A DNA stretch of 64,000 bases from Coleofasciculus sp. LEGE 07092. Lineage in GTDB: Bacteria; Cyanobacteriota; Cyanobacteriia; Cyanobacteriales; Coleofasciculaceae. Position numbers and translations under genes: made by a program. Shown piece by piece: positions 1-64,000 of this stretch. Below the pieces are notes generated by a model. It had not been told where the DNA came from. It was given only the letters and a program-made list of their open reading frames with translations, and made no database searches. The first letter of the stretch is position 1. The number at the start of each line of letters is the position of its first letter. The stretch spans positions 1-64,000 of the forward strand of contig NZ_JADEWY010000003.1 of the NCBI RefSeq assembly GCF_015207375.1, read 5' to 3'.

Positions 1-144
1 ATCTCCCCATCTCCCCATCTCTCCCGCTCCCCTTGGCATAATTAAGATGGCGCGATCGCTGCTTTTGTGTTGCTCCAGTAGCAACAGGCAAGGCAATGGA
101 GCGCTAGTATAAATGTTCTGGGGGCGTTCAGGCGGTAAGTCAGC

Positions 145-1656
145 GTGATTGAAGTCGAAGTCCATTCTTCTCTACGTGCCTTTCTACGAGAGCAGGGTCA
201 ACCCAGTTGGCCCCATCATTTGACGATGGCGCGGCTGGTGGCTCGAGCGTTGCGGCTGGGTCGTCCAGCATTGATTCAAACGGGCAGCACGCAAGCACGG
301 TATCGTTTGAGCTATCTAGCACCAGCATTGATTTGGGACGGACCAGTTATCTTGGTTGCCCCCGTATCGGTACAGCAGTGGTTGCTGCGGGTCGAGATTC
401 CTCGCTTACAGCAATGGATTGGCACGGATAAGCCCATTCAAACGGGCGACAAATTTCCCGATGAGCGTTTTGACGGACTGCTGATTACTTCACCCGCATC
501 TTGGCTGGCAGATCGGCTGGAAGACAAAACCTGTTTTCCTAATGGTGTTCCAACTTTAATTGATGGTGCCGATGACTTAGAAGGGTGGGTGCGGGAGCAA
601 CTCCAAGGCTGCCTCCAGCCCTGGGATTGGGATGAACTGATGCTGGCACGTCCTCATCAGGCTGACTGGATTCGGGACGTGCGCGTGCGACTGACTAAAG
701 CGATATTTCAGCACCCTCCAAACCCCTATAATTGCTGCCTGATTGATGTACCAGAACAAGAGACATTACGGCAGTTGTTTGAAGTTCTTCAGAGTTCAGT
801 TAAAGACCAATATCGCTATCTGCCCACATCCTGGCGATATTTTTGGCACTGCTGGCAGCGGTCAGATCAGCTAATCTGGGCTACCATTGCGCGATCGCAA
901 GGTCACTTTTGCCTGTACTGCGAACCCTTAGAAGTGGCAGGTGTTCTCAGCCAAATTTGGTCTCAGCAACCGGTGGTGTTAGTGGGTGAAGCGTTGGATT
1001 TGGAAGCCTCTGCGTCTGTATACCGCCAGCAGCTCGGTCTGGGAGAGGTAACGTGCTTGAAGTTTTCGCCAGACCGACAGAGCGAACTGATTCAGCTCTA
1101 CCTGCCTGACGGACTACCGATGCCGAATACGCCGCGATTTCAGGATGCTCTGATTCAACAAGTACGCACTCTGTTAATCCTGAGTGCCAGTATGAAAGGA
1201 CCTGTTGTTTTCTTGGTCGGAGATATACCCCTGAAAGCTCAAGTCGGTGCAGTTTTAGCGGCTGAATTTGGGTCGCGGGTGCAGGTAGAGAAGACCGATT
1301 TGAACGAGAGCAGCATTCTCGTTTGCGGCTGGGAATTCTGGCGCTCTCATCAGACCTTTCTCCCGCCCCCCCAACTCTTGATTATTGCCACCTTACCCAT
1401 TCCTTCCTTAGAAAATCCTGTCGTTGCTGGTCAAGTCGCTTACTACAAAAAGCAGCGCTTAGATTGGTTTCGCTTGTATCTGCTACCTGCGGCGTTGAGA
1501 GAATTACAACGAGCGATCGCTCCCGTGCGAGAATCTCAGGGTGTAGTGGCTCTTTTGGATAACCGAGTCAATCACCGCAGCTACGGGCGTCAAGTTCTAT
1601 CCGCTCTCAGTCCTTTTGCCCGCATTAACTATCTTGATGCCAGTTGGTTTGATTAA
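145..1656 (+). CDS. Degenerate DinG/XPD-like helicase-family protein (cyanobacterial type)
   Basis: This 503-residue protein starts at a GTG and has the layout of a superfamily 2 DinG-like helicase. An N-terminal nucleotide-binding-like region (about residues 40-75, 'ALIQTGSTQARYRLSYLAP') sits where Walker A is expected. A motif II equivalent 'LIDGADDLE' lies at 138-146. The C-terminal stretch near 'GVVALLDNRV...YGRQVL' matches the end of Helicase_C_2 domains. The catalytic motifs look broken: there is no GK[ST] in the P-loop, DEAH reads DGAD, and the arginine-finger motif VI reads 'LQRAIAPVRES'. I infer a protein that kept the helicase fold but probably not ATP-driven unwinding. The family assignment comes from remembered similarity to cyanobacterial proteins annotated as ATP-dependent DNA helicase. 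Its substrate is unknown. Confidence 0.7.
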   Translation: MIEVEVHSSLRAFLREQGQPSWPHHLTMARLVARALRLGRPALIQTGSTQARYRLSYLAPALIWDGPVILVAPVSVQQWLLRVEIPRLQQWIGTDKPIQTGDKFPDERFDGLLITSPASWLADRLEDKTCFPNGVPTLIDGADDLEGWVREQLQGCLQPWDWDELMLARPHQADWIRDVRVRLTKAIFQHPPNPYNCCLIDVPEQETLRQLFEVLQSSVKDQYRYLPTSWRYFWHCWQRSDQLIWATIARSQGHFCLYCEPLEVAGVLSQIWSQQPVVLVGEALDLEASASVYRQQLGLGEVTCLKFSPDRQSELIQLYLPDGLPMPNTPRFQDALIQQVRTLLILSASMKGPVVFLVGDIPLKAQVGAVLAAEFGSRVQVEKTDLNESSILVCGWEFWRSHQTFLPPPQLLIIATLPIPSLENPVVAGQVAYYKKQRLDWFRLYLLPAALRELQRAIAPVRESQGVVALLDNRVNHRSYGRQVLSALSPFARINYLDASWFD

Positions 1657-1660
1657 ACTT

Positions 1661-1688
1661 TTGATCGAATACTCACACTTTGTACAAT
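1661..1688 (+). promoter_or_regulatory. Candidate sigma-70-type promoter for the small secreted protein
   Basis: TTGATC at 1661-1666 and TACAAT at 1683-1688 are separated by 16 bp, about 30 bp before the ATG at 1720. They match four of six and five of six consensus bases. It is the best promoter-like pair seen between the two genes but is untested. Confidence 0.4.
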
Positions 1689-1719
1689 ACATCTATTAAA
1701 AGCTTGTGAATTGAGCAAA

Positions 1720-2130
1720 ATGAAAAAGAGTTATTTGCTTGTGACCTTAGCCTTGTTGACTTGCGCTGTTACATCCCAGCAAGTTCTAGCGGACGAGGTT
1801 TGGACAACCGAAGAATACGATGTGGTCTATCTTGAAGATCGCAACAACACCGCTATCTGGCAATACGATCAAGATGGAGTGATCTTTATCGACGGTTTAG
1901 CAGGAGAGTACACTGACCGAGGTTCATACAGTGGCTATTGGGTACAGAATTCTTCGTCAGTGCGTTGTGATACCTACAGAGAGGGTGCTGATGGCAAACC
2001 AACTTACCACTGGGGCAGATTTGAAATTACGTTCATTGACCCAGATTTCCCCTCCCGTTGGCAAGCTGACGTTAGTCTTTGCGATCGCGACCCCATTTTT
2101 ACCTTGAATGGCACACCTATCACGCAGTAA
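1720..2130 (+). CDS. Small secreted protein of unknown function
   Basis: The 136-residue product begins 'MKKSYLLVTLALLTCAVTSQQVLADE', a clear Sec signal peptide with likely cleavage after 'VLA'. An in-frame TTG at 1711 would add three residues (MSK), but the ATG at 1720 gives the canonical short basic n-region. The mature part has many aromatic and acidic residues ('VWTTEEYDVVYLED', 'GRFEITFIDPDFPSRW') and two cysteines ('VRCDT', 'SLCDRD') that could pair in the periplasm. I do not recognise a family. It is convergent with pth (49 bp apart), so it is probably its own transcription unit. Confidence 0.6.
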   Translation: MKKSYLLVTLALLTCAVTSQQVLADEVWTTEEYDVVYLEDRNNTAIWQYDQDGVIFIDGLAGEYTDRGSYSGYWVQNSSSVRCDTYREGADGKPTYHWGRFEITFIDPDFPSRWQADVSLCDRDPIFTLNGTPITQ

Positions 2131-2179
2131 GTACCATCTTTCTCCACCAAAAAGTTTTTGATCTACTGAAATAGACCTC

Positions 2180-2803
2180 CTAATCGATTACCCCTGCATT
2201 GCGGCTATTGTAAAGGCTCATTGACTTTTCAACCCCTTGCTTGAGGGACAGTTCAATCGCGTCAGTAGCTAGTTGCAGAACCTCAGATACAATCTGGGAT
2301 TCTTGAGGAGAGAACTTGCCGAGGACGTGGGATACGGTGTCTTTATCCTTACCAGACTTACTAATACCGATTCGCAGGCGTGGGAAATTTTGCGTACCCA
2401 AATGAGCGATCGCAGACTTCATGCCATTGTGTCCGCCGGCGGAACCAGAAAGGCGCAGTCGCAGACGCCCCACGGGTAAATCTAAATCATCGTAGACAAT
2501 CAATACTGACTCGGCTGGTAGCTTATACCAATCAATGGCAGCACGAATCGCTTGTCCAGAACGATTCATGTAAGTCAGGGGTTTGAGCAAGCGGATTTTA
2601 TCCCCTGTCACTCCTGTCCCTTCTGCCAACATTGCCTGAAAGCGCCGATTTTCGCTCCAAGACATCTGCCCCCGACGTGCCAGGGAATCAACAACAGCAA
2701 ATCCAATATTATGTCGTGTTTGGTTGTATTGGGAACCTGGATTTCCCAAGCCCACAATGAGCTGAGGAATTACTAAAGTCGGCGCGGAAGTAGCTTCTGT
2801 CAT
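2180..2803 (-). CDS. pth: Peptidyl-tRNA hydrolase
   Basis: The product cleaves the ester bond of peptidyl-tRNAs released from stalled ribosomes and recycles tRNA in the cytoplasm. The sequence shows the Pth signature 'VGLGNPGSQYNQTRHNIGF' with substrate-binding Asn and catalytic His (about residues 21 and 31). It also has 'YMNRSGQA', the acidic 'VYDDLDLPVG' and 'GGHNGMKS'. The ATG at 2803 gives 207 residues, close to the usual 190-205. An upstream in-frame ATG at 2887 would add 28 residues unlike the family and is not preferred. The gene ends 50 bp from the convergent secreted-protein gene. Confidence 0.95.
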   Translation of the reverse strand: MTEATSAPTLVIPQLIVGLGNPGSQYNQTRHNIGFAVVDSLARRGQMSWSENRRFQAMLAEGTGVTGDKIRLLKPLTYMNRSGQAIRAAIDWYKLPAESVLIVYDDLDLPVGRLRLRLSGSAGGHNGMKSAIAHLGTQNFPRLRIGISKSGKDKDTVSHVLGKFSPQESQIVSEVLQLATDAIELSLKQGVEKSMSLYNSRNAGVID

Positions 2804-2907
2804 CGATTTGTACAACAGAACGGTAGAGGCTGGGGAGTTGTCCTTGTCATTTGCATACCAACCAAGGACAAATGACAAAGGACACATAACTATCCAGTGT
2901 TAGTCAA

Positions 2908-3132
2908 TCAACCAGGATAGTGAAACAAAGACTCCAGATAGACACGGGCGCAGGCACGATAAGTCTGCGAGGTTTCTGGCGTCCTGCCATTTCCATTTTG
3001 AAGTAAAAACAGCGATAGCGCTGCTGCAAAAACTCGGTCTTGATCCCAACTCGGATGAGTTTCCAGGTAGCGCTTGAGGGACTCGTGTAAGTCTTCAGGG
3101 ATTTCTGCCAAAATGCTGATGGTTGCGTTCAT
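2908..3132 (-). CDS. DUF2811-type small cyanobacterial protein
   Basis: This is a 74-residue protein, 'MNATISILAEIPEDLHESL...'. The match to the DUF2811 family, found mainly in cyanobacteria, is from memory. The start at 3132 is chosen because AGGTAAC lies just upstream on the coding strand. A longer frame opening at 3171 adds 13 residues without a visible ribosome site. The predicted fold is helical, with 'WDQDRVFAAALSLFLLQNG' as the core helix. No function is established, and no membrane segment or metal site is visible. Confidence 0.75.
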   Translation of the reverse strand: MNATISILAEIPEDLHESLKRYLETHPSWDQDRVFAAALSLFLLQNGNGRTPETSQTYRACARVYLESLFHYPG

Positions 3133-3188
3133 AGTTACCTCTGTGATCAATAGCGTGTTGGAACAAAGCAACCTTGCTCTGTTGCGCC

Positions 3189-3500
3189 TGTGGAAATCGG
3201 CTAATGCCGCTCTTGCTTTCTCAAATAATGAGTTGGTCGCACTATTGTCGGCTGAGATGGGGTGGGGTTGTCAATAATGCGAAATATTACAACCTTACTC
3301 AAATCCCCAAAATATTTACGAGATAATCAGGCTTTTAAAGCGATCCCCGTTACATATCTTCACATGAACTCAGTCCATTACTGTTACAGAACAGCTTGCT
3401 GAGAAAATCCCCAGTAAGACGGGAAGACTCGATCCCATCGTTCATTCCTGTGGAAAACCAGCCACAACTTGTGGAAAAGGTGGAAAGACTGTGTGGAAAT
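3189..3500. promoter_or_regulatory. Cluster of four DnaA-box-like sites (TGTGGAAAA/T)
   Basis: TGTGGAAAT at 3189-3197, TGTGGAAAA at 3449-3457, TGTGGAAAA at 3470-3478 and TGTGGAAAT at 3492-3500 all point the same way. A related GGTGGAAAG follows at 3479. The reverse complement TTTTCCACA is the DnaA box described for cyanobacteria. Three sites within 52 bp next to an A+T-rich stretch could bind DnaA, either as part of a replication origin or as a titration or regulatory site. No dnaA or dnaN is nearby, so an origin is not established. Confidence 0.35.
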
Positions 3501-3560
3501 GCTGGGGAATCTTTTGGGGAAAACAGAGGCGAAGGATAAGAATTGCAAAGTATTGGATTG

Positions 3561-3660
3561 AGATGGAGATGGGGAGACTTCGGCGTGAGCGCTCAGTCGA
3601 ACGCTGGGGAGATGGGGAGCTGATTCCCTTGTCTCCGTGTCTCCGCGTCCCCTTTTGTGC
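3561..3660. repeat. Dispersed G-rich low-complexity repeat with palindromic core
   Basis: The segment contains 'gagatggagatggggag', then an imperfect palindrome at 3579-3601 centred on TGAGCGCTCA and flanked by TTCG and CGAA. It then continues 'ggggagatggggag' and 'gtctccgtgtctccgcgtcc'. A related 'atctccccatctcccc' tract opens the window at 1-30. This kind of short dispersed intergenic repeat is common in filamentous cyanobacteria. Confidence 0.55.
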
Positions 3661-3677
3661 AGGAACTGTCTCAATCT

Positions 3678-5375
3678 TCAAGCTACAGAGTGAGCGTCAA
3701 TGGTGAGGGTATGACCTAAAACCCTAAAAATCTGACGCTGCTCGAATAACTCGACCAAGTCGCTGTTGATTTTTGTTTTGCTGGCTTCCTGCCGGAGAAT
3801 TTTGAGGGCGGTTTCTATGGGTAGCCGACGCTTGTAGGGGCGATCGCTAGCGGTGAGGGCGTCGTAAATGTCAGCAATGGTTAACATCTGTGTTTGCATG
3901 GAGATTTCTGCTTGTTTTAAACCCTGAGGGTAGCCACTGCCATCGAGTTTTTCGTGATGCCCGTAGGCAATGGTAGGCACATCTTTCAGATGCTTTGTCC
4001 AGGGAATCCGCTTCAGAAAGTGGTAGGTGTGAGTAACGTGAGCTTCGATACCCAAGCGTTCTTGGGGTGTGAGGTTGCCTTTTGGCACCAGTAACTGAAC
4101 CATCTCTTCCTGGGAAATCAGGGGTTTGACTGTACCATCAACATCACGATAGGTATATTGAGATAGGGTATTCAGTTGAGCCATAGTCTCTTCTGAAAAT
4201 GCCTGGAACTCTCTTGTCAGTACAATTTCAGGTTCATTGAGTTTTTGAACTAGCTCCTGGTAGCGCTCGAGGGTTTCAATTGCCCGAGTCAACTGGTTAT
4301 CCAAGTGTTCAATTTTTTGGCAATGGGGACAGCTTGACCCTGAAGCACCGTTTTTATGACTGTGGCTGGGATGCTCTAGCAAGTACTGAAATTTGTTTTG
4401 AGCGCATTCCATTTCTAGAGTGCGCTGTGCCAGGGCAAAACGATGCCGAATGATTTCCAACTGTTCGGGGAAGAGTTTTTTCCGCTTGCCTAAAATAGCT
4501 TCTGGGACGCCCACTTTACCAAAGTCGTGCAACAGTGCGGCGTAGCGGATTTCTCTGATTTGGCGATCGCTCAAATAAACTGACCCTAGTGGACCGACCG
4601 TAACCAAAGATGCTTCTTCACCCAATCGCACAGTAAGTTCGGCAACCCGCTCTGAGTGACCAGAGGTTGTCGGGTCCCGCGCTTCAATAATCTGAACAGA
4701 TGCCCGGACAAATCCTTCAAATAAATTTTCAATACTCTCTTGTAACTGATTGCGTTGGATAGTAATTGCCGCTTGAGACGCTAGCGATCGCACAATGCGC
4801 TCTTCCCATTCCGAGTAGGGTTGGATCATTGAGAGCGCATTTTCATTCGTGAACGCGACATCAGCATTTACCTTGCGATTAATAAGTTGGAGGACGCCAA
4901 TTACCTCCCCATCAGGCTCTTGCATCGGCAGCACCAACACTGAGCAAGTGCGATAGGGCATATTGGTGTCAAAACTGCGATCGAGCTGATAAGGCACATC
5001 TGGTGGCAAATTGTAGGCATCTGACAAATTGAGGGTTTCACCCGTCAGTGCTACGTACCCCGCCAAACTTTTGCGAGTTAACGGCATCGAAAACTCATGA
5101 AAGGGAGCGTTGGGGAGTGAATCATTCTGCGCCACTTTGAACACTAACTTAGGAGGAGTGCTACTACGATCGACTAGATAAACACTACCAGCATCGCTAC
5201 AGGTGATTTCTCGACTTTTGGATAAAATTAGCTGGAGCAATTCATTAAAATCGTTACTGCGTGAAAGGGCAGAACCAATTGCTAGCAACTGCTCGATCAG
5301 TTCTACTCTTTCATAAGATTCTTGCAGGAGTTCCTGGCTTTCAATGTTCGGGATCTGAAATTTATAAACACTCAT
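3678..5375 (-). CDS. GAF and HD-GYP domain protein (putative cyclic-di-GMP phosphodiesterase)
   Basis: The product has 565 residues. A GAF sensor domain spans about residues 25-205 ('SREITCSDAGSVYLVD...VIGVLQLINRK'). An HD-GYP domain follows, with 'SGHSERVAEL' at 238-247, the metal-binding HD at 283-284 in 'LLHDFGKVGVP', 'HHEKLDGSGYP' at 473-483 and 'IADIYDALTASDRPYK'. HD-GYP proteins generally hydrolyse cyclic di-GMP, so a soluble ligand-controlled phosphodiesterase is likely. A roughly 150-residue helical insertion separates the HD half from the GYP half and carries a CPHC pair (349-352), probably a zinc or redox site. Upstream and downstream intergenic gaps suggest a single-gene transcript. 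It could influence the nearby exopolysaccharide genes, but that is inference. Confidence 0.9.
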   Translation of the reverse strand: MSVYKFQIPNIESQELLQESYERVELIEQLLAIGSALSRSNDFNELLQLILSKSREITCSDAGSVYLVDRSSTPPKLVFKVAQNDSLPNAPFHEFSMPLTRKSLAGYVALTGETLNLSDAYNLPPDVPYQLDRSFDTNMPYRTCSVLVLPMQEPDGEVIGVLQLINRKVNADVAFTNENALSMIQPYSEWEERIVRSLASQAAITIQRNQLQESIENLFEGFVRASVQIIEARDPTTSGHSERVAELTVRLGEEASLVTVGPLGSVYLSDRQIREIRYAALLHDFGKVGVPEAILGKRKKLFPEQLEIIRHRFALAQRTLEMECAQNKFQYLLEHPSHSHKNGASGSSCPHCQKIEHLDNQLTRAIETLERYQELVQKLNEPEIVLTREFQAFSEETMAQLNTLSQYTYRDVDGTVKPLISQEEMVQLLVPKGNLTPQERLGIEAHVTHTYHFLKRIPWTKHLKDVPTIAYGHHEKLDGSGYPQGLKQAEISMQTQMLTIADIYDALTASDRPYKRRLPIETALKILRQEASKTKINSDLVELFEQRQIFRVLGHTLTIDAHSVA

Positions 5376-6237
5376 GGATTCTTAAGAATTTAATTAACGA
5401 TGCAGGCTAATGGCTGGTCAAAGCTGACGGACATAAAAGCTTTAAGCGACTCATTCGCAAGCACCGAATTGCTCCAGACTCGAAGCCATTTTAGGTCGCT
5501 CAGTGAGTTTTAATTATATCTATTCTATGCAAAATGTTGAAGAAATAAAACAGCCATATGACTTATATTTATTCAACTTTTAGTGCAATATTTATCTTTT
5601 TTGAAAACAAATTATCACTTGGTATAGAGGTGTTATTTTCAGGGTTTTCGTTCATGGCATTTCGATGTTTTTTTGCAATTATTCAGAGAAAATTATCTCA
5701 AAATTTCTCTCAAGAGGGCGAAGCATTAAATAGGGAACAGGGAATAGACGATTTCAGAATTCATCTAGACTGGCTATCGTAAATGAGGAATCCCCTACTC
5801 ACGACTCCCAACTCCCTTGCGAGGAATCGCAAGAGCAGTAAACGCTCCCTAAAACCAACTTTCAATGTCTTGGGAAGGAATTCCGGCAATTATGGCAAAA
5901 TGACTTCATACCATCAGCCTCAGGGATGTGATGCGCAAAATCCCTGAGCTGCACCTGCATTCAGAATTTAGCGCAGGCTGAAGCAAGCCGATATTCAAGT
6001 ATGGGGAGAGCCTTGAGTAAGCTGTTCCCCATCTAGTCGATATTATTGTTGGTGTTGTTAAACTCTTAGGGGATTTTTTCAGGCTCCCCAGCTCCTTGTG
6101 TCGTTAACCTCAGTTACCCTGGTTAACTGACAAAACTTGTGAGCAGATACCCAAAAAGCCATCATTCCAAGGGAGAGGGAACAAGAGGATGGATCGGCTT
6201 GGGGGTGAGGGCGCTAGACGTTTGTAAGCCAATCAAC
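5376..6237. other. Long intergenic region, no convincing gene
   Basis: About 860 bp of low-coding sequence. A 74-codon frame at 5558-5782 lacks family signs, has a poor start and A+T-biased composition, and is not accepted. A perfect hairpin at 5816-5833 (CTTGCGA, loop GGAA, TCGCAAG) has a GNRA-type loop but no T-run. The 5376-5530 end should carry the promoter of the HD-GYP gene. Confidence 0.5.
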
Positions 6238-6657
6238 TCAGTCACCTATGATATGAACCACAACCTCGCGGTGGTGATTGTGCCGCCGATGTTCCCAAAG
6301 GTAAATTCCCTGCCAGGTTCCTAGTAGAAGTTTCCCATTAGCAATGGGAATTTGTTCTGATGTCTTGGTGAGAACGGTACGGATGTGAGCTGGCATATCA
6401 TCTGAACCTTCGGCATCATGGATGTAGCTTTTGCCATCTTCTGGGACTAATTTGGCAAAAAAGTTCGATAAATCTTTGAGGACATCGGGATCAGCATTTT
6501 CTTGAATCAGCAGACTAGCTGAGGTATGGCGCAAGAAAACCGTACAAAGTCCGGTGTCAATGCCCGACTCCTCAACTACACCTTGTACTTTTGCGGTAAT
6601 TTTGGCAAATGATTTGCCGTTGGTTTGAATGGTAAGTCGCTTTTGGTAATGACTCAT
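6238..6657 (-). CDS. YjbQ/UPF0047 family protein (secondary thiamine-phosphate synthase-like)
   Basis: A 139-residue protein of full family length. It shows the conserved 'GLCTVFLRHTSASLLIQENADPDV' region and the C-terminal 'LLLGTWQGIYLWEHRR...REVVVHI', in which histidines and acidic residues form the family's putative metal site. E. coli YjbQ has been reported to have weak thiamine-phosphate synthase activity, but the physiological role remains uncertain. It starts at ATG 6657. The nearest genes are 120 bp and more away, so it appears monocistronic. Confidence 0.9.
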   Translation of the reverse strand: MSHYQKRLTIQTNGKSFAKITAKVQGVVEESGIDTGLCTVFLRHTSASLLIQENADPDVLKDLSNFFAKLVPEDGKSYIHDAEGSDDMPAHIRTVLTKTSEQIPIANGKLLLGTWQGIYLWEHRRHNHHREVVVHIIGD

Positions 6658-6779
6658 GGGTGGGTAGAGATTGGAACAGCACGTCCTACAATGGCGAGTG
6701 CAAGAAGGCAGAGAATAAATAAGCGGTCGCGTAAAACTTCCCTTTGTCTTCCTTGCCTCCTTCTATCTAGGAGTACACC

Positions 6780-7397
6780 TTAACCGAGCTGCTTGAGTTC
6801 TTGGGCTGCCGTTTCTGAAGGTTTCTCTGACAAGGTTGCCGAGTCTTGCTGCCAGCCTTCATTCTCGCTAGTGCTAGTTTCCATTTTGCCTAGCTGCTCT
6901 GCCAGTAATCCTTCAGCTTCGCCTGTCAGTTCTTCCTCACCCGATTCACCGTCAAGTTCAGCAAGTTCCAATGCATCTAGCGGTTGTGTTGATACAGGTT
7001 CAGTCCCTGCTTTTGCTTCATACTCACCCGATTCACCCTTATTATCCGTTTCTGATTCCTCTCGATAGTCTGCTAGTAAAGATTCACGCTCCTCTAGCTC
7101 CTCCTCAGAAAACTCCTCATCCAGTTCAGCCGTATCCAATTTCAATACGTCTAAGTTTTCGGCTTCCTCAGAGGTATCTGTCGGCAGCTCCTGACACTCG
7201 TCACTTGCCTCATCAGTAATCTCTAGTATTTCTGAATTTGCGGCTTGGGCGTCACTCCAAGGGGAATCGTAATGATTCCATGGCAGGATGGGCGTGTTGG
7301 GAAGGTTGCGCGTCAACACTGTAATGTTATCTGGGTCGGGTTCTGGTAGATTCAACCCTTTTCCAGAGTGGTTGTTGCAAACTTGTCGAGAATTCAT
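6780..7397 (-). CDS. Acidic low-complexity protein of unknown function
   Basis: A 205-residue, strongly acidic protein. After a short N-terminal segment with 'PILPWNHYDSPWSDAQAAN', residues 50-205 are dominated by Glu, Asp, Ser and Leu ('EEFSEEELEERESLL', 'LDGESGEEELTGEAEG'). No signal peptide, membrane segment or known domain is visible, and the chain is probably disordered or helical. It starts 9 bp after the stop of the membrane-protein gene, so the two are likely co-transcribed. Function unknown. Confidence 0.6.
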   Translation of the reverse strand: MNSRQVCNNHSGKGLNLPEPDPDNITVLTRNLPNTPILPWNHYDSPWSDAQAANSEILEITDEASDECQELPTDTSEEAENLDVLKLDTAELDEEFSEEELEERESLLADYREESETDNKGESGEYEAKAGTEPVSTQPLDALELAELDGESGEEELTGEAEGLLAEQLGKMETSTSENEGWQQDSATLSEKPSETAAQELKQLG

Positions 7398-7406
7398 AAT
7401 CTGAAC

Positions 7407-8192
7407 CTAGCCAAAACTACTCAGGTCGATCAACGGGACAAAGTAAACCGCTACTACATGCAAGGTAATAACCAAAGCCAATCCCCAAGTGACGTAAGCA
7501 GAATACTGCAATGAGGACGAGACATCCTCCAGTCGCTGCTTGTTTGCATTATAGGTCTCTACCAGATTAACAATCATTCGCAATTGATACTCTTCGGCGG
7601 ACAAGACTAAGTAGCGCTCCAGAAATTTTTTATCTCCTAAATTGGGACTAACTGCCAACTGACGGGGTAAAAAGGCGTTGATCAGTAGCGTGAAATTTAG
7701 CAGAAATCCTAGCAGTTCGGCAAGGCTGAAGAAACCTGGGAAAAAAAGTAGCCGAGAGATTGTTAAGCTGGTGAACAGAGCGCCATTGGTGACAAACAAG
7801 ATATTTAACTTGGTGGTTAGGGCATGGCTTTGCTCTCGTTGTTGATCGAGTACCATGCGAACGTCTTGAGCTGCCAGTTCTAAGGTTGAGGGAAACGGTG
7901 TCTTTTGGCTTTCGGGCGGCTGAACCGTTTTGGCTGTCTTGGTCGTCTTGGCAGTCTTGACAGGTTTGGTTGTTTCTGATAGGGTATTTGACTTACCTGT
8001 CTTCGAGGTTGTAGTCAGCTCTGGAGTTTTAGCGGTCTTAGAAAGTTCTCCTGTCTCTAAGGTGTTTGGGGACTCTGAAGCTTCAGCCGTTTCTGGATCT
8101 TGTGCTACCTCTATTTTAAGAGCATCGGTTTTCTCTGGGGTTTGGGAGTTTTGTTCGGTTTTTTCTACAAGAAAATTAACTGGGGCTATCAT
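7407..8192 (-). CDS. Membrane protein with Thr/Lys/Glu-rich N-terminus and three TM helices
   Basis: The 261-residue product starts at ATG 8192, which overlaps the upstream glycosyltransferase stop by 4 bp (ATGA), indicating translational coupling. Residues 20-100 are low-complexity Thr, Lys, Glu and Pro ('TKPVKTAKTTKTAKTV'). Helical membrane segments lie at about 129-150, 155-176 and 231-253, with a soluble helical stretch ('LERYLVLSAEEYQLRMIVNLVETY') between the second and third. This two-plus-one arrangement loosely resembles SLATT-type membrane domains, but that is topology only and not a family match. An earlier in-frame start at 8495 would overlap the upstream gene by 300 bp and is not favoured. 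Confidence 0.7.
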   Translation of the reverse strand: MIAPVNFLVEKTEQNSQTPEKTDALKIEVAQDPETAEASESPNTLETGELSKTAKTPELTTTSKTGKSNTLSETTKPVKTAKTTKTAKTVQPPESQKTPFPSTLELAAQDVRMVLDQQREQSHALTTKLNILFVTNGALFTSLTISRLLFFPGFFSLAELLGFLLNFTLLINAFLPRQLAVSPNLGDKKFLERYLVLSAEEYQLRMIVNLVETYNANKQRLEDVSSSLQYSAYVTWGLALVITLHVVAVYFVPLIDLSSFG

Positions 8193-9289
8193 TGCGGCAA
8201 ACAGGATGAGTGAGTCTGAAAATAACGGACGACAGCTTGGGCGATCGCTTCCGTACCATCTTTGGCGACTGAATGGGACTGCTTGGGAGGTTGTAGAGAA
8301 CGATGCAAAAACTCCCAGCGACCTTGGAAAAATTCTGTCGGGGTTACAATTTGATGGTAAGCGTAATTTTGAATACCTTCCAGTAGTAAGGGGGCTTCGG
8401 CAAAGTCCTCGCGGGTGAGAGAGACGATTGGGATGTTGAGGCGCAACGCTTCGGCAAAGGTACTGTATCCGGGTTTGGAAACCACTCGCCCACATAGTGG
8501 CATAAAATCGACGGGTCGGTAGTCATGACCGACGACTTTCAGTAAATTGGGTAACTCTGGGGCAAGGGAATCGAAGGTGATAAACTGCCAGTCTGGAAAC
8601 TGAGATAAGGTGTGATAGGGAATTTGTTGAAGACTGAGTCCGCCGAAGGTGAGTAAGACGGTTTGAGATGGAGGCGTATTCAAACCTAATTTTTTCCGTA
8701 ATTGATCGAGGCTGTAGCGCGGTGTTCCTCCCGTGAGTCCCACATCAGTAATCGTGGGGAATGCTGCCATGGGTTCGTGCAAGGGCAGGCGAAATAAGCG
8801 ATCGCACTCACCGTAACACTCACTAATCCAATCCGCAATCTCAACAAATTCTCCACCCCAATCCCGATAGATAAAATCCCAGCCGAAGTTACTCATCATC
8901 CAGCTAGGAATACCAGCCGTTTTGGCAATTTTTGCGGCTAAGGGGGGAATATCTGCCAAAACCAGTCCAACCCGATTGGTGCGGATAAAATTGACTTCAC
9001 CGGCGATGATTGAATTTTGAGCAGCACGAATGGCTTGGAGTTTTTCTAAGGTGGCTGTTTTATCCATGCTCAAGCTGTCTGCTTGAATTACTCCAACATC
9101 AAAAGCCCGTGGACGATGAATAAAATCTCCTGGAATATAAGACTCTAACAACCAACGGGGTGTTGTGGTCACTAGAATTAGCAGGATTTCTGGACACAGT
9201 CGCTGAATCGCTGCCGCTACGGATGAAGCGCGGACAGCATGACCGAAACCGTGGCTAGTGATGGCAATATATAAAGCAGGTCTAGACAT
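8189..9289 (-). CDS. UDP-glycosyltransferase/MurG-like glycosyltransferase
   Basis: A 366-residue GT-B-like protein. The N-terminal half carries 'IAITSHGFGHAVRASSVAAA', typical of MurG/UGT-like enzymes where a Gly-His-rich loop binds the acceptor. The C-terminal half has 'VLLTFGG' and 'RVVSKPGYSTFAEALRLNIPIVSL', the nucleotide-sugar binding part with the G-x-x-T/S-x-x-E pattern. The donor and acceptor cannot be read from the sequence. ATG 9289 is preferred to an in-frame TTG four codons upstream. It is the first gene of a tight minus-strand run with the membrane and acidic proteins, and the MITE sits just upstream of its start. Confidence 0.85.
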   Translation of the reverse strand: MSRPALYIAITSHGFGHAVRASSVAAAIQRLCPEILLILVTTTPRWLLESYIPGDFIHRPRAFDVGVIQADSLSMDKTATLEKLQAIRAAQNSIIAGEVNFIRTNRVGLVLADIPPLAAKIAKTAGIPSWMMSNFGWDFIYRDWGGEFVEIADWISECYGECDRLFRLPLHEPMAAFPTITDVGLTGGTPRYSLDQLRKKLGLNTPPSQTVLLTFGGLSLQQIPYHTLSQFPDWQFITFDSLAPELPNLLKVVGHDYRPVDFMPLCGRVVSKPGYSTFAEALRLNIPIVSLTREDFAEAPLLLEGIQNYAYHQIVTPTEFFQGRWEFLHRSLQPPKQSHSVAKDGTEAIAQAVVRYFQTHSSCLPQ

Positions 9290-9318
9290 TGTGGTAGTCA
9301 ACTAAGGGAGTTGAGATA

Positions 9319-9456
9319 GATGTCGCGGGAGCATGTCAACTTTGTAGGTTGGGTTTCGTTCCTCAACCCAACTCTAGTTTGTCGGTTGGGTAGAGCGATA
9401 GCGAAACCCAACCTACATGAGTGCTACGTGCAAACTTGACATGCTCCCGATGTCGC
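9319..9456. mobile_element. 122-bp MITE with 8-bp target-site duplications
   Basis: The element runs from 9327 to 9448. Its ends are inverted repeats: GGGAGCATGTCAACTTTG at 9327-9344 matches the complement of 9431-9448 at 17 of 18 positions. It is flanked by perfect 8-bp direct repeats GATGTCGC at 9319-9326 and 9449-9456, the expected target duplication. A second inverted pair is nested inside (GTAGGTTGGGTTTCG at 9344-9358 against 9402-9416), so a transcript would fold into a long hairpin. There is no coding capacity, so it must have been mobilised in trans. It lies between divergent genes and could affect their promoters. Confidence 0.85.
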
Positions 9457-9747
9457 CAACATTTTTGCCTGAACTCTTTGCTTTTCTCAAGGGGAAAATA
9501 CACAAATCTTTTAGGCGATTAATCTCTAAGGTATCTTTTGCCAGAATTTTTACAACATTCGGGAACGCTGTATAATTTTTGTGGACATAATCTGTTGGAT
9601 ACTACTGGCAGGGAATATAGCTCCCATTACCTTTAAAGAATGTAGGGGCTAAAAATTTGGTGCTACTTTAAGCGGTAGTGTTTATTTTCCTGATCGCATA
9701 AACCAGCTTTTGTATAAAGGGACAGCACCTTATAGGAAGCTAGTCCT

Positions 9748-11238
9748 GTGCAAGCCAAGTCTGATTTTAACGTCCCTCATCAAGATTTACTCTCTACTGA
9801 CCCATATTTTATAAGTGAAGCCCAGTCTTCTTTGAGAACTAACGGGAAAGAATTGGGCGATCGCTCAACTTTGTACTTGGGATATGCCCCAAAGGTTGCC
9901 ATTTATACCTTAGCGGCAATTACGACGGGGGGTTTGCCAGTTTCTGCGTGGGCTAACTCCGATGTCAGTATTGCCGAGCAACCGGAAATCTTGGAGCTAG
10001 AGAATACTGAATCGATGGAAACCTTGGCAGTACAAGAGGTTGCGATCGCTTCACCCGAATCGGTTACAGTACAAGAATTTGCGCCAGAAACTTTGGCAGC
10101 GTCTGAAGGGTTGGTGGTTGAGGCTAAACCTGAAGTCAGATCAACAATGTCAGAGGCAAAAGACGTTGCGCAAGCAACTTCAGTGTCTAAATTAGCGATC
10201 GCACCGCCTGAACAGGAACCGCCAAACTGGGTGATGCCAACCCTTGCTAGTGCCGAACCTGGAGGAGAAACCCTTCAGGTATTGGGAGAGGAGGTTAGGA
10301 GAGGAAATTTAGACGAATCCATTCAAGAACCTCGTCCTCAACCCCTTAAGCCGTCTTCTCTCCCTACCCTTGAAACTCCAGAAACTGAAAGAACGGCAAG
10401 GGAGTTTTTAGCGGCTTCTCAAGAAAAATCCTACAAAGTTGCCCTCAATACTACTGCCTCTGCTACCTGTCTCGCCCAAGTGCCAGCCAAAAATTCTTCT
10501 TGTTTAGAAGTAGAGCGTTTGCAGGATGAGCTACGGGCGTTGGAAGATTTAGAGGTTGAGGGACAATTTCGAGCGTCACCCGCACTGAGTATTGTGATTC
10601 CAACCGCCTTTGGTGCGGATAATAATACAGGATTTATCAGCGCCACATATCAAGAGCGCACTCGCTACAGTAATGTAGATGACGGTGCTTTGGGAATTGG
10701 TATTGGTTTAGGGGATGCGGAGAAAGCTGTAGGGGTAGAGTTATCTTATGCGATCGCCAGTTTTGGTTCTAATCGGGATTTTGGCAGTGGTGGCTTTAAT
10801 GTGAAAGTGCATCGCCGCTTGCCCAGTGATTGGGCAGTAGCAGCGGGTTGGAACGGTTTTTTAAATGTGGGTGACGATAATGACTTTGAGCATTCTCTCT
10901 ATGGAGCAGTGAGTAAAATTTTCCGGACGCGAGAGGATATTACCCAGCCGTTCAGTCGAGTAGCGGTAACAGCCGGTGTGGGCAATGGGCAGTTCCGGAC
11001 GGAGGATGCTGTTGATAACGACAATGGGACGATTAATGTATTTGGTAACATTGCCGTCCGCGTGGCAGAACCTGTGAGTTTAATTGCTGAGTGGAGTGGA
11101 CAAGATTTAGGAGTCGGTGTTTCGATTGCTCCGTTCAAAAATATCCCGTTAGTCATTACGCCAGCCGTGCGAGACATCGCGGGAGCCGGGGATGGGCCTC
11201 GATTTGTTTTGGGTACGGGTTTTGCCTTTAAGTTCTAA
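9748..11238 (+). CDS. Putative outer-membrane beta-barrel protein
   Basis: A 496-residue protein starting at GTG. After a 50-residue leader, a hydrophobic segment ending 'GGLPVSAWANSD' (about residues 50-72) looks like a signal peptide with an extended n-region. Residues 75-250 are Glu/Ala/Pro-rich and probably disordered. A short helix 'CLEVERLQDELRALEDLE' precedes alternating Gly/aromatic strands ('GFISATYQERTRY', 'AVGVELSYAIASFGS', 'WAVAAGWNGFLNVG'). The chain ends in 'FVLGTGFAFKF', a C-terminal Phe typical of outer-membrane barrels. TATAAA at 9713-9718 is a possible -10 box. No named family is recognised. The next gene follows closely and is also exported. Confidence 0.65.
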   Translation: MQAKSDFNVPHQDLLSTDPYFISEAQSSLRTNGKELGDRSTLYLGYAPKVAIYTLAAITTGGLPVSAWANSDVSIAEQPEILELENTESMETLAVQEVAIASPESVTVQEFAPETLAASEGLVVEAKPEVRSTMSEAKDVAQATSVSKLAIAPPEQEPPNWVMPTLASAEPGGETLQVLGEEVRRGNLDESIQEPRPQPLKPSSLPTLETPETERTAREFLAASQEKSYKVALNTTASATCLAQVPAKNSSCLEVERLQDELRALEDLEVEGQFRASPALSIVIPTAFGADNNTGFISATYQERTRYSNVDDGALGIGIGLGDAEKAVGVELSYAIASFGSNRDFGSGGFNVKVHRRLPSDWAVAAGWNGFLNVGDDNDFEHSLYGAVSKIFRTREDITQPFSRVAVTAGVGNGQFRTEDAVDNDNGTINVFGNIAVRVAEPVSLIAEWSGQDLGVGVSIAPFKNIPLVITPAVRDIAGAGDGPRFVLGTGFAFKF

Positions 11239-11282
11239 GAACGGAAGTGCGTGAATTTGAATGAGAATGTGGAGTGAGAGTG

Positions 11283-11696
11283 ATGGATAGAAGAAAATGG
11301 CTCAGTTGGGTTATTGGTACATCTGTGGTTAGTAGTGGATTAATGGCAACCCCTGGCAAAGCTCTGCCACCGAATCAATCGGATATTACAGGAACCAACA
11401 TTTGGAACAATACGGCACCCATCTTTGAGGAAGAGGGGAAACTCTCTCCGGCAATTCTAGATGAAGCTCGCCGTCTTGACGAAGCGCTAGAAAATGCCTC
11501 GGAGCAATGCTGCAATGTGTCTAAACCTGTTGCGCCGCGTCGGTTTTCTAGAACTCCCCCTGACCCAAATCGGGTTTGTAGCAACCCGGATTGTGTAGAA
11601 TTGGATAGCTTAGTGGAGGAAACCAGAGACTTTCTCGATGATGTAGACCGTTTGCGGGCGGAACAGGTGAGGGCAAACCGGAATCGCCTTTGGTAG
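11283..11696 (+). CDS. Small exported protein with Tat-like signal peptide
   Basis: A 137-residue product beginning 'MDRRKWLSWVIGTSVVSSGL', a twin-arginine RRKWL motif followed by a hydrophobic stretch and cleavage near 'GKALP'. The ATG at 11283 is preferred over an in-frame GTG nine bases upstream. The mature region contains four cysteines ('QCCN', 'CSNPDC') and a charged C-terminal helix ('LVEETRDFLDDVDRLRAEQVRANRNR'). It lies 44 bp after the beta-barrel gene and may be co-transcribed with it. No family is recognised. Confidence 0.6.
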   Translation: MDRRKWLSWVIGTSVVSSGLMATPGKALPPNQSDITGTNIWNNTAPIFEEEGKLSPAILDEARRLDEALENASEQCCNVSKPVAPRRFSRTPPDPNRVCSNPDCVELDSLVEETRDFLDDVDRLRAEQVRANRNRLW

Positions 11697-11747
11697 TTGG
11701 TCATTTAATTGGGTAATGGGGTATGCTCTATCCTACAGGTGTAAACG

Positions 11748-11920
11748 ATGCAGACGAAAGAACTGATTATTGAGGCAGGTCGCACGGAACACCAGTATTG
11801 GAAAGACTTGTGGCGTTACCGGGAGTTGTTTTACTTTCTCGCTTGGCGGGATATTCTGGTACGGTACAAGCAGACAGCGATCGGGATTGCCTGGGCGTTG
11901 ATTCGACCGTTTCTGACAAG
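11748..11920 (+). pseudogene. Truncated ABC-2 polysaccharide export permease (N-terminal fragment)
   Basis: The first ~57 codons match the start of Wzm/TagG-type exporter permeases: 'YWKDLWRYRELFYFLAWRDILVRY' and 'TAIGIAWALIRPFLT'. In intact proteins about 200 more residues with five further helices follow. Here the similarity stops abruptly near 11920, and the frame runs into unrelated codons and overlaps the glycosyltransferase that begins at 11941. I read this as a deletion scar: an ABC-exporter gene lost its body when the downstream cluster was joined to it. The short residual peptide is unlikely to be functional. Confidence 0.8.
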
Positions 11921-11940
11921 GATTGATAGTGTAAAATTAC

Positions 11941-13164
11941 ATGAAAGTCTTACGGATAAACCAATCCGATACTTCCGGAGGGGCGGCGATCGCAGTTTAT
12001 CGATTGCATCAAGGTTTACTAGCTCAAGGTATTGAATCGCGATTTTTAGTCAACCAAGTTAACAGTAGTAGCAATTGCGTAGATGCTATCCCACCTAGAC
12101 GTAGAATTGACTATCAATTATTGCGCTTGACTCGACATATCGGATTCAACGATATTCATTTAACTAGTACATTTGATATTCTCAAACATTCGTTTTATCA
12201 AGAGGCAGACATCCTCCATTTTCACAACTTGCATGGTGGCTACTTTAACTATCTAGTACTTCCCTCATTGACAAAAAATAAGCCGTCCATTCTCACGTTA
12301 CACGATATGTGGGCAATTACTGGACATTGTGCTTATAGTTTTGATTGCGATCGCTGGAAAATTGGCTGTGGTCGATGTCCTTATCTACATACTTATCCAG
12401 CTATTCAGAGAGATAGTACTCGCTGGGAGTGGCAGCTAAAAAATTGGGTTTATAGTCGCTCAAATTTATGTGCTGTTGTGACGACTAGTCGCTGGCACGC
12501 TGAGCAGGCGAGGCAAAGTATGTTAAGCCATGTGCCAGTTCATCGTATTCCCCCCGGACTAGACACCCAAGCCTATCAACCCCTGGACTCTGAACAGTGT
12601 AGAGTACTGTTGGGTATACCAACTGACAAAAAAGTGCTGATGTTTGCTGCCGCCAAACTCAATGATCCGCGCAAGGGTGGTGATTTGCTGATAAAAGCAC
12701 TACAAAGTTTACCTGAATCTTTAAAAACTGAAACAATACTGCTAATTCTGGGTAATGGCGGGGAAGCAATCGCAGAGACAGTGGGGATACCCACTCTCAA
12801 TCTTGGCTTTGTCGGTAGCGATCACTTAAAATCCGTTGCTTATTCTGCTGCTGACTTGTTCCTCTTTCCCACTCGTGCTGAGAATTTCGGACTGGTAGCG
12901 CAGGAAGCAATGGCTTGTGGAACACCAACAGTATCCTTTAAAATTGGCGGGGTTCCCGATTTGGTGCGTCCGGGTGTTACAGGCTATTTAGCTAAACCTG
13001 AAGATGTGACAGATTTCTGTAATGGTATTATGCAATTGCTTGAAGATCGGAGTCTACGTGAGTATTTAGGTCAACAATGTCGTAGGATTGTCCTTGAAGA
13101 ATACCAATTAGAACTCTATGCTCAACGATATATTGAGCTGTATCATCAGGCTTTGGCAAACTAG
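11941..13164 (+). CDS. GT4-family glycosyltransferase
   Basis: A 407-residue GT-B enzyme. The N-terminal acceptor domain has 'SGGAAIAVYRLHQGLLAQGIES' and 'ILTLHDMWAITGHC', typical of colanic-acid WcaC-like members. The C-terminal donor domain has 'FPTRAENFGLVAQEAMACGTP', containing the retaining-GT4 E-x7-E pair, then 'GGVPDLVRPGVTGYLA'. It should transfer a sugar from a nucleotide donor to a lipid-linked oligosaccharide at the inner membrane. Its start lies about 20 bp after the permease deletion point and no ribosome site is evident. Confidence 0.88.
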   Translation: MKVLRINQSDTSGGAAIAVYRLHQGLLAQGIESRFLVNQVNSSSNCVDAIPPRRRIDYQLLRLTRHIGFNDIHLTSTFDILKHSFYQEADILHFHNLHGGYFNYLVLPSLTKNKPSILTLHDMWAITGHCAYSFDCDRWKIGCGRCPYLHTYPAIQRDSTRWEWQLKNWVYSRSNLCAVVTTSRWHAEQARQSMLSHVPVHRIPPGLDTQAYQPLDSEQCRVLLGIPTDKKVLMFAAAKLNDPRKGGDLLIKALQSLPESLKTETILLILGNGGEAIAETVGIPTLNLGFVGSDHLKSVAYSAADLFLFPTRAENFGLVAQEAMACGTPTVSFKIGGVPDLVRPGVTGYLAKPEDVTDFCNGIMQLLEDRSLREYLGQQCRRIVLEEYQLELYAQRYIELYHQALAN

Positions 13165-13321
13165 GGTGTGATCAAGCAGCTAACCGGATCAAGACTTGTG
13201 TGTTTACTCCTAATTTTTTTCATAAAAATTAATTAAAAAAATACCTAGTTCAGTATTGATCCGGATTCAATAATTATAGATTGAAGGCTACGCTAGAAAT
13301 AATCGAACAAGGTCAATCAAT

Positions 13322-15100
13322 ATGGCACGCATATCAGGTACGAGTTTAGACGATCTCTTAGATGCGATAGCATTGGGTTTTGGTGGAGAAGATAACATAA
13401 TCGGAGGTGGTCAAGGTCGAGATACGTTGATTGGTGGTAGCGGCAATGACAGATTGACGGGCGGCTCAGGTCGGGACGTTATGGAGGGGGGTAATGGTGA
13501 TGACACGTACTTTGTTGACGCTGATGACAGGTCATTTGATATTCGAGAGGCTCCTAATCAAGGCTTTGATACTATTATTTCTCCTGTAAGCTGGACATTG
13601 CGTAGTAATTTCGAGAAACTAATTCTGACGGGAAGTAACAATATCGATGGTACAGGCAACGATGCAGACAACACGATCATAGGTAATATAGGTAACAACA
13701 TACTTAGGGGTTTGCAGGGTAATGATATTCTTAATGGTCTAGCAGGTAATGATCGGCTTGAGGGGGCTTCAGGCGATGATCACCTGGATGGGGGTCTGGG
13801 TGATGACACATTAGTTGGGGGTGCTGGCAATGACCGATACTTTGTTGATAGTACGAACGACGTAATTATTGAGGAAGCTGGTGCTGGTGGAGGCATCGAT
13901 CTGGTTTTTGCTAGTGTCGATGGCTATACGTTGAGTGCTAATGTCGAGAGTCTATTCTTGAGTCCTAGTATCATTTCTGGTACTGGCAATAACAATAACA
14001 ATTACATTCAAGGGAATACAGAAAATAACATCCTGAATGGTGGAGGCGGTAATGACTTTCTGAATGGTCGTGACGGCAATGACACTCTCAATGGTGGTGA
14101 TGGTAATGATCGGCTCGATGGAGGTAGCGGCAGCAATATCCTAAACGGCGGTTTAGGTGATGACCAATACTTTGTGAGAAATGTTGGTGACGTTATTAAC
14201 GAAACCGCTGGTCAGGGGACTGATACTGTCAATTCACTTTTAGGGGACTACATTTTGCCGAGTAATCAGGAGGTAGAAAACCTGGTATTGGTTGAAGTCG
14301 ATCCTCTTAATCTTTTAGTTCCCCCAGTGGCAGTTACAGGTGCAGGCAATGACTTAGCCAATACAATTACTGGCAATTCCCTCGATAACATCCTGAATGG
14401 CGGCGGCGGCAACGACACTCTGGACGGGGGTGCTGGTATGGATATCTTGAATGGCGGTAACGAGAACGATCTCCTGAATGGTGGTGACGATAATGATACC
14501 CTCAACGGGGATGAGGGAAATGATGTCCTCAACGGAGATGCGGGAGACGATCTCCTCAACGGTGGAGCAGGAGATGACAGGCTTAGAGGTGGTGATGGCG
14601 TTGATACGCTCAATGGTGATACTGGGAATGATTCTCTGCTTGGTAATGCTGACAATGATATCCTCAACGGCGGTGCAGGAGATGATCTGCTTGAGGGCGG
14701 TGATGGTGAAGATCAATTAACCGGCGGTGCAGGTCGTGACCGACTTTTTGGCAATGCGGGGAACGATACCCTGATTGGTGATTTTGGGTTTGTTGGTGAA
14801 GTTGATACTATGTGGGGTGGAGCAGGAGCCGATACATTTGTGCTTGGGGATGGGACTAATATCTTCTATGACGACGGCGATCCGACTACTGTTGGTAACA
14901 CAGACTATGCCTATATTCGGGACTTTAGCATCGCCGAAGGCGATCAGCTTCTGCTTACAGGCGCAGAGGCAGACTATATTTTCAATGCCAATGCTGCTGG
15001 AGGTACTCAAGTCCGTTTGAATGAACCGATATCTGAAGTTATTGCCATCATTACGGGAGTTTTACCTGCTGAGGTTATGGGTGCAACTATTTTTGTATGA
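13322..15100 (+). CDS. RTX (hemolysin-type) calcium-binding repeat protein
   Basis: A 592-residue secreted-type protein built of glycine/aspartate nonapeptide repeats of the GGxGxDxLx kind. Three blocks are separated by 'DDTYFVD', 'NDRYFVDS' and 'DDQYFVRN' spacer modules, and the densest run is at about residues 340-490. The end 'GADTFVLGDG...DYAYIRDFSIAEGDQLLL' is the usual C-terminal RTX closing module that doubles as a type I secretion signal. There is no N-terminal signal peptide and no enzymatic domain. Such proteins fold on binding extracellular Ca2+ and often form surface layers or bind polysaccharide. No HlyB, HlyD or TolC gene is nearby, so export must use a transporter encoded elsewhere. 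Confidence 0.9.
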   Translation: MARISGTSLDDLLDAIALGFGGEDNIIGGGQGRDTLIGGSGNDRLTGGSGRDVMEGGNGDDTYFVDADDRSFDIREAPNQGFDTIISPVSWTLRSNFEKLILTGSNNIDGTGNDADNTIIGNIGNNILRGLQGNDILNGLAGNDRLEGASGDDHLDGGLGDDTLVGGAGNDRYFVDSTNDVIIEEAGAGGGIDLVFASVDGYTLSANVESLFLSPSIISGTGNNNNNYIQGNTENNILNGGGGNDFLNGRDGNDTLNGGDGNDRLDGGSGSNILNGGLGDDQYFVRNVGDVINETAGQGTDTVNSLLGDYILPSNQEVENLVLVEVDPLNLLVPPVAVTGAGNDLANTITGNSLDNILNGGGGNDTLDGGAGMDILNGGNENDLLNGGDDNDTLNGDEGNDVLNGDAGDDLLNGGAGDDRLRGGDGVDTLNGDTGNDSLLGNADNDILNGGAGDDLLEGGDGEDQLTGGAGRDRLFGNAGNDTLIGDFGFVGEVDTMWGGAGADTFVLGDGTNIFYDDGDPTTVGNTDYAYIRDFSIAEGDQLLLTGAEADYIFNANAAGGTQVRLNEPISEVIAIITGVLPAEVMGATIFV

Positions 15101-15197
15101 AGCCGAAAAAGCTGGCTCTCTCGTACCTACGTTGATAAGCCAAGCTGATTATTTTTGAAGCTTGATTTTCCAACTCACTGATAACTCAATTGGAGAA

Positions 15198-16358
15198 ATG
15201 CCTTTAAGAGTTTTGCTGATTTCCTCAGTGCTGCCACGATATACTGTCGGCGGTGAGATGCTTCTTTATAGGCATTTTTCCCAGGAGTCAGAGTTAAGTT
15301 TAGTGATTGCCACAGATAATTCTGAGGGTTTGCTGGTAGAAGATACTGTGGATGTAAAAGCTAACCCACTACTAAATCGGCTCAATAAAACCCGGCTGTC
15401 CAGGTGGGCGCATGATGTCCGCCAGTGTTTCAATAGCTTTTATAACTACAATCAGCTTCTGGATTATATCCAACACAACAAACCGGATTTAATTGTCACA
15501 GTAGCCCATGGCGAGTTATGTTGGCTAGCTCAACAACTGTCTCAGAGGTTTAATATTCCTCTGGTGACGTTTTTTCACGATTGGTGGCCCGCTCTAGCTT
15601 ATGTCCATGATTGGGCGAGGGGAAGGATAGCCAGTCGATTTCGACGTCTTTATCAGCAAAGTCAGCTTTCCTTGTGTGTCAGTGAAGGAATGCGACAGGC
15701 ACTAGGGACACACTCGAATGCAAAAGTTCTGTTGCCCATTCCCGACAACTCTGTTCTCGTGACAACAACAGAAAAATTAACGTGTCAGGGAAAATTCAAT
15801 GTCATCTATGCGGGAATTCTTTCGGGGATTTACAGTTCAATGCTACAAGCTTTATGTAAGTCAGTTCAGCAAATTCATGAGTTTCAGTTAAAGTTATTTG
15901 GTCTCAAGCCAGATTGGTCAGACTTCCTGTTGCAACAGGTTAGAGCAGAGGGAATCTATGCTGGTTTTATCTCAAGAGAGTTGTTAACGGATGAGTTAAA
16001 CAAGGGTAATGCCTTACTCGTCGTTATGTCTTTTGAGCAGCGGGATAAAACCCGGATGCAAACGAGCTTTCCTTCTAAACTAGTGGACTACTGCCAGTTT
16101 GGAAAGCCAATTATTATTTGGGGGCCAGACTATTGTTCAGCCGTTCAGTGGGGTCGTCAATATCAGTCCGCTTTATTAATCACCTCGCCGTTAGTACAAG
16201 ATTTAGTGACAGCGATTAAAAGACTGGCAATTCATCCGGAAGAGCAAAAGCGTCTTGGCAATAAGGCTTTAGAAATGGCAAAGGGTATGTTCAATCCCGA
16301 AAAAATTCAACGGCGGTTTATGGAAAGTATTCAGCAAGTCGCTGCTGTGAAATATTAG
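15198..16358 (+). CDS. Glycosyltransferase (GT4-like)
   Basis: A 386-residue GT-B-like protein starting at ATG 15198 behind GGAGAA. An in-frame TTG 36 bp upstream is less likely. The start 'MPLRVLLISSVLPRYTVGGEMLLYRHF' and 'PLVTFFHDWWPALAYVHDWARG' belong to the acceptor domain. 'FNVIYAGILSG' and 'SFPSKLVDYCQFGKPIIIWGP' belong to the donor domain. The usual E-x7-E motif is replaced by a K-L-x-D-Y form, as in several polysaccharide GT4 members. It probably adds one residue of the repeat unit. Confidence 0.8.
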   Translation: MPLRVLLISSVLPRYTVGGEMLLYRHFSQESELSLVIATDNSEGLLVEDTVDVKANPLLNRLNKTRLSRWAHDVRQCFNSFYNYNQLLDYIQHNKPDLIVTVAHGELCWLAQQLSQRFNIPLVTFFHDWWPALAYVHDWARGRIASRFRRLYQQSQLSLCVSEGMRQALGTHSNAKVLLPIPDNSVLVTTTEKLTCQGKFNVIYAGILSGIYSSMLQALCKSVQQIHEFQLKLFGLKPDWSDFLLQQVRAEGIYAGFISRELLTDELNKGNALLVVMSFEQRDKTRMQTSFPSKLVDYCQFGKPIIIWGPDYCSAVQWGRQYQSALLITSPLVQDLVTAIKRLAIHPEEQKRLGNKALEMAKGMFNPEKIQRRFMESIQQVAAVKY

Positions 16359-16391
16359 AAGATAATTAATTTTAATCGAAATCATAAATTT

Positions 16392-17351
16392 ATGTTACCT
16401 AAGAGTGTTAATAATTTTATTGATGGTCTCTTACTTACTACCTTCAAAAAAATACCGAGCCGCTTCGTGAGGAGATTGCTTTGGTTATTGCACACTCATC
16501 CTACTATTACAGATAAGTGGGGATACTACATTCGTCAAGTTCATTATTACGAACCACTGCCTGACTTTTCAAAAATCACTCATGAACAAACTTTTAAAAG
16601 ACGCTATTCAGATTGTATAGATTGGAATTTTAAAAATCAAATCGAATTAGTTCATAAATTAAGTTCTTACTATGATGAAATTCATGAAATAGCTAAGAAA
16701 AAATCATTAAACGCTAATTTTGATTTTTTTAATCCTATATATGTTGAACTCGATGCAGCAGTTTACTATGCGTTAATTAGAGAAATAAAGCCATCAAAAG
16801 TTATAGAAATTGGAGCGGGATATTCAACTCAACTTGCTCGTATAGCAATTGCCAGAAATCATGATGAAGGAAAGGGGGGTAACATTATTTGCATTGAACC
16901 CTACCCCCAGCCAATACTATCCCGAAGCAATCTTGAGGTGGAAGTCATCACTGAACGAGTTGAAACCATCGAGCTAGGCTTTTTCGAGCAATTAAGTGCT
17001 GGCGACATCCTTTTTATCGATTCCACCCACACTGTAAAATTTGGCGGTGATGTCTGTCGAGAAATTCTAGAAATTTTGCCAACGCTTGCTAGTGGGGTTT
17101 GGGTTCATTTTCATGATATATTCTTTCCCTACGATTATCCACCAAAATGGCTGATTGATGAGCGTAGAGCTTGGAATGAACAATATATGCTTGAAGCCTT
17201 TTTAGCTTATAATTCCCAATTTGAAGTAGTCTTGGCTAATCATTGGTTGGCTATAGATTATCCGCAGGAAGTCGCCAAAATTTGGTCTGGAGTTCTGAAA
17301 TGGGAAGAACCTTATCATAAATGTGGCAGCCTATGGCTTCGCAAAAAGTAA
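16392..17351 (+). CDS. SAM-dependent methyltransferase (Methyltransf_24-like)
   Basis: A 319-residue protein. Its SAM-binding motif I is 'VIEIGAGYSTQLARIAIA' (about 139-156), with the acidic post-motif 'IICIEPYP' and motif 'GDILFIDSTHTVKFGGDV'. The 'WVHFHDIFFPYDYP' segment is typical of class I enzymes of this group found in sugar clusters. An N-terminal 130-residue region is unassigned. It likely O-methylates a sugar residue of the polysaccharide. The gene is flanked on both sides by glycosyltransferases at 33 and 18 bp. Confidence 0.8.
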   Translation: MLPKSVNNFIDGLLLTTFKKIPSRFVRRLLWLLHTHPTITDKWGYYIRQVHYYEPLPDFSKITHEQTFKRRYSDCIDWNFKNQIELVHKLSSYYDEIHEIAKKKSLNANFDFFNPIYVELDAAVYYALIREIKPSKVIEIGAGYSTQLARIAIARNHDEGKGGNIICIEPYPQPILSRSNLEVEVITERVETIELGFFEQLSAGDILFIDSTHTVKFGGDVCREILEILPTLASGVWVHFHDIFFPYDYPPKWLIDERRAWNEQYMLEAFLAYNSQFEVVLANHWLAIDYPQEVAKIWSGVLKWEEPYHKCGSLWLRKK

Positions 17352-17369
17352 TAATAAGGGGAATACATT

Positions 17370-18314
17370 ATGTCAACTGTCTCCATTATTACCCCACTTT
17401 ACAATAAGGCAGCCTATATTACTGACACTATTCAATCGGTACTTTCCCAAACCTACTCCGACTGGGAAATGCTAATTGTAGATAATGGATCGACTGATAG
17501 TAGTTGGGAACAAGTTCAGCAAATTCAGGATTCGCGCATTCGCCTTTTGCAGTCACCGAAGCACGGACCAGGGGCAGCTCGCAATTACGGATTGACTCAT
17601 TCTCAGGGAGAATGGATTCAGTTTTTGGATGCCGATGACTTACTAGAACTCGACCATTTAGAATTACAGCTAGCAGTTGCCAAACAAAATCCTGATGCTG
17701 AAATTATTGTTTGCTATTGGCAAGAATTTAGCGATGATAATCCCACCCTTAAAACAATCAAGCAACCCTCAGGTATCGGACAGCCAATTCAGGTTCTGCG
17801 GGATAGTGCGATCGCTTTTGCTCCTTGGGCTGTACATGCAGCTTTAGTCAAACGCTCTACCCTATCTCTTGATTGTTATTGGTCCGAGCAACTCGATCTG
17901 TACTTAGGAGAAGATATTGCGTTTTGGTTTAAATTGCTGAGTAGATGCACAGTAGCTTATGGAGAAAGCAAAGGAGCACTCTATCGTATCCATACTTCCC
18001 AGTGCCGCACTCAATACTTAAATCCTGAAAAATGGTTTGAAGGAGTTCATGCAGCAATTGAGTTAAATCGGCAGTATTGGCACAATACGAACCACTCCTA
18101 CACGCCAAGGCAATGCGAAACTCTGATGCGTGTTTATTCAGAAATTTATTGTTTGGCACGGAAACAGAAATCACCTACTGTAGAAGAGCAAGCCCTGTCT
18201 GAGGCATCAGGCTGGTTAAGCGAGTATTTTCGAGTAGCGCCTAAACCGAAGCCATCAATGCTCCTTCGTCGTCTGATGGGAATCAAGCCTTTTTTAAGGC
18301 TGACTCAACGTTAG
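17370..18314 (+). CDS. GT2-family glycosyltransferase
   Basis: A 314-residue GT-A enzyme without membrane helices. It starts 'VSIITPLYNKAAYITDTIQS' with 'MLIVDNGSTDSSW', the nucleotide-binding part. The DxD-type 'QFLDADDLLE' lies near residue 90, and 'GEDIAFWFKLL' supplies the catalytic-base region. AAGGGGAA precedes the ATG. It should be an inverting transferase assembling the repeat unit on the cytoplasmic face. Confidence 0.9.
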   Translation: MSTVSIITPLYNKAAYITDTIQSVLSQTYSDWEMLIVDNGSTDSSWEQVQQIQDSRIRLLQSPKHGPGAARNYGLTHSQGEWIQFLDADDLLELDHLELQLAVAKQNPDAEIIVCYWQEFSDDNPTLKTIKQPSGIGQPIQVLRDSAIAFAPWAVHAALVKRSTLSLDCYWSEQLDLYLGEDIAFWFKLLSRCTVAYGESKGALYRIHTSQCRTQYLNPEKWFEGVHAAIELNRQYWHNTNHSYTPRQCETLMRVYSEIYCLARKQKSPTVEEQALSEASGWLSEYFRVAPKPKPSMLLRRLMGIKPFLRLTQR

Positions 18315-18419
18315 GCATTCTTGATGAGGTGGTGTCTTCTATCCCGATCACCTAGCGGCAGACGTGTATAGTAGGTAGATGCCTCGGCTCTTGCTCATCC
18401 TCGTATTCTGATTCCAGTG

Positions 18420-19163
18420 ATGTTATCACGCTCACTCAGAAATTTAGTCTTCAAGTTTCGCTATGGGTTCAAGGGAGTTCCTTTCCAAATCGCCGATCAA
18501 ACTATACGCCTTGATGAGTCCCTCAGACGCTGGAATGTTGGAGCAGAGTTGTCTGCTCATCAGATTTTAGCAGAATATTTAGGTAAAGGTGATATATTTA
18601 TTGACGTTGGCGCAAATTTTGGCTTACATACGCTCTATGCTGCTAAATTAGTCGGCAATCAAGGTCATGTATTTGCTTTTGAACCCGTACTATCAAACTT
18701 AAAACTGTTGCAAAAAAATGTAGCCTTGAGTGGGGTTCAGCAGCAGGTAGAAATTGTGTCCAAAGCACTGTCGAATTCATCTGAATCCTTTTTGACGTTT
18801 TATCTCCCACCAGAAGAGGTTGCAGTAACTGCCTCTATCTGTCCAAGTGACGAAAACATTCAGACAACAAAAGTTGCAAACGTTCGTCTTGATGATTATT
18901 GGAGCAATATCAACCTACCAGTCCACCTCATCAAGATTGATGTAGAAGGAGCTGAATTAGAAGTTTTGCGGGGAGCAGAAAAACTGCTTAAACAATGGCA
19001 GCCGCAGTTACTGATTGAAGTTCATGGATTCGCCCTGCCTAACTTCAACACTAGTGTAGACGAACTGCGAGAATTTCTGAAAGCGCTTGGCTACCAAGAA
19101 CGGTTATTAGAGGGAGATCAATTCCACGAGGAACACTATTTTCAGGCGCTTTACAGTAGCTAG
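18420..19163 (+). CDS. FkbM-family methyltransferase
   Basis: A 247-residue protein with FkbM hallmarks: 'IFIDVGANFGLHTLYAAK' as SAM motif I, 'VFAFEPV', and the C-terminal 'LIKIDVEGAELEVLRGAEKLL' followed by 'LLIEVHG'. FkbM-type enzymes methylate hydroxyl groups of sugars or lipids, so O-methylation of a glycan residue is the likely role. An adjacent GTG at 18417 could serve as start and adds one Met. Confidence 0.88.
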   Translation: MLSRSLRNLVFKFRYGFKGVPFQIADQTIRLDESLRRWNVGAELSAHQILAEYLGKGDIFIDVGANFGLHTLYAAKLVGNQGHVFAFEPVLSNLKLLQKNVALSGVQQQVEIVSKALSNSSESFLTFYLPPEEVAVTASICPSDENIQTTKVANVRLDDYWSNINLPVHLIKIDVEGAELEVLRGAEKLLKQWQPQLLIEVHGFALPNFNTSVDELREFLKALGYQERLLEGDQFHEEHYFQALYSS

Positions 19164-19193
19164 ATAAATCATATTTCATTCTTGAAACAGCCT

Positions 19194-20336
19194 ATGAGAT
19201 TTGGTATTGTTGTAACCACTATTTACGGTGGTGATTTCATCAATGAGTATTATAACCACTTCCTAGCTTGTAGCGACGTTGAGCAAATTCATTTCTACGT
19301 GGTAGGCGATCTCTCAACACCAGATGGCTGCCGAGAGCAGGTAGAGAAATATACCAAGCAGGGTCTACCTTGGTATTACCTAAACCCAGACCAACAAAAT
19401 GAGTTTCTCAAGCCTTTCCCAAAACTTGCTGCTGAAATTCCTTGGCAGACTGACAACCGCCGTAATGTGGGATTTTTAATGGCTTATCGCGATCATTGTG
19501 ATGTTATTATTGCAATTGATGACGATAACTATCCCCAAAAAGACTGGCAGTTTCTTGGAGGACATTCTACAGTTGGTCAAGAAGTTTCTCTTCTCACAGC
19601 CGTTGGATACAATGGCTGGTTTAACTCCTGCTCTATGATGGACGTTCAATGCCCTTCTTTGGGAAGTGGAGAGACAGTTTATGCTAGAGGCTTTCCTTAT
19701 CAGCGTCGTTACACCGCCTGTTCACAGATTGATACCGAAATTTCTACAGGAATTGTCGCTGTCAATGCAGGTCTTTGGTCAGGTGATCCTGATGTTGATG
19801 CTGCCACTCGTTTGGTTACTCGTTGTGTTGCCAAAGAAAAGTTTACCACTGACTACCTCCTTGCACCTAACACATTGATGCCAATCAATACTCAAAACAC
19901 CGGGATTATTCGAGAGGCTATTCCAGCTTACTATTATGTCAAAATGGGGCATCCAGTTGGGGGCATGAAACTCGATCGTTTTGGTGACATTTTTAGCGGC
20001 TTTTTTGTGCAGAAATGCGTTCAATCTGTGGGACATCGGATTAAAGTTGGCTCTCCGGTTGTGGAGCATCGCCGTTCTCCTCACAACCTCTACAAAGATC
20101 TCTGGCATGAATTAGCAGGTATGGTTGTCCTTGATGATATGTTGTCGCTCCTGGAAGAGCCTTTGCCCCCTACCAAGAGTTATGAGGAGGCAGCGCTCAC
20201 ACTAGCTGGCAAACTTCGAGTGTGGACACACAAGCAAAATGGTTTTCTCTGGGATGACTCTCTTCGTGCTTATTTCGACAATGTTGCCGATAATATGTTG
20301 CTCTGGGTTGATACTTGCAGGCAGCTTGATAGTTAG
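19194..20336 (+). CDS. Reversibly glycosylated polypeptide (UDP-arabinopyranose mutase-like, GT75)
   Basis: A 380-residue protein aligning over its length, from memory, with plant RGP/UAM proteins. Matching segments are the 'IIAIDDDNYP' DDD motif (109-111), 'VYARGFPYQRRY' opposite plant 'VRGYPFSLREG', 'AGLWSGDPDVDAATRLV', 'MPINTQNTGIIREAIPAYYY', 'RFGDIFSGFFVQKC' and the C-terminal 'YFDNVADNMLLWVDTC'. Plant UAMs interconvert UDP-arabinopyranose and UDP-arabinofuranose and are auto-glycosylated on an arginine of the R-x6-R pair. Both arginines (165 and 172) are present here. It may therefore make a furanose donor or act as a related glycosyltransferase. ATG 19194 is preferred to TTG 19182. Confidence 0.75.
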   Translation: MRFGIVVTTIYGGDFINEYYNHFLACSDVEQIHFYVVGDLSTPDGCREQVEKYTKQGLPWYYLNPDQQNEFLKPFPKLAAEIPWQTDNRRNVGFLMAYRDHCDVIIAIDDDNYPQKDWQFLGGHSTVGQEVSLLTAVGYNGWFNSCSMMDVQCPSLGSGETVYARGFPYQRRYTACSQIDTEISTGIVAVNAGLWSGDPDVDAATRLVTRCVAKEKFTTDYLLAPNTLMPINTQNTGIIREAIPAYYYVKMGHPVGGMKLDRFGDIFSGFFVQKCVQSVGHRIKVGSPVVEHRRSPHNLYKDLWHELAGMVVLDDMLSLLEEPLPPTKSYEEAALTLAGKLRVWTHKQNGFLWDDSLRAYFDNVADNMLLWVDTCRQLDS

Positions 20337-20402
20337 AGGGATCTTTTTTCTATGTAGGAAACTCAAGAGATCTGAAATCTATTATTTTTTGAGCGCACTA
20401 TT

Positions 20403-21479
20403 ATGAGGTATATTACTCAATTAGATGGAATTCGTGCAATCTCTGTCATTTTTGTCCTTATCGGTCATTGGTCTACGCCACCTCTCAAAAACGCTATACC
20501 GTGGGGAAACATCGGAGTTTATACCTTCTTCGTCATCAGCGGTTATCTGATCACGAGCATCTTGTTAGAACTCAAAGCTGTAATGACACCAGGTTCCGCT
20601 TTGAGCAATTTTTGGGGACGGCGCATCCTTCGTATTTTCCCAATTTATTATCTTACTATTACTATTCTCTGGCTTATTCAACATCAGCCTGTATCAGATC
20701 ATGCAGTATGGCATTTTACATTTTTATCTAATTTCTTAATGATGTCATCTGTGGGATATCAAGGTACTACAGACCATCTGTGGTCTTTGGCAGTCGAAGG
20801 TCAGTTCTATCTCGTTTGGCCCCTTGTCATTTTTTTACTGAACGATAAATATTTACCCCCAATCATTCTATCTTTACTCATTCTCAGTCCAGTGTGCCGT
20901 TTTGCGCTTTATATGCTGGGGATGGGTTCTATTATTAAAGTATTCCCCCTCTCTTCTGTAGACTTTTTAGGAATTGGCGCACTTGTAGCATTAGGAAATA
21001 GCAATAGACAGTTCATGGGATTTAATAGTAAAGAGTTCTTAAAAGCAGTTGCTCCTTTTGCTGCTACGGGATTTGTTTTAATCGAATTATTAAGGCATTT
21101 GGGATACCACAATATCCTGTACAGTTTAGTAGAAACATCTTGTTTAGTTTTAGGGTTAGGTTGGTTGATTAGTGCTACCTCGAAGGGAATAACTGGAATC
21201 TTCAAAACTTTATTAGACTTAAAGGGACTTCGGTTCATCGGGCGTATTTCTTACGGTTTATATCTCTACCATTTGTTTGTTTCTTATTATCTAGTCAAAG
21301 CTTTTCCCCGGCTTTCCTTAGAAGAAGGTATCGGCAATCCTTGGGTGAGTTTTATGATATTTTTTATAGGTTCCTTTCTTTTGGCAACTGCCTCATGGTT
21401 TATAGTAGAAAAACCTTTGATGATTTTCAAAAAATATTTTCCTCTCCATAATCAAAAAAGTAGCAAACAAACGACTTAA
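20403..21479 (+). CDS. Acyltransferase-3 family membrane protein (OafA-like)
   Basis: A 358-residue polytopic protein with about ten helices. The family signature opens the chain: 'LDGIRAISVIFVLIGHW' with the catalytic His near residue 22. It is followed by 'RRILRIFPIYYL' and 'DHLWSLAVEGQFYLVWPL'. Members transfer acetyl or other acyl groups to extracytoplasmic sugars, so it probably acetylates the growing or finished polysaccharide. The gene is preceded by 66 bp and followed by 124 bp of non-coding sequence. Confidence 0.9.
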   Translation: MRYITQLDGIRAISVIFVLIGHWSTPPLKNAIPWGNIGVYTFFVISGYLITSILLELKAVMTPGSALSNFWGRRILRIFPIYYLTITILWLIQHQPVSDHAVWHFTFLSNFLMMSSVGYQGTTDHLWSLAVEGQFYLVWPLVIFLLNDKYLPPIILSLLILSPVCRFALYMLGMGSIIKVFPLSSVDFLGIGALVALGNSNRQFMGFNSKEFLKAVAPFAATGFVLIELLRHLGYHNILYSLVETSCLVLGLGWLISATSKGITGIFKTLLDLKGLRFIGRISYGLYLYHLFVSYYLVKAFPRLSLEEGIGNPWVSFMIFFIGSFLLATASWFIVEKPLMIFKKYFPLHNQKSSKQTT

Positions 21480-21603
21480 AAGCGTTATAAAACTAGCTTT
21501 TTGAAGGCGCTTATAATTTTTCTGAAATTAGTTCTATGTTAGAAAAAATTAATAAAATTCAGACTCCAAAGTTTTTGGTAGCAGCGTATCACCAGCTAAA
21601 CAA

Positions 21604-22626
21604 ATGATTTCCCTCGTCACTACTGTACTCAATGATCGGCAAGGATGTGTGGCATTCTTCTCCCAAATGGATATACAAACTTGTCTGCCGAATGAAATTG
21701 TCATTGTAGATGGTGGTTCAACAGATGGGACTTGGGAATTTCTGCGAAACTATCAACCCAATCAACCTTACTCAGTACGGGTTATTCAAGAAGTTGGTTG
21801 TAATGTCGCTCGTGGTCGGAATTTAGCGATCGCTCATGCTAAAAATGAGCTGATTGCCTCTACAGATATCGGTTGTCTCTGGGAACCTCAGTGGCTGGAG
21901 GAACTTGTCCAACCATTATTAGAAGATAGCCACCTAGAAGCTGTAATGGGAAGTTGGCAAGTGTGCTGGGACGATTTGAAAAGTGATTGGGCAAAAATTG
22001 AGTATGTGTTATACAATCAACTGAAATTAATCGCTACTCCTAAATCTCATGCGTCCTCACGCTCAATTGCCTATCGCAAGTCGTTGTGGGAAAAGATTGG
22101 TGGGTATCCTGAAGATTTAACGTTAGCAGGAGATGATATGGTTTTTGCCCTGCTGTTGCATCAGAAAACCGCTTGTGTTGGTTGCGCCCCTATCCCGCGT
22201 TGTTATTGGCAGCGTCCTGTCAGCTTGAAGTCTTTTTGTCAGGAAGCTCGCCGCAACTTTCGCGGTGGCGGGGAGGCAGGTATTTGGTTAGATTATGGAA
22301 TTCTGGTAGGGGGCAGGTTGTTGAGTGAAGTATTACTCTTGCTTATCGGTCTAATTTGGTTACTGGGGGCTTCCCCCAGTTGGGGAGGGGCAATTTTATT
22401 AAGTGTTTTTTTCGTCAGCTTAGGGCTGCGAGTATTACGATTAGTCCCAACAATTGAACGCTTTCACAGCTATGATGAATTAGAGGGATGGTTCCGCCTT
22501 CTATTTTTTGAATATCTGATTAAGTTTTGGGGTTTAGTTGGGCATTGGCAGGGATTTATCTCAGGATTTAAACATTGCCATGAATGCCGAAAAAGGCTTC
22601 GTAGCTTAAACAGTAAGATGGTATAA
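21604..22626 (+). CDS. GT2-family glycosyltransferase with C-terminal membrane helices
   Basis: A 340-residue protein. The GT-A domain shows 'MISLVTTVLNDRQGCVAFF', 'EIVIVDGGSTDGTWEFL' and a metal site 'IASTDIGCLW' in place of a canonical DxD. 'LAGDDMVFALLL' marks the catalytic base. Two or three hydrophobic helices at about 235-300 ('LLSEVLLLLIGLIWLLG', 'GAILLSVFFVSLGLRVL') anchor it in the membrane. It resembles cyanobacterial GT2 enzymes of exopolysaccharide loci. The sugar specificity is unknown. Confidence 0.85.
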   Translation: MISLVTTVLNDRQGCVAFFSQMDIQTCLPNEIVIVDGGSTDGTWEFLRNYQPNQPYSVRVIQEVGCNVARGRNLAIAHAKNELIASTDIGCLWEPQWLEELVQPLLEDSHLEAVMGSWQVCWDDLKSDWAKIEYVLYNQLKLIATPKSHASSRSIAYRKSLWEKIGGYPEDLTLAGDDMVFALLLHQKTACVGCAPIPRCYWQRPVSLKSFCQEARRNFRGGGEAGIWLDYGILVGGRLLSEVLLLLIGLIWLLGASPSWGGAILLSVFFVSLGLRVLRLVPTIERFHSYDELEGWFRLLFFEYLIKFWGLVGHWQGFISGFKHCHECRKRLRSLNSKMV

Positions 22627-22635
22627 ATATTACAG

Positions 22636-23781
22636 ATGAAACTTCTTTATTACTCACCAGCTAGTTATGGAGGCATTGCTGATTACGCCCACGAGCAGGC
22701 AAATGCTTTGGGGACGTTGGGAGTAGACGTGACTTTCCTTTGCACTCCCAACTATCCGACTGGTAGGGGGGAAACATATAAGGTTATGCCAATTCTGCAA
22801 GACATAACCTTTAAGAATTTAATTCCCCATAAAATATTAAAATCAGTACACTTTAGTTATGTCATTCTGACCAACTTTAACAAATTGGCTAGATTTATTG
22901 AGAAAAATGGCTATCAGTATGTGTTGCTAGGTTCATATGTGGAATATTTAGCGCCTATCTGGTCTGGTCGTTTGAGAAAATTAGCCAAGAAAGGAGTTAT
23001 ATTTAGTGCTGTCGTACATGACCCCGTGCGTAATTTTGTCGTTGGGCCTCGCTGGTGGCATCGCTGGTCAATCGCCTGTGGTTATTCTTTCTTAAGGGAA
23101 GCCTTTGTTCATGAAGCTATTGAACTCGATACCATTCGGTCAATGCCTCAACTCCAAACAACTGTAGTTCCCCACGGAACATATTGCTTTCCTGATGCCA
23201 ATCAATCGCGAGAAAAAACACGAGCTAGTCTGGATTTGACCCTTGACGCAAAACTAATGCTGGCTTTTGGTCATATTCGCGATAACAAGAATCTCGATCT
23301 TGTGATCCGAGCAATGGTAAATTTTCCTGATTTATATCTACTTGTTGCTGGAAAAGAACAATCATCAGGTCAGCGTCCCGCAGCTTTTTATCAGCAGTTA
23401 GCAACTAATCTAGGAGTGGCAAATCGCTGTCGATGGAAAATCCAATTTATCCCAGATATGGAAGTTGCTAACTTCTTTTTAGCTGCCGATCTTATTCTTC
23501 TTACCTACAGCAAAACTTTTCACTCTGCAAGCGGGGTCTTAAATGCAGCAGTTAGTTACCGGAAACCTTGTCTGGCTTCAGCAGGTGGAGGCTTTTTATA
23601 TTCTGTAATCCGAACATATAAGCTGGGAATAGGGATTGAGGCGGATGATGTAGATTCTATAGTGAATGGAATCAGACGGTGGTTAGAAAATTCCCCCAGT
23701 CCTCAATGGGAAAGATATTGTAAGGAAAAGAATTGGAAGCTGAATGCCGAGTTAGTGATAGCTCGTTTAGGTTATATTTAG
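22636..23781 (+). CDS. Glycosyltransferase (GT4-like, atypical donor motif)
   Basis: A 381-residue GT-B protein. The acceptor domain carries 'YYSPASYGGIADYAHEQANAL' and the donor domain 'KLMLAFGHIRDNKNLDLVIRAM'. The position of the E-x7-E motif reads 'TYSKTFHSASGVLNAAVSYRKP', without the first Glu, a variation also seen in some polysaccharide glycosyltransferases. It starts 10 bp after the GT2 gene, so the pair is co-transcribed. Confidence 0.82.
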   Translation: MKLLYYSPASYGGIADYAHEQANALGTLGVDVTFLCTPNYPTGRGETYKVMPILQDITFKNLIPHKILKSVHFSYVILTNFNKLARFIEKNGYQYVLLGSYVEYLAPIWSGRLRKLAKKGVIFSAVVHDPVRNFVVGPRWWHRWSIACGYSFLREAFVHEAIELDTIRSMPQLQTTVVPHGTYCFPDANQSREKTRASLDLTLDAKLMLAFGHIRDNKNLDLVIRAMVNFPDLYLLVAGKEQSSGQRPAAFYQQLATNLGVANRCRWKIQFIPDMEVANFFLAADLILLTYSKTFHSASGVLNAAVSYRKPCLASAGGGFLYSVIRTYKLGIGIEADDVDSIVNGIRRWLENSPSPQWERYCKEKNWKLNAELVIARLGYI

Positions 23782-23801
23782 CAATTAATTCCTAAAACTG
23801 T

Positions 23802-24602
23802 ATGTCTACTGTATCCACCATTTTTAAACTTATCAATCATGCTCAAAAAGGAATATTTTTGCAGGATAAATGGCTAGCTTTTCTAATCGCTGGTTTAGGT
23901 GTAATGGGTCACCATCGCGTCAAACTACGTCTGTGGTTTATCAGACTCATCAATAACCTTAGTGTGAAAACTTTAGTTAAGCTATATTTAAACTGTAACG
24001 GGCGGTCGATGTATTTCTCTATGCGCCAAGGTAATGAGGCAGATTACCTAATGGGTGGTGAATTAGTTAGGGGAACCTATGAGATTCCTGATTTTGAACC
24101 TAAAACAATTATAGATGGCGGTGCAAATATTGGTGTGTTTGCCATTCACGCTTTGAGTTACTTCCCCAAAGCTAAATTGATTTGTTACGAACCGGATTTA
24201 GCCAACTTTTACCAGCTTCAGAATAACTTAGAACTCAATCGTTTGCAAGCAGACACCCATCAATTGGGTCTTTGGTCAAAAAACACTACCCTTTACTACC
24301 ATGCTCAATCTTCCCACACGGGCTTCGTTGACGAACATCCACCTGGAGTTCCCATTGTCTGTACTCTGCCTAAAATTGAACCGAACTGCTGGCTTAAACT
24401 TGATATTGAAGGAGCAGAGTATGAAGTACTACCAACGTTACTGAATAATGGTCAGTATCCTCGCTGGATCAGCATGGAAATTCACTACTTTGATACCAAA
24501 GGTCAGTCTTTACTTGCTCTATTACGCGAGCATGGTTACACAATCAAGGGTAGTGAAGATTATACCGTTAGCTGCACCCTAATTTCAGCGTATCAAAGTT
24601 GA
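23802..24602 (+). CDS. FkbM-family methyltransferase
   Basis: A 266-residue protein. SAM motif I is '[17 protein letters not shown]', followed by '[14 protein letters not shown]' and the FkbM end '[19 protein letters not shown]'. An N-terminal ~90-residue extension contains a hydrophobic stretch '[13 protein letters not shown]' that may contact the membrane. The stop overlaps the next start by 4 bp (TTGA), so translation of the methyltransferase, acetyltransferase and sulfotransferase genes is coupled. It likely O-methylates a sugar. Confidence 0.87.
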
Positions 24603-25189
24603 ACACACACTATACCATCTTTCAAAAACGTCTATTCAACTTTGCACCCGTGAACTCTAGACTATTCGCTGGCAGTGTTCTGAGTTATAGCTACAATTAT
24701 TTGATTGGAAACGTGCCATTCCGCCAAATCCGTATGACTTATCTCAAAGCCTATTTAGCAGGGGTAGGTAAGGGAACATCAGTGCAGATGGGATGTCGGT
24801 TCTTGAATGGAAGAAAAGTTTATTTTGGTGAGCGCAATGTAATTAATTTCGGCTGCTTATTTGATGGTCGCCACTATCCTATTCGGACTGGTTCTGATGT
24901 CTCCATCGGACCAGAAGCTGCAATTTTAACATTGGGACATGACCCGCAGTCGTCAGTATTTAGCAACAAGGGCGGAGATGTAACGATAGGCGATCGCGTT
25001 TGGATTGCTTACCGAGCTATTATTCTGCCAGGAGTTACTCTTGGTGAGGGAGCAGTAGTTGGTGCTGGTTCAGTCGTGACCAAAGATGTAGAACCTTACA
25101 CTATAGTAGCAGGTGTACCGGCAAAAATTATTGGCAAGAGAAATACTCAACTGACTTATTCCCTAAATTATTCTGCTTTTTTGTTATGA
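24599..25189 (+). CDS. Left-handed beta-helix (hexapeptide) acyltransferase
   Basis: A 196-residue WcaF/LacA-like protein beginning at a TTG that overlaps the previous stop. Hexapeptide repeats run from about residue 57 to 178, including '[24 protein letters not shown]' split around the coil turns and '[24 protein letters not shown]'. The catalytic-type His lies in 'TLGHDPQ' (114). It should O-acetylate a sugar in the cytoplasm using acetyl-CoA. The C-terminal portion has a degenerate second copy at 26034-26237. Confidence 0.9.
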
Positions 25190-26022
25190 TTCAATCTCCT
25201 GATACTCTTCAAAAGTTAATAAGACGAAAATCTGAATTAAAAAGAATCCCAGTCCCTCTAACCCTCCATGAATTCAAAGCATCTTGCTATGGACCAAGGG
25301 TTCTGGCTAATAGTTGTCCAAAATCAGGGACTCATCTACTCTTACGTGTTCTTTCTTGTTTGCCTCTGCTGGTTCCTCGTTGGAGATATGATATTGTGAA
25401 GGGAAAATTACACCTCCCTGAAGAGTTACCTAAAATTCGCCAGGGGCAATATATTGCTACGCATTTGTACTGGAGTCAGGAACTAGTTGACGCTCTTAAG
25501 AGTGCAAACATTCGTAATTTATTTATCATTCGTGATCTGAGGGATGTTGCAGTTTCCCGTGCCTATTACCACACCTATTCTTTAAGCAGTCATCCGGCGT
25601 TTACCTATCTCAACTCATTAAAATCTGACGCTGATCGACTCATGGTTGCCATTCGTGGGATAAATAAACCTGGCATGGGATTCTGTTCAATAGGCGACTG
25701 GGCTAGAGGTTATGCACCCTGGTGGGATGAACCAACTTGTCTAACCATTCGCTTCGAGGATCTAATTGGACGTTTTGGTGGCGGTAGTGATGAGAAGCAA
25801 GTGCAAGCTGTCCGGGCGATTGCTTCTTATCTAGGCATGGAAGTTTCAGAAAATCAGATTAATGAAATAGCAAGTAAAGCGTTTTTTAAGAATGCAAATA
25901 CCTTTCGCAAAGGACAAATTGGTGACTGGAAAAATCATTTTTCAGAGGAACACAAACGTGCATTTAAGGAGGTTGCTGGCGAAGCTATTATAAAGTATGG
26001 ATATGCAGATGGGTATGATTAG
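25186..26022 (+). CDS. Sulfotransferase (PAPS-dependent)
   Basis: A 278-residue cytosolic enzyme. The 5'-phosphosulfate binding loop is '[11 protein letters not shown]' (44-54), the 3'-phosphate site is '[15 protein letters not shown]' (114-128), and a C-terminal '[13 protein letters not shown]' matches the family's RKGxxGDWKxxF motif. These are the three classical sulfotransferase regions, so PAPS-dependent sulfation of a glycan hydroxyl is strongly indicated. The ATG overlaps the acyltransferase stop by 4 bp. With the second sulfotransferase at 31 kb it points to a sulfated polysaccharide. Confidence 0.92.
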
Positions 26023-26033
26023 TAAATTTCTCA

Positions 26034-26237
26034 ATTGGTGTTCGTATCTGGATTGCCTACCGAGCAATTATTCTGCTAGGAGTCATCATTGGCGAGGGTG
26101 CAGTAGTGGGTGCGGGTTCGGTGGTTACTAAAGAGGTGGAACCCTACACCCTCGTTGCGAGTAACCTAGCCCGATTTATCAAGAAGTTCTCGCCTAACCT
26201 GCACTATAAATTAAACGACCAACCCTGGCTACTTTAA
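26034..26237 (+). pseudogene. C-terminal remnant of a hexapeptide acyltransferase
   Basis: An open frame ending with TAA at 26237 encodes '[20 protein letters not shown]' and continues '[19 protein letters not shown]' and 'RFIKKF', the last turns and tail of a beta-helix acyltransferase. It has no start codon or N-terminal coils. It is clearly similar in DNA and protein to positions 24977-25140 of the intact gene 1 kb upstream. It is a leftover from duplication or replacement. Confidence 0.85.
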
Positions 26238-26276
26238 GAAACTTAAGCGCTCAGGAACATAATCTACAAAAATAAA

Positions 26277-26419
26277 CTGATTCCCTTGCTAAATCTTCCC
26301 GCGAAACCTCAGATGGAGTTCATTTTAATGAAGCCGGAACTCGTGAAGTGGCTAAACTGTGGATAGAAAAAATTAATGCTGCTTTTTTTAAACAACAATT
26401 AAATCTTTTTAATCATTAA
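26277..26419 (+). pseudogene. C-terminal remnant of an SGNH/sialate-esterase-like hydrolase
   Basis: The frame ending at TAA 26417-26419 encodes 'SSRETSDGVHFNEAGTREVA' followed by 'KLWIEKI'. The 'DGVHFNEAGTRE' block is the catalytic Asp-His motif of SGNH-type carbohydrate esterases. The rest of the enzyme is absent, with a stop codon immediately upstream. The fragment sits directly against the next ATG, which suggests a junction left by recombination. Confidence 0.7.
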
Positions 26420-26421
26420 AG

Positions 26422-27099
26422 ATGAGCTTATTCTCCTATCTAAGCAAAAAGCCAGTTCCCTTGACCTTATTAGCAGGTCCGTTTCGAGGCGCTCGCCTGA
26501 TCCTAAACCCAGCTTGCTCTAAGCGAAAGCTACTGGGCATCTACGAACATATCCTGAATCCTTGGCTTAAGCAGGTTATTCCTAACATCCAGGTTGTTTA
26601 CGATGTCGGTGCAAACGACGGCTATTTTACTTATGGGTGTGCCCAAGCACTCAAACGCCATCACCACGAGGGTCACATTATTGCCTTTGAACCAAGTCTA
26701 ACTCAACAGTCAACATTATCACGTCCTGCCGATTGGTCTCAATATGCTGGCATTGAATTTGAATTCATTCCCTTATTTGTTGGTGCTATCTGCAACAAAT
26801 CAACGATAACCTTGGACAAAGTCTATAACGAACGCCCATCCCTTCATCGCAAGCGTTCCTTAATTAAAGTAGATGTGGAAGGTTCTGAAGTTGAGGTACT
26901 TCAGGGGGCAACTTCATTGCTCCGAGAACCCCATCACTGGGTCGTCGAAGTCCATGGTGACCATCTACTAAATCCGGTGCAGGATTTTTTTGCTCAAGCC
27001 AACAGAACTGTGGATGTCCGTCCACCCGAACCTCACTGGTTGCTAGGATCAGAATCACGCACTATCAAAACCTCTTGGGTTACCACTCGACTGGATTAA
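26422..27099 (+). CDS. FkbM-family methyltransferase (short)
   Basis: A 225-residue protein with SAM motif I 'VVYDVGANDGYFTYGCAQAL', 'HIIAFEPS' and the FkbM C-terminal core 'LIKVDVEGSEVEVLQGATSLL...WVVEVHG'. It is shorter than the other FkbM proteins here because the segment between motif I and the core is compact. It starts 2 bp after the esterase remnant. A hydroxyl group of a sugar is the probable substrate. Confidence 0.85.
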   Translation: MSLFSYLSKKPVPLTLLAGPFRGARLILNPACSKRKLLGIYEHILNPWLKQVIPNIQVVYDVGANDGYFTYGCAQALKRHHHEGHIIAFEPSLTQQSTLSRPADWSQYAGIEFEFIPLFVGAICNKSTITLDKVYNERPSLHRKRSLIKVDVEGSEVEVLQGATSLLREPHHWVVEVHGDHLLNPVQDFFAQANRTVDVRPPEPHWLLGSESRTIKTSWVTTRLD

Positions 27100-27234
27100 G
27101 TTGTTAGAGCTTATCTACAGCTAAATACAAACTAAAAAGGATGCACACGCCGTTCTCTTTGAAACGAAAGAAATAGCAAGAATCTTTAAAAACTGCGTAA
27201 ATAACTCTCTTATTCTCCGCCGAATAAATCTGAA

Positions 27235-28458
27235 ATGCCTTTTTCACCCTGGATTTGCTGTCAACTGGGAGCCCGCGAACACTACGCTATTCCACGGGCA
27301 TTACACAAAGCTGGACAACTCGCTCATCTGATTACCGATGCTTGGGTCTTACCTCAGTCTCCACTAAACTTGCTGCCTACACCGTTGTTAGCCAATTTAC
27401 GCGATCGCTTTCACCCTGACTTAACCCAGGCCTCCGTTCACGCCTTCACTGCCTCTTTGATTCGCTTTGAACTGGCGAAACGAATCCAAAAAACTTTAGG
27501 ATGGGAACGCCTTATCGCCCGTAACTGTTGGTTCCAACAACAAGCTGTTCAGACCCTAGAAACCGTCACCCCACAACTCAACTCCCACCCCACCCTATTT
27601 GCCTACAGTTATGCAGCATTAGAACTGCTCCGCTACGCCAAAACCAAAGGGTGGCACACTATCCTAGGGCAAATTGATCCCGGACCAGTTGAGGAAAAGT
27701 TAGTTCAAGAAGAACATAGCAAATATCCGACCTATCAATCCAACTGGCAACCCGCACCGCCCCACTACTGGGACAACTGGCGTGAAGAATGCTCCCTAGC
27801 TGACCGGATTGTGGTAAACTCCCTCTGGTCAAGCCAAGCCTTGCAACAAGCTGGTATTCCTGGCAACAAGATTGATATTATACCTCTTGCCTACGAACCC
27901 CCTGAGGTAGCATGGGATTTTGTGCGAACCTACCCCCTAGCTTTCTCCGCTGAACGTCCCCTGCGGGTGCTGTTTCTAGGTCAGGTAATCTTGCGTAAAG
28001 GCATTGCTGCTATTCTAGAAGCTGCTCAACTCTTACATAACCAACCCATAGAATTTTGGTTAGTTGGTTCTCCAGGCATTGCTGGGCAAGCTAAAATGCA
28101 CAGGCAGATCCAGTGGATTGGTGCTGTGCCTCGCAGTCAGACAGCCAAGTACTATCACCTAGCCGATATTTTCCTGTTTCCTACCCTGTCTGATGGTTTT
28201 GGTCTGACACAGCTAGAGGCACAGGCATGGAAACTGCCGATTATTGCGTCCAGATTTTGTGGCGAAGTCGTGAAAGATCGAGTAAACGGGCTGATATTAC
28301 CAGAAGTTACTAGGGAAGCGATCGCCCAAACTTTAGAATTCTGCCTGAATAATCCTCAGCAACTTCAAGCATTCGCCAGGAAAACTACTACCATGTCTAA
28401 GTTTAGCTTGTCCCGATTGCATCACCATCTCCAATCTCTACCCTATGTCCATATTTGA
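27235..28458 (+). CDS. GT4-family glycosyltransferase
   Basis: A 407-residue GT-B protein. The donor domain shows 'PLRVLFLGQVILRKGIAAILEAA' and 'FPTLSDGFGLTQLEAQAWKLPII', in which Asp replaces the first Glu of E-x7-E. 'RIVVNSLWSSQALQQAGIP' is typical of the family. It overlaps the polymerase gene by 14 bp. A 135-bp gap upstream separates it from the methyltransferase and may hold a promoter, though none is obvious. Confidence 0.87.
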   Translation: MPFSPWICCQLGAREHYAIPRALHKAGQLAHLITDAWVLPQSPLNLLPTPLLANLRDRFHPDLTQASVHAFTASLIRFELAKRIQKTLGWERLIARNCWFQQQAVQTLETVTPQLNSHPTLFAYSYAALELLRYAKTKGWHTILGQIDPGPVEEKLVQEEHSKYPTYQSNWQPAPPHYWDNWREECSLADRIVVNSLWSSQALQQAGIPGNKIDIIPLAYEPPEVAWDFVRTYPLAFSAERPLRVLFLGQVILRKGIAAILEAAQLLHNQPIEFWLVGSPGIAGQAKMHRQIQWIGAVPRSQTAKYYHLADIFLFPTLSDGFGLTQLEAQAWKLPIIASRFCGEVVKDRVNGLILPEVTREAIAQTLEFCLNNPQQLQAFARKTTTMSKFSLSRLHHHLQSLPYVHI

Positions 28459-29761
28459 ATACCCAGAGCTAGTCTTCACCCAATTTGCGCTATTGATTAT
28501 TAGTGGGATTTGGTTGCTGCGGCGGAATGATGAAATCCCTCTGCTAATCAGCAGCTTTTTATTTTACATGGCATCCTACCGCTATTGGGCAGTTACTAGC
28601 GGCATAGATAAGTGGGTGAATCTTGGCAGCTTTGGCTTTAGGGCAATTACCAAAGAGGCAGCTCTCATCGCTCTAAGCTACATAGTATTGGGTCAAATGT
28701 GCTTACTGGGAACCTATATGGTGCAGCAAAGGCGGGTTTTACCAATTGCCATTCTCTCTTGTGATTCTTCCTTGTTACGATGGCTACGTCCTAAAGTTAT
28801 CTTCTTGGGCTTATCTTGCCTGCCGTTAGTAGTCATTACTCGCTCTAACGTCATTGAGCAAATAGCTTCTGGACGTTCCCTCGCCTTCCAAATTAGTGGT
28901 TACCTGCGTTTGTTTCCCTTTGTTCTAGTTGGGGTGGCTACACTCATCGTCTGCCTTTGGAAATTTGGTGGATTTTCCTCACTGTTTAGTAAACTTGCTG
29001 CCTTTGTTATTCTTGCTAGTTTAGCGAATCTCACGTTCAGTTCCAGTGGACGCTTCCAATTTTTAGGGTGGATCGTCGCTAGTGGCATCATTATCTCTTC
29101 TTCCTATCGACCAAAAGTTCGCCTAGCGGTTCTATCCAGTATAGCTATTGTAGGTATCAGCATATTTGCATTAGCCGGAGCCATGCGAAACCCTCAATTG
29201 ACCTCTGATATTTTAAATCAAGCTGCTTGGGAACGTGCATTCAGTGCAGAAGATGCAAATATGCTCGATGGTTTCGTACTCATACAAGAAGTTTACCCCC
29301 AACGTTTAGACTTTCGTTGGGGTATGGAGCATCTAGAAATTCTACTTCGTCCTATTCCCAGAGCCTTATGGCCAGATAAACCTGTGGGAGGCTACATGAA
29401 TCAACTGGGACTTATCACTGCCAATACGGGTTTTACATTGGGAATTTCGCCGACCCTGTTCGGGTCATTTTTCGCGGAGGCTGGCATCATCGGTGTTTTC
29501 CTTTGCTCCTCAGTTTATGGGGTAATTTTGGCAACTATTGTTCGTTATACGACTAAACTTCAACCTTTTGCTAGTATTCTGATTCGTGCCATAGTTTGTG
29601 CCTCTTTAATCCCGCTCTTGCGGGGTGGCGACTTACCTGGAATTTATGCTTGGATTGGTATGGCTTTCTGGCCTTGCTTTCTATTGCTCTGGTTCAAGCG
29701 GACAAATTTCAGATTAAAATCATCCTCATTCATTCAGGCTTACGATTCTACTTATGAATAA
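28445..29761 (+). CDS. Putative Wzy-like O-antigen/oligosaccharide repeat-unit polymerase
   Basis: A 438-residue polytopic protein with roughly ten to twelve hydrophobic helices, for example 'FALLIISGIWLL', 'ALIALSYIVLGQMCLLGTYM' and 'FVLVGVATLIVCLW'. A large extracytoplasmic loop after residue 250 ('AMRNPQLTSDILNQAAWERAFSAED... RPIPRALWPDKPVGGYMNQ') carries Arg residues, as in Wzy-type polymerases. 'FAEAGIIGVFLCSSVYG' follows. Such enzymes join lipid-linked repeat units in the periplasm. Sequence conservation in the family is low, so the call rests on topology, loop layout and position inside the cluster. Confidence 0.75.
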   Translation: MSIFEYPELVFTQFALLIISGIWLLRRNDEIPLLISSFLFYMASYRYWAVTSGIDKWVNLGSFGFRAITKEAALIALSYIVLGQMCLLGTYMVQQRRVLPIAILSCDSSLLRWLRPKVIFLGLSCLPLVVITRSNVIEQIASGRSLAFQISGYLRLFPFVLVGVATLIVCLWKFGGFSSLFSKLAAFVILASLANLTFSSSGRFQFLGWIVASGIIISSSYRPKVRLAVLSSIAIVGISIFALAGAMRNPQLTSDILNQAAWERAFSAEDANMLDGFVLIQEVYPQRLDFRWGMEHLEILLRPIPRALWPDKPVGGYMNQLGLITANTGFTLGISPTLFGSFFAEAGIIGVFLCSSVYGVILATIVRYTTKLQPFASILIRAIVCASLIPLLRGGDLPGIYAWIGMAFWPCFLLLWFKRTNFRLKSSSFIQAYDSTYE

Positions 29762-29806
29762 ATCTCTTTGGATTGGACGAATTAAGCATTGATTACGGCT
29801 TCGGAT

Positions 29807-30994
29807 ATGCACATTATCGTGATTTTCTACAACATTGGAGGCTATCATGCTGCTCGTCTGAGTGCTGCCAATATTGCCTGTGAGCAAAAAGGTTGGCATT
29901 TGACTGCTCTCCAAGTTACAGACAATACACAAGAACGTCCATGGGGTAGTATAGAACACGAAATTACATTTCCCCTAAAAAGCTTATTGCCTATAGAGAC
30001 TACTCCTCCTACCCTTGATCGAAGTCCCTGGTCTGATGTCGCCGCTTCTTTAATACCCGCTTGTCTAAATGCTCTACAACCAGATATCCTGGCTATCCCT
30101 GGATGGGGCTTTCCTGTATCTCGCGCCGCACTTTTTTGGAGCAAGCGCCACCGAGTGCCAGCCATTTTGATGAGCGAGAGCAAATGGGATGATGAAAAAC
30201 GCTGGTGGTGGAAAGAACAGATAAAATCCTGGCTTTATGTCAGAAACTATACGGCTGCCCTGGTTGGAGGTCAACTCCATTGCGATTACCTGCTCAAGTT
30301 AGGTTTTCCTCAAGAGCGCATTTTTATGGGCTACAATGCCGTCAATAATGACTATTTTGCTTTAGGTGCTGAGGCAGCAAGGAAAAACCCTGTTGCTGCC
30401 AGACAACGCCAGCCAAAGATACCCAAAAGACCCTATTTTTTGGTCGTCACTCGGTTGATTCAACGCAAAAACGTGTTTCGTCTTGTAGAAGCCTTTGCTG
30501 CCTATCGCCAACAAATTGGAGAGGAAAACGCCTGGGATCTTGTTATCTGTGGTAGTGGCGAAGCAGAAACCTCTATCCGTATTCTTATTATCGAAAAACG
30601 GCTCAATGCCTGCGTCCATCTACCTGGTTTTATCAGTTATCAAGCCATTCCAGATTGGTATGGGCTAGCCCATGCTTTCGTGCATCCGGCTCTGCAAGAA
30701 CCCTGGGGATTAGTCGTGAACGAAGCTTGTGCGGCTGGACTGCCGATATTATGTAGCCGTACAGTGGGAGCCTGTGATGAACTCGTTCGTCAGGGTCATA
30801 ATGGTCTCTTATTTGATCCAACCAGCAAAGAAAATATGACTGACACCTTATTAGCCATGCATCAGCTTTCATCAGATGCACGGATCAAAATGGGACAATT
30901 CAGCCAAATTATTGTAGCTAATTATAGTCCTCAACATTTTGCTGAGGGTCTCTTAAAGGCGAGCGAAGCTGCACTGATGATTAAGTCAAAGTAG
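29807..30994 (+). CDS. GT4-family glycosyltransferase
   Basis: A 395-residue GT-B enzyme. 'YFLVVTRLIQRKNVFRLVEAFAAY' opens the donor domain, and 'HPALQEPWGLVVNEACAAGLPIL' supplies the E-x7-E pair. ATG 29807 begins 'MHIIVIFYNIGGYHAARL'; a TTG six codons upstream is possible. It is the last plus-strand gene before the minus-strand sulfotransferase, with 17 bp between the two stops. Confidence 0.88.
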   Translation: MHIIVIFYNIGGYHAARLSAANIACEQKGWHLTALQVTDNTQERPWGSIEHEITFPLKSLLPIETTPPTLDRSPWSDVAASLIPACLNALQPDILAIPGWGFPVSRAALFWSKRHRVPAILMSESKWDDEKRWWWKEQIKSWLYVRNYTAALVGGQLHCDYLLKLGFPQERIFMGYNAVNNDYFALGAEAARKNPVAARQRQPKIPKRPYFLVVTRLIQRKNVFRLVEAFAAYRQQIGEENAWDLVICGSGEAETSIRILIIEKRLNACVHLPGFISYQAIPDWYGLAHAFVHPALQEPWGLVVNEACAAGLPILCSRTVGACDELVRQGHNGLLFDPTSKENMTDTLLAMHQLSSDARIKMGQFSQIIVANYSPQHFAEGLLKASEAALMIKSK

Positions 30995-31011
30995 CTTTAA
31001 ATTCTAGACTT

Positions 31012-31968
31012 TTATAAAACCTTTAAAGGAATAGCCCGATTCGAGAAACCAAATCTTTCTTGATAATGATTGAAAGTATCACACATCGGTGATGGTAAAC
31101 TGAGCCTATTGCCCAAAGTCGGTTGAGCTGGATGAATCATCTGGGTCACTTCATTAAGCCAGTTGCTAGGACTATCTAATTCTAAGAACTGGCAAAGGCT
31201 GTGCAATGTAGCTTCCGGATGTAGAGTCAACTGATTGTATGTAATTTCATAGAGGCGGTGACCAAGATGTTCGCGCCAGCTATCCACCTCGCCTAAGCTT
31301 ACTAACCATTCGTATGCTCCTTTTGAGCGGTGGTCTTGCAGTTGATGAACTTCCTTAGGATAATATCCAGCAGATGCTCCATCCCGTGCTAAAGCCTTCC
31401 ACTTATAGTTTTCAACTCCCCACCACTGATTGAGCTGAGGTTTGCCTGCAATTTTGTAGCTATTGGTTGAGGCAATACGCTCAATAGAGCAGGAAACATC
31501 AACACCATCACGGACAAGGTGGATAAATTTTGCCGTAGGAGCCAAAGCCTTAAGATAACCAATTCTCATGGCATTGAAGGGTGTTTTTTCAAGAATAATT
31601 AGAGCATTGATATTAGGTTTAAAGCCGATAATCAAATGATTGAAACGAACTTTTGATTCCTCATTACAGTGAGATACATTCATCAATAAGTGAGCATCAA
31701 TTCGATAATAAAGATTCAGTACATCCGTCTTTGGCTCGATAGCAGCCCAGAGATGGTAAGGCTCAAACAAGTAGCGAACCTTCGGATGCCGTGCCAAGAT
31801 ATCTCCGAGGATGGTAGTACCCGAACGACCACAACCCATCAAAAATACAGGGGATAAAAAATTCAGTGTAGTCTCATCTGAGCGAGAATGCCGAGCTTTA
31901 TAGTCTGCGCTATAGTGGAGCCAGCTATATTTGATTTGTCGAAACCAAGGCTTTAGGGCATTTATCAT
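31012..31968 (-). CDS. Sulfotransferase (Sulfotransfer_3-like)
   Basis: A 318-residue protein. The PAPS 5' loop is 'FLMGCGRSGTTILGDILARHP' (42-62 region), and a 3'-phosphate-type segment 'FIHLVRDGVDVSCSIERI' lies near 165-180. These match the Sulfotransfer_1/3 fold, so it should sulfate a carbohydrate. ATG 31968 is preferred to TTG 31995. It is the only minus-strand gene inside an 18-gene plus-strand run and is divergent from the next gene by 39 bp, which suggests independent insertion or control. Confidence 0.87.
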   Translation of the reverse strand: MINALKPWFRQIKYSWLHYSADYKARHSRSDETTLNFLSPVFLMGCGRSGTTILGDILARHPKVRYLFEPYHLWAAIEPKTDVLNLYYRIDAHLLMNVSHCNEESKVRFNHLIIGFKPNINALIILEKTPFNAMRIGYLKALAPTAKFIHLVRDGVDVSCSIERIASTNSYKIAGKPQLNQWWGVENYKWKALARDGASAGYYPKEVHQLQDHRSKGAYEWLVSLGEVDSWREHLGHRLYEITYNQLTLHPEATLHSLCQFLELDSPSNWLNEVTQMIHPAQPTLGNRLSLPSPMCDTFNHYQERFGFSNRAIPLKVL

Positions 31969-32007
31969 GTTAAAAAAATATTCGAGAGATCGCAATAACT
32001 ATATAGT

Positions 32008-33201
32008 ATGAAGATTTTAGAGATTACACCCTATTTGGGTTCAAATTATGGCGGACCGGGAAAAGTAGTGATTGAGTTAGCCAAAAATATCGGGAGTTAC
32101 GAGGTATTTCTTGATATTGTTACCAGCAATGCTAATGGATGTGATAAACTCAACTCTCGTCTTGAAGTATGGATTGAGGAAAACCATTACAAAATTCAGT
32201 ACTTTAATTGTTGGCATCGGAATGACTTCATTGTGAGTTCATCTTTATTAAAGTGGCTATGCCAGCATATAACCCATTACAACCTAGTTCATACAAATAC
32301 TATTTTTGCTCCCCTGATTACTCTTATTCATTGGGTATGTATATTCTACAAAATTCCCTATATTATAACTCCTCATGGGATGCTAGAACCCTGGGCAATA
32401 TCCCACAAAGCTTGGAAAAAGCAGTTCTATTACACTCTACTTGAAAAGCCAGCTCTCCAGCAAGCCAGTGCTATCCACGTTCTTTCAACCACCGAAGCCA
32501 AAAACATAAAGCTTCTAGGATTAAAGCCACCTACTGTTGTTATTCCGAATGGTATTCACTCACAAGAATTTAAGAGACTGCCAGCTCCAGAAATTTTATA
32601 TCAACAGTTCCCTGCTGCCAGAAATAAAACTTTAATTCTGTTTCTCGGTCGCCTTGACCCCAAAAAAGGACTTGATTTACTTGCTCCTGCCTTTGCTAAA
32701 GTTCACAGTCAGTTTCCTGAGACTCATTTAGTCGTAGCCGGACCTGATAATATCGGTTTTCTGCCAACAGCTAAACGTTATTTTGCACAAGCAGGATGTC
32801 TAGATGCTGTCATCTTCACAGGTATGCTCACTGGCTCATTGAAATATGCGGCTTTAGCGGCTGCTAATTTATACGTTGCCCCGTCTTATTCTGAAGGCTT
32901 CAGTATGTCTGTCTTAGAAGGCATGGCTTCTGGATTGCCCTGTATTATTACAACTGGCTGTAATTTTCCAGAAGCGGCTGAAGCACAAACGGCTTATGTT
33001 GTCGAGATTGATACGAATGCCATTGCTGATGCCTTAATTCACGGTTTGAGTAATCCTCACCAAGCTAAAGCAATGGGTACTCGCGCTCGTCAATTTATTT
33101 TCCAAAACTATACCTGGGAACAGTCTGCGAAAAAGCTCATCCAAGTTTATACAGCCATCCTTGAACGAAAGCCTTTGCCAGATGATTTGACCTATAGCTA
33201 G
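32008..33201 (+). CDS. GT4-family glycosyltransferase
   Basis: A 397-residue GT-B enzyme. It has 'MKILEITPYLGSNYGGPGKV', the acceptor-side 'YIITPHGMLEPWAI', the donor-domain start 'LILFLGRLDPKKGLDLLAPAF' and 'APSYSEGFSMSVLEGMASGLPCI' with E-x7-E. The 'PHGMLEPWA' segment is frequent in exopolysaccharide GT4 members. Its stop shares one base with the GTG start of the DUF218 gene. Confidence 0.9.
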   Translation: MKILEITPYLGSNYGGPGKVVIELAKNIGSYEVFLDIVTSNANGCDKLNSRLEVWIEENHYKIQYFNCWHRNDFIVSSSLLKWLCQHITHYNLVHTNTIFAPLITLIHWVCIFYKIPYIITPHGMLEPWAISHKAWKKQFYYTLLEKPALQQASAIHVLSTTEAKNIKLLGLKPPTVVIPNGIHSQEFKRLPAPEILYQQFPAARNKTLILFLGRLDPKKGLDLLAPAFAKVHSQFPETHLVVAGPDNIGFLPTAKRYFAQAGCLDAVIFTGMLTGSLKYAALAAANLYVAPSYSEGFSMSVLEGMASGLPCIITTGCNFPEAAEAQTAYVVEIDTNAIADALIHGLSNPHQAKAMGTRARQFIFQNYTWEQSAKKLIQVYTAILERKPLPDDLTYS

Positions 33202-33836
33202 TGAAGGATTTTTATTGTCATCACAAACGATACCGTCTTATCTGTGCGGTTAGCACTGTCCTCATCCTGATCCTATTGAGCATTATTCCCCTGCGACTGG
33301 CAATCGCATATTCCCAAGCTCCCCACCCCCAAGCTATTCTCACCCTTGGTGGTGGTGTGGAGCGAGAAACCTTCACAGCTCAATTTGCCCAAGCTCATCC
33401 GACTCTAGACATCTGGGTTTCTTCTGGCATTCCCTCCAACAAAGCCCGTCCTATCTTTCGCGCTGCTGGAATCAATGATGAACGGGTACATCTAGATCGT
33501 CGCGCTGTGGATACTGTCACTAACTTTACCTCTTTAGTGCCTGACTTCAAGCGCCGCCATATCCAGCACCTCTACCTGATCACCTCCGACTATCATATGC
33601 CCAGAGCTACAGCGATCGCTATCCTTGTCCTTGGCAGCCAAGGCATCGCCTTCACCCCTGTCTCTGTACCATCAAACATACCCACAGAATCCTCATTCCG
33701 CCTTCTGCGCGATGTCGGTCGTGCTTTCCTCTGGGTTGTTACGGGTCACACTGGTGCTAGCCTCAACCCTCGACTGTCATTGTCTCCTGTACAGCAGCTC
33801 TACCATAGTAACGGCGATAGTAATCATACGAACTAG
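33201..33836 (+). CDS. DUF218 (YdcF/ElyC/SanA-like) membrane-anchored protein
   Basis: A 211-residue protein starting at GTG. One N-terminal helix ('LICAVSTVLILILLSIIPLRLAIAY', about 14-38, with the flanks excluded) is followed by the DUF218 domain: 'AILTLGGGVERETF', 'DIWVSSGIPSN', 'TVTNFTS' and 'HLYLITSDYHMPRATAIA'. DUF218 proteins such as ElyC and SanA act in envelope polysaccharide and undecaprenyl-lipid metabolism. Its 3' end overlaps the convergent Wzc-like gene by 74 bp. A homologous gene lies at the window end, also after a GT4 gene. Confidence 0.87.
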   Translation: MKDFYCHHKRYRLICAVSTVLILILLSIIPLRLAIAYSQAPHPQAILTLGGGVERETFTAQFAQAHPTLDIWVSSGIPSNKARPIFRAAGINDERVHLDRRAVDTVTNFTSLVPDFKRRHIQHLYLITSDYHMPRATAIAILVLGSQGIAFTPVSVPSNIPTESSFRLLRDVGRAFLWVVTGHTGASLNPRLSLSPVQQLYHSNGDSNHTN

Positions 33837-36072
33837 CCGTATAGCCCTTAACTCCATTCGCTACTACTCCTAGCACCCTAGCATTAGACGTTCTCAATCC
33901 ATACAAGACTTGCGACAACACTGCCCGGTCAGTTCGTCCCAATCCCACCACCATTACAATTCCATCCGTATGAGCTGCAAGTAACCGAGCATCCGCCAGA
34001 CCCAATAGGGGGGGTGTATCAAAAATTATCAGGTCAAACGTCTCTTGGAAACGTTCCACCAAATTCCGCATCTTTTGAGAACACAGCAACCGAGTCGGGT
34101 CAGGTGGAATCTGCCCTGCTGTCAGTACGAATAGATTATCTTCTAAGGAGGATTGCTGAATCACATCATCTACATTCATCTCGCTGGAAATGACATTGCT
34201 CAATCCCCAAACATTCGGTAAATCTGTTGTGGTATGTATCTGAGGACGCCGCAAATCTGCATCTACCAACAACACTCGCTGCCCCATAGCTGCGGCTGCC
34301 TGTGCCAGAAACGTTGCTGTCGTCGATTTTCCATCTGCTGGAACCGACGAACTTACCACTAGTGAGCGAATTGGTTGGTCGGGACTGAGAAAGTGGAGAT
34401 TGGCATGGAGCGAACGAAATTCTTCTAAAAACGGAGAGGCGTGATATCGATAAGAGCGTCCGCCTACTTCCGACGCCAATGCCTCAGTATTCGCGGCTGA
34501 ACTTGCCCCCGCACGGATAATGCCTTTCTTTAGGTCTTTGCGAAATGGAATTGTTCCCAAAAGTGGCAAACCCGTGCTGTCCTTCAACTCATCGGCAGAA
34601 TGAAATACGTTATCTAACTTTTCTGCTAATAACCCGGCACCTGCCCCAGCGAGTAACCCAGCCACAGTTGCCAGCGCCAGACCACGGGGTATGTTAGGAG
34701 AAATCGGAGCTTCCGGTAGTTGTGGCATGGCGAGTAACTGCCAAGGTAGAGTCTTTTGTGCCGACTCAATTTGTAGTGTCTCCCGTACTGCCAGAAAGCG
34801 GTTCAAGCTCTCTGTCGCCACTTTCAGCTCTCGCTGTAAATCTGTATACCGACGGGCAATGCCTGGTAACTGTTTGAGTTGGCTAGTCGCCAAACGTTCC
34901 GCTTGGACCACCTCGGTAGCACGAGCCTGCAAAACTTGAAGTTGGTTTTTCGTGTCAACCAGCTCCTGAGTCAATGTCAAGCGAATGGAACTGGGGGACG
35001 AGAGGGATTCGGTGTTGCTGGGAACCCCAGAGATTTGGTTGCCTAGAACCGTTGAGGCTTCTTGATCCAACAGGGGCAGCAAATTCTGCCGCTTTTCCCG
35101 CAGCGCCTGCAGCGTCGGAGCTTCATCGGTAAATCGCGCTGACTCAATCGCAATCTTGCTATCGAGTTCCGAAAGCTGGTTGAGTAACTCCTGGTAGCGG
35201 GGAGCTTCTGAAAGCGCTGCTGCTGTAAGTGCTTGTTCCTGAGATACTCCCAACTCTGCTAACTGATTTTGCAGGTTGATGTAGAGCGACTGAGTTTCAC
35301 TGAGCTGGCTTTCTGTCTCTTGTCGCTGTTGGACAATTTGACCGATGCGAGTCGTCAAGAGTTGACCTTGAGTATCTGGATCGACGAGGTTATACTGCTG
35401 TCGAAAGGTCTGGAGTCTCTCCTGAAGCTTGTTTACTCGTTCCTGGAGTTTGGGCAATTGGTCGTTGACAAACTGAATTCCCTGTCGGATGCTGGTTTGC
35501 TGCTCTTGCTTGGAGTAATCAACGTAGCCTTCGGCAACTTGCTCCAAAATAAATTGAATTTTTTGGGGGTCTGAATCCTGATAACGAACTTCTAAAATTT
35601 TGGTTTGTTGCAGCCGAGAAATTAGCAGTTTGCTTCGGAGGGTATTGTAGTCAATCTCTGGGTACTGGTCTTGAATTTTCTCGACAATCGAAGTCATGAC
35701 CTGCGGACTCCACAGTACCTGAACCTGAGTATCGTAATCCAGACTGCTACCTTGAACCCCGGCACTTTGCTTGAGTGATTCGTCGATCCGATCTAACTTA
35801 TTTTCCCCAGAAATTGGCTCAACCAGTAGCTGAAACTTGCCTTCGTAGTTAGGTTCCTGTTCCAACACTTTAGCGACTATGCCAGAGGTTACGGCGATCG
35901 CTACCCCAGCAATAACGAATGCTCGTCGTCGCGCCACCGCCAGAATCTGACGCAGGTCGAGCTTGTCTTCCTCAATCTCAGAAAACCCCTTGGTGTAGAG
36001 TTGAGGCACTTCGGAGAGTGGTTTGCCGTTACGGTTAGGCAGCAACGGCTGATAATCCCCATTTAGACCCAT
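33763..36072 (-). CDS. Wzc-like polysaccharide co-polymerase with bacterial tyrosine kinase domain
   Basis: A 769-residue inner-membrane protein. A Wzz domain begins near 35 with TM1 at about 51-68. A long periplasmic coiled-coil runs to TM2 near 485-503. The cytoplasmic kinase domain has Walker A 'SSVPADGKSTTAT' (579-584 core, ADGKST where EGKST is usual), Walker A' 'VLLVDADLRRP' and Walker B 'LIIFDTPPLLGLADA'. The C-terminal tail is tyrosine-rich ('SYDYYRRYYG'), the autophosphorylation cluster that controls polymerisation. It should regulate chain length and export with a Wzy polymerase. It is divergent from the 36907 glycosyltransferase across an 834-bp region. Confidence 0.93.
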   Translation of the reverse strand: MGLNGDYQPLLPNRNGKPLSEVPQLYTKGFSEIEEDKLDLRQILAVARRRAFVIAGVAIAVTSGIVAKVLEQEPNYEGKFQLLVEPISGENKLDRIDESLKQSAGVQGSSLDYDTQVQVLWSPQVMTSIVEKIQDQYPEIDYNTLRSKLLISRLQQTKILEVRYQDSDPQKIQFILEQVAEGYVDYSKQEQQTSIRQGIQFVNDQLPKLQERVNKLQERLQTFRQQYNLVDPDTQGQLLTTRIGQIVQQRQETESQLSETQSLYINLQNQLAELGVSQEQALTAAALSEAPRYQELLNQLSELDSKIAIESARFTDEAPTLQALREKRQNLLPLLDQEASTVLGNQISGVPSNTESLSSPSSIRLTLTQELVDTKNQLQVLQARATEVVQAERLATSQLKQLPGIARRYTDLQRELKVATESLNRFLAVRETLQIESAQKTLPWQLLAMPQLPEAPISPNIPRGLALATVAGLLAGAGAGLLAEKLDNVFHSADELKDSTGLPLLGTIPFRKDLKKGIIRAGASSAANTEALASEVGGRSYRYHASPFLEEFRSLHANLHFLSPDQPIRSLVVSSSVPADGKSTTATFLAQAAAAMGQRVLLVDADLRRPQIHTTTDLPNVWGLSNVISSEMNVDDVIQQSSLEDNLFVLTAGQIPPDPTRLLCSQKMRNLVERFQETFDLIIFDTPPLLGLADARLLAAHTDGIVMVVGLGRTDRAVLSQVLYGLRTSNARVLGVVANGVKGYTASSYDYYRRYYGRAAVQETMTVEG

Positions 36073-36906
36073 AAGGCAAAAACTTGAACTTGGCTTTTAC
36101 AAAACTGACGTGAATTCTCCTATCATGAACCTTGATAGAGAGGTTAATCGGAATCAAACCCTATCAATTACTGATACAGTGTTGGTACGCTTTATCAGGA
36201 CAAGCTCTAGAAGGGAGTCAGAGAATCCGCCGCCCGTGCCAACGGTGGGAGCCATTACCTTATGAACCTGTGGCTGTTTAAACCCTCGACGGAAGCAGAG
36301 GCACTTTTGTAGAGGAAGTCCGTCAGCAGAGTCAGGGAATATTTACCACACAGCCATCTAATCCATAGGTGACATAGATATCATATTTAAAAATTGATGT
36401 CAATACCTATCTAGTGATTTTAGAAGCAACGGGCTTTCTGGGTAACAAGCAACAGCTACTGTTCGTATAGACAGTGTGAATGAGTTGTCGTTCAGTTTAG
36501 AAAGCTTAGTCGTCATAAAATAAAATAGAAAAAATTCAGATAGTTACTGAGTCTGTAACACTCACTCAAGATAGTGAATCATATTTTTATCGATTGATAA
36601 AGAAACACTATCGGAGCAAATGATGCTGATTTTCATCTAGAATTGTAATTTCTATACGGGGATTAAATGGATTATCTTTATTAAGGTAATTTTCAAGAAA
36701 ATGAGGTTCCAGAATGAAATGTAATCCACGAATAATAGAATTAACTAAGATGAACTCATAAATTTATAACGCATAAGAATCCCTTGAAAAAGTTAGAAAA
36801 AATCAAACAATGATAGACGTTCCAATCCGAATATAAATAAATTGTATGGGTAAGTCCTAACGTCACCCTGTATAAGTCAGGTAATCCCACTCAAGAATAA
36901 AGCGAC
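36073..36906. other. 834-bp divergent intergenic region between the Wzc-like and GT4 genes
   Basis: No credible reading frame is present. A GC-richer block at 36210-36360 contains a 6-bp inverted pair GACGGA (36288-36293) and TCCGTC (36319-36324) around a purine-rich loop. The rest (36365-36900) is A+T-rich. It should hold the promoters of both divergent operons and could encode a long untranslated leader. No known riboswitch was recognised. Confidence 0.5.
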
Positions 36907-38244
36907 ATGAGCAACGGCAAGACCCCAGTACGACATGGCAGACCCATCCAACTCTCAATAATTACCCAATTTTATCCGCCTGACTACGCCGCGACAGGAC
37001 AGCTCATTGAAGAACTCGCTGTTCGGCTGGGGAAACAGAGTCTTTTCGTTCAAGTCTTTACAGGACAACCGGGTTATGCATTTCACAACCAGTCTGCCCC
37101 AGCCCTTGAGCATTTCGAGGGAGGGGTAATTCAGCGATCGCGTGCCACTCGAATTTGGTCGAAACGCATCCGGGGCAAAGCTGTTAATGGATTGCTATTT
37201 TGCCTGCGTGCTGGACTTCATTTGCTTAAGAGTCGCAGTCGCGGCGATATCCTTTTAGTGACGACTGCCCCTCCCTTCTTACCAATTTTGGGATACTTGG
37301 TCAAGAAGCTCTTCAATGTCCCCTATGTCTGCTTACTTTACGATCTCTATCCCGATGTAGCTGTTGAACTGAGTGTCATCTCTCGCCATCATTGGTTTGT
37401 ACGACTTTGGGATACGATAAACCGCCGCATTTGGCGGCAGGCTCGACAAATCATCGTACTTAGTCCATCTATGAAAACGAGGATTACGGCAAAATGTCCG
37501 GAAGTTCGGGGTAAGATTTCGGTCATTCATAATTGGGCAGATGCTAATGTGATCGTACCCATTGTTAAGCAAGAAAATTGGTTTGCCCAAACCTTCAATC
37601 TGGTCGATACCTTTACAGTTCTCTATTCCGGCAACATGGGACGCTGCCATGATATGGATACGATCTTGGAAGCGGCAGAACTCCTACAACACGATTCAAT
37701 TCAATTTGTTTTCATCGGCAATGGTGCCAAACGCAAAGCTTTTGAATCTCAAGCCACTCAGTTAGGTTTGAAAAACTGCTGCTTCTTACCGTATCAAGAT
37801 AAACAAAACCTGCCCTATTCCCTAACCGCCTGTGACTTGTCCTTGGTGAGCGTGAGTGTTGGCATGGAAGGCTTAGTGGCACCTAGCAAGCTTTACGCCG
37901 CCTTAGCTGCGGGGCGTCCTGTGGCAGCGATTTGCGAATCCCACTCCTATTTACGGACAATAGTCACAGAAGCCGGATGTGGTGAGGCTTTCAATAATGG
38001 TGATGCTTCTGGTCTAGCGGCTTTTATTCGACGCTTGTCCACCGACACTCACCTTGTCAAGCAAATGGGTGAAGCAGGACGGTACTACCTAAAAACCCAC
38101 TTTACACCTGAACTCATTGCCAACCAGTACTCACAACTGCTGCACAAGTCAGTAATCGAGGGATGGGAATCATGCGCATCAACTACTGTTGGAGCCGTTA
38201 ATCCTCACCCCCAACCCATCTCCCATCCAAAAAGAGGTAAATAG
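36907..38244 (+). CDS. WcaI-like GT4 glycosyltransferase
   Basis: A 445-residue GT-B protein. 'QLSIITQFYPPDYAATGQL' with 'IEELAVRL' opens the chain as in colanic-acid WcaI members. 'RGDILLVTTAPPFLPILGYLVKK' covers a hydrophobic membrane-associated stretch. 'FTVLYSGNMGRCHDMDTILEAA' and 'GLVAPSKLYAALAAGRPVAA' mark the donor domain, with S-K replacing the second Glu region. It stands alone between a divergent Wzc-like gene and a convergent CobO-like gene. Confidence 0.88.
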   Translation: MSNGKTPVRHGRPIQLSIITQFYPPDYAATGQLIEELAVRLGKQSLFVQVFTGQPGYAFHNQSAPALEHFEGGVIQRSRATRIWSKRIRGKAVNGLLFCLRAGLHLLKSRSRGDILLVTTAPPFLPILGYLVKKLFNVPYVCLLYDLYPDVAVELSVISRHHWFVRLWDTINRRIWRQARQIIVLSPSMKTRITAKCPEVRGKISVIHNWADANVIVPIVKQENWFAQTFNLVDTFTVLYSGNMGRCHDMDTILEAAELLQHDSIQFVFIGNGAKRKAFESQATQLGLKNCCFLPYQDKQNLPYSLTACDLSLVSVSVGMEGLVAPSKLYAALAAGRPVAAICESHSYLRTIVTEAGCGEAFNNGDASGLAAFIRRLSTDTHLVKQMGEAGRYYLKTHFTPELIANQYSQLLHKSVIEGWESCASTTVGAVNPHPQPISHPKRGK

Positions 38245-38268
38245 ACAATAGCGATCGCAATCTATTGT
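38245..38268. terminator. Candidate bidirectional terminator hairpin
   Basis: ACAATAG (38245-38251) pairs with CTATTGT (38262-38268) around a 10-base loop holding the rest of a HIP1 site. It lies between two convergent gene ends (38244 and 38287). The stem is A+T-rich and the flanking T-run is weak, so the call is tentative. Confidence 0.35.
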
Positions 38269-38286
38269 TATCAGAACAATCCGCTG

Positions 38287-39420
38287 CTAAAAATCTACTC
38301 CCCGCTTCAAATCCACACCTTTTTCGCAGTAGTGTTTGTGACAAATCATCTCGGAATGAACGGCGGCAAGGTCAAAATATGTCGGTTGATTTTTGCAGCG
38401 ACCTGTAATAATAACTTCCGTATCGCGGGGTTTACGCAGCAAAGCATCCACAATCGGTTCCACCTGCAACAGTTCTAAGTCAACGGTGGGATTTAGCTCA
38501 TCCATGATGATTGTTTTATACAAACCCGATGCTAGGGCTGCTCTGGCAATTTCCCAGCCCCGTTCTGCCTCAACATAATCTAAAATCTGCTGTTGACCCC
38601 GCCAAACGATCGCATCTCGACCACAGCGGTGATGATCGACTAAATTGGGGTAACTTCGTCTCAAGGCTGCGATCGCTGCATCTTCTGTATACCCACTTCC
38701 CCCTTTAAGCCACTGCACAATTAGCACTCGATGGGACTTATCGGTGCTAATGCCCCGACCGATTGCCTGCAATGCCTTCCCCAACGCATTGGTTGATTTG
38801 CCCTTGCCGTTTCCCGTATAGATTTCAATGCCCTCAATCCCCTGTTCTCTAGAAATGGGATGGTCATGGGGGACAGACTCGGTGTGCAAATCGGCGATAT
38901 CCAGGAGGGCTTGGGGCGTTCCTCGACCGGTGACGATAATTTCTAGATAGGGGGATTTGTCTTTCAGTGTCTGAACTACCTCCTCTACTGCCAACAAACC
39001 CAAATCTAGAACGGGATTCAACTCATCTAAGACGATAACAGAATAGAGTTCAGAAGCGATCGCGCCCTTGGCAACATCCCAACCCCGGTGCGCTTCCAAT
39101 GCATCAAAGCGAGTCACTTCCTCTTTCGTAAAAAACGAATCTCGTCCTGTGCGCACTTGATCAATTAAATGAGGGAAGCCCCGACGCAGCGCTTCAATTG
39201 CCGCATCTTCATCGTAGGTACGCCCTGATCCTTTCAGAAATCTCAGCAGCAAGACGCGGCTAGACTCAGTGGAGTCAATGCCCAATCCAATCGAGCGCAA
39301 TACAACGCCCAATGCTGCCTGAGACTTGCCTTTACCAACCCCATCGTAAACGTGAATTTGACCGGTGATGCGCTCGGAACGCTCAACCGCCGTGCGAATA
39401 CCAATACCCGTTCTGGTCAT
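38287..39420 (-). CDS. Double-domain CobO/BtuR-like (ATP:corrinoid adenosyltransferase-like) protein
   Basis: A 377-residue protein with two tandem P-loop domains. The first has 'GQIHVYDGVGKGKSQAALG' and 'IVLDELNPVLDLGLL'. The second has 'GIEIYTGNGKGKSTNALGKAL' and 'IIMDELNPTVDLELL', followed by 'DTEVIITGR' and 'HSEMICHKHYCEKGVD'. Each domain resembles CobO/BtuR corrinoid adenosyltransferases, which attach adenosine from ATP to the cobalt of cobalamin precursors. The start is ATG 39420 behind AAGGAG; an in-frame ATG at 39525 lacks a site. Both P-loops look intact, so either or both halves may bind ATP. Confidence 0.85.
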   Translation of the reverse strand: MTRTGIGIRTAVERSERITGQIHVYDGVGKGKSQAALGVVLRSIGLGIDSTESSRVLLLRFLKGSGRTYDEDAAIEALRRGFPHLIDQVRTGRDSFFTKEEVTRFDALEAHRGWDVAKGAIASELYSVIVLDELNPVLDLGLLAVEEVVQTLKDKSPYLEIIVTGRGTPQALLDIADLHTESVPHDHPISREQGIEGIEIYTGNGKGKSTNALGKALQAIGRGISTDKSHRVLIVQWLKGGSGYTEDAAIAALRRSYPNLVDHHRCGRDAIVWRGQQQILDYVEAERGWEIARAALASGLYKTIIMDELNPTVDLELLQVEPIVDALLRKPRDTEVIITGRCKNQPTYFDLAAVHSEMICHKHYCEKGVDLKRGVDF

Positions 39421-39531
39421 TCGGCTCCTTGAAACGTTAGAGAGTGAACTACTCAGACTACAACACTTTGTGAGTTGGTGTGGTACGGTTCCTCTCTCGT
39501 TTCTATCGTCCCCATAAAAATACAAAATTCC

Positions 39532-40011
39532 TTATTCATGATTCCTAATGCCCTGACCATTTTCTTGAGATTCGTAGAAAAGCGCTTCCCTAGCGGTTTT
39601 TACTGACCAATCTTCATTTTGACCACCAATAATTAATCGTTCGATTTGGACATATTCCTTTTCGAGCTGTTTGAGAGAATTGATCAAGACATCAAGAGCG
39701 AACGCATCACTTGTACCCAAATCAAACCAGCAGCGTCCCCAAGTCCCTTGATACTCAAAATCTGCTTTATTATGCATCAGTGCCATCAGACTGCTGTCTG
39801 CTTGACGCTCATCATAGTCCATGTAGCTGATATCAACACCCATTTCCTGAACTTGGAGGTTTTCTGCATCAAATCCTCCCAGTTTGCCTAAGTAAAACCA
39901 CGAGTTGAACAGTTCTTCAATGTATTCCTTTTCCATGGGGGAAGGAACGGTGCTGAATTCCAGCCAAATCCACAAATCGAACGGGTTATACTCGCGGAAC
40001 TGTACCTGCAT
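39532..40011 (-). CDS. DUF3531-like cyanobacterial protein
   Basis: A 159-residue soluble protein beginning 'MQVQFREYNPFDLWIWLEF'. It includes 'EKEYIEELFNSWFYLGKLGGFDA', 'ALMHNKADFEYQGTWGRCWFDLGTSDAFALD' (quoted in part) and 'YVQIERLIIGGQNEDW'. The match to the DUF3531 family of cyanobacteria and plastids is from memory. No function is assigned. The gene ends 111 bp before the start of the CobO-like gene on the same strand, so they may share a transcript. Confidence 0.8.
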   Translation of the reverse strand: MQVQFREYNPFDLWIWLEFSTVPSPMEKEYIEELFNSWFYLGKLGGFDAENLQVQEMGVDISYMDYDERQADSSLMALMHNKADFEYQGTWGRCWFDLGTSDAFALDVLINSLKQLEKEYVQIERLIIGGQNEDWSVKTAREALFYESQENGQGIRNHE

Positions 40012-40867
40012 TACTGTTAAATTTCCAGGGTTTCGACCATTCTAACCAAAAGTAGCAACCTATACCAAGTTACCCTCAAAAACAACAACGTAATTGAGAA
40101 CTTCCTATTCCCTCTTTCCTTCTCTCTTTCTCAAAGTTACGGCTTAGAACGCAGCTTGGTATTAAAGGTTTGGCAGAAATTTTTGGTAGTCTTGATGAAA
40201 TAGGCTGTACTCTAAGAATTTTAATACTGTATAATAAAATACGATCTTCCCTTTATGCATATTTTTGCACTTGAGTCAATGAGATAGTCCTCTAATAGTA
40301 TAAGATGCACACTATTGTGAGGAAATTATAAAGGTTTCATCAAGATCAAGAAAGCGTTTTTTAAGACTTGATGAAGTCGGTGTTTATTCTTGTCTGTCTA
40401 GATGAGAGATCAGGTATACTCGTGCAGAGCCAATAACCCAGCGATGATCCTAATGAGCGTGGGATTGAAAGACAACAAGCTTTGTCAAGGGGCTGCTAAA
40501 TGACTTTTAGGAGGTTAAGATTGCGGAGAAAGCTTCTTTTATAATAGTGTTTTCATTTGAAAATAAACAGCCCAAGTCTTTTATTATAAGGCTTTCAACG
40601 CTTTTATTGTTTACGAGCTATCTAAAAACGCTGTATCAGCCTTATCTGTGCGTAATCTACTTAAAACGCCCAACTGCAAACCTTATCCTGGATCAGAAAA
40701 GTCTAGTTTAAAAAGTGCAACCTGTGCAGTTCTAGGTTAAATTGACTAAAACAGAACCATAATCCCTGATCTAGAAGGAAGGTCTTCTAGATATGACTGA
40801 GAAAGCTTACTTTTTCAATCCTAATTCATTAATCTATGAATTTGCTTATTTTTCCCGATAGCCAGAG
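40012..40867. other. Intergenic region upstream of the second polysaccharide operon
   Basis: No convincing gene in about 850 bp. It contains A+T-rich stretches, a TATAAT at 40540-40545 without a well-spaced -35 box, and a perfect hairpin at 40769-40792 listed separately. The stretch should carry the promoter for the GT2/CDP-sugar operon that begins at 40868. Confidence 0.5.
40769..40792. promoter_or_regulatory. Perfect 9-bp hairpin/palindrome upstream of the CDP-sugar operon
   Basis: ATCTAGAAG at 40769-40777 is exactly complementary to CTTCTAGAT at 40784-40792 with a 6-base spacer. It sits 75 bp before the first operon start. As DNA it could bind a dimeric regulator; as RNA it would form a leader stem-loop. 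No matching known operator was recognised. Confidence 0.4.
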
Positions 40868-41872
40868 GTGACGCAAGTGTCTTTAATTCTACCCGATCTT
40901 GAAGACAAGCATCTCCAAGGCAGCGATAAACCGCTTGTCACCATCGGTATGCCGATCTTCAATGCCCAGAATTACCTGCGAGAGTCGCTGGAGGCACTAC
41001 TGAATCAGACTTTCTCTAATTTTGAGTTAATTATTTCTGATAATGCCTCTACTGATAATACCGAAGCGATTTGCCGAGAATACGCCAAACAGGATTCTCG
41101 GATTCAATATTATCGCAATCCTAAAAATGAGGGAGGAGCCAAAAACTTTAACCTGGTTTTTGAGCGCGCTCGGGGAGACTACTTCAAATGGGCAGCCTAT
41201 GACGATTTGTGTGCTCCAGATTATATAGAGCAATGCCTGGAAGTCTTAGAGCGTGAACCTTCTGTGGTTTTATGCTATCCACAAGCCAAGGAAATTGATG
41301 CCGATGGCAATGAAGTCAGTCTTTACACAGAAAACCTGAACCTTTATTCATCAAAGCCACACGAACGGTTTTATCAACTTTTGGAAACCTATGGTTGGTA
41401 TCATGCGACTCAAATTTTTGGGTTAGTGCGCACTGAAGTGCTGAAACGAACACAGATGATGGGGAATTATCCCCATGCCGATAGAGTTTTGCTAGCAGAA
41501 CTGGCAATTTGCGGTCAATTTCATGAAGTTCCAGAAATTCTGTTCTTCCGACGAATTCACCCGCAAAATTCGCAACAGAGTAACAAAACAGATGAAGAAC
41601 TAGCTATAAACTGGTTTGATCCCAATAACCGGGGCAAACTGCTGCTACCGAGATGGCGGCGCTATATCGAGTACTGCCGTCTGGTTTGGCGAACTCCATT
41701 GAGCGGAGGGGAAAGGCTGAAGTGCTACGTGCAAATTTTGCGACGTTTGCTGCTGTCGCCGGGATTCCCAATCCGAATCAGGGGGATGGTAGAAGAGTTA
41801 AGGAAAGCGATGAAACTACTGCCACACTTCCTAGCAGGACTATCGAACGAACAAACAACACCACACAAGTAA
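40868..41872 (+). CDS. GT2-family glycosyltransferase
   Basis: A 334-residue GT-A enzyme starting at GTG with AGAGG close upstream. 'LVTIGMPIFNAQNYLRESLEALL' and 'LIISDNASTDNTEAICR' bind the nucleotide. 'YFKWAAYDDLCAPDYI' carries the metal-binding acidic pair. The C-terminal 120 residues include 'RIHPQNSQQSNKTDEE', and no strong membrane helix is seen. It is the first gene of the second biosynthetic operon, 13 bp before rfbF. Confidence 0.9.
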   Translation: MTQVSLILPDLEDKHLQGSDKPLVTIGMPIFNAQNYLRESLEALLNQTFSNFELIISDNASTDNTEAICREYAKQDSRIQYYRNPKNEGGAKNFNLVFERARGDYFKWAAYDDLCAPDYIEQCLEVLEREPSVVLCYPQAKEIDADGNEVSLYTENLNLYSSKPHERFYQLLETYGWYHATQIFGLVRTEVLKRTQMMGNYPHADRVLLAELAICGQFHEVPEILFFRRIHPQNSQQSNKTDEELAINWFDPNNRGKLLLPRWRRYIEYCRLVWRTPLSGGERLKCYVQILRRLLLSPGFPIRIRGMVEELRKAMKLLPHFLAGLSNEQTTPHK

Positions 41873-41885
41873 ACAGAGACGAACC

Positions 41886-42737
41886 ATGAAAGTCGCTATT
41901 CTGGCTGGTGGACTTGGCACTCGCCTTGCTGAAGAGACAGGCGTAAAGCCAAAGCCGATGGTAAAAATCGCCGGAAAACCCATTCTCTGGCATATTATGA
42001 TGCACTACTCCTATTATGGCTTCCGTAATTTTGCGATCGCCCTCGGCTATAAAGGTGAAGTCATCAAGAAGTACATGGTAGACTATTGCTCCTTAAACAG
42101 CACTCTCACCGTAGATTTTCCAACTGGAGAAGTGACGATGAAAGGCGGGCGCATACCCCCTTGGAAAGTTGATTTAGTGGATACCGAGGTTCATACCCAA
42201 ACAGGAGGGCGGCTCAAGCGTCTTACTCCCTACCTAGATAATGAAACGTTCATGCTCACCTACGGAGATGGTGTATCTGATATTAATTTATCAGAGCTAC
42301 TAGCATTCCACCGCTCTCACGGCAAATTGGCAACTCTCACAGTCGTCCATCCACCCGCACGCTTTGGTTATTTGGAACTTGATGGTGAGTACGTCAAAGA
42401 GTTCTCAGAAAAACCGCAAACCCGAGAAGGATGGATTAATGGTGGCTTTTTTGTTCTAGAACCAGCAGTCCTTGATTACATTGACGGGGATGATACCCAA
42501 TGGGAGAAAGAACCCTTGGAGCGATTGGCAAAAGATGGGCAGCTCATGGCTTATCAGCATACGTCCTTCTGGCAATGTATGGATACCTTGCGCGATAAGC
42601 GATTTTTAGAAGCCCTTTGGCAGAGTGGTGATATACCCTGGAAAGTTTGGGAGGAGCAAAATGCGTTTATTACTGACCGGTCACAAGGGCTACATTGGGA
42701 CAATTCTGACCCCTATGCTGTTGGCAGAGGGGCATGA
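41886..42737 (+). CDS. rfbF: Glucose-1-phosphate cytidylyltransferase
   Basis: A 283-residue nucleotidyltransferase that makes CDP-glucose from CTP and glucose 1-phosphate. '[19 protein letters not shown]' is the signature loop, followed by '[18 protein letters not shown]' with the conserved Lys residues. '[10 protein letters not shown]' and '[18 protein letters not shown]' follow. The usual family length is near 257; here about 25 extra residues read over the start of the next gene (77-bp overlap). CDP-glucose feeds 3,6-dideoxy or branched-sugar pathways. Confidence 0.93.
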
Positions 42738-43698
42738 GGTTGTCGGTGTTGATAGCGATTTGTTTGAGCAAAGCACCTTTGGGGATGGGATAGTCAATAT
42801 ACCTGAACTGAAAAAGGATATTCGTGACATAGAAGCATCAGACCTGAGGGGATTCGAGGCTATATTACATTTAGCGGGTCTTTCTAATGATCCCCTTGGC
42901 AACTTGAATGCGGAGTTAACTTACGAAATTAATCATTTGGCATCGGTGCGTTTGGCTGCCTTGGCAAAACAGGTAGGGGTAGAACGCTTTCTTTTCTCAT
43001 CCTCTTGCAGCACTTACGGCGCAGCAGGTAAGGATAAAGTCACGGAGGAAGCCCCATTCAATCCCGTTACCCCTTACGGAGAGTCAAAAGTGCTAGTCGA
43101 ACGGGACGTCTCAAAACTGGCTGATGATGACTTCAGTCCTACATTTCTGCGCAATGCCACTGCCTACGGTGCATCGCCCCGTCTACGTTTCGATTTGGTG
43201 TTGAATAATCTGGTTGCCTGGGCAGTGACAACCGGACGAATTTATATTAAAAGCGATGGTACTCCTTGGCGTCCCATTGTTCATATTGAAGATATCTCAC
43301 GGGCTTTCATTGCTGTATTGCACGCACCTCGGGAAGTCATCCACAACCAAGCGTTCAATGTGGGCAGTACAGAGGAGAACTATCAAATCTGCGACTTAGC
43401 TGAAATTACGCGGGAAGTCGTTCCTAGTTGCCAGATTGAATATGCTCCAGACGGAGAACCAGACAAACGCTGCTATCGAGTAGATTTTAGTAAAATAAGG
43501 CGAGTCTTACCCGAATTCAAACCCCAGTGGAATGTACGGCTGGGGGCAAACCAGCTTTATGAAGCGTACCAGAAGGTGGGGCTATGTGTGGATGATTTTG
43601 AAGGATCGCGCTACAAGCGTATCGACCACATTAAACAACTGCTAAGTAGCGATCGCTTAGACCTTACCTTACGCTGGAGGAGTTACGCAAACTCATGA
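42661..43698 (+). CDS. NAD-dependent epimerase/dehydratase (extended SDR)
   Basis: A 345-residue SDR enzyme starting at ATG 42661 behind GGGAGGAG, inside the end of rfbF. The NAD loop is '[14 protein letters not shown]', with '[14 protein letters not shown]', the catalytic 'FSSSCSTYG' and 'YGESKVLVE' (Y-x3-K) following. It resembles nucleotide-sugar 4-epimerases/reductases that travel with sugar C-methyltransferases. It lacks the 'GHTGFKG' opening of CDP-glucose 4,6-dehydratase, so its step is probably a 4-keto reduction or epimerisation. Its stop overlaps the next gene by 4 bp. Confidence 0.87.
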
Positions 43699-44972
43699 AA
43701 ATTGCTGAAGCACTCCCTCAGGGAAAAAAAGCAGGAAGCATTCGAGGTTACTGTCGGTTCTGCGAAACACCCTTACAACATACCGTTGTCGATTTGGGGA
43801 TGTCGCCGCCTTGCAACCGGATTCTCACCTTTGAGCAGTTGAATCAGCTCGAAGCATTCTATCCTCTACAGGTGTTTGTTTGCGATCGCTGCTTTTTAGT
43901 GCAACTGCTTGAGTATGTCAGTCCGGTGGAAATCTTCAACGAGTATTCCTACTTTTCGTCCTATTCAGATTCTTGGTTACAACACGCCAAAGGATACACA
44001 GAAACGATAGTAGAGCGTTTCGGATTGCACGGGCAAAGTCAAGTTGTGGAAATTGCCAGCAATGACGGTTATCTACTGCAATACTTTATGGAGAAAGGGA
44101 TACCTGTTTTGGGAATAGAACCCGCCGCGAATGTAGCTGAGGTGGCGCTGCAAAAAGGTATTCCCACCGTGGTGAAGTTCTTTGGAGAGCAAACCGCTCA
44201 CGAACTAGTTGCTGAAGGGAGGCAAGCTGACTTACTTATAGGGAATAACGTATTGGCTCATGTTCCTAATCTCAACGATTTTGTGGCGGGGATGAAGATT
44301 CTCCTCAAGCCCCACGGCGCAATTACCATGGAGTTTCCCCATCTGATGCGTTTGATGGAGTGTAACCAATTTGATACCATTTACCACGAGCATTTCTCCT
44401 ATTTCTCGTTCACGACGGTTGAAAGAGTTTTTGCCGCCCACGGATTGACTTTGTTTGACGTGGAGGAGTTGCCTACCCACGGAGGTTCTCTGAGAATTTA
44501 CGGCTGTCATACTGAAGACCAGTCTAAACCAATTCGCGATCGCGTCACTGAATTAAAACATCGGGAAGATGCTGCTGGTTTGACCCGTTTAGACACTTAC
44601 TTTACCTTTAGTGAACAGGTCAAAGCTACTAAACGTAAGCTATTGGAGTTCTTGATTGCCGTCAAGAACCAGGGAAAATCAATTGTGGGTTACGGTGCCC
44701 CTGGTAAGGGGAATACTCTCTTAAACTACTGCGGCATTCGTTCTGATTTTATCGACTATACGGTTGACCGCAGTCCCTACAAACAAGGACAATTTTTACC
44801 AGGAACTCATATTCCCATCTTTCATCCTGACAAAATAAAGGAAACCCAACCGGATTACTTGCTCATCCTGCCTTGGAATCTCTTAGAGGAAATCACCGAG
44901 CAAATGTCTTATATCCGTGATTGGGGGGGGCAATTTGTTGTTCCGATTCCTGAAGTCCAGGTTTATCAATGA
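43695..44972 (+). CDS. Sugar C-methyltransferase (zinc-binding, TylCIII/NovU-like)
   Basis: A 425-residue three-part enzyme. The N-terminal zinc module has '[17 protein letters not shown]' and 'CDRCF'. The central Rossmann SAM domain has '[15 protein letters not shown]'. The C-terminal Methyltransf_14 part has '[18 protein letters not shown]'. Family members C-methylate 4-keto-sugar nucleotides to give branched sugars. Overlapping ATGA junctions on both sides couple it to the SDR and the epimerase, so the four genes form one pathway cassette. Confidence 0.92.
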
Positions 44973-45499
44973 TTTTCACTGAGACGAAGCTAAAGGGCGC
45001 GTTCTTTATTGAACCGGAACGATTGCAGGACGAACGCGGCTTTTTTGCCAGAACCTGGTGTCAGCAAGAATTTGAACAACAGGGACTGAATCGGCGATTG
45101 TTACAGTGCAACATTTCTTTCAATCCTCAAAAGGGAACCCTGCGGGGTATGCACTATCAAGTTGCTCCTCACGCGGAAGCTAAACTAGTGCGGTGTACGG
45201 CGGGAGCTATTTATGATGTCATTCTCGATCTACGTCCTGAATCTTTAACCTTTAAGCATCATATCGGTGTGATTCTTTCAGCAGAAAACTACAAAATGCT
45301 TTATGTGCCTGAGAGGTTCGCCCATGGATTTCAAACGTTGGAGGATAATACAGAAGTGTTTTACCAAATGTCAGAGTTTTACCATCCCGAATCGGCAAAA
45401 GGAGTCAGGTGGAATGATCCAGCCTTTGGCATCAACTGGTTGCTTGACGTTACGTTAATTTCTCCCAAAGATCGACACTATCCTAATTTTATTTCATGA
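44969..45499 (+). CDS. dTDP-4-dehydrorhamnose 3,5-epimerase family protein
   Basis: A 176-residue cupin of family-typical length. 'ERLQDERGFFARTW' and 'LRGMHYQ' carry the catalytic His (about 62), and 'VFYQMSEFYHPESAKGVRWNDP' carries the catalytic Tyr (about 132). It epimerises C3 and/or C5 of a 4-keto-6-deoxy sugar nucleotide. Because it is coupled to rfbF and a C-methyltransferase rather than rmlA/rmlB, the substrate here is probably a CDP-sugar and not dTDP-rhamnose precursor. Confidence 0.9.
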   Translation: MIFTETKLKGAFFIEPERLQDERGFFARTWCQQEFEQQGLNRRLLQCNISFNPQKGTLRGMHYQVAPHAEAKLVRCTAGAIYDVILDLRPESLTFKHHIGVILSAENYKMLYVPERFAHGFQTLEDNTEVFYQMSEFYHPESAKGVRWNDPAFGINWLLDVTLISPKDRHYPNFIS

Positions 45500-45524
45500 G
45501 AGATTTTTTATTATAGTAACAAGG

Positions 45525-47066
45525 ATGAAAGGACTCAAGGGACTACCTCCAGTCTGGTTACGGTATTTAATCATTGCCGTTTTAGGGTTAGGCATATTTT
45601 TTCGAGGGGTTAACCTCGACGGAAAAGTCTTTTGGGGAGATGAAGTTGTGACGTTGTTGCGCATTTCTGGCTACACACAGGCAGAATTTGTGCAACAGCT
45701 ACCTTACAATCAAGTTATTAGCATTGAGGAGTTGCAGAAGTATCAGCGTCCTAAACCGGAAAGCAATGTGAGTGATACGATTGGCTCGTTAATCGCCGAA
45801 GATCCCCTGCAACCGCCCTTATATTTTGCTATTGGGCGATTTTGGGTCGATGGGTTTGGCAGTTCGCCGACAGCAATCCGCAGTTTGTCTGTTCTGTTGA
45901 GCTTACTTGTGTTTCCCTGCCTTTATTGGCTATGCCAAGAATTGTTTGAATCCCCCTTAGTGGGATGGATAGCGATCGCTTTATTTGCCATCTCGCCGTT
46001 CCACGTCCTCTATGCTCAAGAAGCTCGACAGTACAGTTTGTGGACTGCTACCATCCTGCTATCGGGTGCAGCTCTTTTGGGGGCGATGCGGCGGCAAACT
46101 CGGCTGAGTTGGGTGATTTACGCGGGGACGACGATTCTGGGGTTTTACACTCACCTTTTTTCGTTATTTGTCACCCTAGGACAGGGAATTTATGTAGCGA
46201 TCGCCCAGCGCTGCCGTTTGAATAAGATAACGATCGCTTATCTACTGGCATCAGGTGCAGCTTTTTTAGGGTTCCTTCCCTGGCTTCTCAATGACAAAGT
46301 TGACGAGCCAACTTGGACTGCTCAACCCATGTCTTTGCCGTCTTTAATCAAAATCTGGGTAGGGAATATAACGCGGATTTTTTTCGATTTAAATTTTGAT
46401 ACCAATACTCCGCTAATCTACGCCATTCCTCCGACTTTAATCCTACTAAGCTTGATCGGATATGCCATTTATTTTCTGTTTCGCCACACCCCCCAACGGA
46501 TTTGGCTGTTTATTTTAACCTTGATTGGTGCGACGGGGCTGGCTCTTATCCTCCCTGATGTAATTGTCGGCGGCAGGCGTTCGAGTATTAGTCGATACCT
46601 GACACCCTGTTACGTGGGTATTCAGTTAGCGGTTGCTTACCTGCTGGCAACCCAGATGGGTTCTAGAGGTTGGCAGCAAAAGTTTTGGCAGGTTGTTACT
46701 GCTGGACTCATTTCCGTTGGAGTCGTGTCCTGTGCATTCAGCTCCCAAGCTAATACCTGGTGGCACAAGAAGCCTAATCATTATAATCCCCAAATTGCTC
46801 GGATTGTCAATCAAGCTCCCCGCCCCCTTTTAATTAGCAATGAGGAGGCGATTTACTGGCTAGTGTCTCTAAGTTATCTACTGGAACCTAAGGTGCAATT
46901 ACAATTAATAGTTGATCCAACTGTGCCTGAGCGTTCTGAAGGGTTTAGTGATGTGTTTTTATTCCATCCCTCCCAGAATTTGCGAGATGGAATTGAGGCA
47001 AAATTAAAAGATGAGATAAAACCGAGTTTTGAACAGGGTGGACTTTGGTATCTGGAAAAATCCTAA
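45525..47066 (+). CDS. GT39-like (PMT/ArnT-type) membrane glycosyltransferase, paralog 1
   Basis: A 513-residue polytopic GT-C enzyme. A first helix is followed by the loop motif 'FWGDEVVTLLRISGYT', whose Asp-Glu is the family's catalytic acidic pair. Conserved 'PLYFAIGRFW', 'FPCLYWLCQELFE' and 'ISPFHVLYAQEARQYSLW' follow, then further helices and a short soluble C-terminal domain. GT39 enzymes use polyprenyl-phosphate sugars outside the cytoplasm. It is the first of four closely related copies up to 53.9 kb, separated from the second by the FAD oxidoreductase gene. Confidence 0.87.
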   Translation: MKGLKGLPPVWLRYLIIAVLGLGIFFRGVNLDGKVFWGDEVVTLLRISGYTQAEFVQQLPYNQVISIEELQKYQRPKPESNVSDTIGSLIAEDPLQPPLYFAIGRFWVDGFGSSPTAIRSLSVLLSLLVFPCLYWLCQELFESPLVGWIAIALFAISPFHVLYAQEARQYSLWTATILLSGAALLGAMRRQTRLSWVIYAGTTILGFYTHLFSLFVTLGQGIYVAIAQRCRLNKITIAYLLASGAAFLGFLPWLLNDKVDEPTWTAQPMSLPSLIKIWVGNITRIFFDLNFDTNTPLIYAIPPTLILLSLIGYAIYFLFRHTPQRIWLFILTLIGATGLALILPDVIVGGRRSSISRYLTPCYVGIQLAVAYLLATQMGSRGWQQKFWQVVTAGLISVGVVSCAFSSQANTWWHKKPNHYNPQIARIVNQAPRPLLISNEEAIYWLVSLSYLLEPKVQLQLIVDPTVPERSEGFSDVFLFHPSQNLRDGIEAKLKDEIKPSFEQGGLWYLEKS

Positions 47067-47120
47067 TAAAAAGGATTCGCTTTTCTAAATCTTGATAAAA
47101 CCTTAACGAAGATTAATAAC

Positions 47121-48782
47121 ATGACTCAGAAAGTAGCGATTATTATTGGAGCCGGACCGGCGGGATTAACAGCAGCTTATGAGCTGCTCCAGAAAACCGA
47201 TATTAAACCCATTGTTTATGAAATGAGTAATGAAATAGGAGGGATTTCTAGAACGGTTAAGTATAAAGGCTATCGTATGGATATCGGGGGACACCGATTC
47301 TTTTCTAAGTCCACTACTGTTATGGATTGGTGGTTAAAGATTTTACCGATAGAAGCCAGCCAAACTGAAAAAATAACTATTGCTTATCAAAATAAAACCC
47401 AGGAAATTAAAGCTACAGTTCAAGCAGAAGATGCAAAAGAAACGGATTTAGTCATGTTAGTCCGTAACCGCAAATCCAGAATATTTTTCCTCAGAAGCTT
47501 TTTTGATTATCCGATTAAATTAAACAAGAATACAATTTTTAATCTGGGTTTTAATAGGACGTTCAACATTCTATTTAGTTACTTAAAAACTCGGATCGCG
47601 CCTATCAAAAATGAAAAAAATTTAGAGGAGTTTTTTATTAACCGTTTTGGCAGAGTTTTGTATCGTACATTCTTTAAATCCTATACGGAAAAAGTTTGGG
47701 GAGTTTCCTGCTCAGACATTAGTGCCGAGTGGGGCGTTCAACGGATTAAGGGTTTATCCATTTCAAAAACCATTGAACACATTCTCAGAAAGATACTAAG
47801 GCTAAACTCTAAATCTATAGCTCAGAAAAATGTTGAAACCTCTTTAATCGAGCGATTTCTTTATCCGAAATACGGACCGGGGCAGCTTTGGGAAGAGGTG
47901 GCAGAGCGTATTCAGGCAGGGGGAGGAGAAATTCATCTTAATGTTGGGGTTAAAAAGCTATTTTTAGACGGAAATCAAATTACGTCTGTAGACCTGGGGA
48001 ATGCAGTCACAGGTGCGACTGAACGGGTAGAAGGAGACTACTTCTTTTCCACTATGCCTGTTAAAGAGTTAATCAGGGGATTGCAGACGGATATTCCTTC
48101 AAAAGTGAGTGAAGTGAGTGAGGGATTAGTTTACCGAGACTTTATCACGGTCGGTTTATTAGTAGAAAAACTTTCAATCCGAGATAAAGATAAAAGCAAA
48201 AAATTGATTCAAGACAACTGGATTTACGTTCAGGAACCGGATGTCTTGTTAGGTCGAATTCAAATTTTTAATAATTGGAGTCCTCATTTAGTTCAAGATA
48301 TTTCTAAAGTTTGGTTAGGATTGGAGTATTTTTGCTATGAGTCTGACGAGTTATGGCAGATGAGTGATGAAGCGATGGCAAATTTTGCCATTGATGAATT
48401 AGCCAAAATAGGCTTTATCTGTAAATCAGATGTATTGGATAGTACAGTAATTCGAGTCCCTAAAACTTACCCAGCTTATTTTGGCACTTATCCAAAGTTT
48501 GATAAAATCAAAACCTATCTTGAGCGTTTTCAAAATCTTTACTTGATTGGCAGAAATGGAATGCACAAGTATAACAATCAAGATCATTCGATGTTGACGG
48601 CTATAGCAGCGGTAGAAAATATTAGAGATGGGGTCAATGATAAATCGAACATTTGGGAAATAAACACAGAGCAGGATTATCATGAAGCTAAATCTCACGA
48701 AAAAAGTACAGCGAAAAAAACGAAACCTAAGCGCTTTTTCAGTCAATCTATAGTCAATTTTTTAAGAAAAATTGGATTATAA
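47121..48782 (+). CDS. FAD-dependent oxidoreductase (amine-oxidase/UDP-galactopyranose mutase superfamily)
   Basis: A 553-residue flavoprotein. The dinucleotide fold is '[18 protein letters not shown]', followed by '[24 protein letters not shown]', here split around residue 45. The C-terminal FAD contact is '[23 protein letters not shown]'. Such proteins occur in polysaccharide loci, and the fold is shared with UDP-galactopyranose mutase and protoporphyrinogen oxidase. The reaction cannot be assigned. A basic C-terminal tail ('[12 protein letters not shown]') is unusual. It sits between GT39-like copies. Confidence 0.82.
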
Positions 48783-48903
48783 ACTGCATTTTTTCTCAAT
48801 TTTTTGATTAGTAATCAGGCTAAGGAAAACGAACAGCTTGATAATCAACCAAAAATCTCAGGCGATCGCAAGTCGCGGGCTTAATCGAAGTTCATAATAA
48901 GCT

Positions 48904-50577
48904 ATGAAATTCCTGAAGCTACTGCCTCAAATTAGGGTGAGATATTTAATCATTATCGTTTTAGTACTGGGTGTATTTTTTCGATTTGTTAATCTGGAGC
49001 AAAAATTTTACTGGTACGATGAGGTCTACACCTCATTACGAGTTTCTGGCTACACGAGTACAGAAGTCATCCAAGACTTGCTTGATGGTCATGTTATTAG
49101 CATTGAAGAGTTACAGAAGTACCAACACCCCAACTCGGACAAAGGTGTAATCGATACAGTCAAGGGTTTAGCGATTGAAGAAACACAACTGCCGCCCCTG
49201 TATTTTTTGATGACGCGGTTTTGGGTGCAGTTGTTAGGTCATTCCGTGGCAGTGACTAGAAGTTTGTCTGCCTTGTTGAGCTTGCTGGTGTTTCCTTGCC
49301 TCTATTGGCTGTGCCGAGAATTATTTGAGTTTCCGTTAGTTGGATGGGTAGCGATCACACTGATGGCTGTTTCACCGTTCCATGTACTGTACGCTCAGGA
49401 AGCCCGAATGTATAGTTTGTGGACGGTTACTATTTTGCTATCGAGTGCTGCTTTACTACGAGCCGTGCGTGTTAACACCAAAGGGAGTTGGGGACTCTAT
49501 AGCGTAACCTTAGCATTAGGACTTTATACTCACTTGCTTTCTGTGTTAGTTGCTATCGCCCACGTAATTTATATCGCTGTTATCGAACGCTTCAAATTGA
49601 GTAAGGTAGCGAGGGCTTATCTTTTTGCATCCTTAGGGGGATTCCTTATTTTTTCACCTTGGCTTTTAGTCGTTATCATTCACTTTTATGGAACGGGAGG
49701 TGTAACAGGGTGGACGGGGAACAGCTTGTCCCTTTTAACCTTAGTGAAAATTTGGATTCTTGGCATCAGTCGAGTTTTCTTTGATGTAGATCTTGATAGT
49801 GTTATTGAGCAGTATGCAATAGGACTAGGTTTAGGCAATAATTCTGCCGTTAAAGAGGTCTTTGCCAACTCAGTTTTATTAATTTCAGTAAGTATCATTC
49901 TTCTCGTCTTAGGATTAATTGCCTATTCACTTTATTTTCTCTGCCGCCAAAGCCCTAAACGGGTGTGGCTGTTTATCCTAACCTTGGGTGGAGTTACAGC
50001 CTTGAGTAAAATTTTGCCAGATTTGATCTGGGGGGGGCAGCGGTCGGCAGTCAGTCGTTATCTTATTCCCTGCTATTTATCTCTACAGTTAGCGGTAGCT
50101 TACTTACTGGCGAGTAAAATTAGCACGATTTATGCTGGAACTCGGCAACAGAAGCTATGGAGAGTTGCCACAATTGCATTGATTTCGAGTGGGGTTTTAT
50201 CTTGTGCAGTTATTTCTCAGGCAGAGGCTTGGTGGAATAGACCCGGTTCCCCCTACCATTATCCAGCCCGACTGATTAATCAAACGGCTAACCCCCTGTT
50301 AGTGAGTGATGCGGTTATAAACTGGTCAACTTCTAGCAGTCATTTGCTCGATCCAGATATTAACCTTGTCATTGGTTTTAGCTATCTGCTTGGGCAAAAC
50401 GTGAGATTTCAGTTTGTATTTGAACCCCAAATTCCTCAAATTCCTGAAGAGGTCAGAGACGTGTTTTTCTTCAGTCCGTCTAAAACCCTGCGTTCTGGAC
50501 TCATTCAAGAATATAAACACAAGATAGAACCAATTTATAAGCCCGGTGATATTTGGTATTTTGAAAAATTGGAGTAA
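48904..50577 (+). CDS. GT39-like membrane glycosyltransferase, paralog 2
   Basis: A 557-residue copy closely similar to paralog 1. It has 'FYWYDEVYTSLRVSGYT', 'PLYFLMTRFWVQLLGHS', 'VSPFHVLYAQEARMYSLW' and the late block 'GGQRSAVSRYLIPCYLSLQLA'. It carries an extra ~40-residue loop near residues 285-330 ('GTGGVTGWTGNS' and 'GLGLGNNSAVKEVFANS'), explaining its greater length. The acidic pair is intact. Its start lies 121 bp after the flavoprotein gene. Confidence 0.87.
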   Translation: MKFLKLLPQIRVRYLIIIVLVLGVFFRFVNLEQKFYWYDEVYTSLRVSGYTSTEVIQDLLDGHVISIEELQKYQHPNSDKGVIDTVKGLAIEETQLPPLYFLMTRFWVQLLGHSVAVTRSLSALLSLLVFPCLYWLCRELFEFPLVGWVAITLMAVSPFHVLYAQEARMYSLWTVTILLSSAALLRAVRVNTKGSWGLYSVTLALGLYTHLLSVLVAIAHVIYIAVIERFKLSKVARAYLFASLGGFLIFSPWLLVVIIHFYGTGGVTGWTGNSLSLLTLVKIWILGISRVFFDVDLDSVIEQYAIGLGLGNNSAVKEVFANSVLLISVSIILLVLGLIAYSLYFLCRQSPKRVWLFILTLGGVTALSKILPDLIWGGQRSAVSRYLIPCYLSLQLAVAYLLASKISTIYAGTRQQKLWRVATIALISSGVLSCAVISQAEAWWNRPGSPYHYPARLINQTANPLLVSDAVINWSTSSSHLLDPDINLVIGFSYLLGQNVRFQFVFEPQIPQIPEEVRDVFFFSPSKTLRSGLIQEYKHKIEPIYKPGDIWYFEKLE

Positions 50578-50632
50578 ATGTATAGAGGTCTAGATAATTG
50601 GCAATTGAGTCATCTTTATCCACATTATAATA

Positions 50633-52240
50633 ATGATGATAAATTTCTGGAAAAGCAAAACGCAGAAACTGTACGGGGACGGCTTAAAAGCTTTAATTAT
50701 TATCGCAATAGTGCTTGGTTTATTCTTTCGGTTCGTCAATCTAGACGGAAAAATTTACTGGTTTGATGAAGTTTTGAGTTCCCTACGAATTGCTGGCTAC
50801 ACGAGAGCTGAATTGTTCCAAGAAGTCGCAAGCAGTCAGCCCATGACCCTTCAAGATTTGCAGCATTATCAGAGTCCTAACTCTGAAAAAGGCTTGAGGG
50901 ATACGATTAAATCGTTGGTAGTAGAAGACCCCCTGCAATCACCACTCTATTTTATACTGGGGCGATTTTGGATGCAGTTATGGGGTAATTCTGTAGCAGT
51001 GATCAGAAGTTTATCGGCTCTGTCGAGCTTACTTGCTTTTCCCTGCCTCTATTGGCTGTGTCGAGAACTCTTTGAGTCACCGCTTGTGGGATGGATAGCG
51101 ATGGCTCTGATTGCGGTTTCACCCTTTCATGTGCTGTATGCCCAGGAAGCACGGATGTACAGTTTATGGACTGTAACAATTTTACTATCTAGCGCGGTAC
51201 TCCTAAAGGCTATGCGGGTCAAAACCCACCTGAGTTGGGGAACCTATGCGGCAACAGTTGCACTAGGACTTTATACTCATCTTTTTTCAATTTTTGTTTT
51301 CATGGGGCATGGTGTCTATGTTTTGATAACCGAACGCTACCGTTTTAGTAAGAGGTTTAGGGTATATCTCTTGGCATCGCTGGCAGGATTTCTAGGGTTC
51401 CTACCCTGGATTTTAGTAGTCGCGTCTCACTTGAGCCTTATCCAGCAACAAACAGCCTGGCAATCTGCTAGAGTCAGTGTGTTGTCTTTGGGGCAAACTT
51501 GGGTGGTTAACCTGAGTCGTATTTTTTTTGATGTGGGTATTGGTGCTGGTGATGCCCATTTAGATACTTATGCAGTTCTTTTAATTGTCCCGATTTTAAG
51601 CTTATTAGGGTTAAGCGCCTATGCCGTTCATTTCCTTTATCGTTATAGTCCAAAGCACGTTCGATTATTTGTCTTGACCTCAATTGGGGCGACAGCACTA
51701 GCCTTAATTCTCCCTGACTTAATTATAGGAGGTCGTCGATCAACCTTTGCTCGATATCTCATTCCTTCCTATTTGGGTATTCAATTAGCGGTTGCCTACC
51801 TTTTCTCTACTAAAGTCACTATTATTCCTCTTAAGACAACCTTCCAGAAGTTGTGGCAAAGCTTTTTTGTCTTAGTGTTATCAGCAGGAATTTTATCATG
51901 TGTCATTAGCGCTCGTTCTGAAACCTGGTGGAACAAGTCTATTAATGAGTCGGTTCCCCAGGTTGCTCGTCTTATTAACCAATCTAAAAAACCGCTGTTG
52001 ATTAGTGACAATAGTGAGGTTAGTGCCATTTTACCTCTGATTTATGTATTAGATAATAAGGTAAAGATAATGTTTATAGCAACTCCCAAAATCCCTAATA
52101 TTAATTCAAAATTTAATTCCATTTTCTTAATCTATGCTTCTGAAGAACTACGAGATAAGCTTGAAGAAAATCGTGACTACAAAATCGATACGATTTATAA
52201 ACCTGGTGAGCTTTTGCTCCTAGAAAAAAGCCGTGAATAA
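50633..52240 (+). CDS. GT39-like membrane glycosyltransferase, paralog 3
   Basis: A 535-residue copy. It keeps 'IYWFDEVLSSLRIAGYT', 'SPLYFILGRFWMQLWGNS', 'VSPFHVLYAQEARMYSLW' and 'GGRRSTFARYLIPSYLGIQLA'. Two adjacent ATG codons at 50633 and 50636 could start it. The short overlapping frame at 50578-50766 is an out-of-frame shadow. It probably shares acceptor chemistry with its neighbours but may use a different lipid-linked sugar. Confidence 0.87.
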   Translation: MMINFWKSKTQKLYGDGLKALIIIAIVLGLFFRFVNLDGKIYWFDEVLSSLRIAGYTRAELFQEVASSQPMTLQDLQHYQSPNSEKGLRDTIKSLVVEDPLQSPLYFILGRFWMQLWGNSVAVIRSLSALSSLLAFPCLYWLCRELFESPLVGWIAMALIAVSPFHVLYAQEARMYSLWTVTILLSSAVLLKAMRVKTHLSWGTYAATVALGLYTHLFSIFVFMGHGVYVLITERYRFSKRFRVYLLASLAGFLGFLPWILVVASHLSLIQQQTAWQSARVSVLSLGQTWVVNLSRIFFDVGIGAGDAHLDTYAVLLIVPILSLLGLSAYAVHFLYRYSPKHVRLFVLTSIGATALALILPDLIIGGRRSTFARYLIPSYLGIQLAVAYLFSTKVTIIPLKTTFQKLWQSFFVLVLSAGILSCVISARSETWWNKSINESVPQVARLINQSKKPLLISDNSEVSAILPLIYVLDNKVKIMFIATPKIPNINSKFNSIFLIYASEELRDKLEENRDYKIDTIYKPGELLLLEKSRE

Positions 52241-52279
52241 CTTAATAAAATTAGGGTAATTAGTAAACGTAGTAATTTT

Positions 52280-53872
52280 ATGCAAACAACAGTAAACCAA
52301 ACTCGCAACTTTTCCTGGACTGGGTTACGGTTCTTCGTGCTCATCCTGTTAATTCTGGGTATAGTTCTGCGATTCGGCAATATCGATAATAGAGCCTACT
52401 CAGGGGACGAAACCTCTACGTCCCTACAGATTGCGGGTTACACTAAAACAGAATTAAGAGAGTTGGTTTTCAATGGTCGTGTTTTGAGCGTTGAAGAGCT
52501 ACTGAAGTATCAGGATACCAATCCCAATAAAAGCTTGCTTGATACAGTGACGGCGATGGCGGCGGAAAACCCTCATCATCCGCCCCTCTATTATGTAATA
52601 GCCCGATTGTGGGTGCAGTGGCTGGGTCCTTCTCCAGCAGTGACTAGAGGGGTGGCTGCTTTTATTAGTTTGCTTATTTTTCCGAGTATTTATTGGCTGT
52701 GCTGGGAATTATTTGAATCATCCCTGGTAGGATGGATAGCGATCGCCCTAGTAACCGTTTCACCATTTCATGTGTGGACTGCCCAAACCGCTAGGGAATA
52801 TAGCTTATGGGCAGTTATCATTTTAGTATCGGGTGCCGTACTACTGCGAACCTTACGGCTCAATACAAAGCGCAGTTGGCTGACCTATGCAGGAAACCTT
52901 ACGGTGGGGGTTTATTCTCATTTATTTTTCTGGTTAGTCGCCATCGGATATGGAATCTATATATTTATTCTGGAAGGATGCAAACGCACTAAGACATTTA
53001 ATGCGTATCTACGAGCATCATTGATAGGGTTTTTGGTGTTTGTACCCTGGATTGTATTAGTTAATACAGACTGGACGAAAGTTTATACTACGACAACCTG
53101 GACAAAGGAAAAACTCCCCCTAGTCTTGGGAGACGATAGCTTGCTCAAACGGTGGGCGGGGAACCTTTGCAGCATTTTTGCTTTTTTTGACTTTGACTAT
53201 CAGAAGCCATTTCTTTTGTGGTTAACTGCTTGTCTGCTGGCAGGGATGGTGGGATATGCGATTTACTTTCTGTATCGTCACACCCCTCAACGGGTTTGGG
53301 TATTCATCTTTACCTTAATGGGAGTGACAGCTCTCACTCTCGTTCTACCGGATTTAGTTTTGGGAGGAGTACGTTCAGCGTCGAGTCGGTATCTAACCCC
53401 TTGTTACTTGGGGATTCAGCTAGCGGTTGCCTACCTGTTGGCGATGAAGATGATGCCTCTATCTGTTAAAGTCTGGCAACAGAAGCTATGGCAATTGCTT
53501 TTTATTGTGTTAATTTCGAGTGGAACCCTCTCGTGTGTCATTACTCCACCCCATCATCGATGGAATGGAACCAGTGTCGCATCTGAAGGTGTGGAAGTTA
53601 GTCAGGTGTCTCGCATCGTTAATCAAGCAAAATCTCCACTATTCATTTTGGATATTCGCCCGACTGAAATTCTACCCTTTAGCTATCAACTCGATCCCAA
53701 GGTGCGGCTTCAGTTAGTTGAGCGACCCAATGTTCCCAATGTTGCGGAGGGATTCAGTGATATATTTTTGTACAGTCCATCTCGAGAATTACGAAAAGGA
53801 CTGGAACAAGAGCAGAACTACAAGTTAAAGGTTGTTGATGAATCTCTCCAGGTCTGGCAGTTAGAAAAATAG
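52280..53872 (+). CDS. GT39-like membrane glycosyltransferase, paralog 4 (most diverged)
   Basis: A 530-residue copy with 'AYSGDETSTSLQIAGYT', 'PPLYYVIARLWVQWLGPS' and 'GGVRSASSRYLTPCYLGIQLA'. The highly conserved 'HVLYAQEAR' block reads 'HVWTAQTAR' here, so it has diverged most. The Asp-Glu pair remains. It begins 39 bp after paralog 3 and ends 24 bp before a GT4 gene, so it belongs to the same transcript. It also carries the last HIP1 site of the window (52739-52746). Confidence 0.86.
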   Translation: MQTTVNQTRNFSWTGLRFFVLILLILGIVLRFGNIDNRAYSGDETSTSLQIAGYTKTELRELVFNGRVLSVEELLKYQDTNPNKSLLDTVTAMAAENPHHPPLYYVIARLWVQWLGPSPAVTRGVAAFISLLIFPSIYWLCWELFESSLVGWIAIALVTVSPFHVWTAQTAREYSLWAVIILVSGAVLLRTLRLNTKRSWLTYAGNLTVGVYSHLFFWLVAIGYGIYIFILEGCKRTKTFNAYLRASLIGFLVFVPWIVLVNTDWTKVYTTTTWTKEKLPLVLGDDSLLKRWAGNLCSIFAFFDFDYQKPFLLWLTACLLAGMVGYAIYFLYRHTPQRVWVFIFTLMGVTALTLVLPDLVLGGVRSASSRYLTPCYLGIQLAVAYLLAMKMMPLSVKVWQQKLWQLLFIVLISSGTLSCVITPPHHRWNGTSVASEGVEVSQVSRIVNQAKSPLFILDIRPTEILPFSYQLDPKVRLQLVERPNVPNVAEGFSDIFLYSPSRELRKGLEQEQNYKLKVVDESLQVWQLEK

Positions 53873-53896
53873 CAAACAGTCAAATCAGGTGACACA

Positions 53897-55024
53897 ATGA
53901 TCAAGGTCTTCATGCTCTGCTCGGGTTTGGGTCACACTCAACGAGGCTATGAATCTTTTTTTCGGGAGTGCTTTGATATTTTGTCGAATGATTCTTCTCT
54001 GGACATAACTTTGTTCAAGGGGTGTGGCAATCGTGAAGAAAAAGAAATTCCCCTATGGAATATACCTTACTACAGTTGGCTCGCTGTTCAACTGGGAAAA
54101 TTAACCAAACGAGGCTCCTACGGTCCCTTTGTCGTGGAACAATTTTCATTTTTTTTAAATCTTTTGCCACACTTACAATACAATCAGCCTAATGTCATTT
54201 ATTTCAGTGAAGACTATTTGGGGAATTGGCTCAATCGGTGGCGGCGTTTAACCCAGCAAAATTATAAACTATTGCTTCGCAATGGCGGTGCTACATCACC
54301 TCCCTATCACCATTTAGATAGCGTCCAACATATAAATCCCACTCAAGTTCAACGAGCGTTGCGGTATGGAGAACCTGTTGACAAACAAAAATTGCTTCCG
54401 TCTGGATTTCACATTCCCTTTGACTTACAAATACTAACCACTTCTGAGCGAGAATCTTTACGACGAAAGCTCAGACTTCCCGACAAACAGCCTTTAGTTC
54501 TTTCTGTAGCCGCTATTAACAAGTATCACAAGCGGATGGATTACATTATTCAAGAAGTTGCTAGACTTCCAACGCCACGACCTTATCTTTTACTACTTGG
54601 TCAGCAAGATTTAGAGTCGGCTGAAATCTTAAAATTAGGTAATCAAGTGTTAGGAACGGATAATTTTCAAATTAGAACAGTTCCTCGTAATCAAGTGGAT
54701 GATTATTACAAAATTGCTGATATTTTCGCATTAGCTTCCCTAAGAGAAGGATTGCCACGAGTACTTGTTGAAGCAATGTCTTATGGCTTACCCTGCTTGG
54801 TTCATGATTATGAAATTACCCGCTACATTTTAGGAGAGCAAGGCTATTTTGCTGATTTACAATTGCCTGGTAATTTAGCAAGTTTAATCTCCCAAGTAGT
54901 AGTAAAAGGGTTTCCTTGGTCTAAGCGTTATCATCAGCATCGTAGTGCCTACGAACGCTTTAGCTGGAAACAACTGCATCTTAAGTACGTCGAAATGATT
55001 AAAAGTTGTGCTATGGCTTCCTAA
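53897..55024 (+). CDS. GT4-family glycosyltransferase
   Basis: A 375-residue GT-B enzyme starting behind AGGTGA. 'MLCSGLGHTQRGYESFFRECF' forms the acceptor side, 'PLVLSVAAINKYHKRMDYIIQEV' the start of the donor domain and 'LASLREGLPRVLVEAMSYGLPCL' the E-x7-E site. It is the only clearly soluble glycosyltransferase between the GT39-like block and the GT87-like genes. Confidence 0.88.
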   Translation: MIKVFMLCSGLGHTQRGYESFFRECFDILSNDSSLDITLFKGCGNREEKEIPLWNIPYYSWLAVQLGKLTKRGSYGPFVVEQFSFFLNLLPHLQYNQPNVIYFSEDYLGNWLNRWRRLTQQNYKLLLRNGGATSPPYHHLDSVQHINPTQVQRALRYGEPVDKQKLLPSGFHIPFDLQILTTSERESLRRKLRLPDKQPLVLSVAAINKYHKRMDYIIQEVARLPTPRPYLLLLGQQDLESAEILKLGNQVLGTDNFQIRTVPRNQVDDYYKIADIFALASLREGLPRVLVEAMSYGLPCLVHDYEITRYILGEQGYFADLQLPGNLASLISQVVVKGFPWSKRYHQHRSAYERFSWKQLHLKYVEMIKSCAMAS

Positions 55025-55091
55025 ACTTATTAAAATATCCTGTTACTAAGTAGTTATCCCCAGATTGTATTTTTTATGAGCGGTTATTTTT

Positions 55092-56345
55092 ATGAGATAC
55101 ATAGCTTATTTTGGTTTAATCTTTATCACAATATTAATTAATAGTATTGCCCAAAAACTCTTTAAAGAAAAATGGAATTTGTGGGCGGGCTATGGTATCC
55201 CAATCTTCTTAATGATGTTATTTTTACTGACACCTCCAGGAGGCGGGTTAGGGGACTTTAACAAAGCTTACTATCCGGCTGGACGTTTAATTTTTGAAAA
55301 CCCCTATAAGCTATATGATGAAACCTGTAGAACTTTTGTTAATCTGCCCATTATCGCTCTTTTATTTGTCCCTTTCTCTTTTACCTATAACCCTGATCAA
55401 GCTAGAATGGCATTTACAATAGTGGGAAGTTTATTTATTTTTATAGCTTACAGTATTTTGGCAAATTTTGTTAAAATTAGGGACTATAGGCAGCTAGCTG
55501 TAGTAGGAATTTTTGCTATCAATGGACCATTGTACTACAGTCTTAGACAGGGTAATACAACCCATTTTTTATTACTAATACTAACATTAGTGATCGTGTG
55601 TCTTCAGGAAAAGCGTGAAATTTGGACAGGAATTTTATTAGGTATAGCTGCTTTAATGAAACCTTTTTTGCTACTTCCCTGTATTTATTTTGCAGTTAGA
55701 CAGCGATGGCGATTAACCGCAGCAGTCAGCGCAACGCTGTTAAGTGTTGTAGCAGCTTCAGTACTTTTATTGGGTTCAAACCTAAACTTGCTCTGGCTGA
55801 ATCGGTGTATTTATGCATTTTCAGGTAAAGTAATCGGTGCTTTTAACGTTCAGTCAGTCGATGGCTTTCTATATCGCCTGTTAACTGATGGCGATTTAAC
55901 TAACTTTATCCCTACAGATATGAGTTGGAACTTTAAACTATTTCGATACGGTTTGCTCTTAATACTAGTCGGTATGCCGACTTGGATATTGTGGCGGACA
56001 AAACCCCCTAAAACTGTAAACGACCAAAATTTAGAATTTTCTATTGTTCTTTGCTTATCATTGCTTATTAGTCCTATTTCTTGGACTCACTATTATCTCC
56101 TTCTATTACTCCCTTTCTCTCTGTACCTCGGCGATAAATTAGCTATTCCTAAAGGGTGGATTTGGTCTAGCTCAATGATAGTAAGTTTAGTACTCGTCTC
56201 ACCTCCAGTGATATCATTCAATTCAGATAATTTTCTAATCAGATTTTTTGTTTCTCATTACTTCATCGGCGGAGTAGTATTGCTAGGAACACTTCTAGCA
56301 GCTCGATGGCAAACCTCCCCACAAATTCATCATTTTAATAAATAA
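55092..56345 (+). CDS. GT87-like (DUF2029) membrane glycosyltransferase
   Basis: A 417-residue polytopic protein with about ten helices. 'GDFNKAYYPAGRLIFENPYKLYD' is the typical acidic first-loop region of GT87 mannosyltransferase-like enzymes. 'LRQGNTTHFLLLILTL' (the Q-x-N/T region) and 'GIAALMKPFLLLP' are the other family blocks. 'SPISWTHYYLLLLLP' ends it. It should add a sugar from a polyprenyl-phosphate donor on the periplasmic side. Confidence 0.82.
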   Translation: MRYIAYFGLIFITILINSIAQKLFKEKWNLWAGYGIPIFLMMLFLLTPPGGGLGDFNKAYYPAGRLIFENPYKLYDETCRTFVNLPIIALLFVPFSFTYNPDQARMAFTIVGSLFIFIAYSILANFVKIRDYRQLAVVGIFAINGPLYYSLRQGNTTHFLLLILTLVIVCLQEKREIWTGILLGIAALMKPFLLLPCIYFAVRQRWRLTAAVSATLLSVVAASVLLLGSNLNLLWLNRCIYAFSGKVIGAFNVQSVDGFLYRLLTDGDLTNFIPTDMSWNFKLFRYGLLLILVGMPTWILWRTKPPKTVNDQNLEFSIVLCLSLLISPISWTHYYLLLLLPFSLYLGDKLAIPKGWIWSSSMIVSLVLVSPPVISFNSDNFLIRFFVSHYFIGGVVLLGTLLAARWQTSPQIHHFNK

Positions 56346-56363
56346 AATATTGATTATTTAATT

Positions 56364-58019
56364 ATGTACAAAAAAAACAATCGAATTGATGTTAAAAACT
56401 GGTTATTAATAGGTATTGTATTCCTAAGTTTAGTGATTCGTATTTTATATATTATAGCCAATAATTCCATTGAAACAGATGGTGCTGGGTACGCATTAAT
56501 TGACACAGATGGTGCAGGATATGCGTTGATGGCTGAGAGTCTTGCCCAAGGGAAGGGCTTGCTTCCATGGGGAGAAACTGCTTACTTTATCTGGTCTCCT
56601 TTATATCCAATTTTAATTGCTCCTTTATACTCTATTCTAAATGACTCTGAGTTAGCTGGTCGATTTATTTCCTTTATAGCTAGTATCGCCACAGTTTTTA
56701 TAACTTGGTATCTTGGAAAGCGAGCGTTCGGACAGAAAACTGGAATGTTGGCAGCAACATTAGTAGCCCTTTCTGTTCCTCTCATCAAAATGAGCTGGCG
56801 GGTGATTACAGAGCCCACCTATAGTTTTTTAATGATGGGTTGCGCCTTACTCACAATTCTCCTGTTCAAACGATTTACTTGGCTAGGTTCTGTAAAACTC
56901 GGTTTAGCTTTGGGTTTATTTTATCTATCTCGTCCGGAAGGATTGATACCTGCTGTCTGTATTATTAGTGTTTTCTTTGGCGGCAGTTTAGTTTACCGAA
57001 ACTATAGAATATCGCTCCTGAAATACGGAACAGTTACCCTAATAGCATTATTATTCATCTTGTTGACCTACCTCACCTATGTTCATGCAAAAACAGGAGA
57101 ATGGATGCTCACGGGCAAGACAAAAAATAATTGGTATATCAGTCATGTTGTGAATCAAGGACTCAAGTACGAAAAAGTCCAGTATGGTCTTAATGAGACA
57201 GCCACCGTCCTGGGTACTAGTAGATTGGAGTCTCCCCAAATCGTTGCTGCAATCGCTGAAAATCCTACTTATTACATCTATCGATACGTGAAATCTGCTT
57301 ACCGGATGGGGGTGCTGTTTTGCAGATCTATGGGACTATTAGTACCCTTTATTCTAATTGGATTAATTGGATTGTTAAGAAATCCTCAAACTCGGCTTGA
57401 TGCTTTTTTAAGCCTGTTGTTTCTTTCGCCACTTGTTTTATACCCAATTTTTTATATTCAAAACCGAAATATAGAAACTCTTATTCCCCTGGTTTGTTTG
57501 TATGCTGCTCGAGGATTTTTGGATGTCTTATCAAGATTGAATAAGTTCTCTATTTACAATCGCTTTGGTAATATCGTACTGCTTATACTATTTTTATCAG
57601 TCCTCAATCCTTTTGTAAAAGAACTACAGATGGCAATGAGAATCAAGTCTACTCAGCAGATTCACGAACACAAAGAAGCTGGACTTTGGTTGAAGGAACG
57701 AGTTCCTCAAGATTTCAGCATTATGTCAAGAAAACCTTGGGTAGCTTACTACAGCAGACGGAAACTAGAAGTCATGCCTTTTGCCAAGTTTAATTATCTG
57801 ATTGAATACGCTGAATATCGCGGTGTTGACTTAATCGTTATTGACGAACGTTATATACCTTCAACCAGACCTCAGTTAAAATTTCTCCTCAAACCCTCTC
57901 AGGCTCCTTGTTATTTAAAACCTATCTACTCATCAACCAATGCTAAAGATAAAAAAATCATCATCTATCGACTTGATCGAGAAAATTTTTGCCAGACCAG
58001 TGAACAATTAGCAGAATAA
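56364..58019 (+). CDS. GT39-family membrane glycosyltransferase with duplicated acidic motif
   Basis: A 551-residue PMT_2/GT39 protein distinct from the four tandem paralogs. The early loop reads 'ETDGAGYALIDTDGAGYALM', a 30-bp in-frame duplication (56472-56501 and 56502-56531) of the acidic motif that precedes 'AESLAQGKGL'. 'WSPLYPILIAPLY', 'WRVITEPTYSFLM' and 'YLSRPEGLIPAV' match the family. A soluble C-terminal domain starts near residue 430. Two copies of the motif may alter the catalytic loop. Confidence 0.83.
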   Translation: MYKKNNRIDVKNWLLIGIVFLSLVIRILYIIANNSIETDGAGYALIDTDGAGYALMAESLAQGKGLLPWGETAYFIWSPLYPILIAPLYSILNDSELAGRFISFIASIATVFITWYLGKRAFGQKTGMLAATLVALSVPLIKMSWRVITEPTYSFLMMGCALLTILLFKRFTWLGSVKLGLALGLFYLSRPEGLIPAVCIISVFFGGSLVYRNYRISLLKYGTVTLIALLFILLTYLTYVHAKTGEWMLTGKTKNNWYISHVVNQGLKYEKVQYGLNETATVLGTSRLESPQIVAAIAENPTYYIYRYVKSAYRMGVLFCRSMGLLVPFILIGLIGLLRNPQTRLDAFLSLLFLSPLVLYPIFYIQNRNIETLIPLVCLYAARGFLDVLSRLNKFSIYNRFGNIVLLILFLSVLNPFVKELQMAMRIKSTQQIHEHKEAGLWLKERVPQDFSIMSRKPWVAYYSRRKLEVMPFAKFNYLIEYAEYRGVDLIVIDERYIPSTRPQLKFLLKPSQAPCYLKPIYSSTNAKDKKIIIYRLDRENFCQTSEQLAE

Positions 58020-58044
58020 ATTCTTATTTTATTAACAACATTTT

Positions 58045-59379
58045 ATGGTCATGACTAATCTGACAAAACTTTGGCAAACTATCGATCCTTTAACAAGGAA
58101 TTTAATTTTGTTTCTGCTGGCTGATGCTTTGTTAATTACCTTAGCATTAAATCATTTTTTTTTGACTCCATGGGATGAAAGATTAGCTCTCTATCACACG
58201 GTTGAAAGAGTTTTTAAATTTAAACAAATTGGGGACTCTTGGGGACCCATGCTTAAAGCATTTGATTATCTAGATACTGAGCCTCAACATCCTTTATATT
58301 CAGAATTATTCTTTGAACAAAAAACAAAATTTCAGTATCCACCAACGTCTTTACTGATTTTCTATATTTTTCCTAAAAATCTAACAAAAATGCTTGGTTT
58401 AACTTCGTATCGTAGTGTATTGAATTATGTTTCTTGGGCATTTTTATGGGCAACAATAATTTACTCAATCAAACTATTTAAGCTAAGTTTGGCAGCCTTT
58501 AATTCTGGCAATAAAAATAAAAAAATTAACTTTCTTGTCAGAAACATTGTTTTAGTTGGCTATGGTTTAACTTTTTATCCGATGATAAGAGCTTATAGTT
58601 TAGGGCAAATACAAGTATGGATTAATGCTATGTTTGCCATACTGTTATGGTGTTGGGTGCGAGATAAAAAAAATTTAGCAGGTATCCTGGCAGGAATGAT
58701 CTGCCTGCTCAAACCTCAGTACATTATTGTTTTTGCGTGGGGGCTATTTCGCAAGCAGTGGCGTTTTATCGTATTCTTTGCAGCAATATTACTCAACGGT
58801 TTGCTGATTTCAGTTTTATTATTTGGTCTAACTAATCATCTTGATTACTTAACGGTTTTGTCATTCATATCGAGACATGGTGAAGCTTTTTATACCAATC
58901 AATCTCCCAATGGGTTATTAAACCGACTGTTTTTTAATGGTAATAACTTGGAATGGCAAGGAGATTCTTTTCCACCCTTTAATTTCTGGGTTTATGCCGG
59001 AACAGTGATCAGTTCAGTCATATTAATTTCCATAGCATTATTTCAACCAAAGCTCAGTGGTAAACCAGGAAGTATTATTGATTTGTCTATTATTATACTC
59101 AGTTCTACTATAGCGTCTCCTCTTGCCTGGGAGCATAATTATGGAATTCTTTTACCTATCTATGCTTTACTATTCCCATGCTTGTTAAAGTCAAAAAAAA
59201 TTGAAAAAATAAGTATTATTTATTTAGCAATAAGCTATACAATGTCTAGTCAGTATTTTGATTTTACAAAAACATTAGCTAATACCCCATTTAATATAGT
59301 CCAGTCTTATTTATTAATTGCAGGATTAATAGTACTTTTTCATTTATATAAGTTAGATAGTAATCCCAAAAACAGTTAA
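58045..59379 (+). CDS. GT87-like (DUF2029) membrane glycosyltransferase
   Basis: A 444-residue polytopic protein. 'FDYLDTEPQHPLYSELFFEQ' and 'QYPPTSLLIFYIFP' are the first-loop blocks typical of GT87-like enzymes. 'SLGQIQVWINAMFAILLW' and 'GMICLLKPQYIIVFAWGLFRKQW' match the middle, and 'SPLAWEHNYGILLPIYALL' the end. It is a homolog of the 55092 gene with separate divergence. The donor is presumably a polyprenyl-phosphate sugar. Confidence 0.8.
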   Translation: MVMTNLTKLWQTIDPLTRNLILFLLADALLITLALNHFFLTPWDERLALYHTVERVFKFKQIGDSWGPMLKAFDYLDTEPQHPLYSELFFEQKTKFQYPPTSLLIFYIFPKNLTKMLGLTSYRSVLNYVSWAFLWATIIYSIKLFKLSLAAFNSGNKNKKINFLVRNIVLVGYGLTFYPMIRAYSLGQIQVWINAMFAILLWCWVRDKKNLAGILAGMICLLKPQYIIVFAWGLFRKQWRFIVFFAAILLNGLLISVLLFGLTNHLDYLTVLSFISRHGEAFYTNQSPNGLLNRLFFNGNNLEWQGDSFPPFNFWVYAGTVISSVILISIALFQPKLSGKPGSIIDLSIIILSSTIASPLAWEHNYGILLPIYALLFPCLLKSKKIEKISIIYLAISYTMSSQYFDFTKTLANTPFNIVQSYLLIAGLIVLFHLYKLDSNPKNS

Positions 59380-59426
59380 TTAAGTTAATTTTTAAAAACA
59401 TTTTGTTTAATGATTTTGCAAAAAAC

Positions 59427-60944
59427 ATGAAATCACTAACTCAGTATCGTCACAAAAAAACCTTAGCTATTGCGGCAATTTTTCTTGTCGTACTAGGGTT
59501 AATTTATGCTCTATTCTCTCATCAAGTTATCCTTATACTTTATCAAAATTGGCTCAGTAAAATCCGTTTTAAATCTATTAATACCAAATCTGTAGATTTT
59601 TATAAGAGATTAGCCGATAGGGGGTACTTCGCTTTTAACCTATTGTTTCTCAGTTTTATTTTAGGACTCCCTTTGAGTGTTCGCTTCCTCCAGGATTGCA
59701 AGAAAAAATTATTGAGTCCTAGAGAAGAGTTGAAAAAATTGAATACAGTCTTTTTAAAAAATAAACAAATAACCTTAACCGTACTATGCTTATTTGTAGG
59801 ATTTTACTGTTTATATGTAACTCTGGGATTTTTACTTATCCCTAGTTATGAAAAATTTGATTTCTTTGGTTCAGACTTTGTTGAATGGTATAAGTATGAC
59901 ATTGTTCAAGCTCATAAAGGCTCACACCCTCTCCTACTATTAGCTGTAGTTCCCTTGCGTTCTTTACTAAAGCTCTTTCCTTTTTCGCAAGAAGCCTCAG
60001 CCGTAGTCCTCAATTCATTTTTTGGTGCTAGTGCTGTACTATTATCAGGTGTATTTTTTGCTAACTTCACCCGGAGAATATTGGATATAATACTATTAAC
60101 AATTACGTTTGGTTTAACCATGAGCCAGATTGTTTTTAGCACCATTCCAGAATCCTATGCTTTGGGAGGCTGTAGCATAATTGCCACATACATCTTATTT
60201 TTGCTTTGCTTAAGTCGTCGAAAGCTTTATTTAAAATACTGGATTTTTACGGGTCTTTTTTCTTTCGGAATAACCATTACTAATTTTGCTCAAACTTTAA
60301 TCTGTTTTGTGGCAGTACTCTTTGTTCTAAAGCAACAACAAAAAATTATTAAGAGTTTAGAATATATTAGCTCCGTTATTTTGCTTGCTTCTGGTCTTAG
60401 TCTCATTCAAAAATTAATATTTATCCGAGGGGCTAAAATTTTCTTTCTATCCCTATTTATGAGTGAATCAAGTTATATAGAATGGTATAATCCGTTTACT
60501 ATTATCACAGAAGTTTTTAAGCACTTCTTTTTAGTAAATTTTATTGCTCCATCCCCATTTACAGGGAACATTAGTCCAGAAAACAACCGTTTAATGCTAA
60601 ATTTTTTTCTACAACCCTTAATCTATAGTTTAATTGGTAAATTAGCTATTATTGTTTTCTTGAGTTTATTAATTGTTGGATTAATTAAGAATATTTTTGA
60701 TCGAAACAAGCGAGTTATTACGATCACTGTCTCTTTATCTATAGTCTTCAATATTGCCCTACATTCAGTTTTTGGTGTAAGCACCCTATTTCTTTATACC
60801 TGTTATGTAACTTTCCCTGTCTTACTTTTGATTTTCAATGAATCAATTTTTAAGGTAAATTACTTTAAACTTATTTGGAGTATATTTATTATTTTAATGG
60901 GCTTGAATAATTTACTAGTAATAGGTAAAATAATTTCTACATAA
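59427..60944 (+). CDS. Polytopic membrane protein, possible GT-C glycosyltransferase
   Basis: A 505-residue protein with about eleven helices. The start chosen is ATG 59427 ('MKSLTQYRHKK'); a TTG eight codons earlier is less likely. A large loop 'YEKFDFFGSDFVEWYKYDIVQAHKGSHPLLLL' (quoted from residue ~140) carries Asp residues and a His-Pro step, reminiscent of GT-C acceptor loops. 'STIPESYALGGCSIIATYIL' resembles the 'PE-x-Y/F' block of the group. No specific family is recognised. Its location between glycosyltransferases supports a role in glycan transfer. Confidence 0.6.
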   Translation: MKSLTQYRHKKTLAIAAIFLVVLGLIYALFSHQVILILYQNWLSKIRFKSINTKSVDFYKRLADRGYFAFNLLFLSFILGLPLSVRFLQDCKKKLLSPREELKKLNTVFLKNKQITLTVLCLFVGFYCLYVTLGFLLIPSYEKFDFFGSDFVEWYKYDIVQAHKGSHPLLLLAVVPLRSLLKLFPFSQEASAVVLNSFFGASAVLLSGVFFANFTRRILDIILLTITFGLTMSQIVFSTIPESYALGGCSIIATYILFLLCLSRRKLYLKYWIFTGLFSFGITITNFAQTLICFVAVLFVLKQQQKIIKSLEYISSVILLASGLSLIQKLIFIRGAKIFFLSLFMSESSYIEWYNPFTIITEVFKHFFLVNFIAPSPFTGNISPENNRLMLNFFLQPLIYSLIGKLAIIVFLSLLIVGLIKNIFDRNKRVITITVSLSIVFNIALHSVFGVSTLFLYTCYVTFPVLLLIFNESIFKVNYFKLIWSIFIILMGLNNLLVIGKIIST

Positions 60945-61036
60945 AATTTGTCAATTAATTCTAAAACAAAGGACTTATGTGAACACGGACAAATCACAAA
61001 TAATCTTGAAACTAGAATAGAACAAGAGTAAAAATT

Positions 61037-62044
61037 ATGATGCAATGGAAAATTTTAGCAGGTTTACGTTTTTTCTTAGCTTGGATTGTGGTCTGTGATC
61101 ACGTCAAAATTAATTTTCCTGATTCAGGATATCAAGGCTTTTTTTCTTTTTTTAGTAAATTTAATTCTCTGGCAGCAGTTCTAGGATTTCTTTTGATTTC
61201 TGGCTATTCTATCGCTAGTTCTATTGGCAGAAATTCAAAAGGTTTTTACCAACGGCGAATTTTGAGAATTTACCCTTTATATTTTTGTGCTGTTCTTTTT
61301 TCCTTAATACCCTTTTGGATGCATGGCAAAATTATTGAATTGCCTCGCGGCGAATCTGTTCAGCCTAGCTGGTTTACAGTTTTTGGCAATTTATTATTTT
61401 TAAAAAGTTTTGTTGGAAGTGTAGATGACATTAAAACTAATGTAGCCTTATGGACATTAAGTATTGAGGTAATGTGTTATTTGTTAGCGCCGCTATTTTT
61501 TAAAGCTAGCTATAAAATTTTAATTTTATTAATTTTATTATCTGCTTCATTCTATTTATTATCTCCCTATCTTTATCTAATAGTATCCCCCGATAATAAA
61601 TTTCCCTTTCCTTCAGAACTTTCCTATGGCTTATCATTTGTGTTACTGCTGTGGGTATGGCTCTCCGGCTTCTTTTATTTTGTTCATAAAGACAATAAAT
61701 TTTCAAAAATTGGATTAATTGGTTTAGGAGTCATAACTTTATTAATTAACTCTAACTACATTGGTAAGTCGGGATTGATAACCTATTGTGTCAGTTGCTT
61801 GGTATTAATTTATTTACCCTATCTAAAATTTCCCAATTTCTTACTAAAAATTTTTAATTATCTTGGAAATATTTCTTATCCGCTTTACTTGTTTCATTTG
61901 CCAACTTTTTTCGTTGCCTATTTGTTACTAGGTATTAACAATTCTATTCTCCTAGTTTTGTTAGCATTATTAAATTCAATTTTATTTTATCATGTTATTG
62001 ATATCCCCATACGCATCCGAAAAAAGCCTGCCCCCTTAAGTTAG
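61037..62044 (+). CDS. Acyltransferase-3 family membrane protein
   Basis: A 335-residue polytopic protein. 'ILAGLRFFLAWIVVCDHVKI' holds the catalytic His in the first helix region. 'RRILRIYPLYF' and 'VALWTLSIEVMCYLLAPLFF' are the other signatures. It probably O-acylates a sugar outside the cytoplasm, as the 20403 gene does for segment A. The two proteins are only distantly alike, so they are likely separate acquisitions. Confidence 0.88.
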   Translation: MMQWKILAGLRFFLAWIVVCDHVKINFPDSGYQGFFSFFSKFNSLAAVLGFLLISGYSIASSIGRNSKGFYQRRILRIYPLYFCAVLFSLIPFWMHGKIIELPRGESVQPSWFTVFGNLLFLKSFVGSVDDIKTNVALWTLSIEVMCYLLAPLFFKASYKILILLILLSASFYLLSPYLYLIVSPDNKFPFPSELSYGLSFVLLLWVWLSGFFYFVHKDNKFSKIGLIGLGVITLLINSNYIGKSGLITYCVSCLVLIYLPYLKFPNFLLKIFNYLGNISYPLYLFHLPTFFVAYLLLGINNSILLVLLALLNSILFYHVIDIPIRIRKKPAPLS

Positions 62045-62108
62045 TTTTACTTAAAGGGAGTGAAAAGTTTCTGCACTTATTTATATAAAAGAACGTTGAT
62101 AATTAATT

Positions 62109-63368
62109 ATGAAAATTGCATTTGTTCTTCAGCCTATATTCCGAGTACCAGTCAATAAATCTATTTCAATACCTCTCTTAAATCATGAACTTGCCAAACG
62201 TCTAGCTCTTTCCCATGAAGTGATTGTCTACGCAGGCGGAAACCGCATCCATAAAAAAATAATCTGTGATGACGGTATCCTTTATTATGGTATGCCCACT
62301 GGTGCTGATGAAGTCTTCCTCAAAGTTTTTAAAGGATGGCGACTAATTTCTAGATTCCGTAATGATCAACAACCTCTTTTTGGTTATAGCTTTTATTATG
62401 GGGGGTATATATTACAAGTAGCGCTAGATCTGAGAAAGCAGAAATGTGATGTAGTCCATATTCATCACCTTTCTCAAAGCATTCCTGTGATTCGGGCAAT
62501 AAATCCTGAAATAAAAATTGTGTTGCACATGAATATGGATTGGTTGACCCAACTCGACCACTTAATGATTGAGACACGCCTCAGTCAGAGTGACTTAATT
62601 TTAGGGTGTAGCAACTATATTACCGAAAGAATCCGCCAGCGTTTTCCCCAGGTTGCCGACCGTTGTCATACTGTTTTTAATGGTGTAGATGTTGATCATT
62701 TTATTGAAAAAGACTATTCCAGTACTATAACAAATAATGCTGTCAAACGAATTCTTTTTGTTGGCAGAGTTTCACCGGAAAAAGGGGTACATACCTTATT
62801 AGACGCATTTAAAAAAGTCGTCGAGGATTATCCTGACGTACAACTGGATATAATTGGCAAACAACTTGTTTTACCTCTTAACGAACTTATTGCTCTGAGT
62901 GACGATACTAAAGTTAAAGAATTAGCTTCTTTTTATTCTGGAAGTTATCTTAGTTCCTTGAAAAATAGACTTCCTCTCCATGTGGCAAGTCAAGTATCCT
63001 TTGTTGGTGGAATTCCCAATTTACAGTTGCTCAATTTCTACCATAAAGCTGACATCCTCATATTTCCGTCCATTTGGAACGAACCCTTTGGAATTAGCAA
63101 TGTTGAGGCTATGGCTTCAGGAGTTCCTGTTGTTGCTACGCGAGTTGGCGGCGTCCTGGAAATTGTTGAGGATGGCAAGACTGGTTTGCTGGTAGAGCGG
63201 GATGACTCTACTGCCTTGTCTAATGCTATCCTTTATCTTTTGTCAAACGACAACGAACGAAAATCAATGGGACAGGCTGGACGACAACGAGCAGTTGAAC
63301 TTTTTTCCTGGGATAAACTTGCCGAAAAGCTAATGTACCACTATCGTAACCTCTTTGAAAACTCCTAA
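62109..63368 (+). CDS. GT4-family glycosyltransferase
   Basis: A 419-residue GT-B enzyme. 'KRILFVGRVSPEKGVHTLLDAF' and 'FPSIWNEPFGISNVEAMASGVPVV' give the donor site with E-x7-E, and 'GGVLEIVEDGKTGLLVERDD' follows. An insertion of about 40 residues after 'YPDVQLDIIGKQ' is longer than average. It lies 16 bp before the truncated DUF218 gene, repeating the GT4-DUF218 pairing at 32-33.8 kb. Confidence 0.9.
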   Translation: MKIAFVLQPIFRVPVNKSISIPLLNHELAKRLALSHEVIVYAGGNRIHKKIICDDGILYYGMPTGADEVFLKVFKGWRLISRFRNDQQPLFGYSFYYGGYILQVALDLRKQKCDVVHIHHLSQSIPVIRAINPEIKIVLHMNMDWLTQLDHLMIETRLSQSDLILGCSNYITERIRQRFPQVADRCHTVFNGVDVDHFIEKDYSSTITNNAVKRILFVGRVSPEKGVHTLLDAFKKVVEDYPDVQLDIIGKQLVLPLNELIALSDDTKVKELASFYSGSYLSSLKNRLPLHVASQVSFVGGIPNLQLLNFYHKADILIFPSIWNEPFGISNVEAMASGVPVVATRVGGVLEIVEDGKTGLLVERDDSTALSNAILYLLSNDNERKSMGQAGRQRAVELFSWDKLAEKLMYHYRNLFENS

Positions 63369-63383
63369 TCAATGTAAATTGTT

Positions 63384-64000
63384 ATGAAAAAAATACATTT
63401 AAAAAAGTACAAATTCTTTAAACGTATCCGTCAAATTTTGTACTTGGTCGGACTCGCTTTTTGCTCCTTCTTGCTTGTCCTAATGACGGTAATTCCTATA
63501 CGATTAGCAATTGCTAAAAACCAAGCACCTGAACCCCAAGTCATTCTAGTGTTAGGTGGTGGGAATGGACGAGAAAAGTTTGCGGCTAAGTTTGCTAAAC
63601 AGCACCCGACCTTGGAAATTTGGGTTTCTTCTGGTCGTTGGCCCCATGGTCCTGAAGTTTTTGAAGCTGCAGGTATCCCCATTCATCCGTCCCTAGATGG
63701 GTGGCCCAACGGTCCTGATCCCGAACTGCATGAAGTTTTTGACAACAGAGATGTTCCTGGAGAACAACAAGTACGTTTTGGTTGGTTTGCGGCAGATACG
63801 GTGGGTGACTTTGCCCATCATGTCAAACCTTTGCAAGAGCGTAAATTTAAGCATATTTATATCATTACATCAGCCGATCATATGCCTAGAGCTAAGACAA
63901 TTGCCACCTTAATTTTGGGTAGCAACGGTATTACTTTCACCCCTGTTTCAGTTCCATCAGAACAGCCAAAAGAATCCCAATTCTGGCTTCGTATTATCCG
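63384..64000 (+). CDS. DUF218 (YdcF/ElyC/SanA-like) protein, 3' end beyond window
   Basis: A partial reading frame of 205 codons with no stop before the window end. It starts 'MKKIHLKKYKFFKRIRQILY' with one membrane helix, then 'PQVILVLGGGNGREKF', 'LEIWVSSGRWPHGP', 'YIITSADHMPRAKTIATLIL' and 'FTPVSVPSEQPKESQFW'. It is homologous to the 33201 gene, with an insertion of about 30 residues ('NGPDPELHEVFDNRDVPG' area) in the middle. A role in envelope polysaccharide lipid metabolism is inferred from ElyC and SanA. Confidence 0.85.
   Translation, partial: MKKIHLKKYKFFKRIRQILYLVGLAFCSFLLVLMTVIPIRLAIAKNQAPEPQVILVLGGGNGREKFAAKFAKQHPTLEIWVSSGRWPHGPEVFEAAGIPIHPSLDGWPNGPDPELHEVFDNRDVPGEQQVRFGWFAADTVGDFAHHVKPLQERKFKHIYIITSADHMPRAKTIATLILGSNGITFTPVSVPSEQPKESQFWLRII

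Follow-up and report, generated by a model that had tools for sequence, protein, structure and literature searches.

Only two bacterial members of GT75 have been characterised, MtdL and Hyg20, and both interconvert the pyranose and furanose forms of GDP-L-fucose and of GDP-L-galactose (PMC9937993). GT75 mutases require a divalent cation but not FAD (PMC9937993). MtdL belongs to the A201A pathway of Marinactinospora thermotolerans, and Hyg20, described as a GDP-L-fucose pyranose/furanose mutase, to the hygromycin A pathway of Streptomyces hygroscopicus (PMC9937993). In MtdL, substitutions of D87, D109, R159, D195, Q229, R257 or D260 leave no detectable activity, S228A lowers activity, S86D abolishes GDP binding and T13P weakens it (PMC9937993). 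The MtdL structures are entered in the PDB as 7xpr-7xpv, 7yua, 7yv0 and 8hl8, listed there as ‘Transglycosylse’, and the title of 7yua names a covalently acting arginine. The flavin-dependent UDP-galactopyranose mutase (GLF) carries out a reaction of the same type, but it is an unrelated flavoprotein.

We analysed a window of 64,000 nucleotides of Coleofasciculus sp. LEGE 07092 in which an intact open reading frame of 380 codons (19194..20336, + strand) encodes a predicted MtdL-type NDP-pyranose mutase. It runs from an ATG at 19194 to a stop at 20334-20336. An in-frame TTG at 19182 would lengthen the frame, but homologues begin at a point equivalent to the ATG, making this the better start. 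A Pfam search of the protein returned a single family, PF03214 (RGP), covering residues 81-378 with an E-value of 3.6e-14 and a score of 53.2 bits against a curated cut-off of 23.8; it gave no PF03275 (flavin UGM, GLF) domain, and an NCBIfam search with the protein returned no model. Together with the DDD motif (D109-D111) and the arginine R165, the profile match places the protein in GT75, as a sequence-only reading of this DNA had proposed, and the span of the match agrees with the alignment from the DDD motif to the C-terminus on which that reading was based.

Within the family, the closest solved structure is by a wide margin that of MtdL. A sequence search of the PDB aligned residues 4-376, the full length of the protein, with MtdL at 36-38% identity and an E-value of 2e-69, while the rice mutase UAM2 (8cid) was matched at 1e-3. 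We built an AF2 model from a 28-sequence alignment (pLDDT 92), and a structure search superimposed it on MtdL with a Z score of 50 and 2.0 Å over 366 residues. Rice UAM2 was the second-best fold (Z 30), and all others among the matches listed scored below 15, GT2 and other GT-A enzymes coming next. That order, the GT-A fold itself and the existence of inactive plant GT75 members (PMC9937993) are points in favour of an ordinary inverting GT-A glycosyltransferase that has the fold without mutase activity. The distance between MtdL and the other GT-A enzymes in the same search, and the fact that four of four orthologues keep the nucleophilic arginine along with every mutase residue, make such an enzyme very improbable, and no other GT-A family fits the protein better.

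Phylogeny led to the same relative. A tree of 43 proteins grouped the window protein with three orthologues (support 100/100), and this clade was nested in a 12-row clade (99/98) that otherwise held MtdL and seven viral proteins. The open reading frame is thus a cyanobacterial MtdL-type GT75 member, related to the antibiotic-pathway enzyme and, at the level of the whole family, to plant RGPs. Mutases of the MtdL clade on IMG/VR contigs (L036-L040, L042 and L061) keep nearly all of the active-site residues checked; the one on L038 has an apparent R257-to-H change, and downstream of it lie genes for a C-methyltransferase and, two genes away from the mutase, a GDP-mannose-dehydratase homologue. 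In the Synechococcus phages S-T4 and Sf-CH8, a GT75-related gene annotated as ‘hypothetical’ (L064:3914-4822 and L065:3965-4822) sits among heptose-pathway and glycosyltransferase genes that together form a cassette.

Alignment to MtdL allowed the active site to be compared residue by residue. In the nucleotide pocket, MtdL T13, I15, D40, N42 and S86 correspond to T8, I10, D39, S41 and T86 of the window protein; D87, R90 and D109-111 have the same number in both, and R159 and R166 correspond to R165 and R172. Further along, D195, S228, Q229, R257 and D260 pair with D200, T233, Q234, R262 and D265, and H287 (the metal ligand), R289 and H292 pair with H292, R294 and H297. All of the MtdL sugar, metal and phosphate residues checked are therefore kept, with a single serine-to-threonine change (S228 to T233). 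The guanine pocket is shared in part: Thr13 and Asp40 are retained, whereas Asn42 is replaced by serine and Ser86 by threonine. R165 aligns both with MtdL R159 and with the self-glycosylated arginine of plants, and its R-x6-R spacing to R172 was correctly noted from the sequence, as were the two arginines and D109-D111 themselves. Three other close homologues (69-84% identity) keep the DDD motif, R165 and R172 without exception, a degree of conservation far beyond chance. By analogy with MtdL, R165 is the predicted nucleophile, D265 the predicted general base and H292 a predicted metal ligand.

The sequence-only reading had gone further and called the protein a plant-type reversibly glycosylated polypeptide, that is, a UDP-L-arabinopyranose mutase making UDP-arabinofuranose. 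Plant enzymes (AtRGP1, rice UAM) do share with it GT75/PF03214 membership, the DDD motif, R-x6-R and the catalytic aspartate and arginine, and rice UAM2 is its nearest fold after MtdL. The rice UAM2 fragment is a poor reference for the active site, having DDN instead of DDD. As plant reference we used one sequence, taken to be AtRGP1; it scored 595 bits on PF03214, which makes it usable for this purpose, as against 53 for the window protein and 50 for MtdL. At MtdL positions 13, 42, 86 and 87, this plant sequence has Pro, Asp, Asp and Ser, where the window protein has Thr, Ser, Thr and Asp. In the 43-protein tree, in which it was the one representative of plant RGPs, it fell beside two haloarchaeal proteins, both branches being long and the program warning about the join, while the window protein stayed in the MtdL clade; a clade uniting the window protein with that single plant sequence was rejected by the AU test (p 0.00122).

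Profile score, base-pocket residues and tree, along with the far better PDB match to MtdL, led us to reject plant-type identity, which we regard as the least probable of the readings weighed here. Since its base-pocket residues are not those of plants, UDP-arabinopyranose is an unlikely substrate; plant enzymes use UDP-sugars, share only about 22-25% identity with the window protein and form a separate clade. Nor does any link to the origin of plant RGPs emerge, and a misleading connection to plant cell-wall evolution is thereby removed. A STELLO-type identity was likewise rejected: distant relatives of that type are found in other cyanobacteria, but the window protein does not belong among them. 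Bacterial STELLO-type proteins (PF03385; G016, G019, G036, Azospirillum and Sphingomonas) are distant homologues at 23-25% identity that have the DDD motif and the first arginine, but in which Asp87, the metal histidine and the second arginine of the window protein are missing. STELLO-like relatives in some cyanobacteria (L005-L008) likewise have the DDD motif and the first arginine without the second arginine or the metal histidine.

The surroundings of the gene point to polysaccharide synthesis, as had been proposed from the sequence. Directly upstream lies an FkbM-type methyltransferase gene (18417..19163, +; PF05050) kept in three of the four genomes, preceded by a GT2 glycosyltransferase gene (17370..18314, +; PF00535) whose product is a candidate acceptor-side enzyme, with homologues in L009 (cut by the contig end), L013 and L014. 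Directly downstream, an Acyltransferase_3 membrane protein (20403..21479, +; PF01757), present among the relatives only in L009, is followed by a second GT2 gene (21604..22626, +; PF00535), which may encode the furanosyltransferase, and by a GT4 gene (22636..23781, +; PF00534) of the same conserved cluster. Another GT4 gene of that cluster (11941..13164, +; PF00534) has homologues at 80% in L013 and 65% in L014. In all four genomes the first of the two GT2 genes is conserved next to the mutase gene and the second near or next to it, and the window from 11.9 to 31 kb is mostly collinear with a UBA11153 contig. The combination of GT4 and GT2 glycosyltransferases, FkbM methyltransferases, an acyltransferase and sulfotransferases fits a role in making an extracellular polysaccharide. 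Farther along, at 45525-53872, are four clearly related long open reading frames of 513-557 codons that resemble membrane glycosyltransferases, with a flavin amine-oxidase-like gene (47121-48782) between the first two.

Taken together, we put the probability that the gene encodes an MtdL-type mutase feeding polysaccharide synthesis at about 0.8, and a furanose donor for surface polysaccharide is its likely predicted product. Transferring every mechanistic step from MtdL, we infer that this member of the MtdL branch of GT75 is an NDP-pyranose mutase that needs Mn2+/Mg2+ but no FAD, in which the GT-A-like N-terminal domain would bind the nucleotide sugar and D109-D111 with H292 would hold the metal on the diphosphate. 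D265, with D200 and D87 nearby, would deprotonate R165, which would attack the anomeric carbon to give a covalent Arg165-sugar adduct; the pyranose ring would then open, O4 would attack C1 to close the furanose, and the NDP-furanose would be released. The most likely reaction would be conversion of GDP-L-fucopyranose to GDP-L-fucofuranose, which one or other of the GT2 enzymes encoded alongside may draw on to build the extracellular polysaccharide.

GDP-L-fucose is probably, though by no means securely, the sugar nucleotide used. The genome encodes a GDP-mannose 4,6-dehydratase (gmd; 555 bits, above the cut-off) and, adjoining it, a GDP-L-fucose synthase (fcl) whose top PDB match is a GDP-fucose synthetase (E 1e-114). 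Their presence counts as weak evidence on the substrate, given that they lie on a contig other than that of the mutase cluster and that fucose pathways are widespread. Together with the lack of any match to a GLF-type UGM in a whole-genome search of this strain and with the neighbourhood of the viral mutase on L038, they nonetheless favour a GDP-linked 6-deoxyhexose, GDP-L-fucose first among them. In a relative, the GDP-mannose 4,6-dehydratase gene (L063:1321-3360; G011:C230:34320-36350) is split in frame by roughly 350 residues that start with Cys and end with His-Asn before a Ser. This insert is probably an intein, judged from its sequence; its LAGLIDADG match is weak and below the cut-off.

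A mutase of the MtdL type might instead take a different NDP-pyranose, such as GDP-L-galactose, GDP-D-arabinose or a CDP- or dTDP-deoxysugar. This is a variant of the same explanation, with which its probability overlaps, and we consider it rather unlikely. Identity of 36-38% to MtdL allows a change of sugar, two base-pocket residues differ (N42 to S, S86 to T), MtdL and Hyg20 also accept GDP-L-galactose (PMC9937993), and further nucleotide-sugar genes that could supply such a deoxysugar lie about 20 kb downstream in the window (41886-45499). Against this, guanine-pocket Thr13 and Asp40 are kept, as is Asp87, and the genome has gmd and fcl.

Genes of this kind are rare and patchy in cyanobacteria. 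PF03214 occurs in 2 of 386 genomes sampled across the phylum, this genome being one of the two, and with the protein as query a close homologue (69-100%) was found in 4 of 22 family genomes, again including this one; a single-protein scan of genome contigs matched only close relatives. In the papers we searched, no account of a cyanobacterial GT75 member or furanose mutase turned up. The expectation that a furanose donor made in this way would be unusual in bacteria is overstated, MtdL and Hyg20 having shown that bacteria make furanose donors with GT75 mutases (PMC9937993). What is new, set against those papers, is the setting: the enzyme type is known from antibiotic clusters, and here it sits in a cyanobacterial polysaccharide cluster.

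The result adds a polysaccharide locus of a cyanobacterium, as well as viral contigs, to the actinobacterial antibiotic pathways from which flavin-free furanose mutases of the MtdL/Hyg20 type were known, and yields the specific prediction that GDP-L-fucofuranose is used for the polymer. More broadly, and at somewhat less than even odds, some filamentous cyanobacteria may use an MtdL-type GT75 mutase to make the L-fucofuranose, or other L-furanose, that they attach to a sulfated or methylated exopolysaccharide, which would be a use of this enzyme outside antibiotic biosynthesis, in a clade shared with phages.
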